Assembly: GCA_964036045.1 (NCBI GenBank)
Contig: OZ038378.1
Location: 161,518,576-161,582,575 of the forward strand
Reading direction: 5' to 3'
Length of the DNA stretch: 64,000 nucleotides
From: Eutreptiella sp. 'Long Island Sound 2002'
Taxonomy: Eukaryota; Euglenozoa; Euglenophyceae; Eutreptiales; Eutreptiaceae
The notes beneath the pieces were generated by a model. That model searched no databases. It saw only the letters and a program-made list of their open reading frames with translations, and was not told the origin of the DNA. Position numbers and translations under genes: made by a program. Below, in pieces: positions 1 through 64,000 of the stretch; positions within the stretch are counted from its first letter, which is position 1, and every line of letters starts with the position of its first letter.

Positions 1-885
1 GCTCCCCTCCCCCTCGCTGCTGCGCCCTTCCTGGACCACTCGCCGGGCGTCCCGCTGCCTTTGCAGTTGCGGCAGCGTGACGCCCGGCGGCGAGCGCTCG
101 CGCGTCGGGGGGCGGACGTGCCGCTCCCGCCCCGGGGGGAAGGGCTTGGGGGGGTACGGCTTGGGGGGGCTGGTGTGGGTGTGGGCGGGGTTGGCGTGGG
201 CGCGGTACTTCGCGCTCTCCCTGCCCACTGCTGCTGCTGCGGCGGCCGCCGGCGAGGCGTCCGCGGCCCGTGCGGGGTTCTTCCCCCGCTTGCGCGGCGT
301 GCCAGGGGCCGCAGCCCCTCTCGCGCCCTCCGCACTCTCCTTCGCTGCCGTGGCGGCCGCCGACGAGGCGCCCGTGGCCGCGGTCGCAGACTCTCGCACA
401 TCCTCCTCGGTCTTCTCTGCTGCCGCGGCGGCCGCCTGCGAGGCGCCCACGGCCCGTGCGGGGTCCGTCGCAACCCCTCTGGCGCCCTGCTTGCTCTCCT
501 GCGCGGCTGCGGCGGCCCTCGGCGACGCGTCCGGCTCCTGCGCCGGGGCTGCCCCCCTTGCCTGCGGCGTGCCGGGGGCCGCGGCCGGGGCCGCGGCGTG
601 GCTCGCCGCGGTCTCCGCCTCCTGCGCGTCAGGGCGGGGCGGGGCGGCGGGGCTGGCCGCTTGGGCGGCGGGGGCGGCCGTCTCGGCTGGCCCAGGTTCC
701 CGGGCCGGCGGCGGCGGTCTGACCACCGCCGCCTCCGCCAGCCTCCGCTCCTCGCGCTCCGCGAGGGTCTCCCCCGTCCACTCTGGGGAGGAGACGGGGG
801 AGCGGGAGCGGGACCGGCGGTGGTGGCGGTTGTCCCGCCCGAGGGACCCATCGGAGTCTGCCATTGCTGTTACTCTGGTAGGCAT
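1..885 (-). CDS. ORF C: Ala-rich hypothetical protein, 3' end beyond window
   Basis: The minus strand is open from ATG 885-883 to the window edge, about 295 codons without a stop, so the C-terminus is missing. A second in-frame ATG at 864-862 (MADSDGSLGR...) is an equally good start. An Arg/Ser-rich stretch (RRSRSRSP) near residue 23 is followed by several imperfect Ala-rich blocks of about 45 residues with scattered Lys and Glu (e.g. AATGASSAAATAAKESAEGA), then a Pro-rich piece (PPKPYPPKPFPP) and a basic tail. It starts 41 nt after the stop of ORF B on the same strand. Base composition is extremely GC-rich. I do not recognise a family; the composition suggests a disordered or nucleic-acid-binding protein, which is inference only. 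Long plus-strand frames over the same DNA look like composition artefacts, with Ala/Gly/Arg runs and no domain. Confidence 0.5.
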   Translation of the reverse strand, partial: MPTRVTAMADSDGSLGRDNRHHRRSRSRSPVSSPEWTGETLAEREERRLAEAAVVRPPPPAREPGPAETAAPAAQAASPAAPPRPDAQEAETAASHAAAPAAAPGTPQARGAAPAQEPDASPRAAAAAQESKQGARGVATDPARAVGASQAAAAAAEKTEEDVRESATAATGASSAAATAAKESAEGARGAAAPGTPRKRGKNPARAADASPAAAAAAAVGRESAKYRAHANPAHTHTSPPKPYPPKPFPPGRERHVRPPTRERSPPGVTLPQLQRQRDARRVVQEGRSSEGEGS

Positions 886-926
886 GCGTGGTGGCAGGCG
901 CGCCCTTCCCACTACCTCCTGGTGCA

Positions 927-2160
927 TCAGTGCCGTGCCGTGGGCAGTGCCGTGTGGTGCTCTGCGGGGGGGGGGGGGGGAGGGGGTGGGGGGCCGGCTG
1001 TGGCGTCAGTCCCGCACGGCCGGGGGTCCGCGGCCATCCACCGGCATTGGGAGGGGAGGCGGGGGAGCCACGCGGCCCACGCGTCGCGCCACAGCTCCCA
1101 GTCTGGGGCGGGGCTCAGGGCCCTGGGCCCCCGGGGGTCGTCGAGCGGTGCCGGGGGCAGCCGCACCAGATGGACCCCCGTAACGGCGGTGACCTCCTGT
1201 GTGCGCAGGAAGGTGTGTACTCCGTCCCGCGCCGCGGGCGCCGGGAGGGGGGGGCGGGGTACGGGTGTGGCCCCATAGAGGTGGGTGGGGGTGATCCCCA
1301 GGATCCGCCCCGGGTCCCCGCGGGTCGCGACGACGAGGAGGAGCAGGGGGGTGCCAGGGCACTCTTGCCAGAGGACCTGCCCCCTGTGGTGGGCACCCCT
1401 GGTCCTGGAGAGGGGGGGGGGACAGGTCTGGGTTAGCCCAGCCGCGGGGCGCGTGCGTCGCCGGTGGGAGGGCGGGGCACCAAGTGGGCTCCCTGGGGAA
1501 CGCCTCGTAGACGACGGCGTACGGGGGGGTAGGCCCGGTGCCGTCATACACCGGGTTGGTTGGCCGGGGGCGGGCGGACGCCTCGTCCGCGCCTTCCACG
1601 AACACCGTGACCTCGCCCACCTCCAGGTCCTCGTCCGGCGGGTGTAGAAGGTGGAGCGCCGCATCCAGCTCGGACACTCCCCCCGGGTAAGTGGCCCGCG
1701 CCTGGTTCAGGTACGGGGCCGCGTCCCTGGGGTAGCGCGTCCTGAGGGCGCGCAGCAGGGCTGGGGCGCTACTGTGGAGGGACATGGCAGACCCCGCTCC
1801 CGTCATCCGGAGGGCGTCCCCCATGGACAGGGGCCGGCCCGACCGATTGGACTCGCGCCACTCCATCCAGTGCCCGTAGAGGGCCGCCTCTGGGCTGATG
1901 AGCCCTGGCCGGACGGCGTTCACGATCCGGTGCATTGCCGGGAGCAACGTAGGGGCCCCCGCTCCGTTCAGGGCGCGGACGGCCGGGAGGGCGGTCTCGT
2001 TGAGGAAGGCCCTCGCACTGCCCTCCAGGTCGCACCGTGCGGCAGCGTGCGCTCCTTTTGCCTCCGCCACCGCGTCCGCCACCAGACCCCGGACGGCCGC
2101 CTCCTGCGCTCTGCGGCGGGCCCTGGTGTGCCCCGGCCCATCCCCCCGTCGGCGTGGCAT
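927..2160 (-). CDS. ORF B: unrecognised GC-rich ORF with probable frameshift
   Basis: ATG at 2160-2158 begins MPRRRGDGPGHTR. The first ~245 residues look protein-like, with a helix-rich Ala/Glu/Leu segment and balanced composition (VFVEGADEA, SPEAALYGHWMEW). Near the ten-G run at 1412-1421 the frame turns into Pro/Arg noise, while a second minus frame becomes protein-like (GQVLWQECPGTPLLLLVV, GRILGITPTHLYGAT, WELWRDAWAAWLPRL) and runs to a stop at 929-927. The simplest reading is one ORF with a length error or true indel in that homopolymer. It starts 39 nt after the stop of ORF A and ends 41 nt before ORF C. A pyrimidine-rich stretch ending in CAG lies 13 nt before the ATG, so a 3' splice or trans-splice site is possible. 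No family recognised. Confidence 0.5.
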
Positions 2161-2199
2161 GGTGCTGCGGGCTCTGCAAAGGGCGGCGGCGGGTGGGGG

Positions 2200-2710
2200 T
2201 TAGGGGGCGAACACGTGCGACAGGTGCGCAATGGATGTGGGGTCCCGCAGGTGCACATGGATCCACAGAAGGGCAGCGCCCGCGGGGCCCGCCTGTTCGT
2301 GTGAGGGGGTGTGTGCCCCCTCGATGCGCCGGCGCAAGGCCTCCTCCTCTGTGCGCCTGCGCGGACCTGCGGGAGGTTCGGGCCAGGGGCACGCGGCTAC
2401 CTGGGTGCACCGCTCGCACCTGTTGGCGCCTGTCGCTGCTGCGGAGGACACCGTGTCACACTCTCCGCAGAGTCGGCAGGTGTGCGGGAGGTGGGAGGGC
2501 GGCGACCAAGGGTCGAGATGGCGGAGCCAGAGGTGGTCCCACCTCTGTCGGAGGGGGTCCCGGATCTCCAGCAAGCGGGCGCGGACGCGGCGCCGGTAGT
2601 CCTTGCCAAGTGTCTTCCGCTGGACTTCCTGCCACGTGTCGCCGGGGAGGATCCCGTGGTCGTGGAAGGCGGCGATGAGGTTGTCCCACGCCGGGCGGGG
2701 GTGCCCCTGG
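2200..2710 (-). pseudogene. ORF A, 3' segment (interrupted by DIRS insertion)
   Basis: Downstream part of ORF A, from the DIRS insertion point at 2710 to TAA at 2202-2200. If the element is removed, the frame continues from the 7685-8418 segment across the joint (MASPP-QGHPRPAW) without a shift, giving an uninterrupted reading of about 384 codons from 8328. This part has a basic, helical-looking stretch (TLGKDYRRRVRARLLEI), then clustered cysteines of the form CRLCGEC ... CERC that resemble a small zinc-binding knuckle, and ends in DPTSIAHLSHVFAP. A similar ending occurs in another short frame at 8437-8530, which supports this TAA as the genuine terminus. Function unknown. Confidence 0.55.
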
Positions 2711-2738
2711 GCTGGCTCAGCTAGCACTACACAATCCC

Positions 2739-3058
2739 CATATATGGGCCAACTCCTTAAAACCGGTTTGTTTTCTCTGTTTTCTGCTCTTTTGGTGCCC
2801 TTTGTTACCTGTCATTGAAACGGGCACCCTCAAAATATACACAAAAATGGTATTATACATGAAAAATGAATTTTTGACCTCAAATACCCCCTCATGGGGT
2901 TTGAACCCACACTCTACAAACCTTAGAGTTGCGTTTTACCTCTAAGCTACGACCTGTCGTCCACGATCTCAGAGAAAACCGTAGTATAATAAAAAATTGG
3001 AAAATCAGTACTCCTTACATGCTCCAACCACTATTAACCTCCCATGCTCTTAAAACCG
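2739..3058 (+). repeat. DIRS left inverted terminal repeat (320 bp)
   Basis: Reverse complement of 7300-7619, with no mismatch seen in a base-by-base reading. It begins CATATATGGGCC and ends CTTAAAACCG. The motif CTTAAAACCGGT occurs near both ends of the repeat. A copy of the tRNA-like A-box/B-box segment is included in inverted orientation (B-box 2897-2907, A-box 2939-2949). Confidence 0.95.
2889..2951 (-). promoter_or_regulatory. tRNA-like A/B-box segment in left ITR
   Basis: Mirror copy of the segment described at 7407-7470. The B-box (GGTTCAAACCC on the minus strand) lies at 2907-2897 and the A-box-like TAGCTTAGAGG at 2949-2939. Transcription from here would run toward the outer left end of the element. 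Confidence 0.45.
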
Positions 3059-3159
3059 GTCACGCGCTCACTGAGTTGTTCAACTAGTGATTTGCTGTAC
3101 CCAGAGCTTTGATTTCTGATGCAATCCAAATTGTTTTAAGGATATAAAATTTTAACAAA

Positions 3160-4146
3160 ATGACAGAAGGAAGTGAGACACTGGATTTTCACGAGTTCGT
3201 ACTGAAATTGCCGGATTCGGCGTGGAACCTGAGTTCTGAGTCGTTGGAACATGCAGCACAGTTGGCAAAGGAAGGCGCAATGAGTGGTCTCAGTCCTTGG
3301 CAGGCAGCGTCACTGTATTCCAAACTTACAGGAAAGAAAACACTGGCCACTGTCAAAGACACGATGGCCTTGGTTCGTGATGCCTTACTCACTTTAAAGG
3401 GCGACGACATTGGCAGAACAGGAACGTCGTCGCATCGAGAAGACGTCTTCTTGGCATGCGAAACTTTGAGCGGTCCCAAGGACCACGCTGGCCCCGCGTC
3501 GGACAAGGAGTCCACGTTCGTGTGGCGCGATGAGGTTCTGTCGCTTCCTTCACGCTTGTCTGCACTCCTGGAAGAGCGAAAGGTTTTGCAAGACGAGTTT
3601 CGCAGAAAAAAGATGTTGAAGCACCTTCCAGTGTTCGACGAGTTCCATAGGGCAGCTGTTAATAACGCGCCAACGCACAAACATCCAGCGGACGCGGAGA
3701 AGCGTCGTTGGGAACAACAGGTAAAAGACGCCATGCGAGTCCTGGGAGTAGTCTTAGCACGCGAAGAAGACACAACGGTAGCTCCGGAAGCACCTGTTTC
3801 ATTGGTACTATGTGAACATTTGTTTGCAATGTTGGGTGCGTTGGACTACAGCATCCAAAGCTCCCGGCGAGTGGCAGTAGATAAACGGTTTGAACAACCT
3901 GCGATTGCACCAGAGTTACTCTCGAAGGATGACATGTCACTACTTCAGTCGCGCAACAAATTACAAAAAGACCTGAGAGGCACGCGTTTCTCCCCTTACT
4001 CGCATCGTAGTTCTTTCCGTTCGTTTTCAACACGAGGTCGTTTTGATCCACGGAGATCTGGCAAAGGAGGCAAAGGCAAAGGTAAGGGTTTCACCCAAAG
4101 ATTTGTGCCACGTAACGACAAGTTAGATGAACGACCACAGCAGTAG
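3160..4146 (+). CDS. gag: DIRS gag-like protein
   Basis: A 328-codon ORF, first in the element, starting about 100 bp after the left ITR. The N-terminal two thirds are helix-rich and charged with no recognisable catalytic motif. Residues ~270-320 are Arg/Gly/Ser/Lys-rich (RSFSTRGRFDPRRSGKGGKG), typical of a nucleic-acid-binding Gag tail without CCHC zinc knuckles. Size, position and basic tail fit ORF1 of DIRS elements, which packages the RNA template. The ATG lies about 20 nt after an AT-rich stretch. The TAG at 4144-4146 overlaps the start of the RT ORF by 20 nt in a different frame, so the next protein probably depends on reinitiation or frameshifting. Sequence-level identity with known Gag proteins was not tested. 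Confidence 0.8.
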   Translation: MTEGSETLDFHEFVLKLPDSAWNLSSESLEHAAQLAKEGAMSGLSPWQAASLYSKLTGKKTLATVKDTMALVRDALLTLKGDDIGRTGTSSHREDVFLACETLSGPKDHAGPASDKESTFVWRDEVLSLPSRLSALLEERKVLQDEFRRKKMLKHLPVFDEFHRAAVNNAPTHKHPADAEKRRWEQQVKDAMRVLGVVLAREEDTTVAPEAPVSLVLCEHLFAMLGALDYSIQSSRRVAVDKRFEQPAIAPELLSKDDMSLLQSRNKLQKDLRGTRFSPYSHRSSFRSFSTRGRFDPRRSGKGGKGKGKGFTQRFVPRNDKLDERPQQ

Positions 4147-6160
4147 CTTGACTGTAGAGGATTTATTGGCACCAGCCGTGTGCGTGCCACCGCCGATCCA
4201 TCCCCACATGCCACTCTATTTGCGCTGTCGTGCACAATTGCATGAATGGGGAACGTTGAAGGACACATACGCGGCGTCGGTGATTCGCAATGGGCTGCAG
4301 CTGGATTGGGTTGGCGGTTTTGATCCGGATCGGCCAACCGACGACTTCCGTCCTCGTTCTTCCCACGCAGAGGTAACCGACCCTGAATTGGTAAAACACG
4401 TGTTAGATGCAGTGCAACAGGGTTGCATGGAACGCGTCGAGCGAAAAGACATTAAGTGTTGTGCAAGTATGTTCGCAGTGGACAAAGCGTCAGACGAGGC
4501 ACATCCTGAGGGAGGCCGTCGACCTATCACCAATTTGAAGAACGTGAACCAGTTTGTACAGACCACCTATTTTCGTTTGGTCACTCTGTGGGGCATTTTA
4601 CCGTTCTTGAGACCCGGTCAGTATGCTTGCAAAATTGACCTGAAAAGCGCTTATTTTCACATGGGTATCCATCCGCGGGATCGACCTTATTTGGGGGTCT
4701 ACGTCGACGGTGAATTTTACAGGTGGTGCGTTTTGCCGTTTGGATTAAACGTTGCACCACGGGAATGGCAACGCCTCATGCAACCAATTTTAAATGCCGT
4801 GCGCGAACACGGGGCACTCGTTTGGGTCTACTTGGACGATTGGCTCATCATTGGCAATACTTACCGTGAATGTCTGGAACACACACGTTTTTTGGTACAA
4901 CTTTTGCATCGGTTGGGTATATTGGTCAATGTCCCAAAATCATGTTTGGAGCCGTCTCAAGAAATTATAATGCTTGGTTTTATGCTAAACTTCAGGGAAG
5001 GATTCGTCACGGTACCTCCAAAGCGCCTACAAGCAATTTTTCGGGACGTGAACAGACTGGCACACAGTCACACACCATCAGTGAGGCGATGCGCCTCCGT
5101 TCTTGGAAGAATCCGTTCCTTGTTGTTCGCCATGCCCCATATCCGACTCCTCAGCGACGCCCTGGCGGTGCACGTGGCGGTGGCAGCCCAAACTGGCTGG
5201 GAAGCAGACGTGGCGCTCCCGGAGCGCGTGTCACGTCAGTTGATGGATCTGGCGGACGAGTTACACCAGTGGAAGGGACGCACCTTCGTAGTTTCCATGG
5301 GTCACGTCAGGGACATGTACTCGGACGCGTCGGATCTGGCGTGGGGCGGAGTCCTTCAAGGGAATGCCCAAGCAGCGTTCGGTTGGTTCCTGAATCGGGA
5401 GGAACACATAAACGTCAAAGAGTTCAGGGGAGCCCTACTGACTATTCAAGCGTATGCGCTGAGGGACACCACGCTGCGATTTTTCACCGACTCAATGGTC
5501 CTTTACTGGTATCTCCGCAAGTGGGGAGGTCGCAAGCCGCGGTTCAACGCATTGATTCTCCAACTGTGGAATTTTACACAAGCCAATCGCATCGAGATTC
5601 AACCGTTTTACGTGCACACCTCGGTGAATCCGGCGGACATTTGGTCTCGGCTTCGTTGGACACCGTCGGAGGCTACCTTCCCGTCGGACGTGTTGACTTG
5701 GATCCTGGAGGAGTTCAAAAGTTGGATTCAGCCGGAAATCGATTGGATGTCAAGGAGTTCCAATGCGGTGTGCAGCAAGTTCGTCAGTCCGTGTCCTCAG
5801 CCGGGGGCTTACGCCATCGATGTCTTCTCCCAGAATCTAACTTTACTTTCACCGGGGTGGGTCTTCCCACCGTTCAAGCACATACCTCAGTTGGTCAACA
5901 AAGTGTTGGAGTCACCAGGGGTGAAGGTTCTCATGGCTCTGCCGTACAGGCCGCGCGAGGTTTGGTGGAACCTATTGATGAAACACGTGAAGTTCGCAGT
6001 GAACACGTCGGAGTTCCGTTTGCAAATGCCAGACGGCACGGAGACACAACCACGTTTCGTGTTGACCTTGGCGTATGTTTGCGTGAATACTATCAATTGC
6101 GAGGAGCTACCAACGAAGAGGCGACGCTTATCATCAATGAAATCGGGAAGGACACCTTGA
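4127..6160 (+). CDS. DIRS reverse transcriptase / RNase H
   Basis: A 677-residue protein. RT motifs are readable in order: RRPITNLKNVN near 131, motif A KIDLKSAYFH with Asp171, motif B FGLNVAPREWQ near 205, and motif C VYLDD at 234-238 with the catalytic Asp pair. RNase H follows with Asp400 (MYSDAS), Glu432 (VKEFRGAL), Asp455 (FFTDSM) and Asp504 (NPADIWSR), so the catalytic set is complete. The last ~130 residues (AYAIDVFSQN, GWVFPPF, ALPYRPREVWW) match the conserved region that follows RNase H in DIRS-type RTs. It copies element RNA into cDNA. The ORF overlaps gag by 20 nt and the recombinase frame by up to 1.29 kb. No stops or frameshifts were seen. Confidence 0.93.
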   Translation: MNDHSSSLTVEDLLAPAVCVPPPIHPHMPLYLRCRAQLHEWGTLKDTYAASVIRNGLQLDWVGGFDPDRPTDDFRPRSSHAEVTDPELVKHVLDAVQQGCMERVERKDIKCCASMFAVDKASDEAHPEGGRRPITNLKNVNQFVQTTYFRLVTLWGILPFLRPGQYACKIDLKSAYFHMGIHPRDRPYLGVYVDGEFYRWCVLPFGLNVAPREWQRLMQPILNAVREHGALVWVYLDDWLIIGNTYRECLEHTRFLVQLLHRLGILVNVPKSCLEPSQEIIMLGFMLNFREGFVTVPPKRLQAIFRDVNRLAHSHTPSVRRCASVLGRIRSLLFAMPHIRLLSDALAVHVAVAAQTGWEADVALPERVSRQLMDLADELHQWKGRTFVVSMGHVRDMYSDASDLAWGGVLQGNAQAAFGWFLNREEHINVKEFRGALLTIQAYALRDTTLRFFTDSMVLYWYLRKWGGRKPRFNALILQLWNFTQANRIEIQPFYVHTSVNPADIWSRLRWTPSEATFPSDVLTWILEEFKSWIQPEIDWMSRSSNAVCSKFVSPCPQPGAYAIDVFSQNLTLLSPGWVFPPFKHIPQLVNKVLESPGVKVLMALPYRPREVWWNLLMKHVKFAVNTSEFRLQMPDGTETQPRFVLTLAYVCVNTINCEELPTKRRRLSSMKSGRTP

Positions 6161-7068
6161 AACGTTACAATTCTGCGTGGCACATGTTTGGTACGTTCTT
6201 GTTACGAGACGCGGCACTTGCTCCACTGTTGAAGGTGGAGCACTTTGGTCAAATCCCACTGATGACGGTGGCGGTGCAACTTTTAAAGTTTTCACGCACG
6301 CATTCTTTAAGTGCTGGGCGTATGGCGTATTCAGCAGTGTGTTTATTCCCGTGCTTTTCGCAACTACGTTTCGAGGGTATGCTACGCAACTTGAAACGTG
6401 ACTGGTTCGTCAGTGTTCCTCATTATCATCGTTTCTATGATGTACGGCGTCTTATACAAGTCATGCATCAGCAACCTGTGGAGACGGAAGCTCAGCTGCG
6501 CTTGCAAGCCATTTTGTCCTTGAGATTCTTTGCCTTGTTCCGAGGCGTTGATCTCGCGCGATCACGTAGGGATATCCAACGTGCTGCTCAGCCTTGGTTC
6601 ATTTCTGCTAAGCGCAAAGGGAGAAGATACTATGCACGTTATCCTATTCACAATGTTACGCCACCGTCAATTGATCCGCAGCGCTGCTTAGCGCGTTATT
6701 TGGAGGCTACTGGTGATTACGAGGGTTCTGAGATTTTTGTGTCCCTACGAAAGCCACGGAAGCCTTTATCATCTGATACCATCAACGGTCTCACTACTCG
6801 CTGGTTAAGGAAACACCTACTGGAATTGGGGGAACTGGAGGCGGATTCGTTTTCCGCGCATTCTACACGAGGAGCAGCAGCAACTGCACTAATCTATCTT
6901 GGCGTGGATCCGCATGTGGTAGCAGCATTGGGGGATTGGTCCTGTTACGATACATTCAGAAAGTTTTACGACAGGACCAGAGCTCTGTTGCGCATCGCGC
7001 AAATTCTGGTCCCTCCTGATCTGGCGACTGGAGAAGCGGCGCGCGCTTCACGCCTGGCGATTAATTAA
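4870..7068 (+). CDS. DIRS tyrosine recombinase (integrase)
   Basis: The frame is open from 4870. The recognisable recombinase begins near 6140 with a core-binding segment (TLKRYNSAWHMFGTFLL), followed by the catalytic domain. Numbering from 4870, the catalytic residues are Arg558 (ALFRGVDLARS), His664 and Arg667 (AHSTRG), Trp690 (GDWSCY, the His/Trp position) and Tyr700 (FRKFYDR nucleophile), so the R-H-R-W-Y set is intact. The enzyme would integrate the circular DNA intermediate. The stretch 4870-6100 overlaps RT in another frame, looks low-quality as protein, and offers no Met between there and the core-binding domain. Translation may therefore start by -1 frameshift from the RT frame, or use an upstream Met; extensive RT/YR overlap is known in DIRS-1. 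The start is uncertain, the identity is not. Confidence 0.9.
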   Translation: MSGTHTFFGTTFASVGYIGQCPKIMFGAVSRNYNAWFYAKLQGRIRHGTSKAPTSNFSGREQTGTQSHTISEAMRLRSWKNPFLVVRHAPYPTPQRRPGGARGGGSPNWLGSRRGAPGARVTSVDGSGGRVTPVEGTHLRSFHGSRQGHVLGRVGSGVGRSPSRECPSSVRLVPESGGTHKRQRVQGSPTDYSSVCAEGHHAAIFHRLNGPLLVSPQVGRSQAAVQRIDSPTVEFYTSQSHRDSTVLRAHLGESGGHLVSASLDTVGGYLPVGRVDLDPGGVQKLDSAGNRLDVKEFQCGVQQVRQSVSSAGGLRHRCLLPESNFTFTGVGLPTVQAHTSVGQQSVGVTRGEGSHGSAVQAARGLVEPIDETREVRSEHVGVPFANARRHGDTTTFRVDLGVCLREYYQLRGATNEEATLIINEIGKDTLKRYNSAWHMFGTFLLRDAALAPLLKVEHFGQIPLMTVAVQLLKFSRTHSLSAGRMAYSAVCLFPCFSQLRFEGMLRNLKRDWFVSVPHYHRFYDVRRLIQVMHQQPVETEAQLRLQAILSLRFFALFRGVDLARSRRDIQRAAQPWFISAKRKGRRYYARYPIHNVTPPSIDPQRCLARYLEATGDYEGSEIFVSLRKPRKPLSSDTINGLTTRWLRKHLLELGELEADSFSAHSTRGAAATALIYLGVDPHVVAALGDWSCYDTFRKFYDRTRALLRIAQILVPPDLATGEAARASRLAIN

Positions 7069-7117
7069 TCCTTATGAAGGGTTCAGTTCACGGGAGCTCA
7101 GTTCTTCCGTTCTGTTG

Positions 7118-7228
7118 CCCATATATGGGGATTGTGTAGTGCTAGCTGAGCCAGCTCGGATTTACCCGAATAGGTGAGGAGGAAAGAAGAGATGGCGAAG
7201 CAATAGCACTACACAAGACACATATATG
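7118..7228 (+). repeat. DIRS internal complementary region (circle-junction template)
   Basis: 7118-7154 is the reverse complement of the left outer end (2711-2747), and 7155-7228 is the reverse complement of the right outer end (7611-7684). The two halves abut at 7154/7155, exactly reproducing the right-end/left-end junction of a circularised element. In the accepted DIRS model this region templates joining of the two cDNA ends. Here it also defines the element's boundaries and shows that 12 nt on the left and about 50 nt on the right beyond the symmetric AGCACTACACAA motif belong to the element rather than the host. Confidence 0.92.
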
Positions 7229-7299
7229 CCCACCCTGTCCCTCCCTTAAGTTCTTCGCTCACCGTGAAAAGCAGTTGACACTTGGGTCGTCGGTTGCCA

Positions 7300-7619
7300 C
7301 GGTTTTAAGAGCATGGGAGGTTAATAGTGGTTGGAGCATGTAAGGAGTACTGATTTTCCAATTTTTTATTATACTACGGTTTTCTCTGAGATCGTGGACG
7401 ACAGGTCGTAGCTTAGAGGTAAAACGCAACTCTAAGGTTTGTAGAGTGTGGGTTCAAACCCCATGAGGGGGTATTTGAGGTCAAAAATTCATTTTTCATG
7501 TATAATACCATTTTTGTGTATATTTTGAGGGTGCCCGTTTCAATGACAGGTAACAAAGGGCACCAAAAGAGCAGAAAACAGAGAAAACAAACCGGTTTTA
7601 AGGAGTTGGCCCATATATG
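7300..7619 (-). repeat. DIRS right inverted terminal repeat (320 bp)
   Basis: Perfect-looking inverted copy of 2739-3058. The element extends a further 65 bp outward to 7684, whereas the left end extends only 28 bp; such unequal termini are typical of DIRS elements. Confidence 0.95.
7407..7470 (+). promoter_or_regulatory. tRNA-like segment with A-box and B-box in right ITR
   Basis: An A-box-like TAGCTTAGAGG (7409-7419) is followed 31 nt later by a canonical Pol III B-box, GGTTCAAACCC (7451-7461). The intervening DNA forms an anticodon-like arm: stem CTCTA/TAGAG (7430-7434, 7442-7446) with a 7-nt loop carrying GTT. A T-arm GTGGG/CCCAT (7448-7452, 7460-7464) has the loop TTCAAAC. The acceptor stem does not pair, T33 is replaced by G and the D-stem has a mismatch, so this is tRNA-like rather than a working tRNA-Asn. 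A role as an internal Pol III promoter or primer structure is inference. Confidence 0.45.
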
Positions 7620-7684
7620 TGTCTTGTGTAGTGCTATTGCTTCGCCATCTCTTCTTTCCTCCTCACCTATTCGGGTAAATCCGA

Positions 7685-8418
7685 GGGGGGCTCGCCATGT
7701 ACACGTGGCGCCCGGTGAGGTGGGGCGTCAGCGCGTCCCATTGGCACCCGTTCGCGGTGTCCCTGTGGAGGAGGGCCAGTAGGGTGCCGTCCGCGACCGC
7801 CTCCCACCCCACTCGCAGCCCTTCGCAGCCGTCCAGCTCCTGGTGCAGCGCGGCTGCGATACCGGTGGGGAGCATGAGGAGTAAGGGCCCCTGGGTGTCG
7901 CCCAGCCGGGACAGGGCGTCGTCGTATACCGGTCCCCCCGCTTTGAAGTGCGCCACGGTGAGTTGGGTGGCCCCGTCCTCTGGGGGTTGCCACCGGACGG
8001 TGGCCGCAGCGTGTCCCCACGTGCGTATCTCCGTGGCCCGGAGCACGTTGGCGGTGTGAAGGACGATGCGGGGCGAGACGGGCGTCCTGACGAGTGAGGA
8101 TACGTCCCCAGTCCATCCCGTTTGCGGCCCCGGGGCCGCCTGCAGCCATTCCCCCGTCGCCGCGTCCCACGGGTGGTCAGGTCCCGCCCCGCGGACCATG
8201 GCGGGTCTCGGCCGGGTGTCCGGCCCCCACCCCCGGAGCGGGATGGCGGCGTATCGTTGCGCAGGGGTCTCCGGGGCGCGCGCGGCGGCGCACCACCGGC
8301 CCCACTCCCGCGCCCACTCCTCCCCCACGACGGCAGTGTTGGGAGTGGTTGCTCGGGATACACTGGGGGTGCACGGAGTTGTTTGGGGGTTACAGCGCTG
8401 CGGCGCCCCCTGGGAGTG
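7685..8418 (-). pseudogene. ORF A, 5' segment (interrupted by DIRS insertion)
   Basis: The minus-strand frame is open from just after a TAA at 8421-8419 down to the insertion at 7685; in the present allele it runs on into element DNA and stops at 7665-7663. No ATG lies near its 5' end (GTG at 8328-8326 is the first plausible initiator), so the true start may be in an upstream exon. Protein-like segments include GEEWAREWGRWCAAARAPE, LTVAHFKAGGPVYDDAL and GPLLLMLPTGIAAALHQEL. Continuity with 2200-2710 after element removal is exact. No family recognised. GC content is far above that of the inserted element, a sharp composition boundary that itself marks the insertion. Confidence 0.55.
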
Positions 8419-8436
8419 TTACACGGGGTTGCGGGG

Positions 8437-8530
8437 TCAGCCTGCAGGCCCCAGGAGCGGAGCCGGGGCGAAGATGTGTGCGTGGAAGGTTATGACGGTG
8501 GGGTCATCAGGGGGACAGTATGGCGGGCGT
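8437..8530 (-). pseudogene. Remnant of a second ORF A-like 3' end
   Basis: A short minus-strand frame reads PPDDPTVITFHAHIFAP and ends at TGA 8439-8437. It resembles the last residues of ORF A (RDPTSIAHLSHVFAP). Upstream the frame closes within about 30 codons and runs into the 33 bp minisatellite. It could be a last exon or a decayed tandem copy; the evidence is only this short similarity. Confidence 0.3.
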
Positions 8531-8589
8531 CATGGAGACGGCATGGCAGCCTGGAAGGAGCGCTCACAGGGGGCACGTAGAGTTCCAGG

Positions 8590-8870
8590 TGGCGGAGTAC
8601 TGGAGTCTTGGGGGTCAACGCGGCGGTACTGGGACCCGTACGGTGGGGGTACGCGGCGGTACTGGGGAGCCGTACAGTGGGGGAGCAGCGGGGAAGTTCC
8701 AGATGACGGTGTACTGACATCGTGGGGGTGTACGCGGCGGTACAGGGGACCGTATGATGGGGGTGCGCGGTGGTACTGGGGTCCGTACGGTGGGGGAACG
8801 CTGCGGTACTGGGGAACCGTACAGTGGGGGAGCACGGGGATGCATGGCGGTACTGGGGTGTCCCCCTGAC
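8590..8870. repeat. 33 bp GC-rich minisatellite
   Basis: Imperfect repeats of roughly 33 bp built on TACTGGGG..CCGTACGGTGGGGG..GCGGCGG, about seven units. Two units are longer because of insertions (around 8680-8720 and 8815-8845). Frames on both strands stay open (YRRVPPPYGPQ-type peptides), which is a consequence of a period divisible by 3. Confidence 0.8.
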
Positions 8871-8879
8871 CCCTCTAAC

Positions 8880-9840
8880 AACTCAGGGGGAGCGCAGGGG
8901 CATCCCCTGGCCCCGTTAACAAACTAGAGGGACCATGCCTGCGGGCATGTACATAGTCTAACCTCTGACCATGGCCTTGTGGTTGCAGTGGTGAGTGTCG
9001 TGGCGGCTAGCAGGTAGCGTCGGCGTGGCAACGGCGGTACTGCGCGGCGTCGTAGTGAAGAGTATGCAGCCGCCTCACCACTGTAACGGCTTACCCCTGG
9101 GGGGCGCCAGTCCGGTCGGCTAGAGGCGAGGAGGGCAGGGGAGCGGCATGCTGAGTGGTCCGGGGGGTGACGCGCGGGCCAATGCTATAAGTAGGCTCGC
9201 CACGTCGTCGGTGGGGGCCGAACCTGCGGCCTGGCCGCTGCTGTGGCGGAAGAGGCGCAACCACGGAAGCTGGCCAATCAGTGCAGGTAAGGGTCAAGGG
9301 TAGGCGCCAGGGCATTGTATGTGGGCCGGATGAGGTGCACCTGGTAACCACAGCCCGGGGCGAGCCTCTGGTGGGTACCCCTACAGGGGGTCGATAACCA
9401 AGCTACGGCACCCACCAGCCCGAATCCCAGCCAGCGATATTCACGGGTTGCGCCACTCCCGTCGCAAAGCGGCCGGCGTCCCCCCCTGTAGACCCTCAAG
9501 ATATATTATATGTGGGCAAATGAATACCTCGAAGCAGATTGGGCGCTGGCCCCTGACATGGGATGCCAGCATGGTATATATCTGGGGTGTGGGGGCAGCA
9601 CGGGGCCACGGGGACGTGGAGTTGGTAACGTGCTTCTGTACTATACTAGGGGACTGGTGCGGTGGGAAGATGGCGTACAATGTGGAGACATGGGGGCGAT
9701 GAAAGCTGAGGGTCAGGCTAGGCTGGAGCCTCCCAGAAATCCTGGCTTTGCACATACGGGCTATTGCGTGCTGGCAGAGGGATACGTGGAGTCAGGGGTG
9801 CTAGGGCCGCAGTCTGCATACCGTCACCGTTTTTGGGGGG
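8880..9840. other. Unassigned sequence at GC transition
   Basis: No gene supported. GC content falls from the GC-rich block to about 50%. A CCAAT motif (9179), a TATAA motif (9186) and a good splice-donor-like CAG/GTAAGG (9284-9290) occur on the plus strand, but no coding exon could be attached to them. Confidence 0.4.
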
Positions 9841-9849
9841 ACGCCTCCA

Positions 9850-10050
9850 AGTCAAAATCCACTCCCTCCTACTCATTTTCAACTCCCTCCTACTCATTTT
9901 CAACTCCCTCCAAGTGAAAATCCACTCCCTCCTACTCATTTTCAACTCCCTCCTACTCATTTTCAACTCCCCCCTGCTCATTTTCAACTCCCTCCAAGTG
10001 AAAATCCACTCCCTCCTACTCATTTTCAACTCCCTCCTACTCACACACAA
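9850..10050. repeat. 21 bp minisatellite with two alternating unit types
   Basis: About ten units of 21 bp. Type 1 contains CTCCTACTCATTTTCAACTC and type 2 contains CTCCAAGTGAAAATCCACTC. The cores CATTTTCA and TGAAAAT are near reverse complements, so neighbouring type 1 and type 2 units can pair with each other. Confidence 0.88.
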
Positions 10051-10345
10051 GTGTCCCCCCACCGATCCAACCATCGACTTGCACACTATTGTTGTCACTG
10101 GAAATTCCGTCCCTCACCTGCCCTTGCACACTTGGCACGAAGAAAGCATTGTTCCATCTTTTTTTATGCAATGTGCAAAAGAATGTGTAAAACAATGTGC
10201 AAGAGATGTGCTTCCCGATGATGAAAGTAGTATACATTGTGGAGCCGTAGCTCAAAACTGGGGGCCATGGAGGCATAACCCAACCTTACACATGCGAACC
10301 GTGAAGGCATGGAACATAAACTCAGCCTTGAAATTTGAAATGTCC

Positions 10346-11797
10346 TTAGTTCTTCGACACTTGAGCCCGCCACTCCCAAAGCTGCTTACACTGATGCAAC
10401 TCAGCTGGCGAAAGTTGTTCCCCACATGCCGCCCGAGAATACAACTGAGCCAAGCGAGTATCAACCTGCTCAGCCGAGTCAACCATATAGTGAATGTGTG
10501 CATGCAATTGATCATTATACGCGGCCTTCTGCGCACTCAGGCCCCCAGGAGCCAGATTCACGGTGGTTAGCGCATCTGAAAGCTCAAGGGCAGCATTCAG
10601 CTCTTCCTTCAGCGGCGGACCGCTACCCCTACCCTGACCCCTACCTCTTCCCTTTGTAGCACCCTTTGGACCATCCCCTCGCTTAGCGGCCTTCCTGACA
10701 GTTGGCTGCACGGTTCGCTTGGCGGCCACCGGCGGGGGAACAGGTCGTGGTGCTTGTGCACCTGCCACATGTACCTGTGTGGAGGAGGCTCGCATGTCCA
10801 CAAATTGGTTCAGTAGCCTCTCCTCTTCTTCGAGAAAGGCCCCTGCATCCTGTCCCTGGTCGGAAAGATGAGTTGCCACTCGATCCACATTATTTATATA
10901 TTGACGCATCCGGGACTGCAGGTTCCCAAGGGAGCGGACAATCTGCTCGCGTTTCGTTCTGGCTGGCAAATCAGCCCACGAGGAGATGTCGGTCAATATA
11001 ATGTCATCGTCTGTAGCATGGATTGCCACGGGTACCTGCACTGTGGGTAGGGGGAGGCGTTGGCTGCTGCATTTGGCACTGACAAGGACCTGAGTTGCAG
11101 TCTGAAGTTGTTTTAAAATAAAAATTGGATTGAACAACCCAAGATGGAAGCCGACTGAAGATGACCGATGATGCAAAACAGCAAAATAGTGACGATATGG
11201 ATGCCCGACTCGGACAGCAAGTCCACAACTACACCAAAACTTCGTATAGGCACCATCCTCAGCCAATGGCTCGAACAGACAAACATAATGTGGACAGTTC
11301 ATGTAACGCGAAGTGCAGCTGGATTCACTTCGCTTTACCTCATAAACTATATTTTTGCCTTGGATTTGGTGCACACGATTGGAGATCGCACAGAATCTCG
11401 GTAGGTCTACCAACTCCGTCTCAAGTGAATCGTGACACTGTCGATCATAGTTCCATAAGGGTGCCGCCCTGTTAGCCACTATATATTGGGCCTCCCTGGA
11501 CATGTCATACTCATACACGAGGTACGCAGTTGAAGCATTCATCTGCTGGAGCATTCTATCAAACGCCCAGCTTGTCACCTTGCCTGAAACGAACTTGACA
11601 TAGAATGGGAAGGTCTGGTTAGCTATTTGGTGATTGGCGTGCCGCTGATTCACCATTTCAGTATATTCAAGTTTATAGCCCTCCTTGGAGAGCAAGTGCA
11701 AAACAGATAAAAAAATGTGGTAGTAACATATGCGTGGACTAAGGGTCAAAAGAATTATTGGACTAGATGACAAGCAAAGTTGACGGGGGGTGGTCAT
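10346..11797 (-). pseudogene. MULE/FAR1-like transposase C-terminal fragment with SWIM motif
   Basis: A 483-codon frame lacking a DDE core. Residues 188-206 read FWCSCGLAVRVGHPYRHYF, matching the SWIM zinc finger (C-x-C-x(n)-C-x-H) that follows the catalytic core in MULE transposases and FAR1-type proteins, except that the third ligand Cys is Tyr201 (YRH in place of CRH). A later part is coiled-coil-like and acidic, then a basic Gly/Arg tract (KGRGRGQGRGSG) suggests nucleic-acid binding. The first ~38 residues look like intron; a pyrimidine tract ending in AAG just before GAGGGCTATAAACTTG (near 11690) is a plausible 3' splice site. No upstream catalytic exon was found in the following 1.5 kb, so I treat it as a fragment. 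A host FAR1-like gene exon is the alternative. Confidence 0.5.
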
Positions 11798-11844
11798 GTT
11801 TCTTATAGTTCAATTAGTCTAGCTCATGACATGGGCAATTAGTC

Positions 11845-12075
11845 TTGGGGGTGAACTTGTTGCCCTAGCATGATATACCATGATGGTGCAAGACAACTTA
11901 TTGTCCTAGCGTGATTCACCATGATGGTGCGGGGCAACTTGTTCTCCTAGCATGATACACCGCTATCTCAACTTGTTGCCCTAGCATGATCCACCACAAT
12001 CTTCACGGCCAGCTTGCTGTCCTAGCATGATATACCACTTTTTCAACTTTTTGTCCTACCTAGTATGATGTACCA
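11845..12075. repeat. Short irregular tandem repeat
   Basis: About six copies of a 40-50 bp unit centred on AACTTGTTGCCCTAGCATGA followed by TACACCATGATGG. Spacing is irregular and later units are degraded. Non-coding. Confidence 0.7.
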
Positions 12076-12079
12076 TTGT

Positions 12080-13090
12080 ACGGTGCGCTCAATGAAAATC
12101 TAATGAGTCCAGCCATCAAATAGCAGCAGGGTTAAGGATCACAAAGGTTCCACATACATAGGTGTGGCAATGGGCACATTTTGTGACGTTGTGATGCATA
12201 GATTGTATGTTTGTGTGGCTGGAGTGCCAAACATCCAAAACGAAAAAGCTCAATGTCAAATAGCATGAACAACCCCATCGCACTTTTATGACAGCAAAAA
12301 TTGAAATGATAACTTGATTGTACCACTTAGGGCTGGCTGGATGGCTATGTTTCGTCTTAGCCCATGGCCTTTCATCCATATATGGGGAGGACCCCGCTTT
12401 GACACACGACACCCTGTGTCCTATGCATATACCTTGATTTCCACTTTGGGTCCCCAAGTGGCCACCACACTTACCCAACGCAACTGCCCAATTGGCCAAC
12501 ACACTCATCTATGGGGGGTGCATGTGTGCACCCGGTTCGTGACGGCCACTTACGTGACATCTACTTAGGTGGAAAATAGGGGGGCAGATGCATCATAACA
12601 TTCCCTATGCATGGTTGTATGCAAAGTACATTGCATCTAACGGGGCCAAAAACAACCCCCATACTCCTTATACCATGAAACCGTGCTGTTAACTTCAACC
12701 ATGAACAACCTTGATTACCATGAACCTTCCATGACCTTATGCTTGTGTGATGTTTCTTTGCTTCCCTTGACTTGCCTTGCTACCAACACATTTTTGGGAA
12801 AAGAATTGCAAAAAAATCAACAGAACATAAAGAAAATTTTAAAAAATAAATCTACAGGCCTCCAAATGTTACATGTACTTGCTGGAATATGCAATGGCGC
12901 GGAAAGTGACCACATACTACTTGCAAAGAAAACCTAATAACAACACAAACGAGATCCCCGAAAGCTGACGTCAGTACCGGCTCTGCCTCTACCAGCCATC
13001 GTCAATGCCACTTGGCACGTGGCTTGTATAATGCTCCCACGGATGGAGTGCCCAGGTCTAGCTGAAACCTGTCAACAAAAATTTTCTTGT
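12080..13090. other. No recognisable feature
   Basis: AT-richer intergenic DNA. Short open frames here have no coherent protein character and no repeat above background was seen. Confidence 0.4.
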
Positions 13091-13099
13091 CATGCAATG

Positions 13100-13202
13100 G
13101 TTAGTGAATAGCATCTATCTCACACGTGGTGCATTGTACAAGGTGAAAATAGTGAATAGCATCTACCTCGCAAGTGGTGCATTGTACAGTGTGAAAATTT
13201 GG
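13100..13202. repeat. 51 bp tandem duplication
   Basis: GTGAATAGCATCTA..CTC..GTGGTGCATTGTACA..GTGAAAAT occurs twice in direct succession with a few substitutions. Confidence 0.8.
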
Positions 13203-13756
13203 CATATGGGTGTTTGTACGACGATTCAAGGTTGTACATACAATATCTTATAAAAAAAAAAAACAAAGCATGCAAAAACAACAAGCCACAAACTACAAAA
13301 ATCATATGTGAACCCCTTGGGTGCTAATAATGTACACCCAAAGCTTCATGCCTGCTTCTTTGGTCCTTATTGGACCCTCACCCTTAGCGGGCCTTCATTC
13401 TCGGTGTTGATTCATTCAGCTTTCCTTGATAGGGCCTGGAGGCAAAAATGGCAGAAACGGTGGGAGGGGGGGGGGGGATGCATGCAATGCATGACACATG
13501 CATGAGGGGGGGCTGCAGGGGGTAATCTTTTTTTTGATGCCATTTTTGGACATGCCAAACAAATACCGAACCAGCATCCCTCCCTGTGCGCACCTTGGTC
13601 CATCCATGTTGACCGCCATCTGAAGATATTTGGAAAGAGCAAAACTAGAGCATGAAATTATGGGCAAAATTGTGCACCCACTGAGTAGTGCTTGAAAACA
13701 ACCTCTACGAGGCAATACCACTCGGCTTTGTGCGCCGAATAATGCCTCTAACCAAA

Positions 13757-14188
13757 GTCTGAGCAAAGAATCTGAACGTTGGGACTGACTGGGCAGACAG
13801 CAAAAGCTGCAAAAAATGAGCATATAATGCAGGAACGGATGTGTTGAATGCAGGGTTCTCAGGAGTTGATCACTATGGCTGGCAGACACTGCAGCACAGG
13901 CACGTGGGTGGCACAATGCACTGCAGAAGAAATGAGCAGGAAAAACCGTGAAAAAACCTCCCTGTGAACAAAATCTGAGCAAGGAATCTGGAACTTGGGA
14001 CTGACTGGGCAGACTGCCAAATCTCCAGAAAATGAGCATGCAATGCAGGAACGGATGTGATGGGATGCAAATGTCCCAGGAGTTGATGACTATGGCTGTC
14101 AGACACTGCAGCAATGTACAGGAAGGTGGGTGGCACTTTGCATTGCAGAAGAAATGAGCAGAAAAACCTGGCTGGATCACTCTGCGTC
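13757..14188. repeat. 216 bp tandem duplication
   Basis: Two diverged direct copies: GGGACTGACTGGGCAGAC at 13781 recurs at 13997, followed in both by AATGAGCAT..AATGCAGGAACGGATGTG and GCAGAAGAAATGAGCAG. Because 216 is divisible by 3, a 266-codon minus-strand frame stays open with two similar halves; it has no other sign of coding. Confidence 0.8.
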
Positions 14189-14189
14189 T

Positions 14190-14855
14190 GAAAAGAGGTC
14201 CCCACTCAGCAACCACGACACACTGCTTGTGTGGACAGGCAAACAGTGGGGATCACTGTCATTCTTCTTCCATGTACTGACCACACACCCGCAGAAAGAC
14301 ACGCTGCTCTCTGGAAAACTCCTCGGTGGAATTGTTGTTTGCCGAACCGGCAGTGGAACCAGCCGGCAAGTGAACTGAACGCACAAGCACCTGCAATATA
14401 CAAAAACAGAACTCGAAAACAAAAAGGACAGTCTACAAGCATTCGAAAACAATGCAAACACAGCATTGGAAACATGAACCTGCACGCTTGCAATCACCAC
14501 TCAACAATCCACTTGCGTCGCACTTGAATGTAAGGTCTTTTGTTGTGTTTTGTTGCAAAGACACGTGCATTCTGTGTCGTTTTTGTGAAGTCATTTGAGT
14601 CTCGCTTTTCGCTTTCGAATCTGTTTGTTCGTGTCACAGGTGGAAAACGCCCCTTTTGTTTTGTTGATATTTCGACAGTCATCTCGCTTTTGTTTTTCGC
14701 TTTTGAATACGTTTGTTTTGCAGGTGGAGGAACAGCTTGCATCGCATCACATCCGTGAATGAAGTTGAAAAACAAAAGCGCTACAAAAGCGAAACTAATC
14801 AATGCAACACCAGAGCGAAACAACAAAAGCGACTCATCCAAACACAGCAAAATTG
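14190..14855. other. No recognisable feature
   Basis: Non-coding sequence between the 216 bp duplication and the palindromic array. No supported gene. Confidence 0.4.
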
Positions 14856-15790
14856 GCATGGCGATGGACCTGCCATATCAAGGCACTCTGCTATCTACCT
14901 AGATGCACTAGCGGACTTGAAATCGTTGCCCAGCATAGGAACCCACCATGAGACAAGAAGTGTTGAGATGGTAAAGTAACAGTCATAGTGGCCGCCCCAA
15001 AAATTTTGGGGCTCGTAGACCCGCCATATCCAAGCACTATGGAATCTACCTGGATGCACTGGCAGACTTGAAATTGTTGTCAAGCATAGGAACCCACCAT
15101 GGGATAAGAAGTGTTTTGAGTGTGAGGTAACACTCATAGTGGCAGCCCCAAAAATTTGGGGCTGAATGGACCCACCATATCCAAGCACCATGCAATCTAC
15201 CTATGTACATTCACTTGCGGCCAAGCATAGGAACCCACCATGGGGAAGGAAGTGTTGAGAGGGTGAGGTAACACTCATAGTAGCTGCCTCAAAATTTTTG
15301 AGGCGAATGGACCCACCTAGACGCACTAGCGGACTTGAAAATGTGGCCAAGCACAGGATGTTGAAGTTGAAAGCATGCACTAACACTTAGAGTAGCTGCC
15401 CCAAAAACTCTAGACTGAGTGAACCCGCTATATGCAGTCACCATTTAATCTACCTAGACACACCGGCGGACTTGAAATTGTTACCAAGCGGGGGAAGTTG
15501 CCATGGGGAGATGAAGTGTGCGGCAACACTCATAGTAGCTGCCCCGAAAACTCCAAGCTGAATGAACCCGCTATATAGGAGGACTATGTAGACTACCTAG
15601 ACGCACCAGCGGACTTGAAATTGTTGCCCAGCATAGGAACCCACCATGGGATAAGAAGTGTTGAGAGGGTGAGCTAATACTCATGTAGCTGCCCCCCAAA
15701 AATTTTGGGCTGAACGGAGCCGCCATATCCATGCACTATGCAATCTTCCTATGTACACACCTTGGCTCACTTGAAATCGTTACCAGAGAG

Positions 15791-15992
15791 GTTCACCCCA
15801 AAGTTGTGGGGCGGCTACTATGAGTGTTACCTCAGCCCTTCAACACTTCGTTTCCCATGGTTGGTTCCTATGCTGGGTACCAACTTCAAGTCCGCCAGTG
15901 CGCCCACGTAGTTTGCAAAGTGCCTGGATATGATGGGTCCATTCGGCCCAAATATTTTTCGGGCAGCTGCTGTGAGTGTTACCTTACCCTCT
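15791..15992. repeat. One repeat unit in flipped orientation inside left arm
   Basis: The unit from TTCACCCCAAAGTTGTGG to GTGTTACCTTACCCTCT has the same plus-strand orientation as its counterpart at about 20,167-20,365 in the right arm, whereas both flanks in the left arm are reverse complements of the right arm. The breakpoints are the joints CCAGAGAG/GTTCACC and ACCCTCT/GGATCC. Confidence 0.8.
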
Positions 15993-16479
15993 GGATCCGC
16001 CATTTCCAAGCACTATGCAATCTACCTATGTACACACACTAGCAGACTTGAAATTGTTGCCAAGCATAAGAACCCGCCATGGGATAAGAAGTGTTGAGAA
16101 GGTGAGGTAACACTCATAGTAGCTGCCCCCCCCCCCCCAGAAAATTGTGGGCTGAATGGACCGCATCCGAGCACTATGCAATCTACCTATGAAACTTCAT
16201 TGGCGGACTTGAAATTGTTGCCAAGTGCATGGGAAACGAATGGTTGACAACGCGGGGCATTACCCATAGTAGCTGCTCCGGAACTTCTGGGCTGAATGGT
16301 CCCGCCATATCCAGGCACTGTGCAATCTACCAAAACGCATGGGCATACTTGAAATCGTTGCCAAGCATAGGAACCCACCATGGGATAAAAAGCAGAGTGG
16401 TCCTTAATGGGGGGGAAAAAAGTGCTGCATTACACAGCTTTTCCAAAAAAGCCCGCGGGCGCAGGCACACCATGTGTTG

Positions 16480-16650
16480 GCAGTGGGCGACCGGCGGTTC
16501 GTGGCGGTTGGTAGCGGATGGTGGCGGTTGGTGGTTGGAGATTGGTGGTTGATGGTGTTTGGTGGTGTTTGGTGGTTGGCGGTTGATCGCCGTTGGCGGT
16601 TGGCGGTTGGTGGCGAGTGGCGGACGGCAGCGGTTTGTGGTGGGCGGCTG
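16480..16650. repeat. G/T-rich GGTGGTTGGCGGTTG-type minisatellite
   Basis: Irregular 7-14 bp units of GGTGGTTGG, GGCGGTTGG and GGTGTTTGG. It sits in about 515 bp (16,206-16,720) present in the left arm but absent from the right arm of the palindrome, so it arrived after or during arm formation. It ends at a 9 bp perfect hairpin (16,656-16,677). Confidence 0.8.
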
Positions 16651-17989
16651 ATGGTCCCTTGGGGTGGTCCCCAAGGGCGGTCCTTAACAAAAGAAACATA
16701 TAGTCCCTTATGGACCCCCTGATAAGAAGTGTTGAGACGGTGAGGTAAGGTAACACTCATACTAGCCGCCCCAGAAATTTTGGGGCGATGGACCTGCCAT
16801 ATCCAGGCACTATGCAAACTACCTAGCGGACTTGAAATTGTTCCCAGACATAGGAGCCCACCATGGGACAAGAAGTGTTGTGAGGGTGAGGTAACATTCA
16901 TAGTGGTAGCCCAAAAAGAATTGAGGCGAGTGGACCCACCTAGACACACTAGCGGACTTGAAATTGTGGCCAAGCGTACGAACGCACCATGGGAAATGAT
17001 GTTTTCAAAGGTTGAGGTAACACTCATAGTAGCTGCCCTCAAAAATTGGGGTTGAATGGACCCGCCATATCAAACTGCCAGTTAATCTAGACACAGCGGC
17101 ACACTTGAAATTAATGCTAGGCCCGGTAGCCTCATGGAGGTTGAAGCATTGAGAGCGTGCTGTAACACTTACAATAACACTCATAGTAGCGACCCCAAAA
17201 ATTTTGGGGCGATGGACCTGCCATATCCAGGCACTCTGCTATCTACCTAGATGCACTAGCGGACTTGAAATCGTTGCCCATGGCAGGTTTCTTGGCTTGG
17301 CAACAATTTCAAGACCGCCAGTATGTCTAGGTACACTGCATTGGTGCCTGGATATGGCGGGTCCTTTCACCCAAAAATCTTTGGGGCGCCTATTATGATA
17401 GTTACCTCACCATCTCAACACTTCTTACCCCATGGCGGGTTCCTATGCTTGGCAACAATTTCAAGTCCGCCAGCGCGTCCAGGTGCATTGCATAGTGCCT
17501 TGATATAGCGGGTTCATTCAGCCCAGAAATTCTTGGGGCACCTACTATGGGTGTTGCCGCAAGCTCTAAGGTCTGAAAACTTCTTATCCCATGGTAGGTT
17601 CCTCCGCTGAGCAACAATCAACAAATCCACTAGTGCGTCTAGGGAGATTGCATGGTGCTTGGATATGGTGGGTCCATTCAGCCCCAAATTTTTAGGGCTG
17701 CCACTATGGGTGTTACCTCACACTCAAAACACTTCTTATCCCATGGTGGGTTCCTATGCTTGGCAACAATTTCAAGTCTGCCAGTGCATCCAGGTAGATT
17801 CCATAGTGCTTGGATATGGCGGGTCTACGAGCCCCAAAATTTTTGGGGCGGCCACTATGACTGTTACCTTACCATCTCAACACTTCTTGTCTCATGGTGG
17901 GTTCCTATGCTGGGATATGAAGTATTGAGAGGATGAGGTCACACTCATAGTAGCTGCACCAAAAATTTGTGGGCTCAATGGGCCTGCCA

Positions 17990-18860
17990 TATCTAGCCAC
18001 CATTCAATCTCCCTAGACGCATTGTTGTTGATTGCCCCAGCCGTCAATTAGGCAGAAGAGAAGGGGAAAGGGCACAAGCAACCATGTTTCAGATTCCCAG
18101 GGACGTGCCCAGTGCCCACGTACAGGGCCCCGATACAGGGCTCTGTGCCTTCGTTCATTGGTCTCAAAGTGAAACGGACACTGCACAGTGGAGGAAGCGC
18201 AACACAAAAGAATGAACATTTGCAAAATCTGTAAAAGCGCGCATTGATGAATTATAAGACAAACATCTGACATGCAGCAACCTGCATATTCGCCCTTTGT
18301 TTGCACAAATCAACTTCGAAACCTGTAACACAAAAAAAGGCAGAACCAAAAGCAACTTTCAAAACGACACATCAATTAAAATGTAACAAGGCATTGCAGC
18401 GAAATGGAACAAACCCATTCAGAGTTCACTGTTGCAACCACACGTCAAAGTACAAAGAACGTTATGATACAAGAACAAGCACAAAACAGGCACAACCTGC
18501 AAAAAATCAACTAATGCTCATTGAATTCTGAACTTCAATTGAGCTTGACTTCTGAATTGCACTTCAAATTCATTATTTAACTTGAAAGCTGAACAAAGGG
18601 GCATGCAAGTGCACACCCGAATAACCCCATGCAATGCATTGACCTAACATGGCGCAGACACATCAGAAAGGAGTTCTGACATGGCAACGAACATGTGGCC
18701 CAGCGCAGGATGTTGACCCATCAGCAGTGCTGATATGCATGGGGTGCTTGCTTGTTGGGGAGGAGAGGGGGACCGGTGTGGTGCGCGTTGCAGTGTCCGT
18801 TTCACTTTGAGACCAATGAACGAAGGCACAGAGCCCAGTCAATTTGAGGTTTGGTGCGCA
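17990..18860. other. Spacer between palindrome arms with a 47 bp perfect inverted repeat
   Basis: Mostly unique DNA without a supported gene. 18,138-18,184 (GGGCTCTGTGCCTTCGTTCA...) is the exact reverse complement of 18,790-18,836, about 600 bp apart. Confidence 0.75.
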
Positions 18861-19029
18861 CGCCCCAAAATCTTTGGGGTCGCTACTATGAGTGTTATTG
18901 TAAGTGTTACAGCACGCTCTCAATGCTTCAACCTCCATGAGGCTACCGGGCCTAGCATTAATTTCAAGTGTGCCGTTGTGTCTAGATTAACTGGCAGTTT
19001 GATATGGCGGGTCCATTCAACCCCAATTT

Positions 19030-20026
19030 TTGAGGGCAGCTACTATGAGTGTTACCTCAACCTTTGAAAACATCATTTCCCATGGTGCGTTCGTACGCTT
19101 GGCCACAATTTCAAGTCCGCTAGTGTGTCTAGGTGGGTCCACTCGCCTCAATTCTTTTTGGGCTACCACTATGAATGTTACCTCACCCTCACAACACTTC
19201 TTGTCCCATGGTGGGCTCCTATGTCTGGGAACAATTTCAAGTCCGCTAGCGCGTCTAGGTAGTTTGCATAGTGCCTGGATATGTCCGCCAATGAAGTTTC
19301 ATAGGTAGATTGCATAGTGCTCGGATGCGGTCCATTCAGCCCACAATTTTCTGGGCGGGGGGGGGGGGCAGCTACTATGAGTGTTACCTCAACCTTTGAA
19401 AACATCATTTCCCATGGTGCGTTCGTACGCTTGGCCACAATTTCAAGTCCGCTAGTGTGTCTAGGTGGGTCCACTCGCCTCAATTCTTTTTGGGCTACCA
19501 CTATGAATGTTACCTCACCCTCACAACACTTCTTGTCCCATGGTGGGCTCCTATGTCTGGGAACAATTTCAAGTCCGCTAGCGCGTCTAGGTAGTTTGCA
19601 TAGTGCCTGGATATGTCCGCCAATGAAGTTTCATAGGTAGATTGCATAGTGCTCGGATGCGGTCCATTCAGCCCACAATTTTCTGGGCGGGGGGGGGGGG
19701 CAGCTACTATGAGTGTTACCTCAACCTTTGAAAACATCATTTCCCATGGTGCGTTCGTACGCTTGGCCACAATTTCAAGTCCGCTAGTGTGTCTAGGTGG
19801 GTCCACTCGCCTCAATTCTTTTTGGGCCACCACTATGAATGTTACCTCACCCTCACAACACTTCTTGTCCCATGGTGGGCTCCTATGTCTGGGAACAATT
19901 TCAAGTCCGCTAGTGCGTCTAGGTAGTTTGCATAGTGCCTGGATACGTCCGCCAATGAAGTTTCATAGGTAGATTGCATAGTGCTCGGATGCGGTCCATT
20001 CAGCCCACAATTTTCTTGGGGGGGGG
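19030..20026. repeat. Three 332 bp tandem copies in right arm
   Basis: Near-identical 332 bp blocks begin at about 19,030, 19,362 and 19,694; each contains two basic units and ends in a G homopolymer of 11 to 16 bases. The left arm has only one equivalent block, so the triplication is specific to the right arm. Confidence 0.9.
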
Positions 20027-21239
20027 GGGGGGGCAGCTACTATGAGTGTTACCTCACCTTCTCAACACTTCTTATCCCATGGCGGGTTCTTATGCTTGGC
20101 AACAATTTCAAGTCTGCTAGTGTGTGTACATAGGTAGATTGCATAGTGCTTGGAAATGGCGGATCCATTCACCCCAAAGTTGTGGGGCGGCTACTATGAG
20201 TGTTACCTCAGCCCCTCAACACTTCGTTTCCCATGGTTGGTTCCTATGCTGGGTACCAATTTCAAGTCTGCCAGTGCGTCCACGTAGTTTGCAAAGTGCC
20301 TGGATATGATGGGTCCATTCGGCCCAAATATTTTTCGGGAAGCTGTTGTGAGTGTTACCTTACCCTCTCTAGTAACAATTTCAAGTGAGCCAAGGTGTGT
20401 ACATAGGAAGATTGCATAGTGCATGGATATGGCGGCTCCGTTCAGCCCAAAATTTTTGGGGGGGGAGCTACATGAGTATTAGCTCACCCTCTCAACACTT
20501 CTTATCCCATGGTGGGTTCCTATGCTGGGCAACAATTTCAAGTCCGCCGGTGCGTCTAGGTAGTCTACATAGTCCTCCTATATAGCGGGTTCATTCAGCC
20601 TAGAGTTTTCGGGGCAGCTACTATGAGTGTTACCTCACCCTCTCAACACTTCCTTCCCCATGGTGGGTTCCTATGCTTGGCCGCCAATGAATGCACACAG
20701 GTAGATTGCATAGTGCTCGAATATAGCGGCACCATTCAGTCCCAAATTTTTGGGGCTGCCACTATGAGTGTTACCTCACACTCCAAACACTGCTTATCCC
20801 ATGGTGGGTTCCTATGCTTGGCAACAATTTCAAGTCCGCTAGTTTGTGTACATAGGTAGGTTGCATAGTGCTTGGATATGGTGGGTCCATTCGGCCCGAA
20901 ATTTTTTTGAGGGGGGGCAGCTACTATGAGTATTACCTGACACTCTCAACACTTCTTATCCCATGATGGGTTCCTATGCTGGGCAACAATTTCAAGTCCA
21001 CCGGTGCCTCTAGGTAGCCTACATAGCCCTCCTATATAGCGGGTTCATTTAGCCTGGAGTTTTCGGGGCAGCTACTATGAGTGTTGCCGCACACTTCATC
21101 TCCCCATGGCAACTTCATCCGCTTGGCAACAATTTCAAGTCCGCCGGTGTGTCTAGGTAGATTAAATGGTGACTGCATATAGCGGGTTCACTCAATCCAA
21201 AGTTTTCCGCGTAGCTACTATGAGTGTTACCGCATGCTT

Positions 21240-21870
21240 TCACGTCTCACCTAGTGTGCACATCAGATGTATTGGAGAGCACCCTCCGAACGTGTAAGCG
21301 CCAGCAATGGGGTGGCTGCAATGATGGACCTATGAGCACGGGTATCGACATTCTACACTCATCCTCTGCTGCCACAGTACACCCCGCCCCTCCCACGTCT
21401 CACTTACCCCCCACCCTTGTCATCATCCCCCCTATAGGGGGATTGTCACTTTGACAAAAAAGCGGGAACCCCCCCCTCCCGGTCCAACGAACACTTCCGT
21501 TCCGATGGTATTATTTTAATTAGGTACTTAATTAGGTACCAGGCGGTTTTAGGTTAAAGGTTTGGGGAAATGAGGGGCTGTTGTGATTGGTAATTTGTAA
21601 AGTAGGTTGTAAGGGAATGGTGTCCCTCAACTACAGGACTGCTATTTCCCACCACGCCTCATTCTCTGCTATAGATGCAGTACCACACTGGTGGGTTGTC
21701 CGTCCCAAAAGTGCCCATTCTGCCCGTGCCAAGAACAACAAGGCCCCCGGTCCTTGAAGGCGCCGAAGGAAAATAGGTTATATTGGAATTGGTTCGGTTT
21801 TCATGCTACAATCATGTGGTGCTACCCCCCCCCCCCCTCGTGGGGGGACCTTCATGACCGGCCTGACCAG
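21240..21870. other. Intergenic; small hairpin and direct repeat
   Basis: No gene. 21,425-21,443 forms a 7 bp stem (ATCCCCC/GGGGGAT) with a 5 nt loop. TTAATTAGGTAC repeats in tandem near 21,515-21,540. Confidence 0.5.
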
Positions 21871-21874
21871 CCTC

Positions 21875-21945
21875 ACCCTATCAATACTTCTTATCCCATG
21901 GCGGGTTCCTGGGCTTGGCAGCAATTTCAAGTCCACCACCACCAG
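21875..21945 (-). repeat. Partial copy of the palindromic-array unit
   Basis: Contains TCAATACTTCTTATCCCATG, GCGGGTTCCTGGGCTTGGCA and GCAATTTCAAGTCCACC, the reverse-orientation core of the 14.9-21.2 kb unit. Confidence 0.75.
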
Positions 21946-21949
21946 ATTA

Positions 21950-23345
21950 TCCAAGGCAAAGGAGGGTTCAGGAGTGGGTGGTTCAAAGATCCCACTGACA
22001 ACACCAAGCACCTCTTGGCCTTGGCCTGGGGCTTTGTGCAGCTCATCAATGGGCCTCCTTTGCCTCCTCGTGCTGCATCCTCTCGGCATTCAGCTTGTCT
22101 TTGTGGCGGCAGGCCTTTTCCAGGCCACTCTACCATCACTTTGCTCTTCTCCTCATAGGCATTGCCCATACCAACCTTGACGAAGCCATTCATTTGGGAG
22201 ACTGCCACTGCACAAAAGAAAAGAAATGGGCAGCGGTGAAAGTAGGGATAGTAGACGGGAGAAATCCGGACCAGCTACCAAGTCCAAATGTGCAGTGATG
22301 CTTTGACCAGAATGAAGGTTTACTGTTCATGGGTGTGCAAGGAAATTACTCTAGGCGGTACGTCTAACACAACCCCCCGAAACAACGAACCACGCAATGC
22401 ACGGCGTGGAATGCATTGCGCACATGTTCCCCACACTTGTGTGCCATCGAGTGTGTCAGCTCTAGAAGCTCATGGCGGGCAGCGCTGTCAAAACACTCTC
22501 AATCAAGGTGAGCCTTCCGGGGCTCCATCCGCAGTGACGAGACGTCCTTTAGTCGTGCGTACTTGCTGTACGTACAAAAATTTGGCATATCGGCTTTGCC
22601 TCTCGTGACACTGTGGGTTACCTCTACACAAAGTGGTGCAAACTCCTCTGAAACGGCTGCAGCGCACCATCGTTTTCCTGCATTGGAGGGGTAGCAAAGG
22701 TTTTTCAAAGAAAAGGGAAAGATCTCATTTCACTAAGGAGCATGCTTCTTTGGAGACCACCCTTTGCAATGCCCAATGGACTTGTATGCAGCACCGCACG
22801 CGGAGTACGTGACCCACAACATGCTACAGTGGGTTGAAAACTGTGGAAGATGGTTGCCAGCTCGTGCACACACATTGAGTGTGTGGAGGGCCTTTCCCAA
22901 TGCAACTGCACTGAAAACGGACGTAGTTTTGGGGCACCGTCCATAGGCACATATTGAGTCCACTGCTCGCTAATTTCAAGTTCATGGCGTTTTAAGCATG
23001 GTCGAGCGCAGAGTTGGGCTGAAACCTGTGAAAGAGAAGCATCCACCAAGGCGCCCTCTCCCCAATCATGCAACTATGTGAAACAAACAATGCCGATCAG
23101 TTCCGTAATGTCTTGCCATGAAGAAACACATATTCGCGGTGAGCGTGCGCTGTCAAGATAGGTGCCATGCCTTCGTAATGCACCTTGCACCATGGCATGC
23201 TTCAGCCACACGAACGCTACTAGGGAAGGGCCCGTCACTATGGCCCAACCTAGCAAGCAAAAGTGGCATGGCCCCCGGGATGTGCCGTCCATGTGGCATC
23301 CACAAGGTGCAATTGCTGCATACCACTGCCGCGTGCCATCACTTT
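21950..23345. other. No recognisable gene
   Basis: Open frames up to about 120 codons on both strands lack domain-like composition, splice context or similarity to anything I recognise. Confidence 0.35.
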
Positions 23346-23640
23346 TCATTCTACCTTACCCCCTCAATACTTCATTTCCCATAGTAGGTTCCTACGCTTG
23401 GCAACAATTTGAAGTCTGCTAATGTGCTTTGGTAATTTGCATGGTGCTCGGATATGGCGGGTCCATTCAGCCCAAAATTTTGGGGAATGACAAGTGTGGC
23501 AATTCAGGGTCAAATGAACTATTGAATTAGATAACGAGTGGGGTCAGCTACGATGAGTGTTACTGCACCCCATCAACACTTCATTTCCCGTGGCAGGTTC
23601 GCGCGCTTGGCAACAAATTGAAGTCCACCAATGTGTTGGG
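23345..23640 (-). repeat. Two diverged reverse copies of the array unit
   Basis: CAATACTTCATTTCCCATAG..GGTTCCTACGCTTGGCAACA at 23,360-23,480 and TCAACACTTCATTTCCCGTG..GCAACAAATTGAAGTCC at 23,570-23,630, both in reverse orientation and with the Ala/Pro-like spurious frames of the family absent. Confidence 0.7.
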
Positions 23641-26085
23641 GATTAGGGTGTGTACGGGTCTGGGACACAAACTCTCCACAAACAAACAAAGCAAAAACTC
23701 AAAGCATTTGTTGCAGTCTGAAGGACACGTAGCCAATCCCAAGGACATCAATGGTATGGGGCACCACAAACTTGAGGGATATGCACAACGTTCCATCGCA
23801 ACCGTAGCTGGTTAACCTATCGCTGTCACCACAGACGTGCTATTCTGTCACACTCATGCGCCAATTCATGGCGCCTCAGGCTTGCTATAATTTGTGGCTG
23901 AATTGTATTCCTCTGCCCCCACCCTTTCGTTCTGCATCAGCGCAGGATGAGAATACGCGAATTCAAATGCGGAAGTGCATGCTGTCTGCTGACCATGTGT
24001 CGCCCTCCCAACCGCAGTGCAGCACCACGTGATGTGTTTCTTGCAATTTAGGAACCGGCATCGCGTGGGCCATAAACTGCGTGGGGGTGGTATTTAAAGA
24101 GGACAGTGAGACGGAAGAACCGTTTCGCAGACATGTTGCACTGTTTAGGGTTGTTAAGTGGCATGCCATGGCATCAAATGACAAAGTAGTGCAAATGTCA
24201 ACAAACACATGCACAAAAAAACTTCTCCGTAACTTGGGTTGGTCACAAAATTGTGCCATTTTCAAGGGTTCAACCTAGAATTCATGACACGGTTGTGGGC
24301 GGATATGCAATCTTGTGATTTGCAAAAGAAACAAGGCACCACTAAAAAATATGGCTGAATCCTCTCATACGGATAGATGCCAACTTGCTATTTTCACACT
24401 TCCACAACAGCCAATGCATCAGGTTGCACTCACAGCCTTTGCTAGGAGAAGACATACTGTGAGCATGAAAGCTTGAGCAAACTCAAAGATCACAAGATGA
24501 GAAAAAACAAAATGGGCATCCCCCATTTCCAAGGTACATCGCAAATATTGTAATTGCTCATATGTCTTGGGGGCGTTTATAACTTTGAAGATGCTCTTGT
24601 AATAAGATAAGTGGAAATTTGATAAGAACGAATATGCGCGCGGCCAAAGAGTGCAAAAATGTTGTGTCACGAGTGAAGAAATGGGTAGAACCCAAACCAC
24701 CACCATTCGCGCAAATATTTTGCAACCGTTTTTTCTCAACATAAATCGACACCATACTATAAACTGTCCCTCACCCAATTATACAAAGATTCACCCACAT
24801 CCCAAAGCATGGGTCACGGTGGATGGGGAGGTGACGGCAAGGAGGTATGGGACAGAAAATGCACAGTTCAAGAAACAAAATTACATTGGCTACATCACAC
24901 GTTCAATTGCCTCATCTCTGCAACCTGGGGCTAGCAATAGAATTACGGGGTTGCCAAGTGTGTGGGCTGCCAGACACATGGGAAAAGAGGGAAGGTAGAA
25001 GGAAGGGAAATTGTGATCCAACAACCTGCTTAAGGGTGGCTTCCCGCATTGTGGGGGGGGGGGATAGAAGGGGGAACTATGAGTGGGCCAACCGGCCGAT
25101 AATTAGAGAAAATAGGGGGGGGGGATTGCCAAAGCGTTCACTCAAGCCTGCATAGATGACTACGGTAACGGGGAGATATGTGGGATGTAGGGGGGGGGGG
25201 GGTACTACTCGAAAGACAAGCTCAAGGAACAAGTGTGGGCGCAGTCAAGAGTATTATGTGGCCTTATCATCAGTCAGGAACGACTCAGGGAAGTCCCCGC
25301 CACAAAATACACCCCAAGAGGAGATTGAGGTACTTGTTGGGAGCAAAACTATGGCCTACAAGGGGAGAAAGAAGACGAAAGTGCTCACAGCGGGCAATCA
25401 CGGTTCGACAAGGACCAGACGTCATAGATGAGGGGTCCACAACATGTGAGCACTTGTGAGTCCTCACATTATGGCTATGCACCTTTGTCATCTCTTGTAG
25501 TCCAGCTCCCGTCTCCCCATGAATTGCTTGGTGGGGGGATGGGTGGATTGAATCATGTGGGCAAAACAAATAAGGTTGAATGTGTGGACAAAGGAGTCGG
25601 CGAAGAAGAAAAATGGAAGAGGAACCGGTTCGAGGGAACCTATCTTCCCTTGACCATGACCATGGGAGTGATCAATGACCAGCAAATGCAAGTGCGGTCG
25701 TAGGTGTTGCAACCTTCTCATTCAAACAAAAGAGAGGAATATCCCAAACATGTGATTTGGTCCTCTAATGCATAAATCATGTGCCAACCGGCATGACTTG
25801 ACTTTGCAGTGCAGATATGTTGCAAACTTGTGATTCAAAGGTGCTTGGGAGAACCCCATGAGTGCTCGGAAGATCCACAATTTATACTTTACTACCAAGG
25901 CCAAGCATGGTTGTCCACTGCTGCGAGCTTGTGATTTCAACAAAAAAGAAAGAACACAGCGGAGCGAAATCTCATGAGTTCAATTCTTTGATGCATATTA
26001 TATGTTGACCTGCCATGCCCACTTGGGCCTCCCATGGCAAGGGTCATGAAACCCTCGATGCAACTGTTGAGCGCGCTTGCAGAAA
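23640..26085. other. 3' flank of the SET-RecQ-transposase gene; no gene supported
   Basis: About 2.4 kb of non-coding sequence. 24,110-24,310 resembles 34,080-34,360 (shared phrases include GAATTCATGACACGGTTGTG). Several G homopolymers occur near 25,050-25,200. No terminal inverted repeat of the neighbouring transposase gene could be recognised by eye. Confidence 0.35.
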
Positions 26086-29000
26086 TCACTTCTTGTTATG
26101 CTTCTTCGCCAAACTGATGCAAGACTTTAGGTGGTCCTTGGTGATTTGCACCACTCTACACTGGCATGTCTGCACCGTTACGTTCCGGAAACCACACTCA
26201 CAGGAAAATGGGACTTGTGTCACAGCGATACACTCCATTTCCACCTTGTCACGCTTGTCACGTGCCAGCTTGTCAACCCGATAATGCATGTCAAGTCCCT
26301 CAATTTTTTCCACCCAATCAACCTTCCAGCCGCTCTTCATCTCTTCGCGTGCAAAGGCAAACCAAACTTTGGACTTGTCGGTGGTATATGTTGCCATAAT
26401 GCTGTTGAGGGCGGGAGGTGAATCCTTTACATGCTTCAATGTGACTTGTCGAGTCTCTGCAGCACCACATGGATTCTGCGTCAAGGCCATATCATCATCT
26501 TCCGAAGGAATGACGTCGGGTGTGCTTTGAGTTCCAGGTGTGTTTTGAGTTTGTGACGGTTGCGAGTACTCATGCAACTCTGCGGGTTCCTCGTTGAACC
26601 GCACCTTCTTGGAACGAGGTTTTGCCTCGGCACTTGTGCCCTTTCTCTTGGTACCTTTCTTAGGTTTCCCATCGTTGACATAGCGGTCGCCCCTTGGTTG
26701 TCGTTCCTTGGCCGGAGCCTTCTGTCTTGTCCGCAATACCCAAAACCTATCCGCTACTGTGTCAGAGTACCGTTCCACGTTTTGCCTCTGCAAACCAACT
26801 AGGGCATCAGTTTCCGTGACAATACGGTACTTGTCAACCAAGCTTTTGCCCTTCGCCTTCACTGGTCGATGACTGCTCTCCACCGCATTGCTATCCCGCG
26901 TGCTAGCTACCCAGTCCGCAAACGTCTTCCCTTGATGCAAATGACAAAGCAACGCATCCACCTCCGGTGCACGCCAGAACTTTATGAAACCCTCAAGGGC
27001 TTTGTAATGCTTTGTCAGCCAATCCCACATCTCCGCACGTGCCTCCTTTGACATGGAAGGAATGGCCCTGCATCGTTCTTTGAACATTGCAGAGGCAATC
27101 TCGCTGTCTATCTTGTTGGACCACTCCTCCACACATCGCAGGAAGTGAAGTAGGCATCCTTGGAACACCCGGACCACAAAGGCTTCAAACTCATCATCGG
27201 ACAACTCAATGTTTTGCTTCTTTAGGTACTCTTTCAGAGCGGACTTCGGTCCCTTGAGCTGGGCCTGCGAAAAATCCATGACCACTGTTAGCCACCGCAA
27301 AGGATTGAAATTCGGGTCGGTCTCCTTTGTCAAGTCGAGGAACTTGAGAAATGCCTCATGATAAAACCCAGCATCTTGCTTTGAGGTAGCCATTCGGAAC
27401 GTGGTCCACCATTTGGTCAAGTCCTCGTCAAACACCACAATGTTGAGAAGGTACTTCATAAACGTATGGTCCCAAAATGTTATGTCAACCTCCAAAACCT
27501 TGCCTTTTGCCGCAATCTTCAACATGCCGTCACTAGCAAAGACAGGCCTTTCAGGCGTGTTGGTTTTGACAGACCGAAGATAATTTGTCATGTCGTCTGG
27601 CAGCCAATATGCCTCGTCTTTGAGCCACCGCTTCAACAAATGATGGGCATCTTCACAATCATCCCTCTTCAACACTAAAGCCCGTTCTTTGAGCTGCTCA
27701 ATCCTCATGGTGTTTGTGTACATGGTGTTCTCGCCCGGCGGTGTCTTGCCGGTTGTCAGCTTCTTCATTACTGCCTCTCGGGGCGTGAGATTGGGGTCGT
27801 CAATGAACCACTGTAAGATCTCATCATCCAAGTGTGTAGGCGGCTTGAAGGCTTTTAGCACTGGGTGAGAGTGTCCAGCCCAACCATTCACACTGGGTGG
27901 GTCATCGCCAGGAGCCAACTCCAACGTGTCTCTGCGGATTAATGCAAGAAGTCGAAGGCGGTTGTATTCATCAGGTTCCACGGACCCCTGGAACAGAACT
28001 GGGTAGAGGTGAAAAATGCGGACGTCACACCGTTTTTTCTGCATTTCTCCAAGTTGGCAGATCACGGTTTGGGCGTTGTTGTCCCTGGCCCGGCAGGAAT
28101 TTGCTTTGCAAACGAGCGCGCCAGCGCAAGTCCACGCCTGCGAGGCTAGGTGGCAGCCAAAACCTTCATCATATCCAAAATATTTCTTCACGTGGCTAGA
28201 CCGTGTTAGCTCAAGGGATGCTGGAAGTATGTCGTCGGTCCCATAAGGCAAGTCGTACACATCTTCTGCCACGTACAAGGTGTCACACTTTGGACAATCA
28301 ATGGGCTTGTCAAGCTTCACATATTCCCTTTTCTCCAGAAGCTGAAGGAGCTTTGGCTTTGCTTGTAGGCGCTGAGCTCGGGTGGATGGGCCTTCTAACA
28401 CCGTGCGCCGTTGTCCGGGCACCTTCTTCTCGCACTGTTCAAGTGCGAGGGACATGGCAACAGCATAGCAGTGCTGGCAACGGTAGCCACCAGCAGTAGA
28501 GCCGTCCTCAGCCACTAGACCGCATGTCCCCGCTGCTTGCTCCAATCCTCCCCTTGAATTCACGGCAATGCTCACGTTGCAAACTTCTGAATTTGATGGC
28601 ATCACCACGCAAGCTTCAATCTTTAGTCCAAGCGCTTCCCTTGGAGTCCAAGCGAAGTGGTCGATTTGGGCTGCATGCACCTCATCTACAGTGAGAAGGG
28701 TTCCACGAAATAGCCGCTTCACATCAGCAGTCGTCATAGGAAGCGGGTAGGCATCCTCCAGCGCATCTGCAGCATGCTCACTTAAATTTTGAGGCGCTTG
28801 CGGCAACGCCTTTTCCAAATGTAGGATGTACGAGTCTTTGTCATTGAACTCCACTTCCCCAAGCTTCAAATTCATAGTCACACTGTCGATGTTCGGGATC
28901 GCTTTCACCAACTCCCAATCCATGCCTTTCATGATGACAGCCCTCCATTGGTCTTTCGAGCCCTTGCTCCCGCAAGCATGCTGGCTAGCAATGCCCACCT

Positions 29001-31628
29001 CAAAGAGAGCATTACAAAGCTCCTGCCCATATCGCTCGTAATGGTCTTTGGGTCGCACCCCTTGAATGAGGTCTAAGCAGTGCCCAAGGCAAATGCCGTC
29101 GCTTTTGTCGCACAAGGCTAAAGCCGGAAGAAAGAGGCCAAGCACAAACCCCGCGTCTGTTGGTGGCCTGTTCTTCACGCAGTTATCACAGCGAGTGCCA
29201 CAAGGCTCCAACAGCACGTGGTCGGAATGCTGGAACAAATTCTGCCACCGGCAACCTGGGGTGTGCATCAACATATACATACATGTGTAGTCGTTCAAGG
29301 TGAGGTGGTAATTTGCATGGGCCTTGACCTTGTCTTTGTGCCAGTTGGCAAGGGTACGCAGGGAGTGCTGGTGGTATAGAATGTGAACCTCCCCGCAATC
29401 TGACGTACCGCGGGCAAGGCGCCCCAATAGCTGAATCAGCTGCGTTATGGAGGATGGCACACTGGTGAAGATGAGTGTCCGCAAGCCGGGGACATGCCAA
29501 CCCATTTCCAAAGCAGCAGTGCAGCACACAATATCGATGAGCCCTTGCTCCAAGTCCTTAAGGACGGCCTCACGGGTAGAAGATGGTGTTGCACCAGTGA
29601 AGCTCGCCACTTTAAAACCCTTCTTCTTCAGCATATTGACCATGTTCGTGCACTTTTCGACGTTGGTGAAAAAGATCAATGTCTTGCCCCTTACAAGGGG
29701 AAGGACCAAGTTCAGGAGCATGACGTCTCTTTGAGGTTTCACCGGTTGAGCGTAGTGGTGAAAATCCATTGATATTTCTTCTCGGTAGAGAATGCCACGG
29801 ACGTTCACTGCATTTTGAAGGTGTAGGCGGTCGATAATGGCCTGTTGCTCAGGTGTTGTGGCCGTTGCTGTGCATGCGTACCACGGCACGGTGGGCAGTC
29901 TTTGTCGGCAAATCCCAAGCTCCGTCCATTGCTGCCCAAATGTTTTGTCACTTCGGGCGACCTTGTGAGCCTCGTCTGCAACAAAGGCCACAGGATCCGA
30001 ATCCACCAACTTGTCTAGGGCGTCGTTGGACAACAACACCTTCTCAGGAGTGGTGTACACCATAGCTGCACCTGGGGAGATGTTCGGAAACGGGGTGTTT
30101 GCCTCCAACTTGTACGCCGCAATCCCTAACCGTTCACATTCCTGTAGCTGTGTGGTAATAATTGCTCGCAAAGGCTCAAAAACAATCACCGGTTTACGAG
30201 TGATGTGCGCAAGCATTTGGGCTGGGAGTGACTTGCCACTGTTAGTTCCCGAAACACAAAGCACGTCACGGCCGTTGAGTAGGGCACGCAAGGTCTTTTT
30301 TTGGTGCGGATAAAGTACTTTGCCAAGGGCATGCTCCGCCGCCGCAATTTCAGCGCCCCAATCCGGTCCCTGGTCGATGTGTTGCGAATCGTAGCAATCA
30401 GGTTCCACCTTTATTTTTGTATCGTAGAGATGCACGCGCCTCTCAAGTAGAGCATCAAGGTGGCGCCCAGCTTCTGCAATTTGTGCATCAAGATCATCCT
30501 CGTCATCATCGTCCTCACCGTGTGCTTGACCCGCCAAGGACTGACCGGCCGAAACATCTATCCGGCTTTGTGAATGGCTGTCCACCTGATTGTTTGGCTG
30601 GTCGGTAGGTCCGTTGGCTGACCGGCTGCCTAACGCGTTGCCCAATTGGCTAATTGGGTGGCCGTCTTGGTGGTCCCCTGGCTGTATGTTCGTAGGGGTG
30701 TCTATGTTGCTGGCTGCCTTATCACTTGGCTCGTTGTGTGATTCGCTGATTGCGTGGCTGTCAAGCTGACTGTTCAACTGATTTTCTGACGTCTCTTTTG
30801 GTTGAGGGCTGGGGGCCATGTGTGATTGTACTAAGCCATTGGGATCCTCTGTAACAGTAACCATGTGCTCGGAGCGATCCCAGTAGGTGGAGCCGTAACT
30901 GACAAATAACTCCTCTGCCGGCTTAATATCTCGCAATGCTTGCAAGAAGCACACGGGTAGACATCCTTCATGAAATTCCTTAATAATGAATTTCACATTG
31001 CAAAATTTGCCGGCATCATTGGCGAAAGATGCTGCGCCAAAACTCCTGCCCAAAGGCGGTTGTCGAATACCATCAATTCCCAACTGTTGCCTGTGGAAGA
31101 TGTGGGACGAATGCAAGGACGGGATAAAAATATTGCCCTCCACGTCATGCATGGATGTTTTCCCCGGCGAGATCTCCCATTGTGCCAACAACGTAATTGC
31201 CCACTACTGTCAGGAGTACCAATTTAAGCGCCTTCCGGCTTTGGGTGGTCAAATGCCCTTGAGAGTGTTGCAAAACGCAGCAGAATATGTAGAGCACATT
31301 GGCAAAAAGCATTGGATGAAATCCCACAAAACTTGGTGGAGGAAGCACATAGGGTCAATGGCACATGAGACCTGATTAGTGTACGGTAGTAGGATGAGTC
31401 CCCTTTGGAGTTAATGGTTTCCATTGCTTCATCACGGGCTATTAGCCGTCCCTCCATAAAGGTAGCGAGCTCGTTCTTCTTGATGAGGCAGTTTGTGAAC
31501 AACCCATTGCCGGCATCATTCAACAAGGAGGGTTTCACCACCAGCTGCTTGGCTACAGTACCATACTGTGGTAGCAACTTGGTTTGAACCAGAAGATCAA
31601 ATTGGGCTTGCAAAGGGTGGCCGTTCAT
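26086..31628 (-). CDS. SET domain - RecQ helicase - MULE-like DDE transposase fusion
   Basis: Main exon 26,086-about 31,203 (1,701 codons from 31,191) plus a 5' exon from ATG 31,628. The 5' exon holds the SET start (NDAGNGLFTNCLIKKNELATF) and the main exon its end (NDAGKFCNV, ALRDIKPAEELFVSYGSTYW, residues ~45-105). After a disordered acidic linker comes a RecQ-like helicase: motif I SGTNSGKS 314-321, DEAH 406-409, TATA ~442, motif VI QLLGRLARG ~587-595, and RecQ zinc ligands Cys647, 664, 668, 671 (CGTRCDNC). Residues ~1230-1445 read as a MULE-like RNase-H-fold transposase: Asp1236, Asp1306, C-LLH 1346-1349, Glu1438 (NAVESSH). A basic NLS-like stretch (~1501-1521) and a degenerate SWIM-like Cys cluster (Cys1664, 1666, 1676, 1678) follow. 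The exon joint is unresolved: AATCAG/GTCT leaves phase 2, while the nearest acceptors (31,204-31,207) need phase 0. Confidence 0.82.
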
Positions 31629-31759
31629 GGTAAATTGCAGGAAAAAAACAACTGAGGACAAAGACATAGGAACCAATGCTTGCCCCGCATCTATGGGGTC
31701 ACCACGTAAGTTTGAGTGCTAGTGCACACTGCCCGCATAAAAGGGTGCATGCAGTCCAA

Positions 31760-33180
31760 AATGGTGGGGGCACCCACTATGAGTGTTGCCTCATCCCCTG
31801 CACATTCAGTTTGTACCTTGAGAAACAATGCGAAGGCAGTCATTGCATTTGGGTAGATTCCGTAGTGCCCGGATATGGCGGGTGCATGTAGCCTAGATGT
31901 TTGTGCGCAGCTACTATGCGTGTTGCCTCACTCTCACGTGTTTGGGTGGATTCCACACTGCCCGGATATGGTGTCTCCCTTTCGTGCGGCATTCTAGGGG
32001 CGGCTACTATGAGTGTTACTTCACCCGATGAACACTTCATTTCCCAACGCAAGCTCCTACACTGGACGATAATTTCAAGTCCGGCGGCGTGTTTAGGTGC
32101 ATTTCATAGCGCCAAGAGATGGCTATTATGGCTATTAATACTTAACTCCATTAACACTTCGTTTCCCAAAGTAAGTTCGTACATTTGACGACAATGTCAA
32201 GTCCGGAGGTGTGTTTGGGTAGATTGCATAGCGCCTGGATATGACATGTCCATTGCGTCAAGCATTCTAGCGTCCATTTCGTCCATAAGCCCGGGGGCGT
32301 CTACTGCGGGTGATACCTCACCCCGTCAACAATTCATTTCCCAACGCAAGTTCCTACACTTGACAACCATTTTAAGTCCGGCGGCTGATTTGGGTAAATT
32401 GCGTAGCGCTAAGGCATGGTGTTTCCATTCCGTCCACCATTCTCGGGGCACCTACTATGGGTGTTACTGGACCCCATCAACACTTCATTTCCCAACGCAA
32501 GCTCCTACACTTGTGGACAATTTCGATTCCGGCGGTGTGTTTGGATAGATTGCATGGCTCCAAGGTACGGTGTGGCCATTCCGTCCTGCATTCTAGGGGT
32601 AGATATTGTGAGTGATACTTGACTCCATGAACACTTCATTTCCGAAAACAAAATCCTACATTTGATGACAATTTCAAGTTCGGCACTGTGTTTGAGTAGA
32701 TTGCATGGCTCCAAGCTATGGTGTGTCCATTCCGTCGGGCATTTCGGGCATTCGGCGACCATTTTATCCAGAAGTGTATGGGCAGCTACTCCAGGTGATA
32801 CCGCACCACGTCAACAATTCATTTCCCAACGTACGATCCTACACTTGACGAGAATTTCAAATCGGATGGTGTGTTTGGGTAGGTTACATAGCGTGAAGAT
32901 GTGGGGTGTGCATTCCGTCCAGCATTTGCCAGGCAGCTAGTGTGTGTGCCACTTGACCCATGAACGCTTCCATTCCCAACGCGAGTTTCTGAAGTTGCGA
33001 ACAATTTCAAGTCCGCTAGTGTGTTTGGGTCGCTTACATGGTGCCCCATTTTGGTGCGTTCATTTGGTCCACAAGTCCGGAGGCAGCTACTCTTGGTGAT
33101 TCCTCACCTCGTCAACAAATCATTTCCCAACGACCGTTCCCACACTTCACGACCATTCCCAATCGGGGGGTGGACTAGTG
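31760..33180 (+). repeat. Diverged subfamily of the ~165 bp array unit
   Basis: Eight or nine units in one orientation, each with CAACACTTCATTTCCCAACG, CAATTTCAAGTCCGG, GTGTTTGGGTAGATTGCATA and CTACTATG.GTG. It is clearly related to the reverse strand of the 14.9-21.2 kb units but much more diverged (Ser/Pro-type spurious frames). It lies between the SET-RecQ-transposase and Ulp1 genes. Confidence 0.8.
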
Positions 33181-34826
33181 CATCCCATACCTCCACCCCG
33201 TCCAACTTGCCTTGTCAAATATCATCATAGAATAACATCACACAAACCCACGGTCTTGAATTGTCGGAAACCTTTGCCGGGTTGTAACGAAGACCGTGCG
33301 TAGCGGATGCATCTATGCCACAATCAACATGCAACATTCTAGTGCAATCAGACACACTGATGTTTTTTCTCCTTTTGGGGGATCAGAAAAAAGAGGGGGT
33401 GTTATTTCAAGAATGACCCGTCAATTTTGGGCTCGGAAAAAGGGGCAGGCGTTCTTTATTGTACAAAAAAATTGCAGGCAGAGCGGCAAAACCTGCCAAA
33501 CAATCGGAAATGAAGAATTTTAGCCCGTGTTCATAGCAACATACCTTGGGCAAGACAACAAGTGTACAAACACAACCAACACTCAAAGTTTTACCACTTT
33601 GACTAGGTGCCACCTTAATCCTAGCAGGGGTTTGGTTGAACTGCAATCATCATGTTCACCAAATTCGGGGACATAGAAAAACCGTGGGGTCACCCCGCAC
33701 CACCGGAGGGTATGGAAACCCCCAAAGTCGATGGCCCCTGCCGCCCATAGGTCTGGTAAGATTGCATTTCCTCCACAAATCCAAAATTGGGGGGGGGGGG
33801 GAGCTACGCTGATCGGTGACTCACTTGCTCACATCTATTTCCCATGGCTGGTTACTATGCTTGGAATTTTCAAGTGTGCAAGTGCATTTGGGACAATTGC
33901 ATGGTGCCGGTTGGGATTTTCTCTCATGTACAAGGATTGTATTGAAAAATCTTTAGGAACACTGCACTGAGTGATGACATTCATTGTCCATGCATCTATC
34001 TAAGGAAAAGAATACAACGTTGTGGTTAACCAACCGGACCAAAAAACAAAACCCATAAACCTGCTCAAGGGGGTGTTGTGCTCCTTAGAGTTGCTAGGTG
34101 GTGAGCCATGGAATACCATGCATCAAATGGTGATATCACTGCAAGCGTTAAAAGTGCAAAGCCAAAGCCGTTAAACAGACAGTTCGAACGTTGATGCTAT
34201 TTAGAGTTGTTGAGTGGTGTGCATGGAAACACATGCATCAGATGATGATGACACTACAAAGGTTAAAAAGCACATACACAAAAGAAATTTGGGCCATTCA
34301 CAAAACTTTGCTCAATGTTCAACCATGAATTCATGACACGGTTGTGCAGCGCAAAGATTCTAAGCAAATTTATTAACTCTTCATGGAACGACCATATCAC
34401 GTCACACTTGAGGCGCCCTTTTTTTAATTTGTAACACATGTCCATCGTCCAACACGACAAGTGGCAAATGGGTTAGCACCAGATCATACAAAGACCACCC
34501 AAATCCCATTTGCGGCAAAGTGGAGTATGGGCAACCATCGAGTATACATATGTTGCAACCTCCTGATCCTTGTGCGAATGTAACAAATTGTATGCGAACG
34601 GCCAATGGAGGCCAACATGCAAAACAAATAGTGGAAGGAGCGAATGGAGAACACACGAACGCCTTCTTTGCCATTTAGGTCGAAACATGGTTGGTGCACT
34701 TGATCACATTGAGGGTTTTTCACCATAATAGGTGTAATCACGGGCAACGGCTCCACACAATGCAAATCAAGAAAGGGGTATGCGGTCATTGACTAAAGGC
34801 CAAAAAAAATGTAATCTACGCAACAC
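33180..34826. other. Intergenic with one lone array unit and a local duplication
   Basis: No gene supported. 33,805-33,920 is a single diverged array unit. 34,085-34,165 and 34,198-34,265 are two related copies of a segment containing TTAGAGTTG.TGAGTGGT and CATGCATCA.ATG, also related to 24,130-24,200. Confidence 0.45.
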
Positions 34827-37064
34827 TTAGTTGGAGCTCACCATGTTGCTGCCTCCATGACCCTTTCTTGGCTTGGAGAAGATTCGCTTCCGTTTATAAG
34901 CAAGTTTTTGAGGCCTCCCCGCCCCAATCCTGCTGCCACCATGCCCATTTTCCTTCGCATGGTGAAGTCCTTGAGGTGAAATGGGGCTACCCACGGGGAA
35001 CCAAACCAACCAACCCTGCTGCCGCACCTCATTCGATGCCATGCCCTGAACAAATGTTTCCTTATTTGTATACGCCCTAGTGCCTTGCCACCACTTCACA
35101 AAACTGTCGAAACTTCCCTCCTTGTGGGAGGGAGATGTAAACAAGAAATGAGGTTTGGCACTCCCCCGCCCCCCTAGGCACACTGCTAACATCCTCACAA
35201 TATCAATGTCGGGGCAGGGTTGAACAATCCTGGCTTCCGCATCTGCTGCCTTTAGATCTGCCGACAACGTTGCCATGACCTTGTAGAAGTGCTCAGACCG
35301 CTGAGCCCTCTGTAGCAGGAGCCCTTCCATCCATTTGTGAAGACTTTCGAGGAGTGCATAGCACTCCTCAACAGTGAAAACATCGTACCGCTCCTGGGTG
35401 ACTTCATTGAGATTCAGCAAACCGTCCCGTGCTAGGGCTCCCAAAATTTTGCTTGCAGTGAAGCCACAACGTGGCTGCCCATCTGCTGCTCGTCGGACCT
35501 TTTTTGTTGGATTCAAAGGCGTGGGGACCTGGCGTCGGAAGCCGGGCTGGCTCCAGCGTTGAACTTTCACATTCGCGCCAGGCACCGCCCTACGCACTAT
35601 GCTGGCAAGGAGCTTGCACACTCGTCCAATGACTGAAGAAGTGGCAGCTCTTGCCTCAAGAATCTCAACCTCCCATTCCAACCCACCCTCACTCCTTGTT
35701 GCTTGGGCGATGACAACAAGGCAGTGGCCCACCCCATCAAAGGCACCCCCTGTACCTCGGACATCTCTTCGCATATCTTTTGCCTGCGCGGTTCGCTTGG
35801 CCTGACCCTTTGGTGCAGGCTTAGTGCAAGCATCGGGTGCTTCCGGCTCCAAGAAGCGGTTTATGCATATGCGGCGCAAGAAGGTTAGCGCAACATGGCG
35901 GCTCAAAGGCTCAGGGAGGTTGCCTTGCCAATGGCGAGCTAGGAGGTCAGTGGAAAAACCTTGCCGGTATTCAACCAAAGCAACAAGGTTAAGCTGCGCC
36001 AAAAGTGGGTCAGTGTCGGGTCGATCAAGTTTCAGTAGCCGTTCGCTCGGAACATTCATCTCGAAAGCCATGACGTCCTCAGGGTTGTTGAAATACTCCT
36101 TGACAGGTCGAATGGTGGTGTCCCATTCTCCGGAGGAGTTTGCTTGCCCAAGTTGTCCTTCCATTTGTCGAAGTGCACTCACAAAAAAAAGCCCCCGAAC
36201 CAACACCATGTCCAACTTGCATTCCCCTGAACATGGCCACGGAATAGTAGAGAGTCCAACGGGGACACCTTCAACAAAGTCCCCGCCAGGCCTGCCGCTG
36301 CCAAAGATCCAACTAAATTTTCTTGTCCTTTCCTCCTTGGAAAAATACATAGCGGTTGGGCCATCTTTGTTGGGACCTAATGGTGTAGCCCAAAGAACCC
36401 GAACCTTATCACCTACCTTCAGAACACCTCTTGCCACTTGATCGGCGACACAAAGGGCTGCAACAGGGGAGGCCTCCTCCATCCCATTTTGAGTCCCCTT
36501 CCCCGTACTGTCCGCTCGTGTTCCCAATTCACTCTCCACATCTTGGAGTCCCCTAACCCTATCACTCGAAACTGCAATCGGAATTATGGGTGGGGCTAGC
36601 ATTGTGGTTGTGGCTTGGGGTGTGGCCAGAGCTAGGGTTGTGGCCCGGGTTGAAGCTGGGATAGCAACCAGGGCTGGGGCTGGAGCCGCGCTGACGGTTG
36701 TGGCTATGGTTGTCGCTGGGGCTAAGGATGGAGCTATGGCGGCGGATGGACTTGGGGTTCGGGCAAAGGAGGCGGCTGGCATTGTGGACGGGGCCGGGGC
36801 TCGGGTGGGGCCGGGAGTTGTGGTTGGGGTTGTGGTTGGGGCTTGCACTGGAACTTGAACCGCGGTTGTGGTTGGGGCTAAGGATGGGGCTAGGGCTGTG
36901 GTAGTGGCGGTTGCTAGGGTTGGGGTTGTCGTTGTGATTGTGCATGGGGCTAGCGTTGAGGCCAGGGCTGGGTTGGGGGCTAGGGTTATTCCCGCAATTG
37001 GGCTTGAAGCTGACTCGGAGGATAGGGCTCGGGGGGGTTGTGGGGATGGGGCTGGGGTTAGGGC
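34827..37064 (-). CDS. C-terminal part of Ulp1-gene product, separated by an in-frame stop
   Basis: 745 codons in the same frame as the Ulp1 exon, starting directly after TAA 37,067-37,065. The first ~170 residues continue the Ala/Pro/Thr-rich linker. They are followed by a globular-looking region (KVGDKVRVLWATPLG, RKFSWIFGSGRPGG, TLFLRRICINRFL-like segments) that I cannot assign to a family. The C-terminus carries an AT-hook-like GAGRPQK and a basic stretch (YKRKRIFSKPRKG), suggesting DNA binding. An internal start at 36,848 exists (GTG-type) but no good ATG. Either the stop is a disabling mutation, is read through, or is removed by an intron in the repetitive linker. With the 5' part the intact product would be about 1,285 residues. 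Confidence 0.6.
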   Translation of the reverse strand, partial: ALTPAPSPQPPRALSSESASSPIAGITLAPNPALASTLAPCTITTTTPTLATATTTALAPSLAPTTTAVQVPVQAPTTTPTTTPGPTRAPAPSTMPAASFARTPSPSAAIAPSLAPATTIATTVSAAPAPALVAIPASTRATTLALATPQATTTMLAPPIIPIAVSSDRVRGLQDVESELGTRADSTGKGTQNGMEEASPVAALCVADQVARGVLKVGDKVRVLWATPLGPNKDGPTAMYFSKEERTRKFSWIFGSGRPGGDFVEGVPVGLSTIPWPCSGECKLDMVLVRGLFFVSALRQMEGQLGQANSSGEWDTTIRPVKEYFNNPEDVMAFEMNVPSERLLKLDRPDTDPLLAQLNLVALVEYRQGFSTDLLARHWQGNLPEPLSRHVALTFLRRICINRFLEPEAPDACTKPAPKGQAKRTAQAKDMRRDVRGTGGAFDGVGHCLVVIAQATRSEGGLEWEVEILEARAATSSVIGRVCKLLASIVRRAVPGANVKVQRWSQPGFRRQVPTPLNPTKKVRRAADGQPRCGFTASKILGALARDGLLNLNEVTQERYDVFTVEECYALLESLHKWMEGLLLQRAQRSEHFYKVMATLSADLKAADAEARIVQPCPDIDIVRMLAVCLGGRGSAKPHFLFTSPSHKEGSFDSFVKWWQGTRAYTNKETFVQGMASNEVRQQGWLVWFPVGSPISPQGLHHAKENGHGGSRIGAGRPQKLAYKRKRIFSKPRKGHGGSNMVSSN

Positions 37065-37470
37065 TTAGGGTGTGGCTACAATTGTGGTGACGGGTGATCC
37101 TTGGGTTGGGGCCAAGGATGGAGTTGGCGTTGGGGTTGTGGTTGTGGTTGCGGTTGGTGCTCCGGCTGATGCTTGGGCTGGGGATGCGGCTGCGGCAAGG
37201 GTTGGGATTGTGGCTTGCCGGGTAGATTTGGCATGGGCTGTGGCCTGGGCTGGTATAGGGACCGCGGTCTGGGCGTTGGCGGAGGTTGTGGCGGAAAGGA
37301 CGCCTTGGGCCGGGGTTGTGGTTGGGTCTGTGGCTAGGGCTAGGGCCGGGGATGGGGCCGGCGTTGGTGCTTGGGCTGAGCCTATCACTACGGCTGTGGT
37401 TGGGACAGGGACAAAAGCCGTGGCTTCAGGTGGGGTTGCATGTGTGGCTTCAACTAAATCATTATATCCA
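36562..37470. repeat. Linker-coding low-complexity tract, G-rich on plus strand
   Basis: Irregular repeats of GGGGCTAGGGTTGTGGTTGG on the plus strand encode the Ala/Pro/Thr-rich linker on the minus strand. Dense G-runs could form G-quadruplexes. The in-frame TAA of the Ulp1 gene lies inside it. Plus-strand frames here (Val/Ala/Gly repeats) are artefacts. Confidence 0.75.
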
Positions 37471-39379
37471 ACTACCGCTTCACCTTGCTTACACTGGCTT
37501 CTCTCGTGGGATGTACCTCGGGTGGAGCTTCGTCCCAGAAATCGTGAGATGGCCCCATGCAGCTCTTGCCGAAAAGCAGTCGGGTTGAAATCCGGGAAGA
37601 GTTCGGTTGATCGAAGGGGAAGATGGGAGAATAGACATTCTTGCAGTTTGGGCACTATCCCTGAACGTTCATGTGCAAGGAGCTTGCCAAACCAGCATAC
37701 AAATACCCCACAGTCCCTATTATTATCTTGCTTTCGAACCGGGACCATCTTGACTTCACCAAAATGGAGCGTTGGGGCATTCGGCTCAATGGATCTCCTT
37801 GCCATTAGAAACATCTGGATTTTGTCACACATTTGCCGAGAGATGAATGCTGCCCCACCGCGGCCCGAGTCGAAAACACACAAATGAATGACCAGTCCAA
37901 CGGGTAGCACCAAAACACCAAAAAAATGATTTCCGGTGTGCACTGGGAAAAAAATCTTTTTACCCAGCAATTGTGACTTCCTAAATATCTCGGTAGCAAC
38001 CTTCTCAGGCCCGTTTTTCAGCATTGTGGCCACTGACAAAGGAAGAAAAGCAATGTCAGAGCTCAAGTGAGACAGATAGTAGTCGATGACTTGGGCATTT
38101 AGCCATCCCCGATGAGACCCCGCAACATTGATACACCGGTCAAGGTCTGCCGCACTTACTAGCGCAAAGTCATCAGCCTCGGTAAAAACATCGTTCCCTC
38201 CATTCTCAGCAGCCTCCTCCATATCCACGTCCATCGGGCTGGCTTTAGAACGTGAATTTGGCAATGGCAGTTGAGGCGTGGTGGTGTCGGGGGTGCCCAC
38301 GCTAGCAGCGCCGATGTTGAGTGTGTTGGGAGTGGCCACAATGGTCGTAGTGTCAGTGCCGGCACTGGACGTGGACTAAGAGAACAAAAGAGTGCTATGA
38401 GTTGGTGCCCTCTATGAGTGCAAGCACGAAGTGATGGCATTGCCAGACTCAAAAAGGGCATCTACACGATTTTGATGCAAACATGAAGCACACACCGTTG
38501 GCCATTGATGCTGCTCCCTAATCTCCTCCAAAGCCATCTCTGCCGAAAGGGCAACATCACGAGATGAGCGTCAGAGCTAAACATTGGTTGCAGTGACCGC
38601 ACTTCAGGTTGGGTGGTAGTACGAATCAGCATGGTAGCCGCGGCTGTAGCGGGATTCGTCGTGGACATGCCGGTGATTGCTGCAAAGCCTTGTCACTTGT
38701 GCTAAATGGGTAAATCACTGCACACGTGAACTCAAAATTGATTCCATGAAATTCAATATGGACACCAACACATACCTTTGGCACTTGAGCATCATCCCTT
38801 GTACCCTGCGCTGGAACCAACTCTGCCGGATGCGCAATTTCATGGGGCCAAGGTTTTGGGCTAGGTTTAGATGCTGAGGATGGTGAAAGCGGTTGATGCG
38901 CAGCAGCGGCAATGTTGCTTGTGTTGGTCGCGGTGATGGACACACCAGCACTGGTGGTGGACGTGGCCCTCGGTACTGTCTGAAATGAAAATGGTAGTGC
39001 TTTGAAACATTGGAACCCCCCAAACCCCGCCACGTGTCCCACATACGTGCATTCAGGTACATAGCTAATGCGTGGACAAAGGGTGCCATGTAAATTTGTG
39101 CATTCCAAAAGAAGAACTCTAATAGTTCCCTAACGGCTTCCTATGCAACGTCAAGGTCCCTTCATTCGCATTCAGTCTGCAGGAATCATGAAAAGATTTA
39201 TCAACTTGCAAAGATCCATGTCCTAAGAGTTCAATTAAGCAAGGCAAGCTGCAAGCAACAAGGCACAACACCTGATTTGTTTCCCCATTCCGAATCCTTT
39301 TTTTCAGCAAGAGGCGCTCCAACTTCTCCTGTGCCTGCAGCGCCGCCTCCGTCAATTCGTTGGCGACGCCATTAGACAT
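37065..39379 (-). CDS. Ulp1-like (C48) cysteine protease gene, 5' part
   Basis: Three exons in consistent phase 0: 39,379-39,272 (ATG, 36 codons, ends CAG/GTGTTG), 38,979-38,776 (68 codons, after TTTCATTTCAG, ends AAAG/GTATGTG), and 38,375-37,065 (after TTCTCTTAG). The third exon has the Ulp1 fold markers RGWLNAQVIDYYL, then catalytic His (GNHFFGVLVL), Asp (CVFDSGRG), Gln and Cys (RKQDNNRDCGVFVC), so the H-D-Q-C set is intact (genomic ~37,930 to 37,710). Such proteases remove SUMO-like modifiers; versions are carried by many MULE and KDZ transposons. The frame then enters an Ala/Pro/Thr linker and meets TAA at 37,067-37,065. A further exon-like piece at 38,679-38,498 cannot be joined in phase and looks like a decayed duplicate exon. 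Confidence 0.75.
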
Positions 39380-39479
39380 GGTGACTACTAACAATGACAA
39401 ACACTCTAAGATTGTGAAACACGTTGTGTGCGGTTTGAGCGTAGTGAGCACTCACGGCTCTTCAACTTAACAAGGAGGC

Positions 39480-39880
39480 AGTGGCGTACATGACGCGTTA
39501 ATTTCACCGGCCCCAAAACATTTGGGTGGAATGCACAGTGCCTAGATAATATGTATCTATTTAGTCTACGGGTTTTAGTGGGGTGGCGCTTTGGCCCCTC
39601 CAACACTTTGTGTCCCATGGTGAGTTCCTTTGCTCGGCAACAATATGACATCCACTGTTGTGTTTGCGCACATTGCAATTGCTTGTACATGGAGGTTCAT
39701 GTGGTCCACAAACTCGGGGGCAGCTACTCCAAGTGTACATCGATGGCATCAGTTTCAAGTCTGCTAGCGTGTTTGGGTTCAAGTGCACCAAACTGCTGTC
39801 TCAACAAGGGGATTGCATGCAACACCGACAAAGCGATGAAGATCATGACACAGTGACACGACTTCATTTGTTTTGAACAC
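39480..39880 (-). repeat. Diverged array units upstream of Ulp1 gene
   Basis: GGCCCCAAAACATTTGGGTG, CCAACACTTTGTGTCCCATG, GTTCCTTTGCTCGGCAACAA and a second unit with GGGGCAGCTACTCCAAGTG match the reverse strand of the 14.9-21.2 kb family with many changes. Confidence 0.6.
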
Positions 39881-41690
39881 ACAGTGCCAGAAAAACCACC
39901 GCGAGCCTACACTAGTACATCAAATGCCATGCCTACCCTTGGGGGGGAGAGGAGGCGTCAAGTGATGCACCAGTGGGGGGGGGGGGGGGGCAATTGCACA
40001 ACACACACCAAGCCCTTCCGAGGCAAAATCCGTGGCTTATCGGTCGCTTGCTGTACAAGGCTTCAGGATACACACCGACATGTGCAGATGCTGATGGGTC
40101 ATGCACATGATGCAAAAAAGAAAATACTCACAATGCACAGCACTGAATCATCAATCTGCTACCTGTCCCTATTGCTGAACAAAGATAGTGCAAATTTGCC
40201 TATTGGGGTCCCACACAATCTTGAACTGCCACACATGCTGCCCAGGAACGGTAGAGATGCGAGCCGGCTTCAGGCTTCAGGCTTCAGGGTGGGGGGGGTG
40301 CATCAATGTCACATTTCACATGATCGCCATAGCGCAATTGCAAGACATCCGTGTCCAAGCTCATGTGCACGTCTTGGACCATTGCACTCCTTGGACCTTT
40401 GAAACGTTCTCTGGAGGCATTGTGGTGTACAATGTCTGTTCTACAAAGCAGCTTGTGATGGCCATTGTGCCATTGCCCTCTCGCCCGAGGGGGCTTGACT
40501 GGGGGGGGGGGGGGGGGGGCGAAGGCATACGAAGCCTCTGGTGTGCGGGTTGAATGCTTTCACCAAAGGACACACGGTGCCACAAATCTCTGATCCTCAA
40601 GCCGTGAAAGGGCCCTAAAAATGAATCACTGCTCTTCAGTGCTAGCCAAGCTACTCCGTCTATTGGGCTCAGAAAGATCAATCACAAATATCTCGAATGA
40701 GGACCTATAGGCCGACATATGAGTCGGCATAAGAGAAATGAAACGTTATGCTGAAATGTAACAGTGTAAAAGCTGCATCAAGTATGGAGTTTTGCTTGGG
40801 GGGATCCAAGCTTGCTTTTCATTTGGTGTTGTCTGTGGGCGATGTTGTTGACCATCATTATTGCAGCAAGTACGCGTTGTCAATAATTACGACACATCTT
40901 CAACAGAGTTCGCTCATGAGCTAATCCCCCACCTAATTTCTTGGAACTAGGAAAAATGTGCCCAACCTTTATGTCAGCCACACACACTAAGGGACCGCAG
41001 TTGGCAAATTGGTGCTCCTCCAATGTCCGCATTGATGGTGTTCATCAAACTGTCATAAGTCCTGGAGCAGCCTATCATAAGAGCCTCCTTCAAAGCCTGG
41101 CATACCTGGCCACATGAAGAGAACAACATTTCCACTGCGTGAGTGAATATGTGCAAAAGAACTACTAAGACGCCGCATCCCGTTTTGAAATTATGTTGCA
41201 CTGTTGTTTCACTTTGACAAAGGAGAGGTAAAAAGTTGTCAAGAGGGGTATCCAATATGCTAGCAGATGAGGACTGAATTTTTGTGAGTAGGGGTGGGGA
41301 TTGAGCTTTAGCATACATATTGGGGGCCGTGAACTAATTTCCAACCGGGGATGAACCAAGAAGGGCACACTTCTTGACATGGACTCTGACTGCATGATTA
41401 GTGCGCCATTCCAATCCGTTTTGTGCATTTGATGTGAAATCCTCGATCCTACGCCCCCCCCCCGCTCAACCACCATGGAACATTTACCACAGAATAGTTT
41501 ATCCCACCCCACCCCGCCCCCACCGCTAAATGTCCCCGGGGACCCAAACAGCGATGTACTACAAGAGAGGAAGGGGGGGGGGGGGGAGAGGGGGGTCTCA
41601 TCCCTCTCTCATCCCCCAACTCCTTCTTCACGCCTTTTGCTTGTTCATTGAGTTACTTGACCACAAGGTCACATTCCCCTCTTTCGATGT
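39880..41690. other. Intergenic with long G homopolymers
   Basis: No gene supported. Pure G runs at 39,976-39,990 and 40,501-40,519 (19 G). A short GGCTTCAGGCTTCAGGCTTCA triplet repeat lies near 40,265. Confidence 0.4.
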
Positions 41691-42120
41691 GCGTGGACAT
41701 CACTATGCAATCTACCTAGACGCACTGGCAGACTTGAAATTGTTGCCCACCATAGGAACATGCCATGGCATGTGAAATGTAGAGAATATGCGGTAATGTT
41801 GATAGTCGCCGCCCCAAAAATTCTGGGCCGAATGAATATCCGGGCACTATGCAATCTACCTATGTACACATGGCGGACTTGTCATTGTTGAACCCACCAT
41901 GGGATGAGAAGTGTTGAGAGCGTGCGGTATTATTGATAGCAGCTGCCTGCAAAATTTGGGGCCGAATGGACCTGCCGAATCCAAGCACTATGGAATCAAC
42001 CTGTGTACACACACCAGCGGACTTGAAATTGTTGCCAAGCCTAGGAACCCACCATGGAATATGAAGTGTTGAGAGCGTGCAGTATTACTCATAGTAAGTA
42101 CCCCCAGATTCCTGGGCTCT
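41690..42120 (+). repeat. About 2.5 forward array units
   Basis: ACTATGCAATCTACCTAGAC, GACTTGAAATTGTTGCCCAC, CGCCCCAAAAATTCTGGGC and following units align in forward orientation with the 14.9-21.2 kb family, moderately diverged. Confidence 0.8.
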
Positions 42121-42389
42121 CCTTGTGCTAGCAACCCTGCATGATTGTGAAATCGATGTTGACCATCAAATTGTCTCCAAGAAGTCCACTTGAGCTTCAC
42201 AAGATGTTTCCTCGCGGTTGCCGCCTGCGTTGTCTGATGCCGCCTGCCATGTAACGTCCATTGGCCAGCCATGAATGATATACTGGCCAGACCACTAGTC
42301 GAATGGCAAATTTACATGGTAAATGTGTAAATTTTACAACAATGCCCGTTTTTTTTTGGCCGTGGCCGTCTGTATATGTGTTTATAGGT

Positions 42390-42570
42390 GACAGGATCCT
42401 ATGCTTGGAAACAATTTCAATTCCGCGTGTGCGCAAATTGCATAGTTGCTTGCATATGGCAAGTCCATTCAGCCCAGAATTTGAGGGGCAGGTACTGTTT
42501 CCCCACGGCGCATGCTCTCGATACTTCTTATCCCAGTTCCTATGCCTGACAACATTTTCAAGTCCGCCAC
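42390..42570 (-). repeat. Single reverse array unit
   Basis: TCCTATGCTTGGAAACAATT, GCATATGGCAAGTCCATTCA, GCCCAGAATTTGAGGGGCAG and ATACTTCTTATCCCAGTTCC show one reverse-orientation unit. Confidence 0.75.
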
Positions 42571-43225
42571 GACCACACAAAACAATGTGGACAGTGCATG
42601 GCATTGCTCAGTGAGGAAAACACCACACACCCCAGCAAGGAGATGGAGGCGTCAAGGGGTCGGTCGGCAGGTTAGGTTCTTTTTTGTGCTGTTACACTGC
42701 GGGTGTTGGGGCCCAGAATCAAAGTGGCATACACAGTAACTCAGCCCAGCAGTTCACAGCAGGCACACAAAGACCGTCAGTGGCACGTAGCACAACACAA
42801 CGTTTTGTCTGAAATCCTCCAAAACTCTTCAAAGAGCAGAGAAACCCTCAGCAATCCCCACCAAGCACTGGGTCACTAGGCTCCCGGGTGGTATCTAGCA
42901 GTACATAGTAGCTCGACCCAGGAGTACAGAGCAGTCATAAAGAAAAATGCTAGCGGTATGCTGCAGTTCAAAACCCACTCAACCTCAGGTCTAGTAGGTT
43001 GGCTGCCTGCCAAAAAACCAGTGCATGTACATAAATACCTCAAACAACATCATCTTCCAATGGATGTCGAACAGATGATATTTATTTCACCCATCGCCAG
43101 CACACCAAGCAAGCAGTTGTCACTCTGCAACATCCTCATGGAACAAGCCCCAGAGATGCTCACAGCCAGAGGCAAACCTGCAAAGATGGGCCAAAACGAA
43201 AATGCACACAGCCATGCACTTTGCC
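42570..43225. other. No recognisable feature
   Basis: Unique-looking non-coding DNA leading into the minisatellite. No supported gene. Confidence 0.35.
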
Positions 43226-43227
43226 CT

Positions 43228-43893
43228 CTGGCCTGGCGGGAAGACGGCCCAGCCTGGCGGGAAGACAGCCCCGGCCTGGGCGGGAAGATGGTCCAGCCTG
43301 GGCGGGAAGGCCCAGCCTGGCGGGAAGACGGCCCATCCTGGCGGGAAAGCCCAGCCTGGCAGAAAGACGGCCCAGCCTGGCGGGAAGACGGCCCAGCCTG
43401 GCGGGAAGATGGCCCCAGCCTGGGCGGGAAGACGGTCCAGCCTGGGCGGGAAGGCCCAGCCTGGCGGGAAGGCTCAGCCTAGTGGCGGGGAGGCCCAACC
43501 TGGTGGCGGGGAGGCCCAGCCTGGCGGGAAGACAGCCCAGCCTGGCGGGAAGATGGCCCCGGCCTGGGCGGGAAGACGGTCCAGCCTGGGCGGGAAGGCC
43601 CAGCCTGGCGGGAAGGCCCAGCCTAGTGGCGGGGAGGCCCAACTTGGTGGCGGGGAGGCCCAGCCTGGCGGGAAGACAGCCCAGCCTGGCGGAAAGACGG
43701 CCCAGCCTTGCAGGGAGGGCCCGCCCTGGCGGCGGGAGGGCCCCGCCTGGCGGCGGGAAGGCCCAGCCTGGCGGGAAGACAGCCCAGCCTGGCGGGAAGA
43801 CGGCCCAGCATGGCGGGAAGGCCCAGCCTGGCAGAAAGACGGCACAGCCTGGCGGGAAGACAGCCCAGCCTGGCAGGAAGACGGCCAAACCTG
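43228..43893. repeat. ~21 bp GC-rich minisatellite (CCTGGCGGGAAGACGGCCCAG type)
   Basis: About 35 units mixing CCTGGCGGGAAGACGGCCCAG (21), CCTGGCGGGAAGGCCCAG (18) and GGGCGGGAAGATGG variants, with a larger ~138 bp repeated block (43,424-43,560 resembles 43,560-43,700). All unit lengths are near multiples of 3, so frames in both strands remain open and encode PGGK/AQPGGKT-type peptides; I do not call a gene. It abuts the 181 bp array. Confidence 0.88.
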
Positions 43894-45177
43894 GCACACG
43901 ACGTGTTCCCATGTTTTTGTGCCCGAAAAATTTGAAAATTTTAGGAAATTGTTTTATGCCTGTATGTCTACCGCAGCAATGCCTGGCCCTTGTTTATGGG
44001 CTCCCACCCCCTGGAGATCCCTTGTTCAGGGAGAGTCCAGGGTGGTGGGTCAGGCTGCAGAGTGTAGGCCACAGACACAGAACATGTTCCCATGTTTTTG
44101 TGCCCGAAAACTTTGAAAATTTTAGGAAATTGTTTTATGCCTGTATGTCTACCGCAGCAATGCCTGGCCCTTGTGTATGGGCTCCCACCCCCTGGAGATC
44201 CCTTGTTCAGGGAGAGCCCAGGGTGGTGGGTCAGGCTGCAGAGTGTAGGCCACAGACACAGAACATGTTCCCATGTTTTTGTGCCCGAAAACTTTGAAAA
44301 TTTTAGGAAATTGTTTTATGCCTATATGTCTACCCCAGCAATGCCTGGCCCTTGTGTATGGGCTCCCACCCCCTGGAGATCCCTTGTTCAGGGAGAGTCC
44401 AGGGTGGTGGGTCAGGCTGCAGAGTGTAGGCCACAGACACAGAACGTGTTCCCATGTTTTTGTGCCTGAAAACTTTGAAAATTTTAGGAAATTGTTTTAT
44501 GCCTATATGTCTACCCCAGCAGTGCCTGGCCCTTGTGTATGGGCTCCCACCCCCTGGAGATCCCTTGTTCAGGGAGAGTCCAGGGTGGTGGGTCAGGCTG
44601 CAGAGTGTAGGCCACAGACACAGAACGTGTTCCCATGTTTTTGTGCCCGAAAACTTTGAAAATTTTAGGAAATTGTTTTATGCCTATATGTCTACCCCAG
44701 CAATGCCTGGCCCTTGTGTATGGGCTCCCACCCCCTGGAGATCCCTTGTTCAGGGAGAGTCCAGGGTGGTGGGTCAGGCTGCAGAGTGTAGGCCACAGAC
44801 ACAGAACATGTTCCCATGTTTTTGTGCCCGAAAACTTTGAAAATTTTAGGAAATTGTTTTATGCCTGTATGTCTACCGCAGCAATGCCTGGCCCTTGTGT
44901 ATGGGCTCCCACCCCCTGGAGATCCCTTGTTCAGGGAGAGCCCAGGGTGGTGGGTCAGGCTGCAGAGTGTAGGCCACAGACACAGAACATGTTCCCATGT
45001 TTTTGTGCCCGAAAACTTTGAAAATTTTAGGAAATTGTTTTATGCCTATATGTCTACCCCAGCAATGCCTGGCCCTTGTGTATGGGCTCCCACCCCCTGG
45101 AGATCCCTTGTTCAGGGAGAGTCCAGGGTGGTGGGTCAGGCTGCAGAGTGTAGGCCACAGACACAGAACGTGTTCCC

Positions 45178-48100
45178 ATGTTTTTGTGCCTGAAAACTTT
45201 GAAAATTTTAGGAAATTGTTTTATGCCTATATGTCTACCCCAGCAGTGCCTGGCCCTTGTGTATGGGCTCCCACCCCCTGGAGATCCCTTGTTCAGGGAG
45301 AGTCCAGGGTGGTGGGTCAGGCTGCAGAGTGTAGGCCACAGACACAGAACGTGTTCCCATGTTTTTGTGCCCGAAAACTTTGAAAATTTTAGGAAATTGT
45401 TTTATGCCTATATGTCTACCCCAGCAATGCCTGGCCCTTGTGTATGGGCTCCCACCCCCTGGAGATCCCTTGTTCAGGGAGAGTCCAGGGTGGTGGGTCA
45501 GGCTGCAGAGTGTAGGCCACAGACACAGAACGTGTTCCCATTGTTTTGTGCCTGAAAACTTTGAAAATTTTAGGAAATTGTTTTATGCCTATATGTCTAC
45601 CCCAGCAATGCCTGGCCCTTGTGTATGGGCTCCCACCCCCTGGAGATCCCTTGTTCAGGGAGAGTCCAGGGTGGTGGGTCAGGCTGCAGAGTGTAGGCCA
45701 CAGACACAGAACGTGTTCCCATGTTTTTGTGCCCGAAAACTTTGAAAATTTTAGGAAATTGATTTATGTCTATATGTCTACCCCAGCAATGCCTGGCCCT
45801 TGTGTATGGGCTCCCACCCCCTGGAGATCCCTTGTTCAGGGAGAGTCCAGGGTGGTGGGTCAGGCTGCAGAGTGTAGGCCACAGACACAGAACGTGTTCC
45901 CATGTTTTTGTGCCTGAAAACTTTGAAAATTTTATGAAATTGTTTTATGCCTATATGTCTACCCCAGCAATGCCTGGCCCTTGTGTATGGGCTCCCACCC
46001 CCTGGAGATCCCTTGTTCAGGGAGAGTCCAGGGTGGTGGGTCAGGCTGCAGAGTGTAGGCCACAGGCACAGAACGTGTTCCCATTGTTTTGTGCCTGAAA
46101 ACTTTGAAAATTTTAGGAAATTTTTTTATGCCTATATGTCTACCCCAGCAATGCCTGGCCCTTGTGTATGGGCTCCCACCCCCTGGAGATCCCTTGTTCA
46201 GGGAGAGTCCAGGGTGGTGGGTCAGGCTGCAGAGTGTAGGCCACAGACACAGAACGTGTTCCCATGTTTTTGTGCCTGAAAACTTTGAAAATTTTAGGAA
46301 ATTGTTTTATGCCTATATGTCTACCCCAGCAGTGCCTGGCCCTTGTGTATGGGCTCCCACCCCCTGGAGATCCCTTGTTCAGGGAGAGTCCAGGGTGGTG
46401 GGTCAGGCTGCAGAGTGTAGGCCACAGACACAGAACGTGTTCCCATGTTTTTGTGCCCGAAAACTTTGAAAATTTTAGGAAATTGTTTTATGCCTATATG
46501 TCTACCCCAGCAATGCCTGGCCCTTGTGTATGGGCTCCCACCCCCTGGAGATCCCTTGTTCAGGGAGAGTCCAGGGTGGTGGGTCAGGCTGCAGAGTGTA
46601 GGCCACAGACACAGAACGTGTTCCCATTGTTTTGTGCCTGAAAACTTTGAAAATTTTAGGAAATTGTTTTATGCCTATATGTCTACCCCAGCAATGCCTG
46701 GCCCTTGTGTATGGGCTCCCACCCCCTGGAGATCCCTTGTTCAGGGAGAGTCCAGGGTGGTGGGTCAGGCTGCAGAGTGTAGGCCACAGACACAGAACGT
46801 GTTCCCATGTTTTTGTGCCCGAAAACTTTGAAAATTTTAGGAAATTGATTTATGTCTATATGTCTACCCCAGCAATGCCTGGCCCTTGTGTATGGGCTCC
46901 CACCCCCTGGAGATCCCTTGTTCAGGGAGAGTCCAGGGTGGTGGGTCAGGCTGCAGAGTGTAGGCCACAGACACAGAACGTGTTCCCATGTTTTTGTGCC
47001 TGAAAACTTTGAAAATTTTAGGAAATTGTTTTATGTCTATATGTCTACCCCAGCAATGCCTGGCCCTTGTGTATGGGCTCCCACCCCCTGGAGATCCCTT
47101 GTTCAGGGAGAGTCCAGGGTGGTGGGTCAGGCTGCAGAGTGTAGGCCACAGACACAGAACGTGTTCCCATGTTTTTGTGCCTGAAAACTTTGAAAATTTT
47201 ATGAAATTGTTTTATGCCTATATGTCTACCCCAGCAATGCCTGGCCCTTGTGTATGGGCTCCCACCCCCTGGAGATCCCTTGTTCAGGGAGAGTCCAGGG
47301 TGGTGGGTCAGGCTGCAGAGTGTAGGCCACAGGCACAGAACGTGTTCCCATTGTTTTGTGCCTGAAAACTTTGAAAATTTTAGGAAATTTTTTTATGCCT
47401 ATATGTCTACCCCAGCAATGCCTGGCCCTTGTGTATGGGCTCCCACCCCCTGGAGATCCCTTGTTCAGGGAGAGTCCAGGGTGGTGGGTCAGGCTGCAGA
47501 GTGTAGGCCACAGACACAGAACGTGTTCCCATGTTTTTGTGCCTGAAAACTTTGAAAATTTTAGGAAATTGTTTTATGCCTATATGTCTACCCCAGCAGT
47601 GCCTGGCCCTTGTGTATGGGCTCCCACCCCCTGGAGATCCCTTGTTCAGGGAGAGTCCAGGGTGGTGGGTCAGGCTGCAGAGTGTAGGCCACAGACACAG
47701 AACGTGTTCCCATGTTTTTGTGCCCGAAAACTTTGAAAATTTTAGGAAATTGTTTTATGCCTATATGTCTACCCCAGCAATGCCTGGCCCTTGTGTATGG
47801 GCTCCCACCCCCTGGAGATCCCTTGTTCAGGGAGAGTCCAGGGTGGTGGGTCAGGCTGCAGAGTGTAGGCCACAGACACAGAACGTGTTCCCATTGTTTT
47901 GTGCCTGAAAACTTTGAAAATTTTAGGAAATTGTTTTATGCCTATATGTCTACCCCAGCAATGCCTGGCCCTTGTGTATGGGCTCCCACCCCCTGGAGAT
48001 CCCTTGTTCAGGGAGAGTCCAGGGTGGTGGGTCAGGCTGCAGAGTGTAGGCCACAGACACAGAACGTGTTCCCATGTTTTTGTGCCCGAAAACTTTGAAA

Positions 48101-48616
48101 ATTTTAGGAAATTGATTTATGTCTATATGTCTACCCCAGCAATGCCTGGCCCTTGTGTATGGGCTCCCACCCCCTGGAGATCCCTTGTTCAGGGAGAGTC
48201 CAGGGTGGTGGGTCAGGCTGCAGAGTGTAGGCCACAGACACAGAACGTGTTCCCATGTTTTTGTGCCTGAAAACTTTGAAAATTTTATGAAATTGTTTTA
48301 TGCCTATATGTCTACCCCAGCAATGCCTGGCCCTTGTGTATGGGCTCCCACCCCCTGGAGATCCCTTGTTCAGGGAGAGTCCAGGGTGGTGGGTCAGGCT
48401 GCAGAGTGTAGGCCACAGGCACAGAACGTGTTCCCATTGTTTTGTGCCTGAAAACTTTGAAAATTTTAGGAAATTGTTTTATGCCTATATGTCTACCCCA
48501 GCAATGCCTGGCCCTTGTGTATGGGCTCCCACCCCCTGGAGATCCCTTGTTCAGGGAGAGTCCAGGGTGGTGGGTCAGGCTGCAGAGTGTAGGCCACAGA
48601 CACAGAACGTGTTCCC
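45178..48616 (+). repeat. Six/seven-monomer higher-order repeat within the satellite
   Basis: The ordered variant series (GTGCCTG with CAGCAGTGCC; GTGCCCG; CATTGTTTTGTGCCTG; GATTTATGTCT; TTTTATGAAATT; ...AAATTTTTTTATG) occurs at 45,178, again at 46,264 with one extra monomer, and at 47,531. Confidence 0.8.
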
Positions 48617-51600
48617 ATGTTTTTGTCCCCGAAAACTTTGAAAATTTTAGGAAATTGATTTATGTCTATATGTCTACCCCAGCAATGCCTGGCCCTTGTG
48701 TATGGGCTCCCACCCCCTGGAGATCCCTTGTTCAGGGAGAGTCCAGGGTGGTGGGTCAGGCTGCAGAGTGTAGGCCACAGACACAGAACGTGTTCCCATG
48801 TTTTTGTGCCCGAAAACTTTGAAAATTTTAGGAAATTGTTTTATGCCTATATGTCTACCCCAGCAATGCCTGGCCCTTGTGTATGGGCTCCCACCCCCTG
48901 GAGATCCCTTGTTCAGGGAGAGTCCAGGGTGGTGGGTCAGGCTGCAGAGTGTAGGCCACAGACACAGAACGTGTTCCCATGTTTTTGTGCCCGAAAACTT
49001 TGAAAATTTTAGGAAATTGTTTTATGCCTATATGTCTACCCCAGCAATGCCTGGCCCTTGTGTATGGGCTCCCACCCCCTGGAGATCCCTTGTTCAGGGA
49101 GAGTCCAGGGTGGTGGGTCAGGCTGCAGAGTGTAGGCCACAGACACAGAACGTGTTCCCATTGTTTTGTGCCTGAAAACTTTGAAAATTTTAGGAAATTG
49201 TTTTATGCCTATATGTCTACCCCAGCAATGCCTGGCCCTTGTGTATGGGCTCCCACCCCCTGGAGATCCCTTGTTCAGGGAGAGTCCAGGGTGGTGGGTC
49301 AGGCTGCAGAGTGTAGGCCACAGACACAGAACGTGTTCCCATGTTTTTGTGCCCGAAAACTTTGGAAATTTTAGGAAATTGTTTTATGCCTATATGTCTA
49401 CCCCAGCAATGCCTGGCCCTTGTGTATGGGCTCCCACCCCCTGGAGATCCCTTGTTCAGGGAGAGTCCAGGGTGGTGGGTCAGGCTGCAGAGTGTAGGCC
49501 ACAGACACAGAACGTGTTCCCATGTTTTTGTGCCCGAAAACTTTGAAAATTTTAGGAAATTGTTTTATGCCTATATGTCTACCCCAGCAATGCCTGGCCC
49601 TTGTGTATGGGCTCCCACCCCCTGGAGATCCCTTGTTCAGGGAGAGTCCAGGGTGGTGGGTCAGGCTGCAGAGTGTAGGCCACAGACACAGAACGTGTTC
49701 CCATGTTTTTGTCCCCGAAAACTTTGAAAATTTTAGGAAATTGTTTTATGCCTATATGTCTACCCCAGCAATGCCTGGCCCTTGTGTATGGGCTCCCACC
49801 CCCTGGAGATCCCTTGTTCAGGGAGAGTCCAGGGTGGTGGGTCAGGCTGCAGAGTGTAGGCCACAGACACAGAACGTGTTCCCATGTTTTTGTGCCCGAA
49901 AACTTTGAAAATTTTAGGAAATTGATTTATGTCTATATGTCTACCCCAGCAATGCCTGGCCCTTGTGTATGGGCTCCCACCCCCTGGAGATCCCTTGTTC
50001 AGGGAGAGTCCAGGGTGGTGGGTCAGGCTGCAGAGTGTAGGCCACAGACACAGAACGTGTTCCCATTGTTTTGTGCCTGAAAACTTTGAAAATTTTAGGA
50101 AATTGTTTTATGCCTATATGTCTACCCCAGCAATGCCTGGCCCTTGTGTATGGGCTCCCACCCCCTGGAGATCCCTTGTTCAGGGAGAGTCCAGGGTGGT
50201 GGGTCAGGCTGCAGAGTGTAGGCCACAGACACAGAACGTGTTCCCATGTTTTTGTGCCCGAAAACTTTGAAAATTTTAGGAAATTGTTTTATGCCTATAT
50301 GTCTACCCCAGCAATGCCTGGCCCTTGTGTATGGGCTCCCACCCCCTGGAGATCCCTTGTTCAGGGAGAGTCCAGGGTGGTGGGTCAGGCTGCAGAGTGT
50401 AGGCCACAGACACAGAACGTGTTCCCATGTTTTTGTGCCCGAAAACTTTGAAAATTTTAGGAAATTGTTTTATGCCTATATGTCTACCCCAGCAATGCCT
50501 GGCCCTTGTGTATGGGCTCCCACCCCCTGGAGATCCCTTGTTCAGGGAGAGTCCAGGGTGGTGGGTCAGGCTGCAGAGTGTAGGCCACAGACACAGAACG
50601 TGTTCCCATTGTTTTGTGCCTGAAAACTTTGAAAATTTTAGGAAATTGTTTTATGCCTATATGTCTACCCCAGCAATGCCTGGCCCTTGTGTATGGGCTC
50701 CCACCCCCTGGAGATCCCTTGTTCAGGGAGAGTCCAGGGTGGTGGGTCAGGCTGCAGAGTGTAGGCCACAGACACAGAACGTGTTCCCATGTTTTTGTCC
50801 CGGAAAACTTTGAAAATTTTGAGAAATTGTTTTATGCCTATATGTCTACCCCAGCAATGCCTGGCCCTTGTGTATGGGCTCCCACCCCCTGGAGATCCCT
50901 TGTTCAGGGAGAGTCCAGGGTGGTGGGTCAGGCTGCAGAGTGTAGGCCACAGACACAGAACGTGTTCCCATGTTTTTGTGCCCAAAGACTTCGAAAATTT
51001 TAGGAAATTGTTTTATGCCTATATGTCTACCCCAGCAATGCCTGGCCCTTGTGTATGGGCTCCCACCCCCTGGAGATCCCTTGTTCAGGGAGAGTCCAGG
51101 GTGGTGGGTCAGGCTGCAGAGTGTAGGCCACAGACACAGAACGTGTTCCCATTGTTTTGTGCCTGAAAACTTTGAAAATTTTAGGAAATTGTTTTATGCC
51201 TATATGTCTACCCCAGCAATGCCTGGCCCTTGTGTATGGGCTCCCACCCCCTGGAGATCCCTTGTTCAGGGAGAGTCCAGGGTGGTGGGTCAGGCTGCAG
51301 AGTGTAGGCCACAGACACAGAACGTGTTCCCATGTTTTTGTCCCGGAAAACTTTGAAAATTTTGAGAAATTGTTTTATGCCTATGTGTCTACCCCAGCAA
51401 TGCCTGGCCCTTGTGTATGGGCTCCCACCCCCTGGAGATCCCTTGTTCAGGGAGAGTCCAGGGTGGTGGGTCAGGCTGCAGAGTGTAGGCCACAGACACA
51501 GAACGTGTTCCCATTGTTTTGTGCCTGAAAACTTTGAAAATTTTAGGAAATTGTTTTATGCCTATATGTCTACCCCAGCAATGCCTGGCCCTTGTGTATG

Positions 51601-54600
51601 GGCTCCCACCCCCTGGAGATCCCTTGTTCAGGGAGAGTCCAGGGTGGTGGGTCAGGCTGCAGAGTGTAGGCCACAGACACAGAACGTGTTCCCATGTTTT
51701 TGTGCCCAAAGACTTCGAAAATTTTAGGAAATTGTTTTATGCCTATATGTCTACCCCAGCAATGCCTGGCCCTTGTGTATGGGCTCCCACCCCCTGGAGA
51801 TCCCTTGTTCAGGGAGAGTCCAGGGTGGTGGGTCAGGCTGCAGAGTGTAGGCCACAGACACAGAACGTGTTCCCATTGTTTTGTGCCTGAAAACTTTGAA
51901 AATTTTAGGAAATTGTTTTATGCCTATATGTCTACCCCAGCAATGCCTGGCCCTTGTGTATGGGCTCCCACCCCCTGGAGATCCCTTGTTCAGGGAGAGT
52001 CCAGGGTGGTGGGTCAGGCTGCAGAGTGTAGGCCACAGACACAGAACGTGTTCCCATTGTTTTGTGCCTGAAAACTTTGAAAATTTTAGGAAATTGTTTT
52101 ATGCCTATATGTCTACCCCAGCAATGCCTGGCCCTTGTGTATGGGCTCCCACCCCCTGGAGATCCCTTGTTCAGGGAGAGTCCAGGGTGGTGGGTCAGGC
52201 TGCAGAGTGTAGGCCACAGACACAGAACGTGTTCCCATGTTTTTGTCCCCGAAAACTTTGAAAATTTTAGGAAATTGTTTTATGCCTATATGTCTACCCC
52301 AGCAATGCCTGCCCCTTGTGTATGGGCTCCCACCCCCTGGAGATCCCTTGTTCAGGGAGAGTCCAGGGTGGTGGGTCAGGCTGCAGAGTGTAGGCCACAG
52401 ACACAGAACGTGTTCCCATGTTTTTGTGCCCGAAAACTTTGAAAATTTTAGGAAATTGATTTATGTCTATATGTCTACCCCAGCAATGCCTGGCCCTTGT
52501 GTATGGGCTCCCACCCCCTGGAGATCCCTTGTTCAGGGAGAGTCCAGGGTGGTGGGTCAGGCTGCAGAGTGTAGGCCACAGACACAGAACGTGTTCCCAT
52601 GTTTTTGTGCCCGAAAACTTTGAAAATTTTAGGAAATTGTTTTATGCCTATATGTCTACCCCAGCAATGCCTGGCCCTTGTGTATGGGCTCCCACCCCCT
52701 GGAGATCCCTTGTTCAGGGAGAGTCCAGGGTGGTGGGTCAGGCTGCAGAGTGTAGGCCACAGACACAGAACGTGTTCCCATGTTTTTGTGCCCGAAAACT
52801 TTGAAAATTTTAGGAAATTGTTTTATGCCTATATGTCTACCCCAGCAATGCCTGGCCCTTGTGTATGGGCTCCCACCCCCTGGAGATCCCTTGTTCAGGG
52901 AGAGTCCAGGGTGGTGGGTCAGGCTGCAGAGTGTAGGCCACAGACACAGAACGTGTTCCCATTGTTTTGTGCCTGAAAACTTTGAAAATTTTAGGAAATT
53001 GTTTTATGCCTATATGTCTACCCCAGCAATGCCTGGCCCTTGTGTATGGGCTCCCACCCCCTGGAGATCCCTTGTTCAGGGAGAGTCCAGGGTGGTGGGT
53101 CAGGCTGCAGAGTGTAGGCCACAGACACAGAACGTGTTCCCATGTTTTTGTGCCCGAAAACTTTGAAAATTTTAGGAAATTGTTTTATGCCTATGTGTCT
53201 ACCCCAGCAATGCCTGGCCCTTGTGTATGGGCTCCCACCCCCTGGAGATCCCTTGTTCAGGGAGAGTCCAGGGTGGTGGGTCAGGCTGCAGAGTGTAGGC
53301 CACAGACACAGAACGTGTTCCCATGTTTTTGTGCCTGAAAACTTTGAAAATTTTAGGAAATTGTTTTATGCCTATATGTCTACCCCAGCAATGCCTGGCC
53401 CTTGTGTATGGGCTCCCACCCCCTGGAGATCCCTTGTTCAGGGAGAGTCCAGGGTGGTGGGTCAGGCTGCAGAGTGTAGGCCACAGACACAGAACGTGTT
53501 CCCATGTTTTTGTGCCCAAAGACTTCGAAAATTTTAGGAAATTGTTTTATGCCTATATGTCTACCCCAGCAATGCCTGGCCCTTGTGTATGGGCTCCCAC
53601 CCCCTGGAGATCCCTTGTTCAGGGAGAGTCCAGGGTGGTGGGTCAGGCTGCAGAGTGTAGGCCACAGACACAGAACGTGTTCCCATTGTTTTGTGCCTGA
53701 AAACTTTGAAAATTTTAGGAAATTGTTTTATGCCTATATGTCTACCCCAGCAATGCCTGGCCCTTGTGTATGGGCTCCCACCCCCTGGAGATCCCTTGTT
53801 CAGGGAGAGTCCAGGGTGGTGGGTCAGGCTGCAGAGTGTAGGCCACAGACACAGAACGTGTTCCCATTGTTTTGTGCCTGAAAACTTTGAAAATTTTAGG
53901 AAATTGTTTTATGCCTATATGTCTACCCCAGCAATGCCTGGCCCTTGTGTATGGGCTCCCACCCCCTGGAGATCCCTTGTTCAGGGAGAGTCCAGGGTGG
54001 TGGGTCAGGCTGCAGAGTGTAGGCCACAGACACAGAACGTGTTCCCATGTTTTTGTCCCCGAAAACTTTGAAAATTTTAGGAAATTGTTTTATGCCTATA
54101 TGTCTACCCCAGCAATGCCTGCCCCTTGTGTATGGGCTCCCACCCCCTGGAGATCCCTTGTTCAGGGAGAGTCCAGGGTGGTGGGTCAGGCTGCAGAGTG
54201 TAGGCCACAGACACAGAACGTGTTCCCATGTTTTTGTGCCCGAAAACTTTGAAAATTTTAGGAAATTGTTTTATGCCTATATGTCTACCCCAGCAATGCC
54301 TGGCCCTTGTGTATGGGCTCCCACCCCCTGGAGATCCCTTGTTCAGGGAGAGTCCAGGGTGGTGGGTCAGGCTGCAGAGTGTAGGCCACAGACACAGAAC
54401 GTGTTCCCATGTTTTTGTGCCCGAAAACTTTGAAAATTTTAGGAAATTGTTTTATGCCTATATGTCTACCCCAGCAATGCCTGGCCCTTGTGTATGGGCT
54501 CCCACCCCCTGGAGATCCCTTGTTCAGGGAGAGTCCAGGGTGGTGGGTCAGGCTGCAGAGTGTAGGCCACAGACACAGAACGTGTTCCCATTGTTTTGTG

Positions 54601-55856
54601 CCTGAAAACTTTGAAAATTTTAGGAAATTGTTTTATGTCTATATGTCTACCCCAGCAATGCCTGGCCCTTGTGTATGGGCTCCCACCCCCTGGAGATCCC
54701 TTGTTCAGGGAGAGTCCAGGGTGGTGGGTCAGGCTGCAGAGTGTAGGCCACAGACACAGAACGTGTTCCCATGTTTTTGTCCCCGAAAACTTTGAAAATT
54801 TTAGGAAATTGATTTATGTCTATATGTCTACCCCAGCAATGCCTGGCCCTTGTGTATGGGCTCCCACCCCCTGGAGATCCCTTGTTCAGGGAGAGTCCAG
54901 GGTGGTGGGTCAGGCTGCAGAGTGTAGGCCACAGACACAGAACGTGTTCCCATGTTTTTGTGCCCGAAAACTTTGAAAATTTTAGGAAATTGTTTTATGC
55001 CTATATGTCTACCCCAGCAATGCCTGGCCCTTGTGTATGGGCTCCCACCCCCTGGAGATCCCTTGTTCAGGGAGAGTCCAGGGTGGTGGGTCAGGCTGCA
55101 GAGTGTAGGCCACAGACACAGAACGTGTTCCCATGTTTTTGTGCCCGAAAACTTTGAAAATTTTAGGAAATTGTTTTATGCCTATATGTCTACCCCAGCA
55201 ATGCCTGGCCCTTGTGTATGGGCTCCCACCCCCTGGAGATCCCTTGTTCAGGGAGAGTCCAGGGTGGTGGGTCAGGCTGCAGAGTGTAGGCCACAGACAC
55301 AGAACGTGTTCCCATTGTTTTGTGCCTGAAAACTTTGAAAATTTTAGGAAATTGTTTTATGTCTATATGTCTACCCCAGCAATGCCTGGCCCTTGTGTAT
55401 GGGCTCCCACCCCCTGGAGATCCCTTGTTCAGGGAGAGTCCAGGGTGGTGGGTCAGGCTGCAGAGTGTAGGCCACAGACACAGAACGTGTTCCCATGTTT
55501 TTGTGCCCAAAGACTTCGAAAATTTTAGGAAATTGTTTTATGCCTATATGTCTACCCCAGCAATGCCTGGCCCTTGTGTATGGGCTCCCACCCCCTGGAG
55601 ATCCCTTGTTCAGGGAGAGTCCAGGGTGGTGGGTCAGGCTGCAGAGTGTAGGCCACAGACACAGAACGTGTTCCCATTGTTTTGTGCCTGAAAACTTTGA
55701 AAATTTTAGGAAATTGTTTTATGCCTATATGTCTACCCCAGCAATGCCTGGCCCTTGTGTATGGGCTCCCACCCCCTGGAGATCCCTTGTTCAGGGAGAG
55801 TCCAGGGTGGTGGGTCAGGCTGCAGAGTGTAGGCCACAGACACAGAACGTGTTCCC

Positions 55857-58800
55857 ATGTTTTTGTCCCGGAAAACTTTGAAAATTTTGAGAAATTGTTT
55901 TATGCCTATATGTCTACCCCAGCAATGCCTGGCCCTTGTGTATGGGCTCCCACCCCCTGGAGATCCCTTGTTCAGGGAGAGTCCAGGGTGGTGGGTCAGG
56001 CTGCAGAGTGTAGGCCACAGACACAGAACGTGTTCCCATGTTTTTGTGCCCAAAGACTTCGAAAATTTTAGGAAATTGTTTTATGCCTATATGTCTACCC
56101 CAGCAATGCCTGGCCCTTGTGTATGGGCTCCCACCCCCTGGAGATCCCTTGTTCAGGGAGAGTCCAGGGTGGTGGGTCAGGCTGCAGAGTGTAGGCCACA
56201 GACACAGAACGTGTTCCCATTGTTTTGTGCCTGAAAACTTTGAAAATTTTAGGAAATTGTTTTATGCCTATATGTCTACCCCAGCAATGCCTGGCCCTTG
56301 TGTATGGGCTCCCACCCCCTGGAGATCCCTTGTTCAGGGAGAGTCCAGGGTGGTGGGTCAGGCTGCAGAGTGTAGGCCACAGACACAGAACGTGTTCCCA
56401 TTGTTTTGTGCCTGAAAACTTTGAAAATTTTAGGAAATTGTTTTATGCCTATATGTCTACCCCAGCAATGCCTGGCCCTTGTGTATGGGCTCCCACCCCC
56501 TGGAGATCCCTTGTTCAGGGAGAGTCCAGGGTGGTGGGTCAGGCTGCAGAGTGTAGGCCACAGACACAGAACGTGTTCCCATGTTTTTGTCCCCGAAAAC
56601 TTTGAAAATTTTAGGAAATTGTTTTATGCCTATATGTCTACCCCAGCAATGCCTGCCCCTTGTGTATGGGCTCCCACCCCCTGGAGATCCCTTGTTCAGG
56701 GAGAGTCCAGGGTGGTGGGTCAGGCTGCAGAGTGTAGGCCACAGACACAGAACGTGTTCCCATTGTTTTGTGCCCGAAAACTTTGAAAATTTTAGGAAAT
56801 TGTTTTATGCCTATATGTCTACCCCAGCAATGCCTGGCCCTTGTGTATGGGCTCCCACCCCCTGGAGATCCCTTGTTCAGGGAGAGTCCAGGGTGGTGGG
56901 TCAGGCTGCAGAGTGTAGGCCACAGACACAGAACGTGTTCCCATTGTTTTGTGCCTGAAAACTTTGAAAATTTTAGGAAATTGTTTTATGCCTATATGTC
57001 TACCCCAGCAATGCCTGGCCCTTGTGTATGGGCTCCCACCCCCTGGAGATCCCTTGTTCAGGGAGAGTCCAGGGTGGTGGGTCAGGCTGCAGAGTGTAGG
57101 CCACAGACACAGAACGTGTTCCCATGTTTTTGTCCCCGAAAACTTTGAAAATTTTAGGAAATTGTTTTATGCCTATATGTCTACCCCAGCAATGCCTGCC
57201 CCTTGTGTATGGGCTCCCACCCCCTGGAGATCCCTTGTTCAGGGAGAGTCCAGGGTGGTGGGTCAGGCTGCAGAGTGTAGGCCACAGACACAGAACGTGT
57301 TCCCATGTTTTTGTGCCCGAAAACTTTGAAAATTTTAGGAAATTGATTTATGTCTATATGTCTACCCCAGCAATGCCTGGCCCTTGTGTATGGGCTCCCA
57401 CCCCCTGGAGATCCCTTGTTCAGGGAGAGTCCAGGGTGGTGGGTCAGGCTGCAGAGTGTAGGCCACAGACACAGAACGTGTTCCCATGTTTTTGTGCCCG
57501 AAAACTTTGAAAATTTTAGGAAATTGTTTTATGCCTATATGTCTACCCCAGCAATGCCTGGCCCTTGTGTATGGGCTCCCACCCCCTGGAGATCCCTTGT
57601 TCAGGGAGAGTCCAGGGTGGTGGGTCAGGCTGCAGAGTGTAGGCCACAGACACAGAACGTGTTCCCATGTTTTTGTGCCCGAAAACTTTGAAAATTTTAG
57701 GAAATTGTTTTATGCCTATATGTCTACCCCAGCAATGCCTGGCCCTTGTGTATGGGCTCCCACCCCCTGGAGATCCCTTGTTCAGGGAGAGTCCAGGGTG
57801 GTGGGTCAGGCTGCAGAGTGTAGGCCACAGACACAGAACGTGTTCCCATTGTTTTGTGCCTGAAAACTTTGAAAATTTTAGGAAATTGTTTTATGCCTAT
57901 ATGTCTACCCCAGCAATGCCTGCCCCTTGTGTATGGGCTCCCACCCCCTGGAGATCCCTTGTTCAGGGAGAGTCCAGGGTGGTGGGTCAGGCTGCAGAGT
58001 GTAGGCCACAGACACAGAACGTGTTCCCATGTTTTTGTCCCCGAAAACTTTGAAAATTTTAGGAAATTGTTTTATGTCTATATGTCTACCCCAGCAATGC
58101 CTGGCCCTTGTGTATGGGCTCCCACCCCCTGGAGATCCCTTGTTCAGGGAGAGTCCAGGGTGGTGGGTCAGGCTGCAGAGTGTAGGCCACAGACACAGAA
58201 CGTGTTCCCATTGTTTTGTGCCCAAAGACTTCGAAAATTTTAGGAAATTGTTTTATGCCTATATGTCTACCCCAGCAATGCCTGGCCCTTGTGTATGGGC
58301 TCCCACCCCCTGGAGATCCCTTGTTCAGGGAGAGTCCAGGGTGGTGGGTCAGGCTGCAGAGTGTAGGCCACAGACACAGAACGTGTTCCCATTGTTTTGT
58401 GCCTGAAAACTTTGAAAATTTTAGGAAATTGTTTTATGCCTATATGTCTACCCCAGCAATGCCTGGCCCTTGTGTATGGGCTCCCACCCCCTGGAGATCC
58501 CTTGTTCAGGGAGAGTCCAGGGTGGTGGGTCAGGCTGCAGAGTGTAGGCCACAGACACAGAACGTGTTCCCATGTTTTTGTCCCGGAAAACTTTGAAAAT
58601 TTTGAGAAATTGTTTTATGCCTATATGTCTACCCCAGCAATGCCTGGCCCTTGTGTATGGGCTCCCACCCCCTGGAGATCCCTTGTTCAGGGAGAGTCCA
58701 GGGTGGTGGGTCAGGCTGCAGAGTGTAGGCCACAGACACAGAACGTGTTCCCATGTTTTTGTGCCCAAAGACTTCGAAAATTTTAGGAAATTGTTTTATG

Positions 58801-61800
58801 CCTATATGTCTACCCCAGCAATGCCTGGCCCTTGTGTATGGGCTCCCACCCCCTGGAGATCCCTTGTTCAGGGAGAGTCCAGGGTGGTGGGTCAGGCTGC
58901 AGAGTGTAGGCCACAGACACAGAACGTGTTCCCATTGTTTTGTGCCTGAAAACTTTGAAAATTTTAGGAAATTGTTTTATGCCTATATGTCTACCCCAGC
59001 AATGCCTGGCCCTTGTGTATGGGCTCCCACCCCCTGGAGATCCCTTGTTCAGGGAGAGTCCAGGGTGGTGGGTCAGGCTGCAGAGTGTAGGCCACAGACA
59101 CAGAACGTGTTCCCATTGTTTTGTGCCTGAAAACTTTGAAAATTTTAGGAAATTGTTTTATGCCTATATGTCTACCCCAGCAATGCCTGGCCCTTGTGTA
59201 TGGGCTCCCACCCCCTGGAGATCCCTTGTTCAGGGAGAGTCCAGGGTGGTGGGTCAGGCTGCAGAGTGTAGGCCACAGACACAGAACGTGTTCCCATGTT
59301 TTTGTCCCCGAAAACTTTGAAAATTTTAGGAAATTGTTTTATGCCTATATGTCTACCCCAGCAATGCCTGCCCCTTGTGTATGGGCTCCCACCCCCTGGA
59401 GATCCCTTGTTCAGGGAGAGTCCAGGGTGGTGGGTCAGGCTGCAGAGTGTAGGCCACAGACACAGAACGTGTTCCCATTGTTTTGTGCCCGAAAACTTTG
59501 AAAATTTTAGGAAATTGTTTTATGCCTATATGTCTACCCCAGCAATGCCTGGCCCTTGTGTATGGGCTCCCACCCCCTGGAGATCCCTTGTTCAGGGAGA
59601 GTCCAGGGTGGTGGGTCAGGCTGCAGAGTGTAGGCCACAGACACAGAACGTGTTCCCATTGTTTTGTGCCTGAAAACTTTGAAAATTTTAGGAAATTGTT
59701 TTATGCCTATATGTCTACCCCAGCAATGCCTGGCCCTTGTGTATGGGCTCCCACCCCCTGGAGATCCCTTGTTCAGGGAGAGTCCAGGGTGGTGGGTCAG
59801 GCTGCAGAGTGTAGGCCACAGACACAGAACGTGTTCCCATGTTTTTGTCCCCGAAAACTTTGAAAATTTTAGGAAATTGTTTTATGCCTATATGTCTACC
59901 CCAGCAATGCCTGCCCCTTGTGTATGGGCTCCCACCCCCTGGAGATCCCTTGTTCAGGGAGAGTCCAGGGTGGTGGGTCAGGCTGCAGAGTGTAGGCCAC
60001 AGACACAGAACGTGTTCCCATGTTTTTGTGCCCGAAAACTTTGAAAATTTTAGGAAATTGATTTATGTCTATATGTCTACCCCAGCAATGCCTGGCCCTT
60101 GTGTATGGGCTCCCACCCCCTGGAGATCCCTTGTTCAGGGAGAGTCCAGGGTGGTGGGTCAGGCTGCAGAGTGTAGGCCACAGACACAGAACGTGTTCCC
60201 ATGTTTTTGTGCCCGAAAACTTTGAAAATTTTAGGAAATTGTTTTATGCCTATATGTCTACCCCAGCAATGCCTGGCCCTTGTGTATGGGCTCCCACCCC
60301 CTGGAGATCCCTTGTTCAGGGAGAGTCCAGGGTGGTGGGTCAGGCTGCAGAGTGTAGGCCACAGACACAGAACGTGTTCCCATGTTTTTGTCCCCGAAAA
60401 CTTTGAAAATTTTAGGAAATTGTTTTATGCCTATATGTCTACCCCAGCAATGCCTGGCCCTTGTGTATGGGCTCCCACCCCCTGGAGATCCCTTGTTCAG
60501 GGAGAGTCCAGGGTGGTGGGTCAGGCTGCAGAGTGTAGGCCACAGACACAGAACGTGTTCCCATTGTTTTGTGCCTGAAAACTTTGAAAATTTTAGGAAA
60601 TTGTTTTATGCCTATATGTCTACCCCAGCAATGCCTGCCCCTTGTGTATGGGCTCCCACCCCCTGGAGATCCCTTGTTCAGGGAGAGTCCAGGGTGGTGG
60701 GTCAGGCTGCAGAGTGTAGGCCACAGACACAGAACGTGTTCCCATGTTTTTGTCCCCGAAAACTTTGAAAATTTTAGGAAATTGTTTTATGTCTATATGT
60801 CTACCCCAGCAATGCCTGGCCCTTGTGTATGGGCTCCCACCCCCTGGAGATCCCTTGTTCAGGGAGAGTCCAGGGTGGTGGGTCAGGCTGCAGAGTGTAG
60901 GCCACAGACACAGAACGTGTTCCCATGTTTTTGTGCCCAAAGACTTCGAAAATTTTAGGAAATTGTTTTATGCCTACATGTCTACCCCAGCAATGCCTGG
61001 CCCTTGTGTATGGGCTCCCACCCCCTGGAGATCCCTTGTTCAGGGAGAGTCCAGGGTGGTGGGTCAGGCTGCAGAGTGTAGGCCACAGACACAGAACGTG
61101 TTCCCATTGTTTTGTGCCTGAAAACTTTGAAAATTTTAGGAAATTGTTTTATGCCTATATGTCTACCCCAGCAATGCCTGGCCCTTGTGTATGGGCTCCC
61201 ACCCCCTGGAGATCCCTTGTTCAGGGAGAGTCCAGGGTGGTGGGTCAGGCTGCAGAGTGTAGGCCACAGACACAGAACGTGTTCCCATGTTTTTGTCCCG
61301 GAAAACTTTGAAAATTTTGAGAAATTGTTTTATGCCTATATGTCTACCCCAGCAATGCCTGGCCCTTGTGTATGGGCTCCCACCCCCTGGAGATCCCTTG
61401 TTCAGGGAGAGTCCAGGGTGGTGGGTCAGGCTGCAGAGTGTAGGCCACAGACACAGAACGTGTTCCCATGTTTTTGTGCCCAAATACTTCGAAAATTTTA
61501 GGAAATTGTTTTATGCCTATATGTCTACCCCAGCAATGCCTGGCCCTTGTGTATGGGCTCCCACCCCCTGGAGATCCCTTGTTCAGGGAGAGTCCAGGGT
61601 GGTGGGTCAGGCTGCAGAGTGTAGGCCACAGACACAGAACGTGTTCCCATTGTTTTGTGCCTGAAAACTTTGAAAATTTTAGGAAATTGTTTTATGCCTA
61701 TATGTCTACCCCAGCAATGCCTGGCCCTTGTGTATGGGCTCCCACCCCCTGGAGATCCCTTGTTCAGGGAGAGTCCAGGGTGGTGGGTCAGGCTGCAGAG

Positions 61801-63639
61801 TGTAGGCCACAGACACAGAACGTGTTCCCATTGTTTTGTGCCTGAAAACTTTGAAAATTTTAGGAAATTGTTTTATGCCTATATGTCTACCCCAGCAATG
61901 CCTGGCCCTTGTGTATGGGCTCCCACCCCCTGGAGATCCCTTGTTCAGGGAGAGTCCAGGGTGGTGGGTCAGGCTGCAGAGTGTAGGCCACAGACACAGA
62001 ACGTGTTCCCATGTTTTTGTCCCCGAAAACTTTGAAAATTTTAGGAAATTGATTTATGTCTATATGTCTACCCCAGCAATGCCTGCCCCTTGTGTATGGG
62101 CTCCCACCCCCTGGAGATCCCTTGTTCAGGGAGAGTCCAGGGTGGTGGGTCAGGCTGCAGAGTGTAGGCCACAGACACAGAACGTGTTCCCATGTTTTTG
62201 TGCCCGAAAACTTTGAAAATTTTAGGAAATTGTTTTATGCCTATATGTCTACCCCAGCAATGCCTGGCCCTTGTGTATGGGCTCCCACCCCCTGGAGATC
62301 CCTTGTTCAGGGAGAGTCCAGGGTGGTGGGTCAGGCTGCAGAGTGTAGGCCACAGACACAGAACATGTTCCCATGTTTTTGTCCCCGAAAACTTTGAAAA
62401 TTTTAGGAAATTGTTTTATGCCTATATGTCTACCCCAGCAATGCCTGGCCCTTGTGTATGGGCTCCCACCCCCTGGAGATCCCTTGTTCAGGGAGAGTCC
62501 AGGGTGGTGGGTCAGGCTGCAGAGTGTAGGCCACAGACACAGAACGTGTTCCCATGTTTTTGTCCCGGAAAACTTTGAAAATTTTAGGAAATTGTTTTAT
62601 GCCTATATGTCTACCCCAGCAATGCCTGGCCCTTGTGTATGGGCTCCCACCCCCTGGAGATCCCTTGTTCAGGGAGAGTCCAGGGTGGTGGGTCAGGCTG
62701 CAGAGTGTAGGCCACAGACACAGAACGTGTTCCCATGTTTTTGTCCCCGAAAACTTTGAAAATTTTAGGAAATTGTTTTATGCCTATATGTCTACCCCAG
62801 CAATGCCTGGCCCTTGTGTATGGGCTCCCACCCCCTGGAGATCCCTTGTTCAGGGAGAGTCCAGGGTGGTGGGTCAGGCTGCAGAGTGTAGGCCACAGAC
62901 ACAGAACGTGTTCCCATTGTTTTGTGCCTGAAAACTTTGAAAATTTTAGGAAATTGTTTTATGCCTATATGTCTACCCCAGCAATGCCTGCCCCTTGTGT
63001 ATGGGCTCCCACCCCCTGGAGATCCCTTGTTCAGGGAGAGTCCAGGGTGGTGGGTCAGGCTGCAGAGTGTAGGCCACAGACACAGAACGTGTTCCCATGT
63101 TTTTGTCCCCGAAAACTTTGAAAATTTTAGGAAATTGTTTTATGTCTATATGTCTACCCCAGCAATGCCTGGCCCTTGTGTATGGGCTCCCACCCCCTGG
63201 AGATCCCTTGTTCAGGGAGAGTCCAGGGTGGTGGGTCAGGCTGCAGAGTGTAGGCCACAGACACAGAACGTGTTCCCATGTTTTTGTGCCCAAAGACTTC
63301 GAAAATTTTGAGAAATTGTTTTATGCCTATATGTCTACCCCAGCAATGCCTGGCCCTTGTGTATGGGCTCCCACCCCCTGGAGATCCCTTGTTCAGGGAG
63401 AGTCCAGGGTGGTGGGTCAGGCTGCAGAGTGTAGGCCACAGACACAGAACGTGTTCCCATTGTTTTGTGCCTGAAAACTTTGAAAATTTTAGGAAATTGT
63501 TTTATGCCTATATGTCTACCCCAGCAATGCCTGGCCCTTGTGTATGGGCTCCCACCCCCTGGAGATCCCTTGTTCAGGGAGAGTCCAGGGTGGTGGGTCA
63601 GGCTGCAGAGTGTAGGCCACAGACACAGAACGTGTTCCC
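55857..63639 (+). repeat. 15-monomer (2,715 bp) higher-order repeat
   Basis: A 15-monomer order of variants beginning with the TCCCGG..TTTTGAGAAATT monomer starts at 55,857 and repeats at 58,572 and 61,287, each 2,715 bp apart. The third copy has only 13 monomers and contains a recombinant monomer at 62,011 that combines GATTTATGTCT and CCTGCCCCTT variants otherwise found in separate neighbouring monomers. Confidence 0.85.
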
Positions 63640-64000
63640 ATGTTTTTGTCCCGGAAAACTTTGAAAATTTTGAGAAATTGTTTTATGCCTATATGTCTAC
63701 CCCAGCAATGCCTGGCCCTTGTGTATGGGCTCCCACCCCCTGGAGATCCCTTGTTCAGGGAGAGTCCAGGGTGGTGGGTCAGGCTGCAGAGTGTAGGCCA
63801 CAGACACAGAACGTGTTCCCATGTTTTTGTGCCCAAATACTTCGAAAATTTTAGGAAATTGTTTTATGCCTATATGTCTACCCCAGCAATGCCTGGCCCT
63901 TGTGTATGGGCTCCCACCCCCTGGAGATCCCTTGTTCAGGGAGAGTCCAGGGTGGTGGGTCAGGCTGCAGAGTGTAGGCCACAGACACAGAACGTGTTCC

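Follow-up and report, generated by a model that had tools for sequence, protein, structure and literature searches.

In the 2.3-billion-base genome of Eutreptiella sp. 'Long Island Sound 2002', we found a giant DNA transposon that is probably Mutator-like (MULE-like) and a gene within it that probably codes for its transposase. The copy analyzed here, in a window of 64,000 nucleotides (contig OZ038378.1, positions 161,518,576 to 161,582,575), encodes one predicted spliced chain in which a SET domain, a RecQ helicase and a region with D-D-E motifs follow one another. We favor a MULE-like reading because of the element's terminal inverted repeats (TIRs), the 9-bp target-site duplications (TSDs) at clean insertions, the D-D-E and CxxH motifs and the past constraint on the gene; the element would be a giant, highly diverged member of this group, for which we infer transposase activity. 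Against the transposase reading stand the lack of DDE profile or structure support and the 9 of 16 loci without a 9-bp TSD. The features of the fused gene are as follows.

31372..31628, minus strand: predicted exon 1, with an ATG at 31628; start of SET
31091..31371, minus strand: predicted GT-AG intron of 281 nt, whose removal lifts SET from E 0.047 to 1.3e-7
26086..31090, minus strand: predicted exon 2, with the SET remainder, RecQ helicase, Cys/His-rich middle, D-D-E region and Cys-rich tail
30892..31511, minus strand: SET domain, spliced-protein residues 40-152, interrupted by the predicted intron
29023..30315, minus strand: core of the RecQ helicase (frame residues 293-723), its zinc cysteines lying at 29179-29253
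26857..27546, minus strand: putative transposase core, frame residues 1216-1445, by motifs only

The initial annotation described a single 1,701-codon frame, which is indeed open on the minus strand (26086-31191), but its start is a TTG and its residues 1-33 correspond to the predicted intron. The longest stop-free frame observed has 1,705 codons, compared with a maximum of 283 in 100 base shuffles of window positions 1-43900. Taken alone, the frame contains the end of a SET domain, as had been claimed, in the form of a weak tail match (Pfam, residues 73-100, E 0.047). The start of SET had been placed in an adjoining 5' exon, and joining 31628..31372 to 31090..26086 gives the full domain (1.3e-7, model positions 1-105 of 105). 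By profile, the predicted spliced sequence thus has the full SET fold of SET methyltransferases; PDB matches of the region to EZH2 and SETD7 are weak. The splice sites are the same in all five full copies of the gene, in each of which the exon 1 frame and the spliced SET and RecQ chain are open. An alternative intron acceptor slightly upstream was dropped, as an in-frame TAG would remain.

The RecQ-type helicase with zinc cysteines was correctly recognized at the outset: Pfam matches (DEAD at 294-447, 1.8e-13; Helicase_C at 498-594, 1.3e-16), alignment of the E. coli RecQ structure 1oyw to residues 293-723 (1.7e-28) and a CX16CX3CX2C motif at 647-671, with which the E. coli RecQ cysteines align, all agree. 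The core also matches BLM (1.5e-26). The protein has two features of the RecQ family, a superfamily 2 (SF2) core related to RecQ and zinc-binding cysteines after it. Both features are common to RecQ, BLM and WRN, but here the core belongs to a transposon-encoded chain with no Pfam match in the frame (E≤1) to RQC or HRDC, domains that are frequent in the family though not universal.

The putative transposase core contains D1236, D1306, C1346xxH1349 and E1438. The motifs of the D-D-E core with CxxH claimed in the initial annotation are therefore present, but a Pfam profile match at residues 1230-1445 is absent. Failure of profiles to find a DDE fold there had been set beforehand as a refutation, and none was found: searches of 1060-1480 and 1200-1480 at E≤10 gave unrelated sub-threshold matches only, and the whole frame has no Pfam transposase, DDE or MULE match at E≤1. 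Structure prediction, also proposed at the time, gave unusable AlphaFold models (mean pLDDT 32.8 with two sequences, 43.7 with one) and hence no support for a DDE fold. The assignment is made because the motifs occur together with MULE-type ends of the element, and on this basis transposase activity of the region is inferred. No other transposase domain was seen in the element among the frames tested by Pfam.

Comparison with an older copy on contig C4 gave a dN/dS of 0.47 (RecQ, 0.44; middle, 0.41; D-D-E region, 0.57), which suggests past purifying selection on the fused gene. Among the five near-identical copies dN/dS is 0.63-1.42, with few changes; signs of purifying selection appear only in the comparison with C4, not among these near copies, and exons are not depleted of substitutions relative to the sequence around them.

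These data bear on a less likely alternative, in which the SET-RecQ protein would be a regulator, or cargo that was captured, and one of the genome's ordinary MULE transposases would act on the element in trans, in the style of Pack-MULEs. In its favor, many ordinary MULE transposases that could do so are present in the genome (150 of 150 scored PF10551 places, out of 739 candidates, pass the family cut-off), and the D-D-E region has no profile match; a WD40-coding piece shows that the element carries other genes, and short copies without the fused gene exist. Yet not one of those 150 scored places overlaps a gene copy or the window element, the D-D-E and CxxH motifs are in the correct order, and the D-D-E region is constrained as RecQ is relative to the C4 copy.

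The initial annotation overlooked how far the element extends beyond the gene, and with it the Ulp1 gene and the satellite array that the element also carries.

11054..11725, no strand: left flank repeat, outside the element; its direct repeat lies directly after the element's right end
11726..64000, genes on the minus strand: window part of the giant TIR element, which ends at C1:161602300 (about window coordinate 83725)
11726..11875, plus strand: left terminal inverted repeat, 138 bp at 88% to the inverted right end
34830..38375, minus strand: Ulp1/C48-protease gene (Pfam Peptidase_C48, 5.2e-7)
43901..64000, no strand: array of 181-bp satellite (97% matches) within the element, extending to about C1:161594694

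The window copy of the element measures 72.0 kb, with its right end past the window. At the left border (11726), DNA identity of ~99.3% with the C11 and C23 copies begins and the flanks are unrelated; the right border is where identity between C1 and C528 ends. An element consisting of the gene alone or of 151-bp repeat arrays was ruled out, since near-identity reaches 11726 and passes 64000. The left TIR of the window copy is without the outer GGATG found at intact copies, and a left-end query has 28 genome matches over all 400 bases. The Ulp1 gene is a single open frame of 1,182 aa in three other copies, has one in-frame stop (37065-37067) in the window copy, and is accompanied by the SET-RecQ gene at 12 of 13 loci. 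The 181-bp satellite occupies about 32 kb of the window copy and adjoins the other four full copies too. A WD40-coding piece also lies within the element.

In a whole-genome search the fused gene is open in five copies, and gene-bearing copies of the element span 39.5-84 kb. Two of the contigs, C528 and C571, are small and may be fragments of the assembly. Within the satellite region, a 500-base stretch of C571 is 100% identical to C11, with 21 counted changes between their coding sequences; because these two might be alleles, the independent open copies may number four. The initial annotation had raised the case of helicase and transposase being separate elsewhere; this fails for the main family, in which five full-length and several frameshifted copies are fused, with the exception of an array at C2:187.85-187.87 Mb that matches the helicase part only. 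The protein database yielded seven distant helicase-type proteins, along with P0008 (22 member sequences) and P0009, partial frames that are both 97-98% identical to the fused gene. No relatives were found in viral contigs or prokaryote genome contigs; the collections searched contain few eukaryotes or allow close word matches only, so that absence there means little.

At the 16 loci with both ends read, TSDs of 9 bp are perfect at 6, match at 7 of 9 bases at 1 and are lacking at 9. The last group includes the window copy, C23 and C15:19315077/19335410, which was read as two left-type ends and whose pairing is probably wrong (right end at C15:19319628); doubt also attaches to the end pairings at C1:197.5 Mb and C2:55.3 Mb. 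A TSD is proven for none of the five intact-gene copies. A 40.5-kb copy combines a perfect 9-bp TSD with a broken version of the fused gene and an open Ulp1 frame. That the family lacks 9-bp TSDs altogether was ruled out by those at C4:141.16 Mb and C1:84.28 Mb. The five open copies, inverted ends and 9-bp TSDs bear out the proposed transposon setting. A host gene or assembly artefact is ruled out by five open copies on separate contigs and TSDs at six loci. Spread of a host gene by segmental duplication, with repeat ends by chance, is very improbable: copies at C1:84.22-84.32 Mb and C1:197.5-197.7 Mb seem to form clusters or to have been duplicated along with neighboring sequence, but the family's ends are fixed and inverted, the flanks of copies on different contigs are unrelated, and the 9-bp TSDs already contradict this account.

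The junctions of the window copy are odd, with no 9-bp TSD and a 672-bp flanking repeat (674 bp align at 99.55% before the sequences diverge, at the left junction). This 672-bp direct repeat, the nine loci without 9-bp TSDs and the RecQ motor would fit a helicase-driven replicative route in place of cut and paste, such as rolling circle or break-induced replication; we regard such a route as improbable given the terminal inverted repeats, the perfect 9-bp TSDs at six loci and the lack of a Pfam match to a Rep nuclease among the tested frames.

As a rule, cut-and-paste transposons of eukaryotes are short and leave unwinding and repair to the host. If the fused gene encodes the transposase, its C-terminal D-D-E region would bind and cut the TIRs and join them to the target with a 9-bp stagger, and the RecQ motor would act in end processing, strand transfer or gap repair by unwinding or remodeling DNA, and may aid movement of so large an element. 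The SET domain could methylate histones or another protein, altering silencing of the element, and Ulp1 may strip SUMO-like marks. Tentatively, a DDE transposase that has a RecQ motor and a SET domain in the same chain might perform a helicase-powered cut-and-paste that lets a MULE-like element reach 40-84 kb, with its satellite counted, and re-mark its own chromatin; when the target is unwound, integration may at times misfire and produce long target duplications, of which the 672-bp repeat next to the window copy would be an example. Whether such a motor lifts the size limit on DDE transposition, and whether a transposon can write its own histone marks, are testable with this protein. A giant TIR element with tens of kilobases of satellite is also a possible route for the spread of satellite arrays.

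Long TIRs and 9-bp TSDs are hallmarks of Mutator-like elements, in which TSDs measure 8-11 bp; the present element agrees in TSD length (9 bp at 6 of 16 loci) and in its long TIRs (138 bp at 88%). Helitrons have neither TIRs nor TSDs and encode a Rep nuclease and a helicase, whereas TIRs and 9-bp TSDs are present here and no Pfam Rep domain was found in the frames tested. HarbingerS elements belong to a different TSD class from an element with 9-bp TSDs. MULE/MuDR elements, including Phytophthora MuDR, share 9-bp TSDs, long TIRs and, by motif, D-D-E with CxxH; the present element differs in adding RecQ in the same chain, in its 39.5-84 kb gene-bearing copies and in a putative transposase region that PF10551 does not recognize. 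Published lengths are 14-500 bp for MULE TIRs (PMC6446971) and 1.4-10.0 kb for arthropod MULEs (PMC13359780). In the literature searched, neither a MULE as large as the 72-kb element nor a RecQ-transposase fusion was found. The supposedly undescribed module order is thus unreported there as regards the RecQ-transposase fusion, but transposons that bear SET, MuDR among them, were already known: HarbingerS and Phytophthora MuDR families are stated to carry SET genes (PMC12730594). Rehavkus elements, relatives of MULEs, likewise have a tandem repeat array before one TIR, a 9-bp TSD and TIRs of 26-400 bp (PMC6446971); in place of their minisatellite the present element has about 32 kb of 181-bp satellite, plus SET and RecQ, and for comparison with them no PHD finger was seen by Pfam in the fused gene. 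HarbingerS is likewise a DNA transposon with a SET methyltransferase gene, but it falls in the Harbinger clade, and RecQ is unmentioned in the available portion of PMC12730594. SETMAR/Metnase also fuses a SET lysine methyltransferase to a transposase (PMC9062482). Unlike the present element, it is a single gene of primates, its transposase is of the Hsmar1 (mariner) type, and it has no RecQ.

The SET-RecQ gene, a minus-strand gene with one predicted intron, lies in a giant transposon bounded by terminal inverted repeats (TIRs). Contigs of the assembly are prefixed C; unprefixed coordinates are those of the window, and residues those of the 1,701-codon frame.

Features of the window copy of the element

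11726 to ~83725: element, 72.0 kb
26086-31191 (-): open frame of 1,701 codons
31628..31372 joined to 31090..26086 (-): predicted spliced gene, 281-nt GT-AG intron
31224-31676: frame directly upstream of the 1,701-codon frame, SET-like N-terminal half
34827-36848: C-terminal part of the Ulp1 gene
37065-37067: in-frame stop in the Ulp1 gene
43901-64000: 181-bp satellite
14864-23633, 31743-33172 and 41700-42575: diverged ~151-bp repeats, dispersed, both orientations
C1:161598817-161599332 (L049:8317-8832, -): WD40-coding piece (1.9e-16), right part of the element, beyond the window

The stop-free frame extends over 1,705 codons, against a longest of 283 in 100 shuffles (window 1-43900). Pfam places DEAD at residues 294-447 (1.8e-13) and Helicase_C at 498-594 (1.3e-16), sequence comparison with solved structures ranks RecQ-family helicases first (E. 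coli RecQ, 1.7e-28 over 293-723; BLM next), and the zinc cysteines read CX16CX3CX2C (647-671); the single frame with a RecQ-type helicase and zinc cysteines described in the initial annotation is thus borne out. Unspliced, this frame holds only a weak SET tail (73-100, Pfam E 0.047), while predicted splicing recovers the entire 105-position SET model (1.3e-7). The splice sites are identical, and the predicted spliced frames open (1,751-1,753 aa), in all five full copies, which supports the earlier suggestion that SET begins in an adjacent 5' exon.

The genome (2.28 Gb, 2,205 contigs), in which the window corresponds to C1:161518576-161582575, was searched in six frames with the SET-RecQ gene, yielding at least 31 rows; copy counts are lower bounds, since scoring covered 28 of 440 first-look candidates. 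At least five copies (C1, C11, C528, C571 and C23) span residues 1-1701 stop-free at 99-100% identity, and frameshifted or partial ones lie at C1:197.5-197.7, C4:70.9, C2:55.4, C1:84.2, C1:84.3 and C6:12.7 Mb. An array of RecQ-only fragments (C2:187851899-187866440, -; 71-79% identical, with stops) had no match to the D-D-E region in this search.

An Ulp1/C48 protease gene (Pfam 5.2e-7) lies upstream on the same strand, as one open 1,182-aa frame in C11, C528 and C571; the window copy and C23 carry different in-frame stops. Its genome search gave 15 rows; with one weak row (3.2e-6) set aside and two C4 rows combined, these make 13 loci, 12 of which also have the SET-RecQ gene (exception, C2:112.99 Mb). 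Its C-terminal part, which has no Pfam match, could hold an unrecognised function. The other four full copies have the satellite in the corresponding position; the C1 array (~32 kb in all) ends near 161594694, within the element. Part of the WD40-coding piece, possibly captured host sequence, is common to the C23 copy at 99.8%.

From 11726 on, DNA identity with C11 and C23 is ~99.3%, and the flanks to the left are unrelated; identity between C1 and C528 ends at C1:161602300. The element's termini are inverted copies of each other over 138 bp (88% identity). The left end (400 bases; 40 of 77 candidates scored) has at least 41 genome matches, of which 28 span its full length and one covers 5-400; the right end (300 bases; 40 of 76 scored) has at least 41, 24 of them full-length. 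When ends are paired by strand and position, the shortest copy measures 0.57 kb, others 2-4.6, 11.6 and 21.7 kb, and those that carry the gene 39.5 and 40.5 kb (C1:84 Mb), 72 kb (window) and 84 kb (C23). The decayed gene at C2:55.4 Mb would lie in a 96-kb copy if the ends around it form a pair. The 0.57-4.6 kb copies with the same two ends (C15:56891348-56891919; C15:57.5, C14:44.2, C19:26.8, C2:95.2, C2:45.3 and C18:40.7 Mb) resemble what non-autonomous derivatives would be. Second left ends within or next to the satellite region at C11:30391683 and C571:60356 may mark nested or tandem copies; these two copies also have a common non-satellite stretch (100% over 500 bases).

Both ends were read at 16 loci for target-site duplications (TSDs).

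Perfect 9-bp TSDs (six of 16 loci)

C4:141.16 Mb: CCAGCACCC
C1:84.28 Mb: AAGCCACAG
C3:117.3 Mb: CCTATTTTG
C5:112.1 Mb: GTTCTGCTG
C19:26.8 Mb: CATGGCCGC
C2:95.2 Mb: CTCATGGCG

C18:40.7 Mb matches at 7/9 bases, and nine loci have no 9-bp TSD (window, C23, C15:19.3 [probably mispaired], C15:56.9, C15:57.5, C14:44.2, C2:45.3, C2:55.3 and C1:197.5 Mb). At C1:84.28 Mb, the 40.5-kb copy has a broken SET-RecQ gene (residues 271-1218 and 1193-1701, two TGA) alongside an open Ulp1 frame (1,182 aa); insertion of a gene-bearing element with a 9-bp TSD has therefore taken place. For the five copies whose SET-RecQ gene is open, no TSD is proven. The TIRs and the six perfect TSDs speak against plain host duplication, which is nearly excluded, and against replicative movement of the element, which appears improbable.

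The window copy lacks the outer GGATG at its left end and is exactly flanked by a direct repeat (11054-11725/11727 and C1:161602301-161602974; 672-674 bp, 99.55%), whose right-flank copy diverges at the left junction; intact relatives have 9-bp TSDs instead. This single case may reflect aberrant integration, repair or assembly; C23 has no such repeat within ~13 kb of its left flank. A frame at 10346-11797 (-), with a SWIM-like CxC...H motif by eye and no Pfam match, crosses the left end, so that the element sits within or next to another gene or transposon. Further left lies a DIRS-like retroelement (3160-7068, +; reverse-transcriptase, 6.5e-18, and tyrosine-recombinase, 1.1e-7, frames) between inverted repeated segments (2711-3058 and 7117-7636).

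Of the D-D-E core with a MULE-type (Mutator-like element) CxxH that had been proposed, the motifs are present (D1236, D1306, C1346xxH1349, E1438), but residues 1060-1480 and 1200-1480 have no Pfam transposase match at E<=10; AlphaFold models have mean pLDDT of 32.8 and 43.7. Motifs and context point to a transposase module which, if real, is strongly diverged. Comparisons among the five near-identical copies are uninformative (dN/dS 0.63-1.42; ten pairs, 2-9.5 synonymous changes each). Against an older C4 copy (L007), dN/dS is 0.47 (nd 87.5, sd 52.5; 1,565 codons, one stop set aside, simple uncorrected counts, too little SET to include), with 0.44 for RecQ, 0.41 for the middle and 0.57 for the D-D-E region, which suggests past constraint on all three.

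Ordinary MULEs abound: all 150 scored PF10551 places (of 739 candidates) exceed the family cut-off, and none of these 150 overlaps a SET-RecQ copy. The main rival, to which we give a distinctly smaller chance, is that such transposases move the element in trans and the SET-RecQ protein is cargo; the missing Pfam match sits easily with it, the constraint on the D-D-E region less so. We favour, with fair confidence, a MULE-like transposase of which a RecQ motor and a SET domain would be integral parts. MULE-like working is better supported than formal MULE membership, because the transposase domain itself is not confirmed.

We found no RecQ-transposase fusion in the titles and abstracts surveyed (the Repbase Reports and most subscription papers, outside the survey, may hold one) or in passages of PMC3985635, and the main text of a giant-transposon review (PMC6431247) contains neither 'RecQ' nor 'satellite'. 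That review cites a report of Pack-MULEs of <=7 kb and describes red-algal En/Spm elements up to 16-20 kb. Subtelomeric RecQ repeats occur in fungi (PMC4522978), and SET genes are known in HarbingerS and Phytophthora MuDR (PMC12730594). MULEs have TSDs of 8-11 bp and TIRs of 14-500 bp, and Rehavkus elements contain a minisatellite (PMC6446971).
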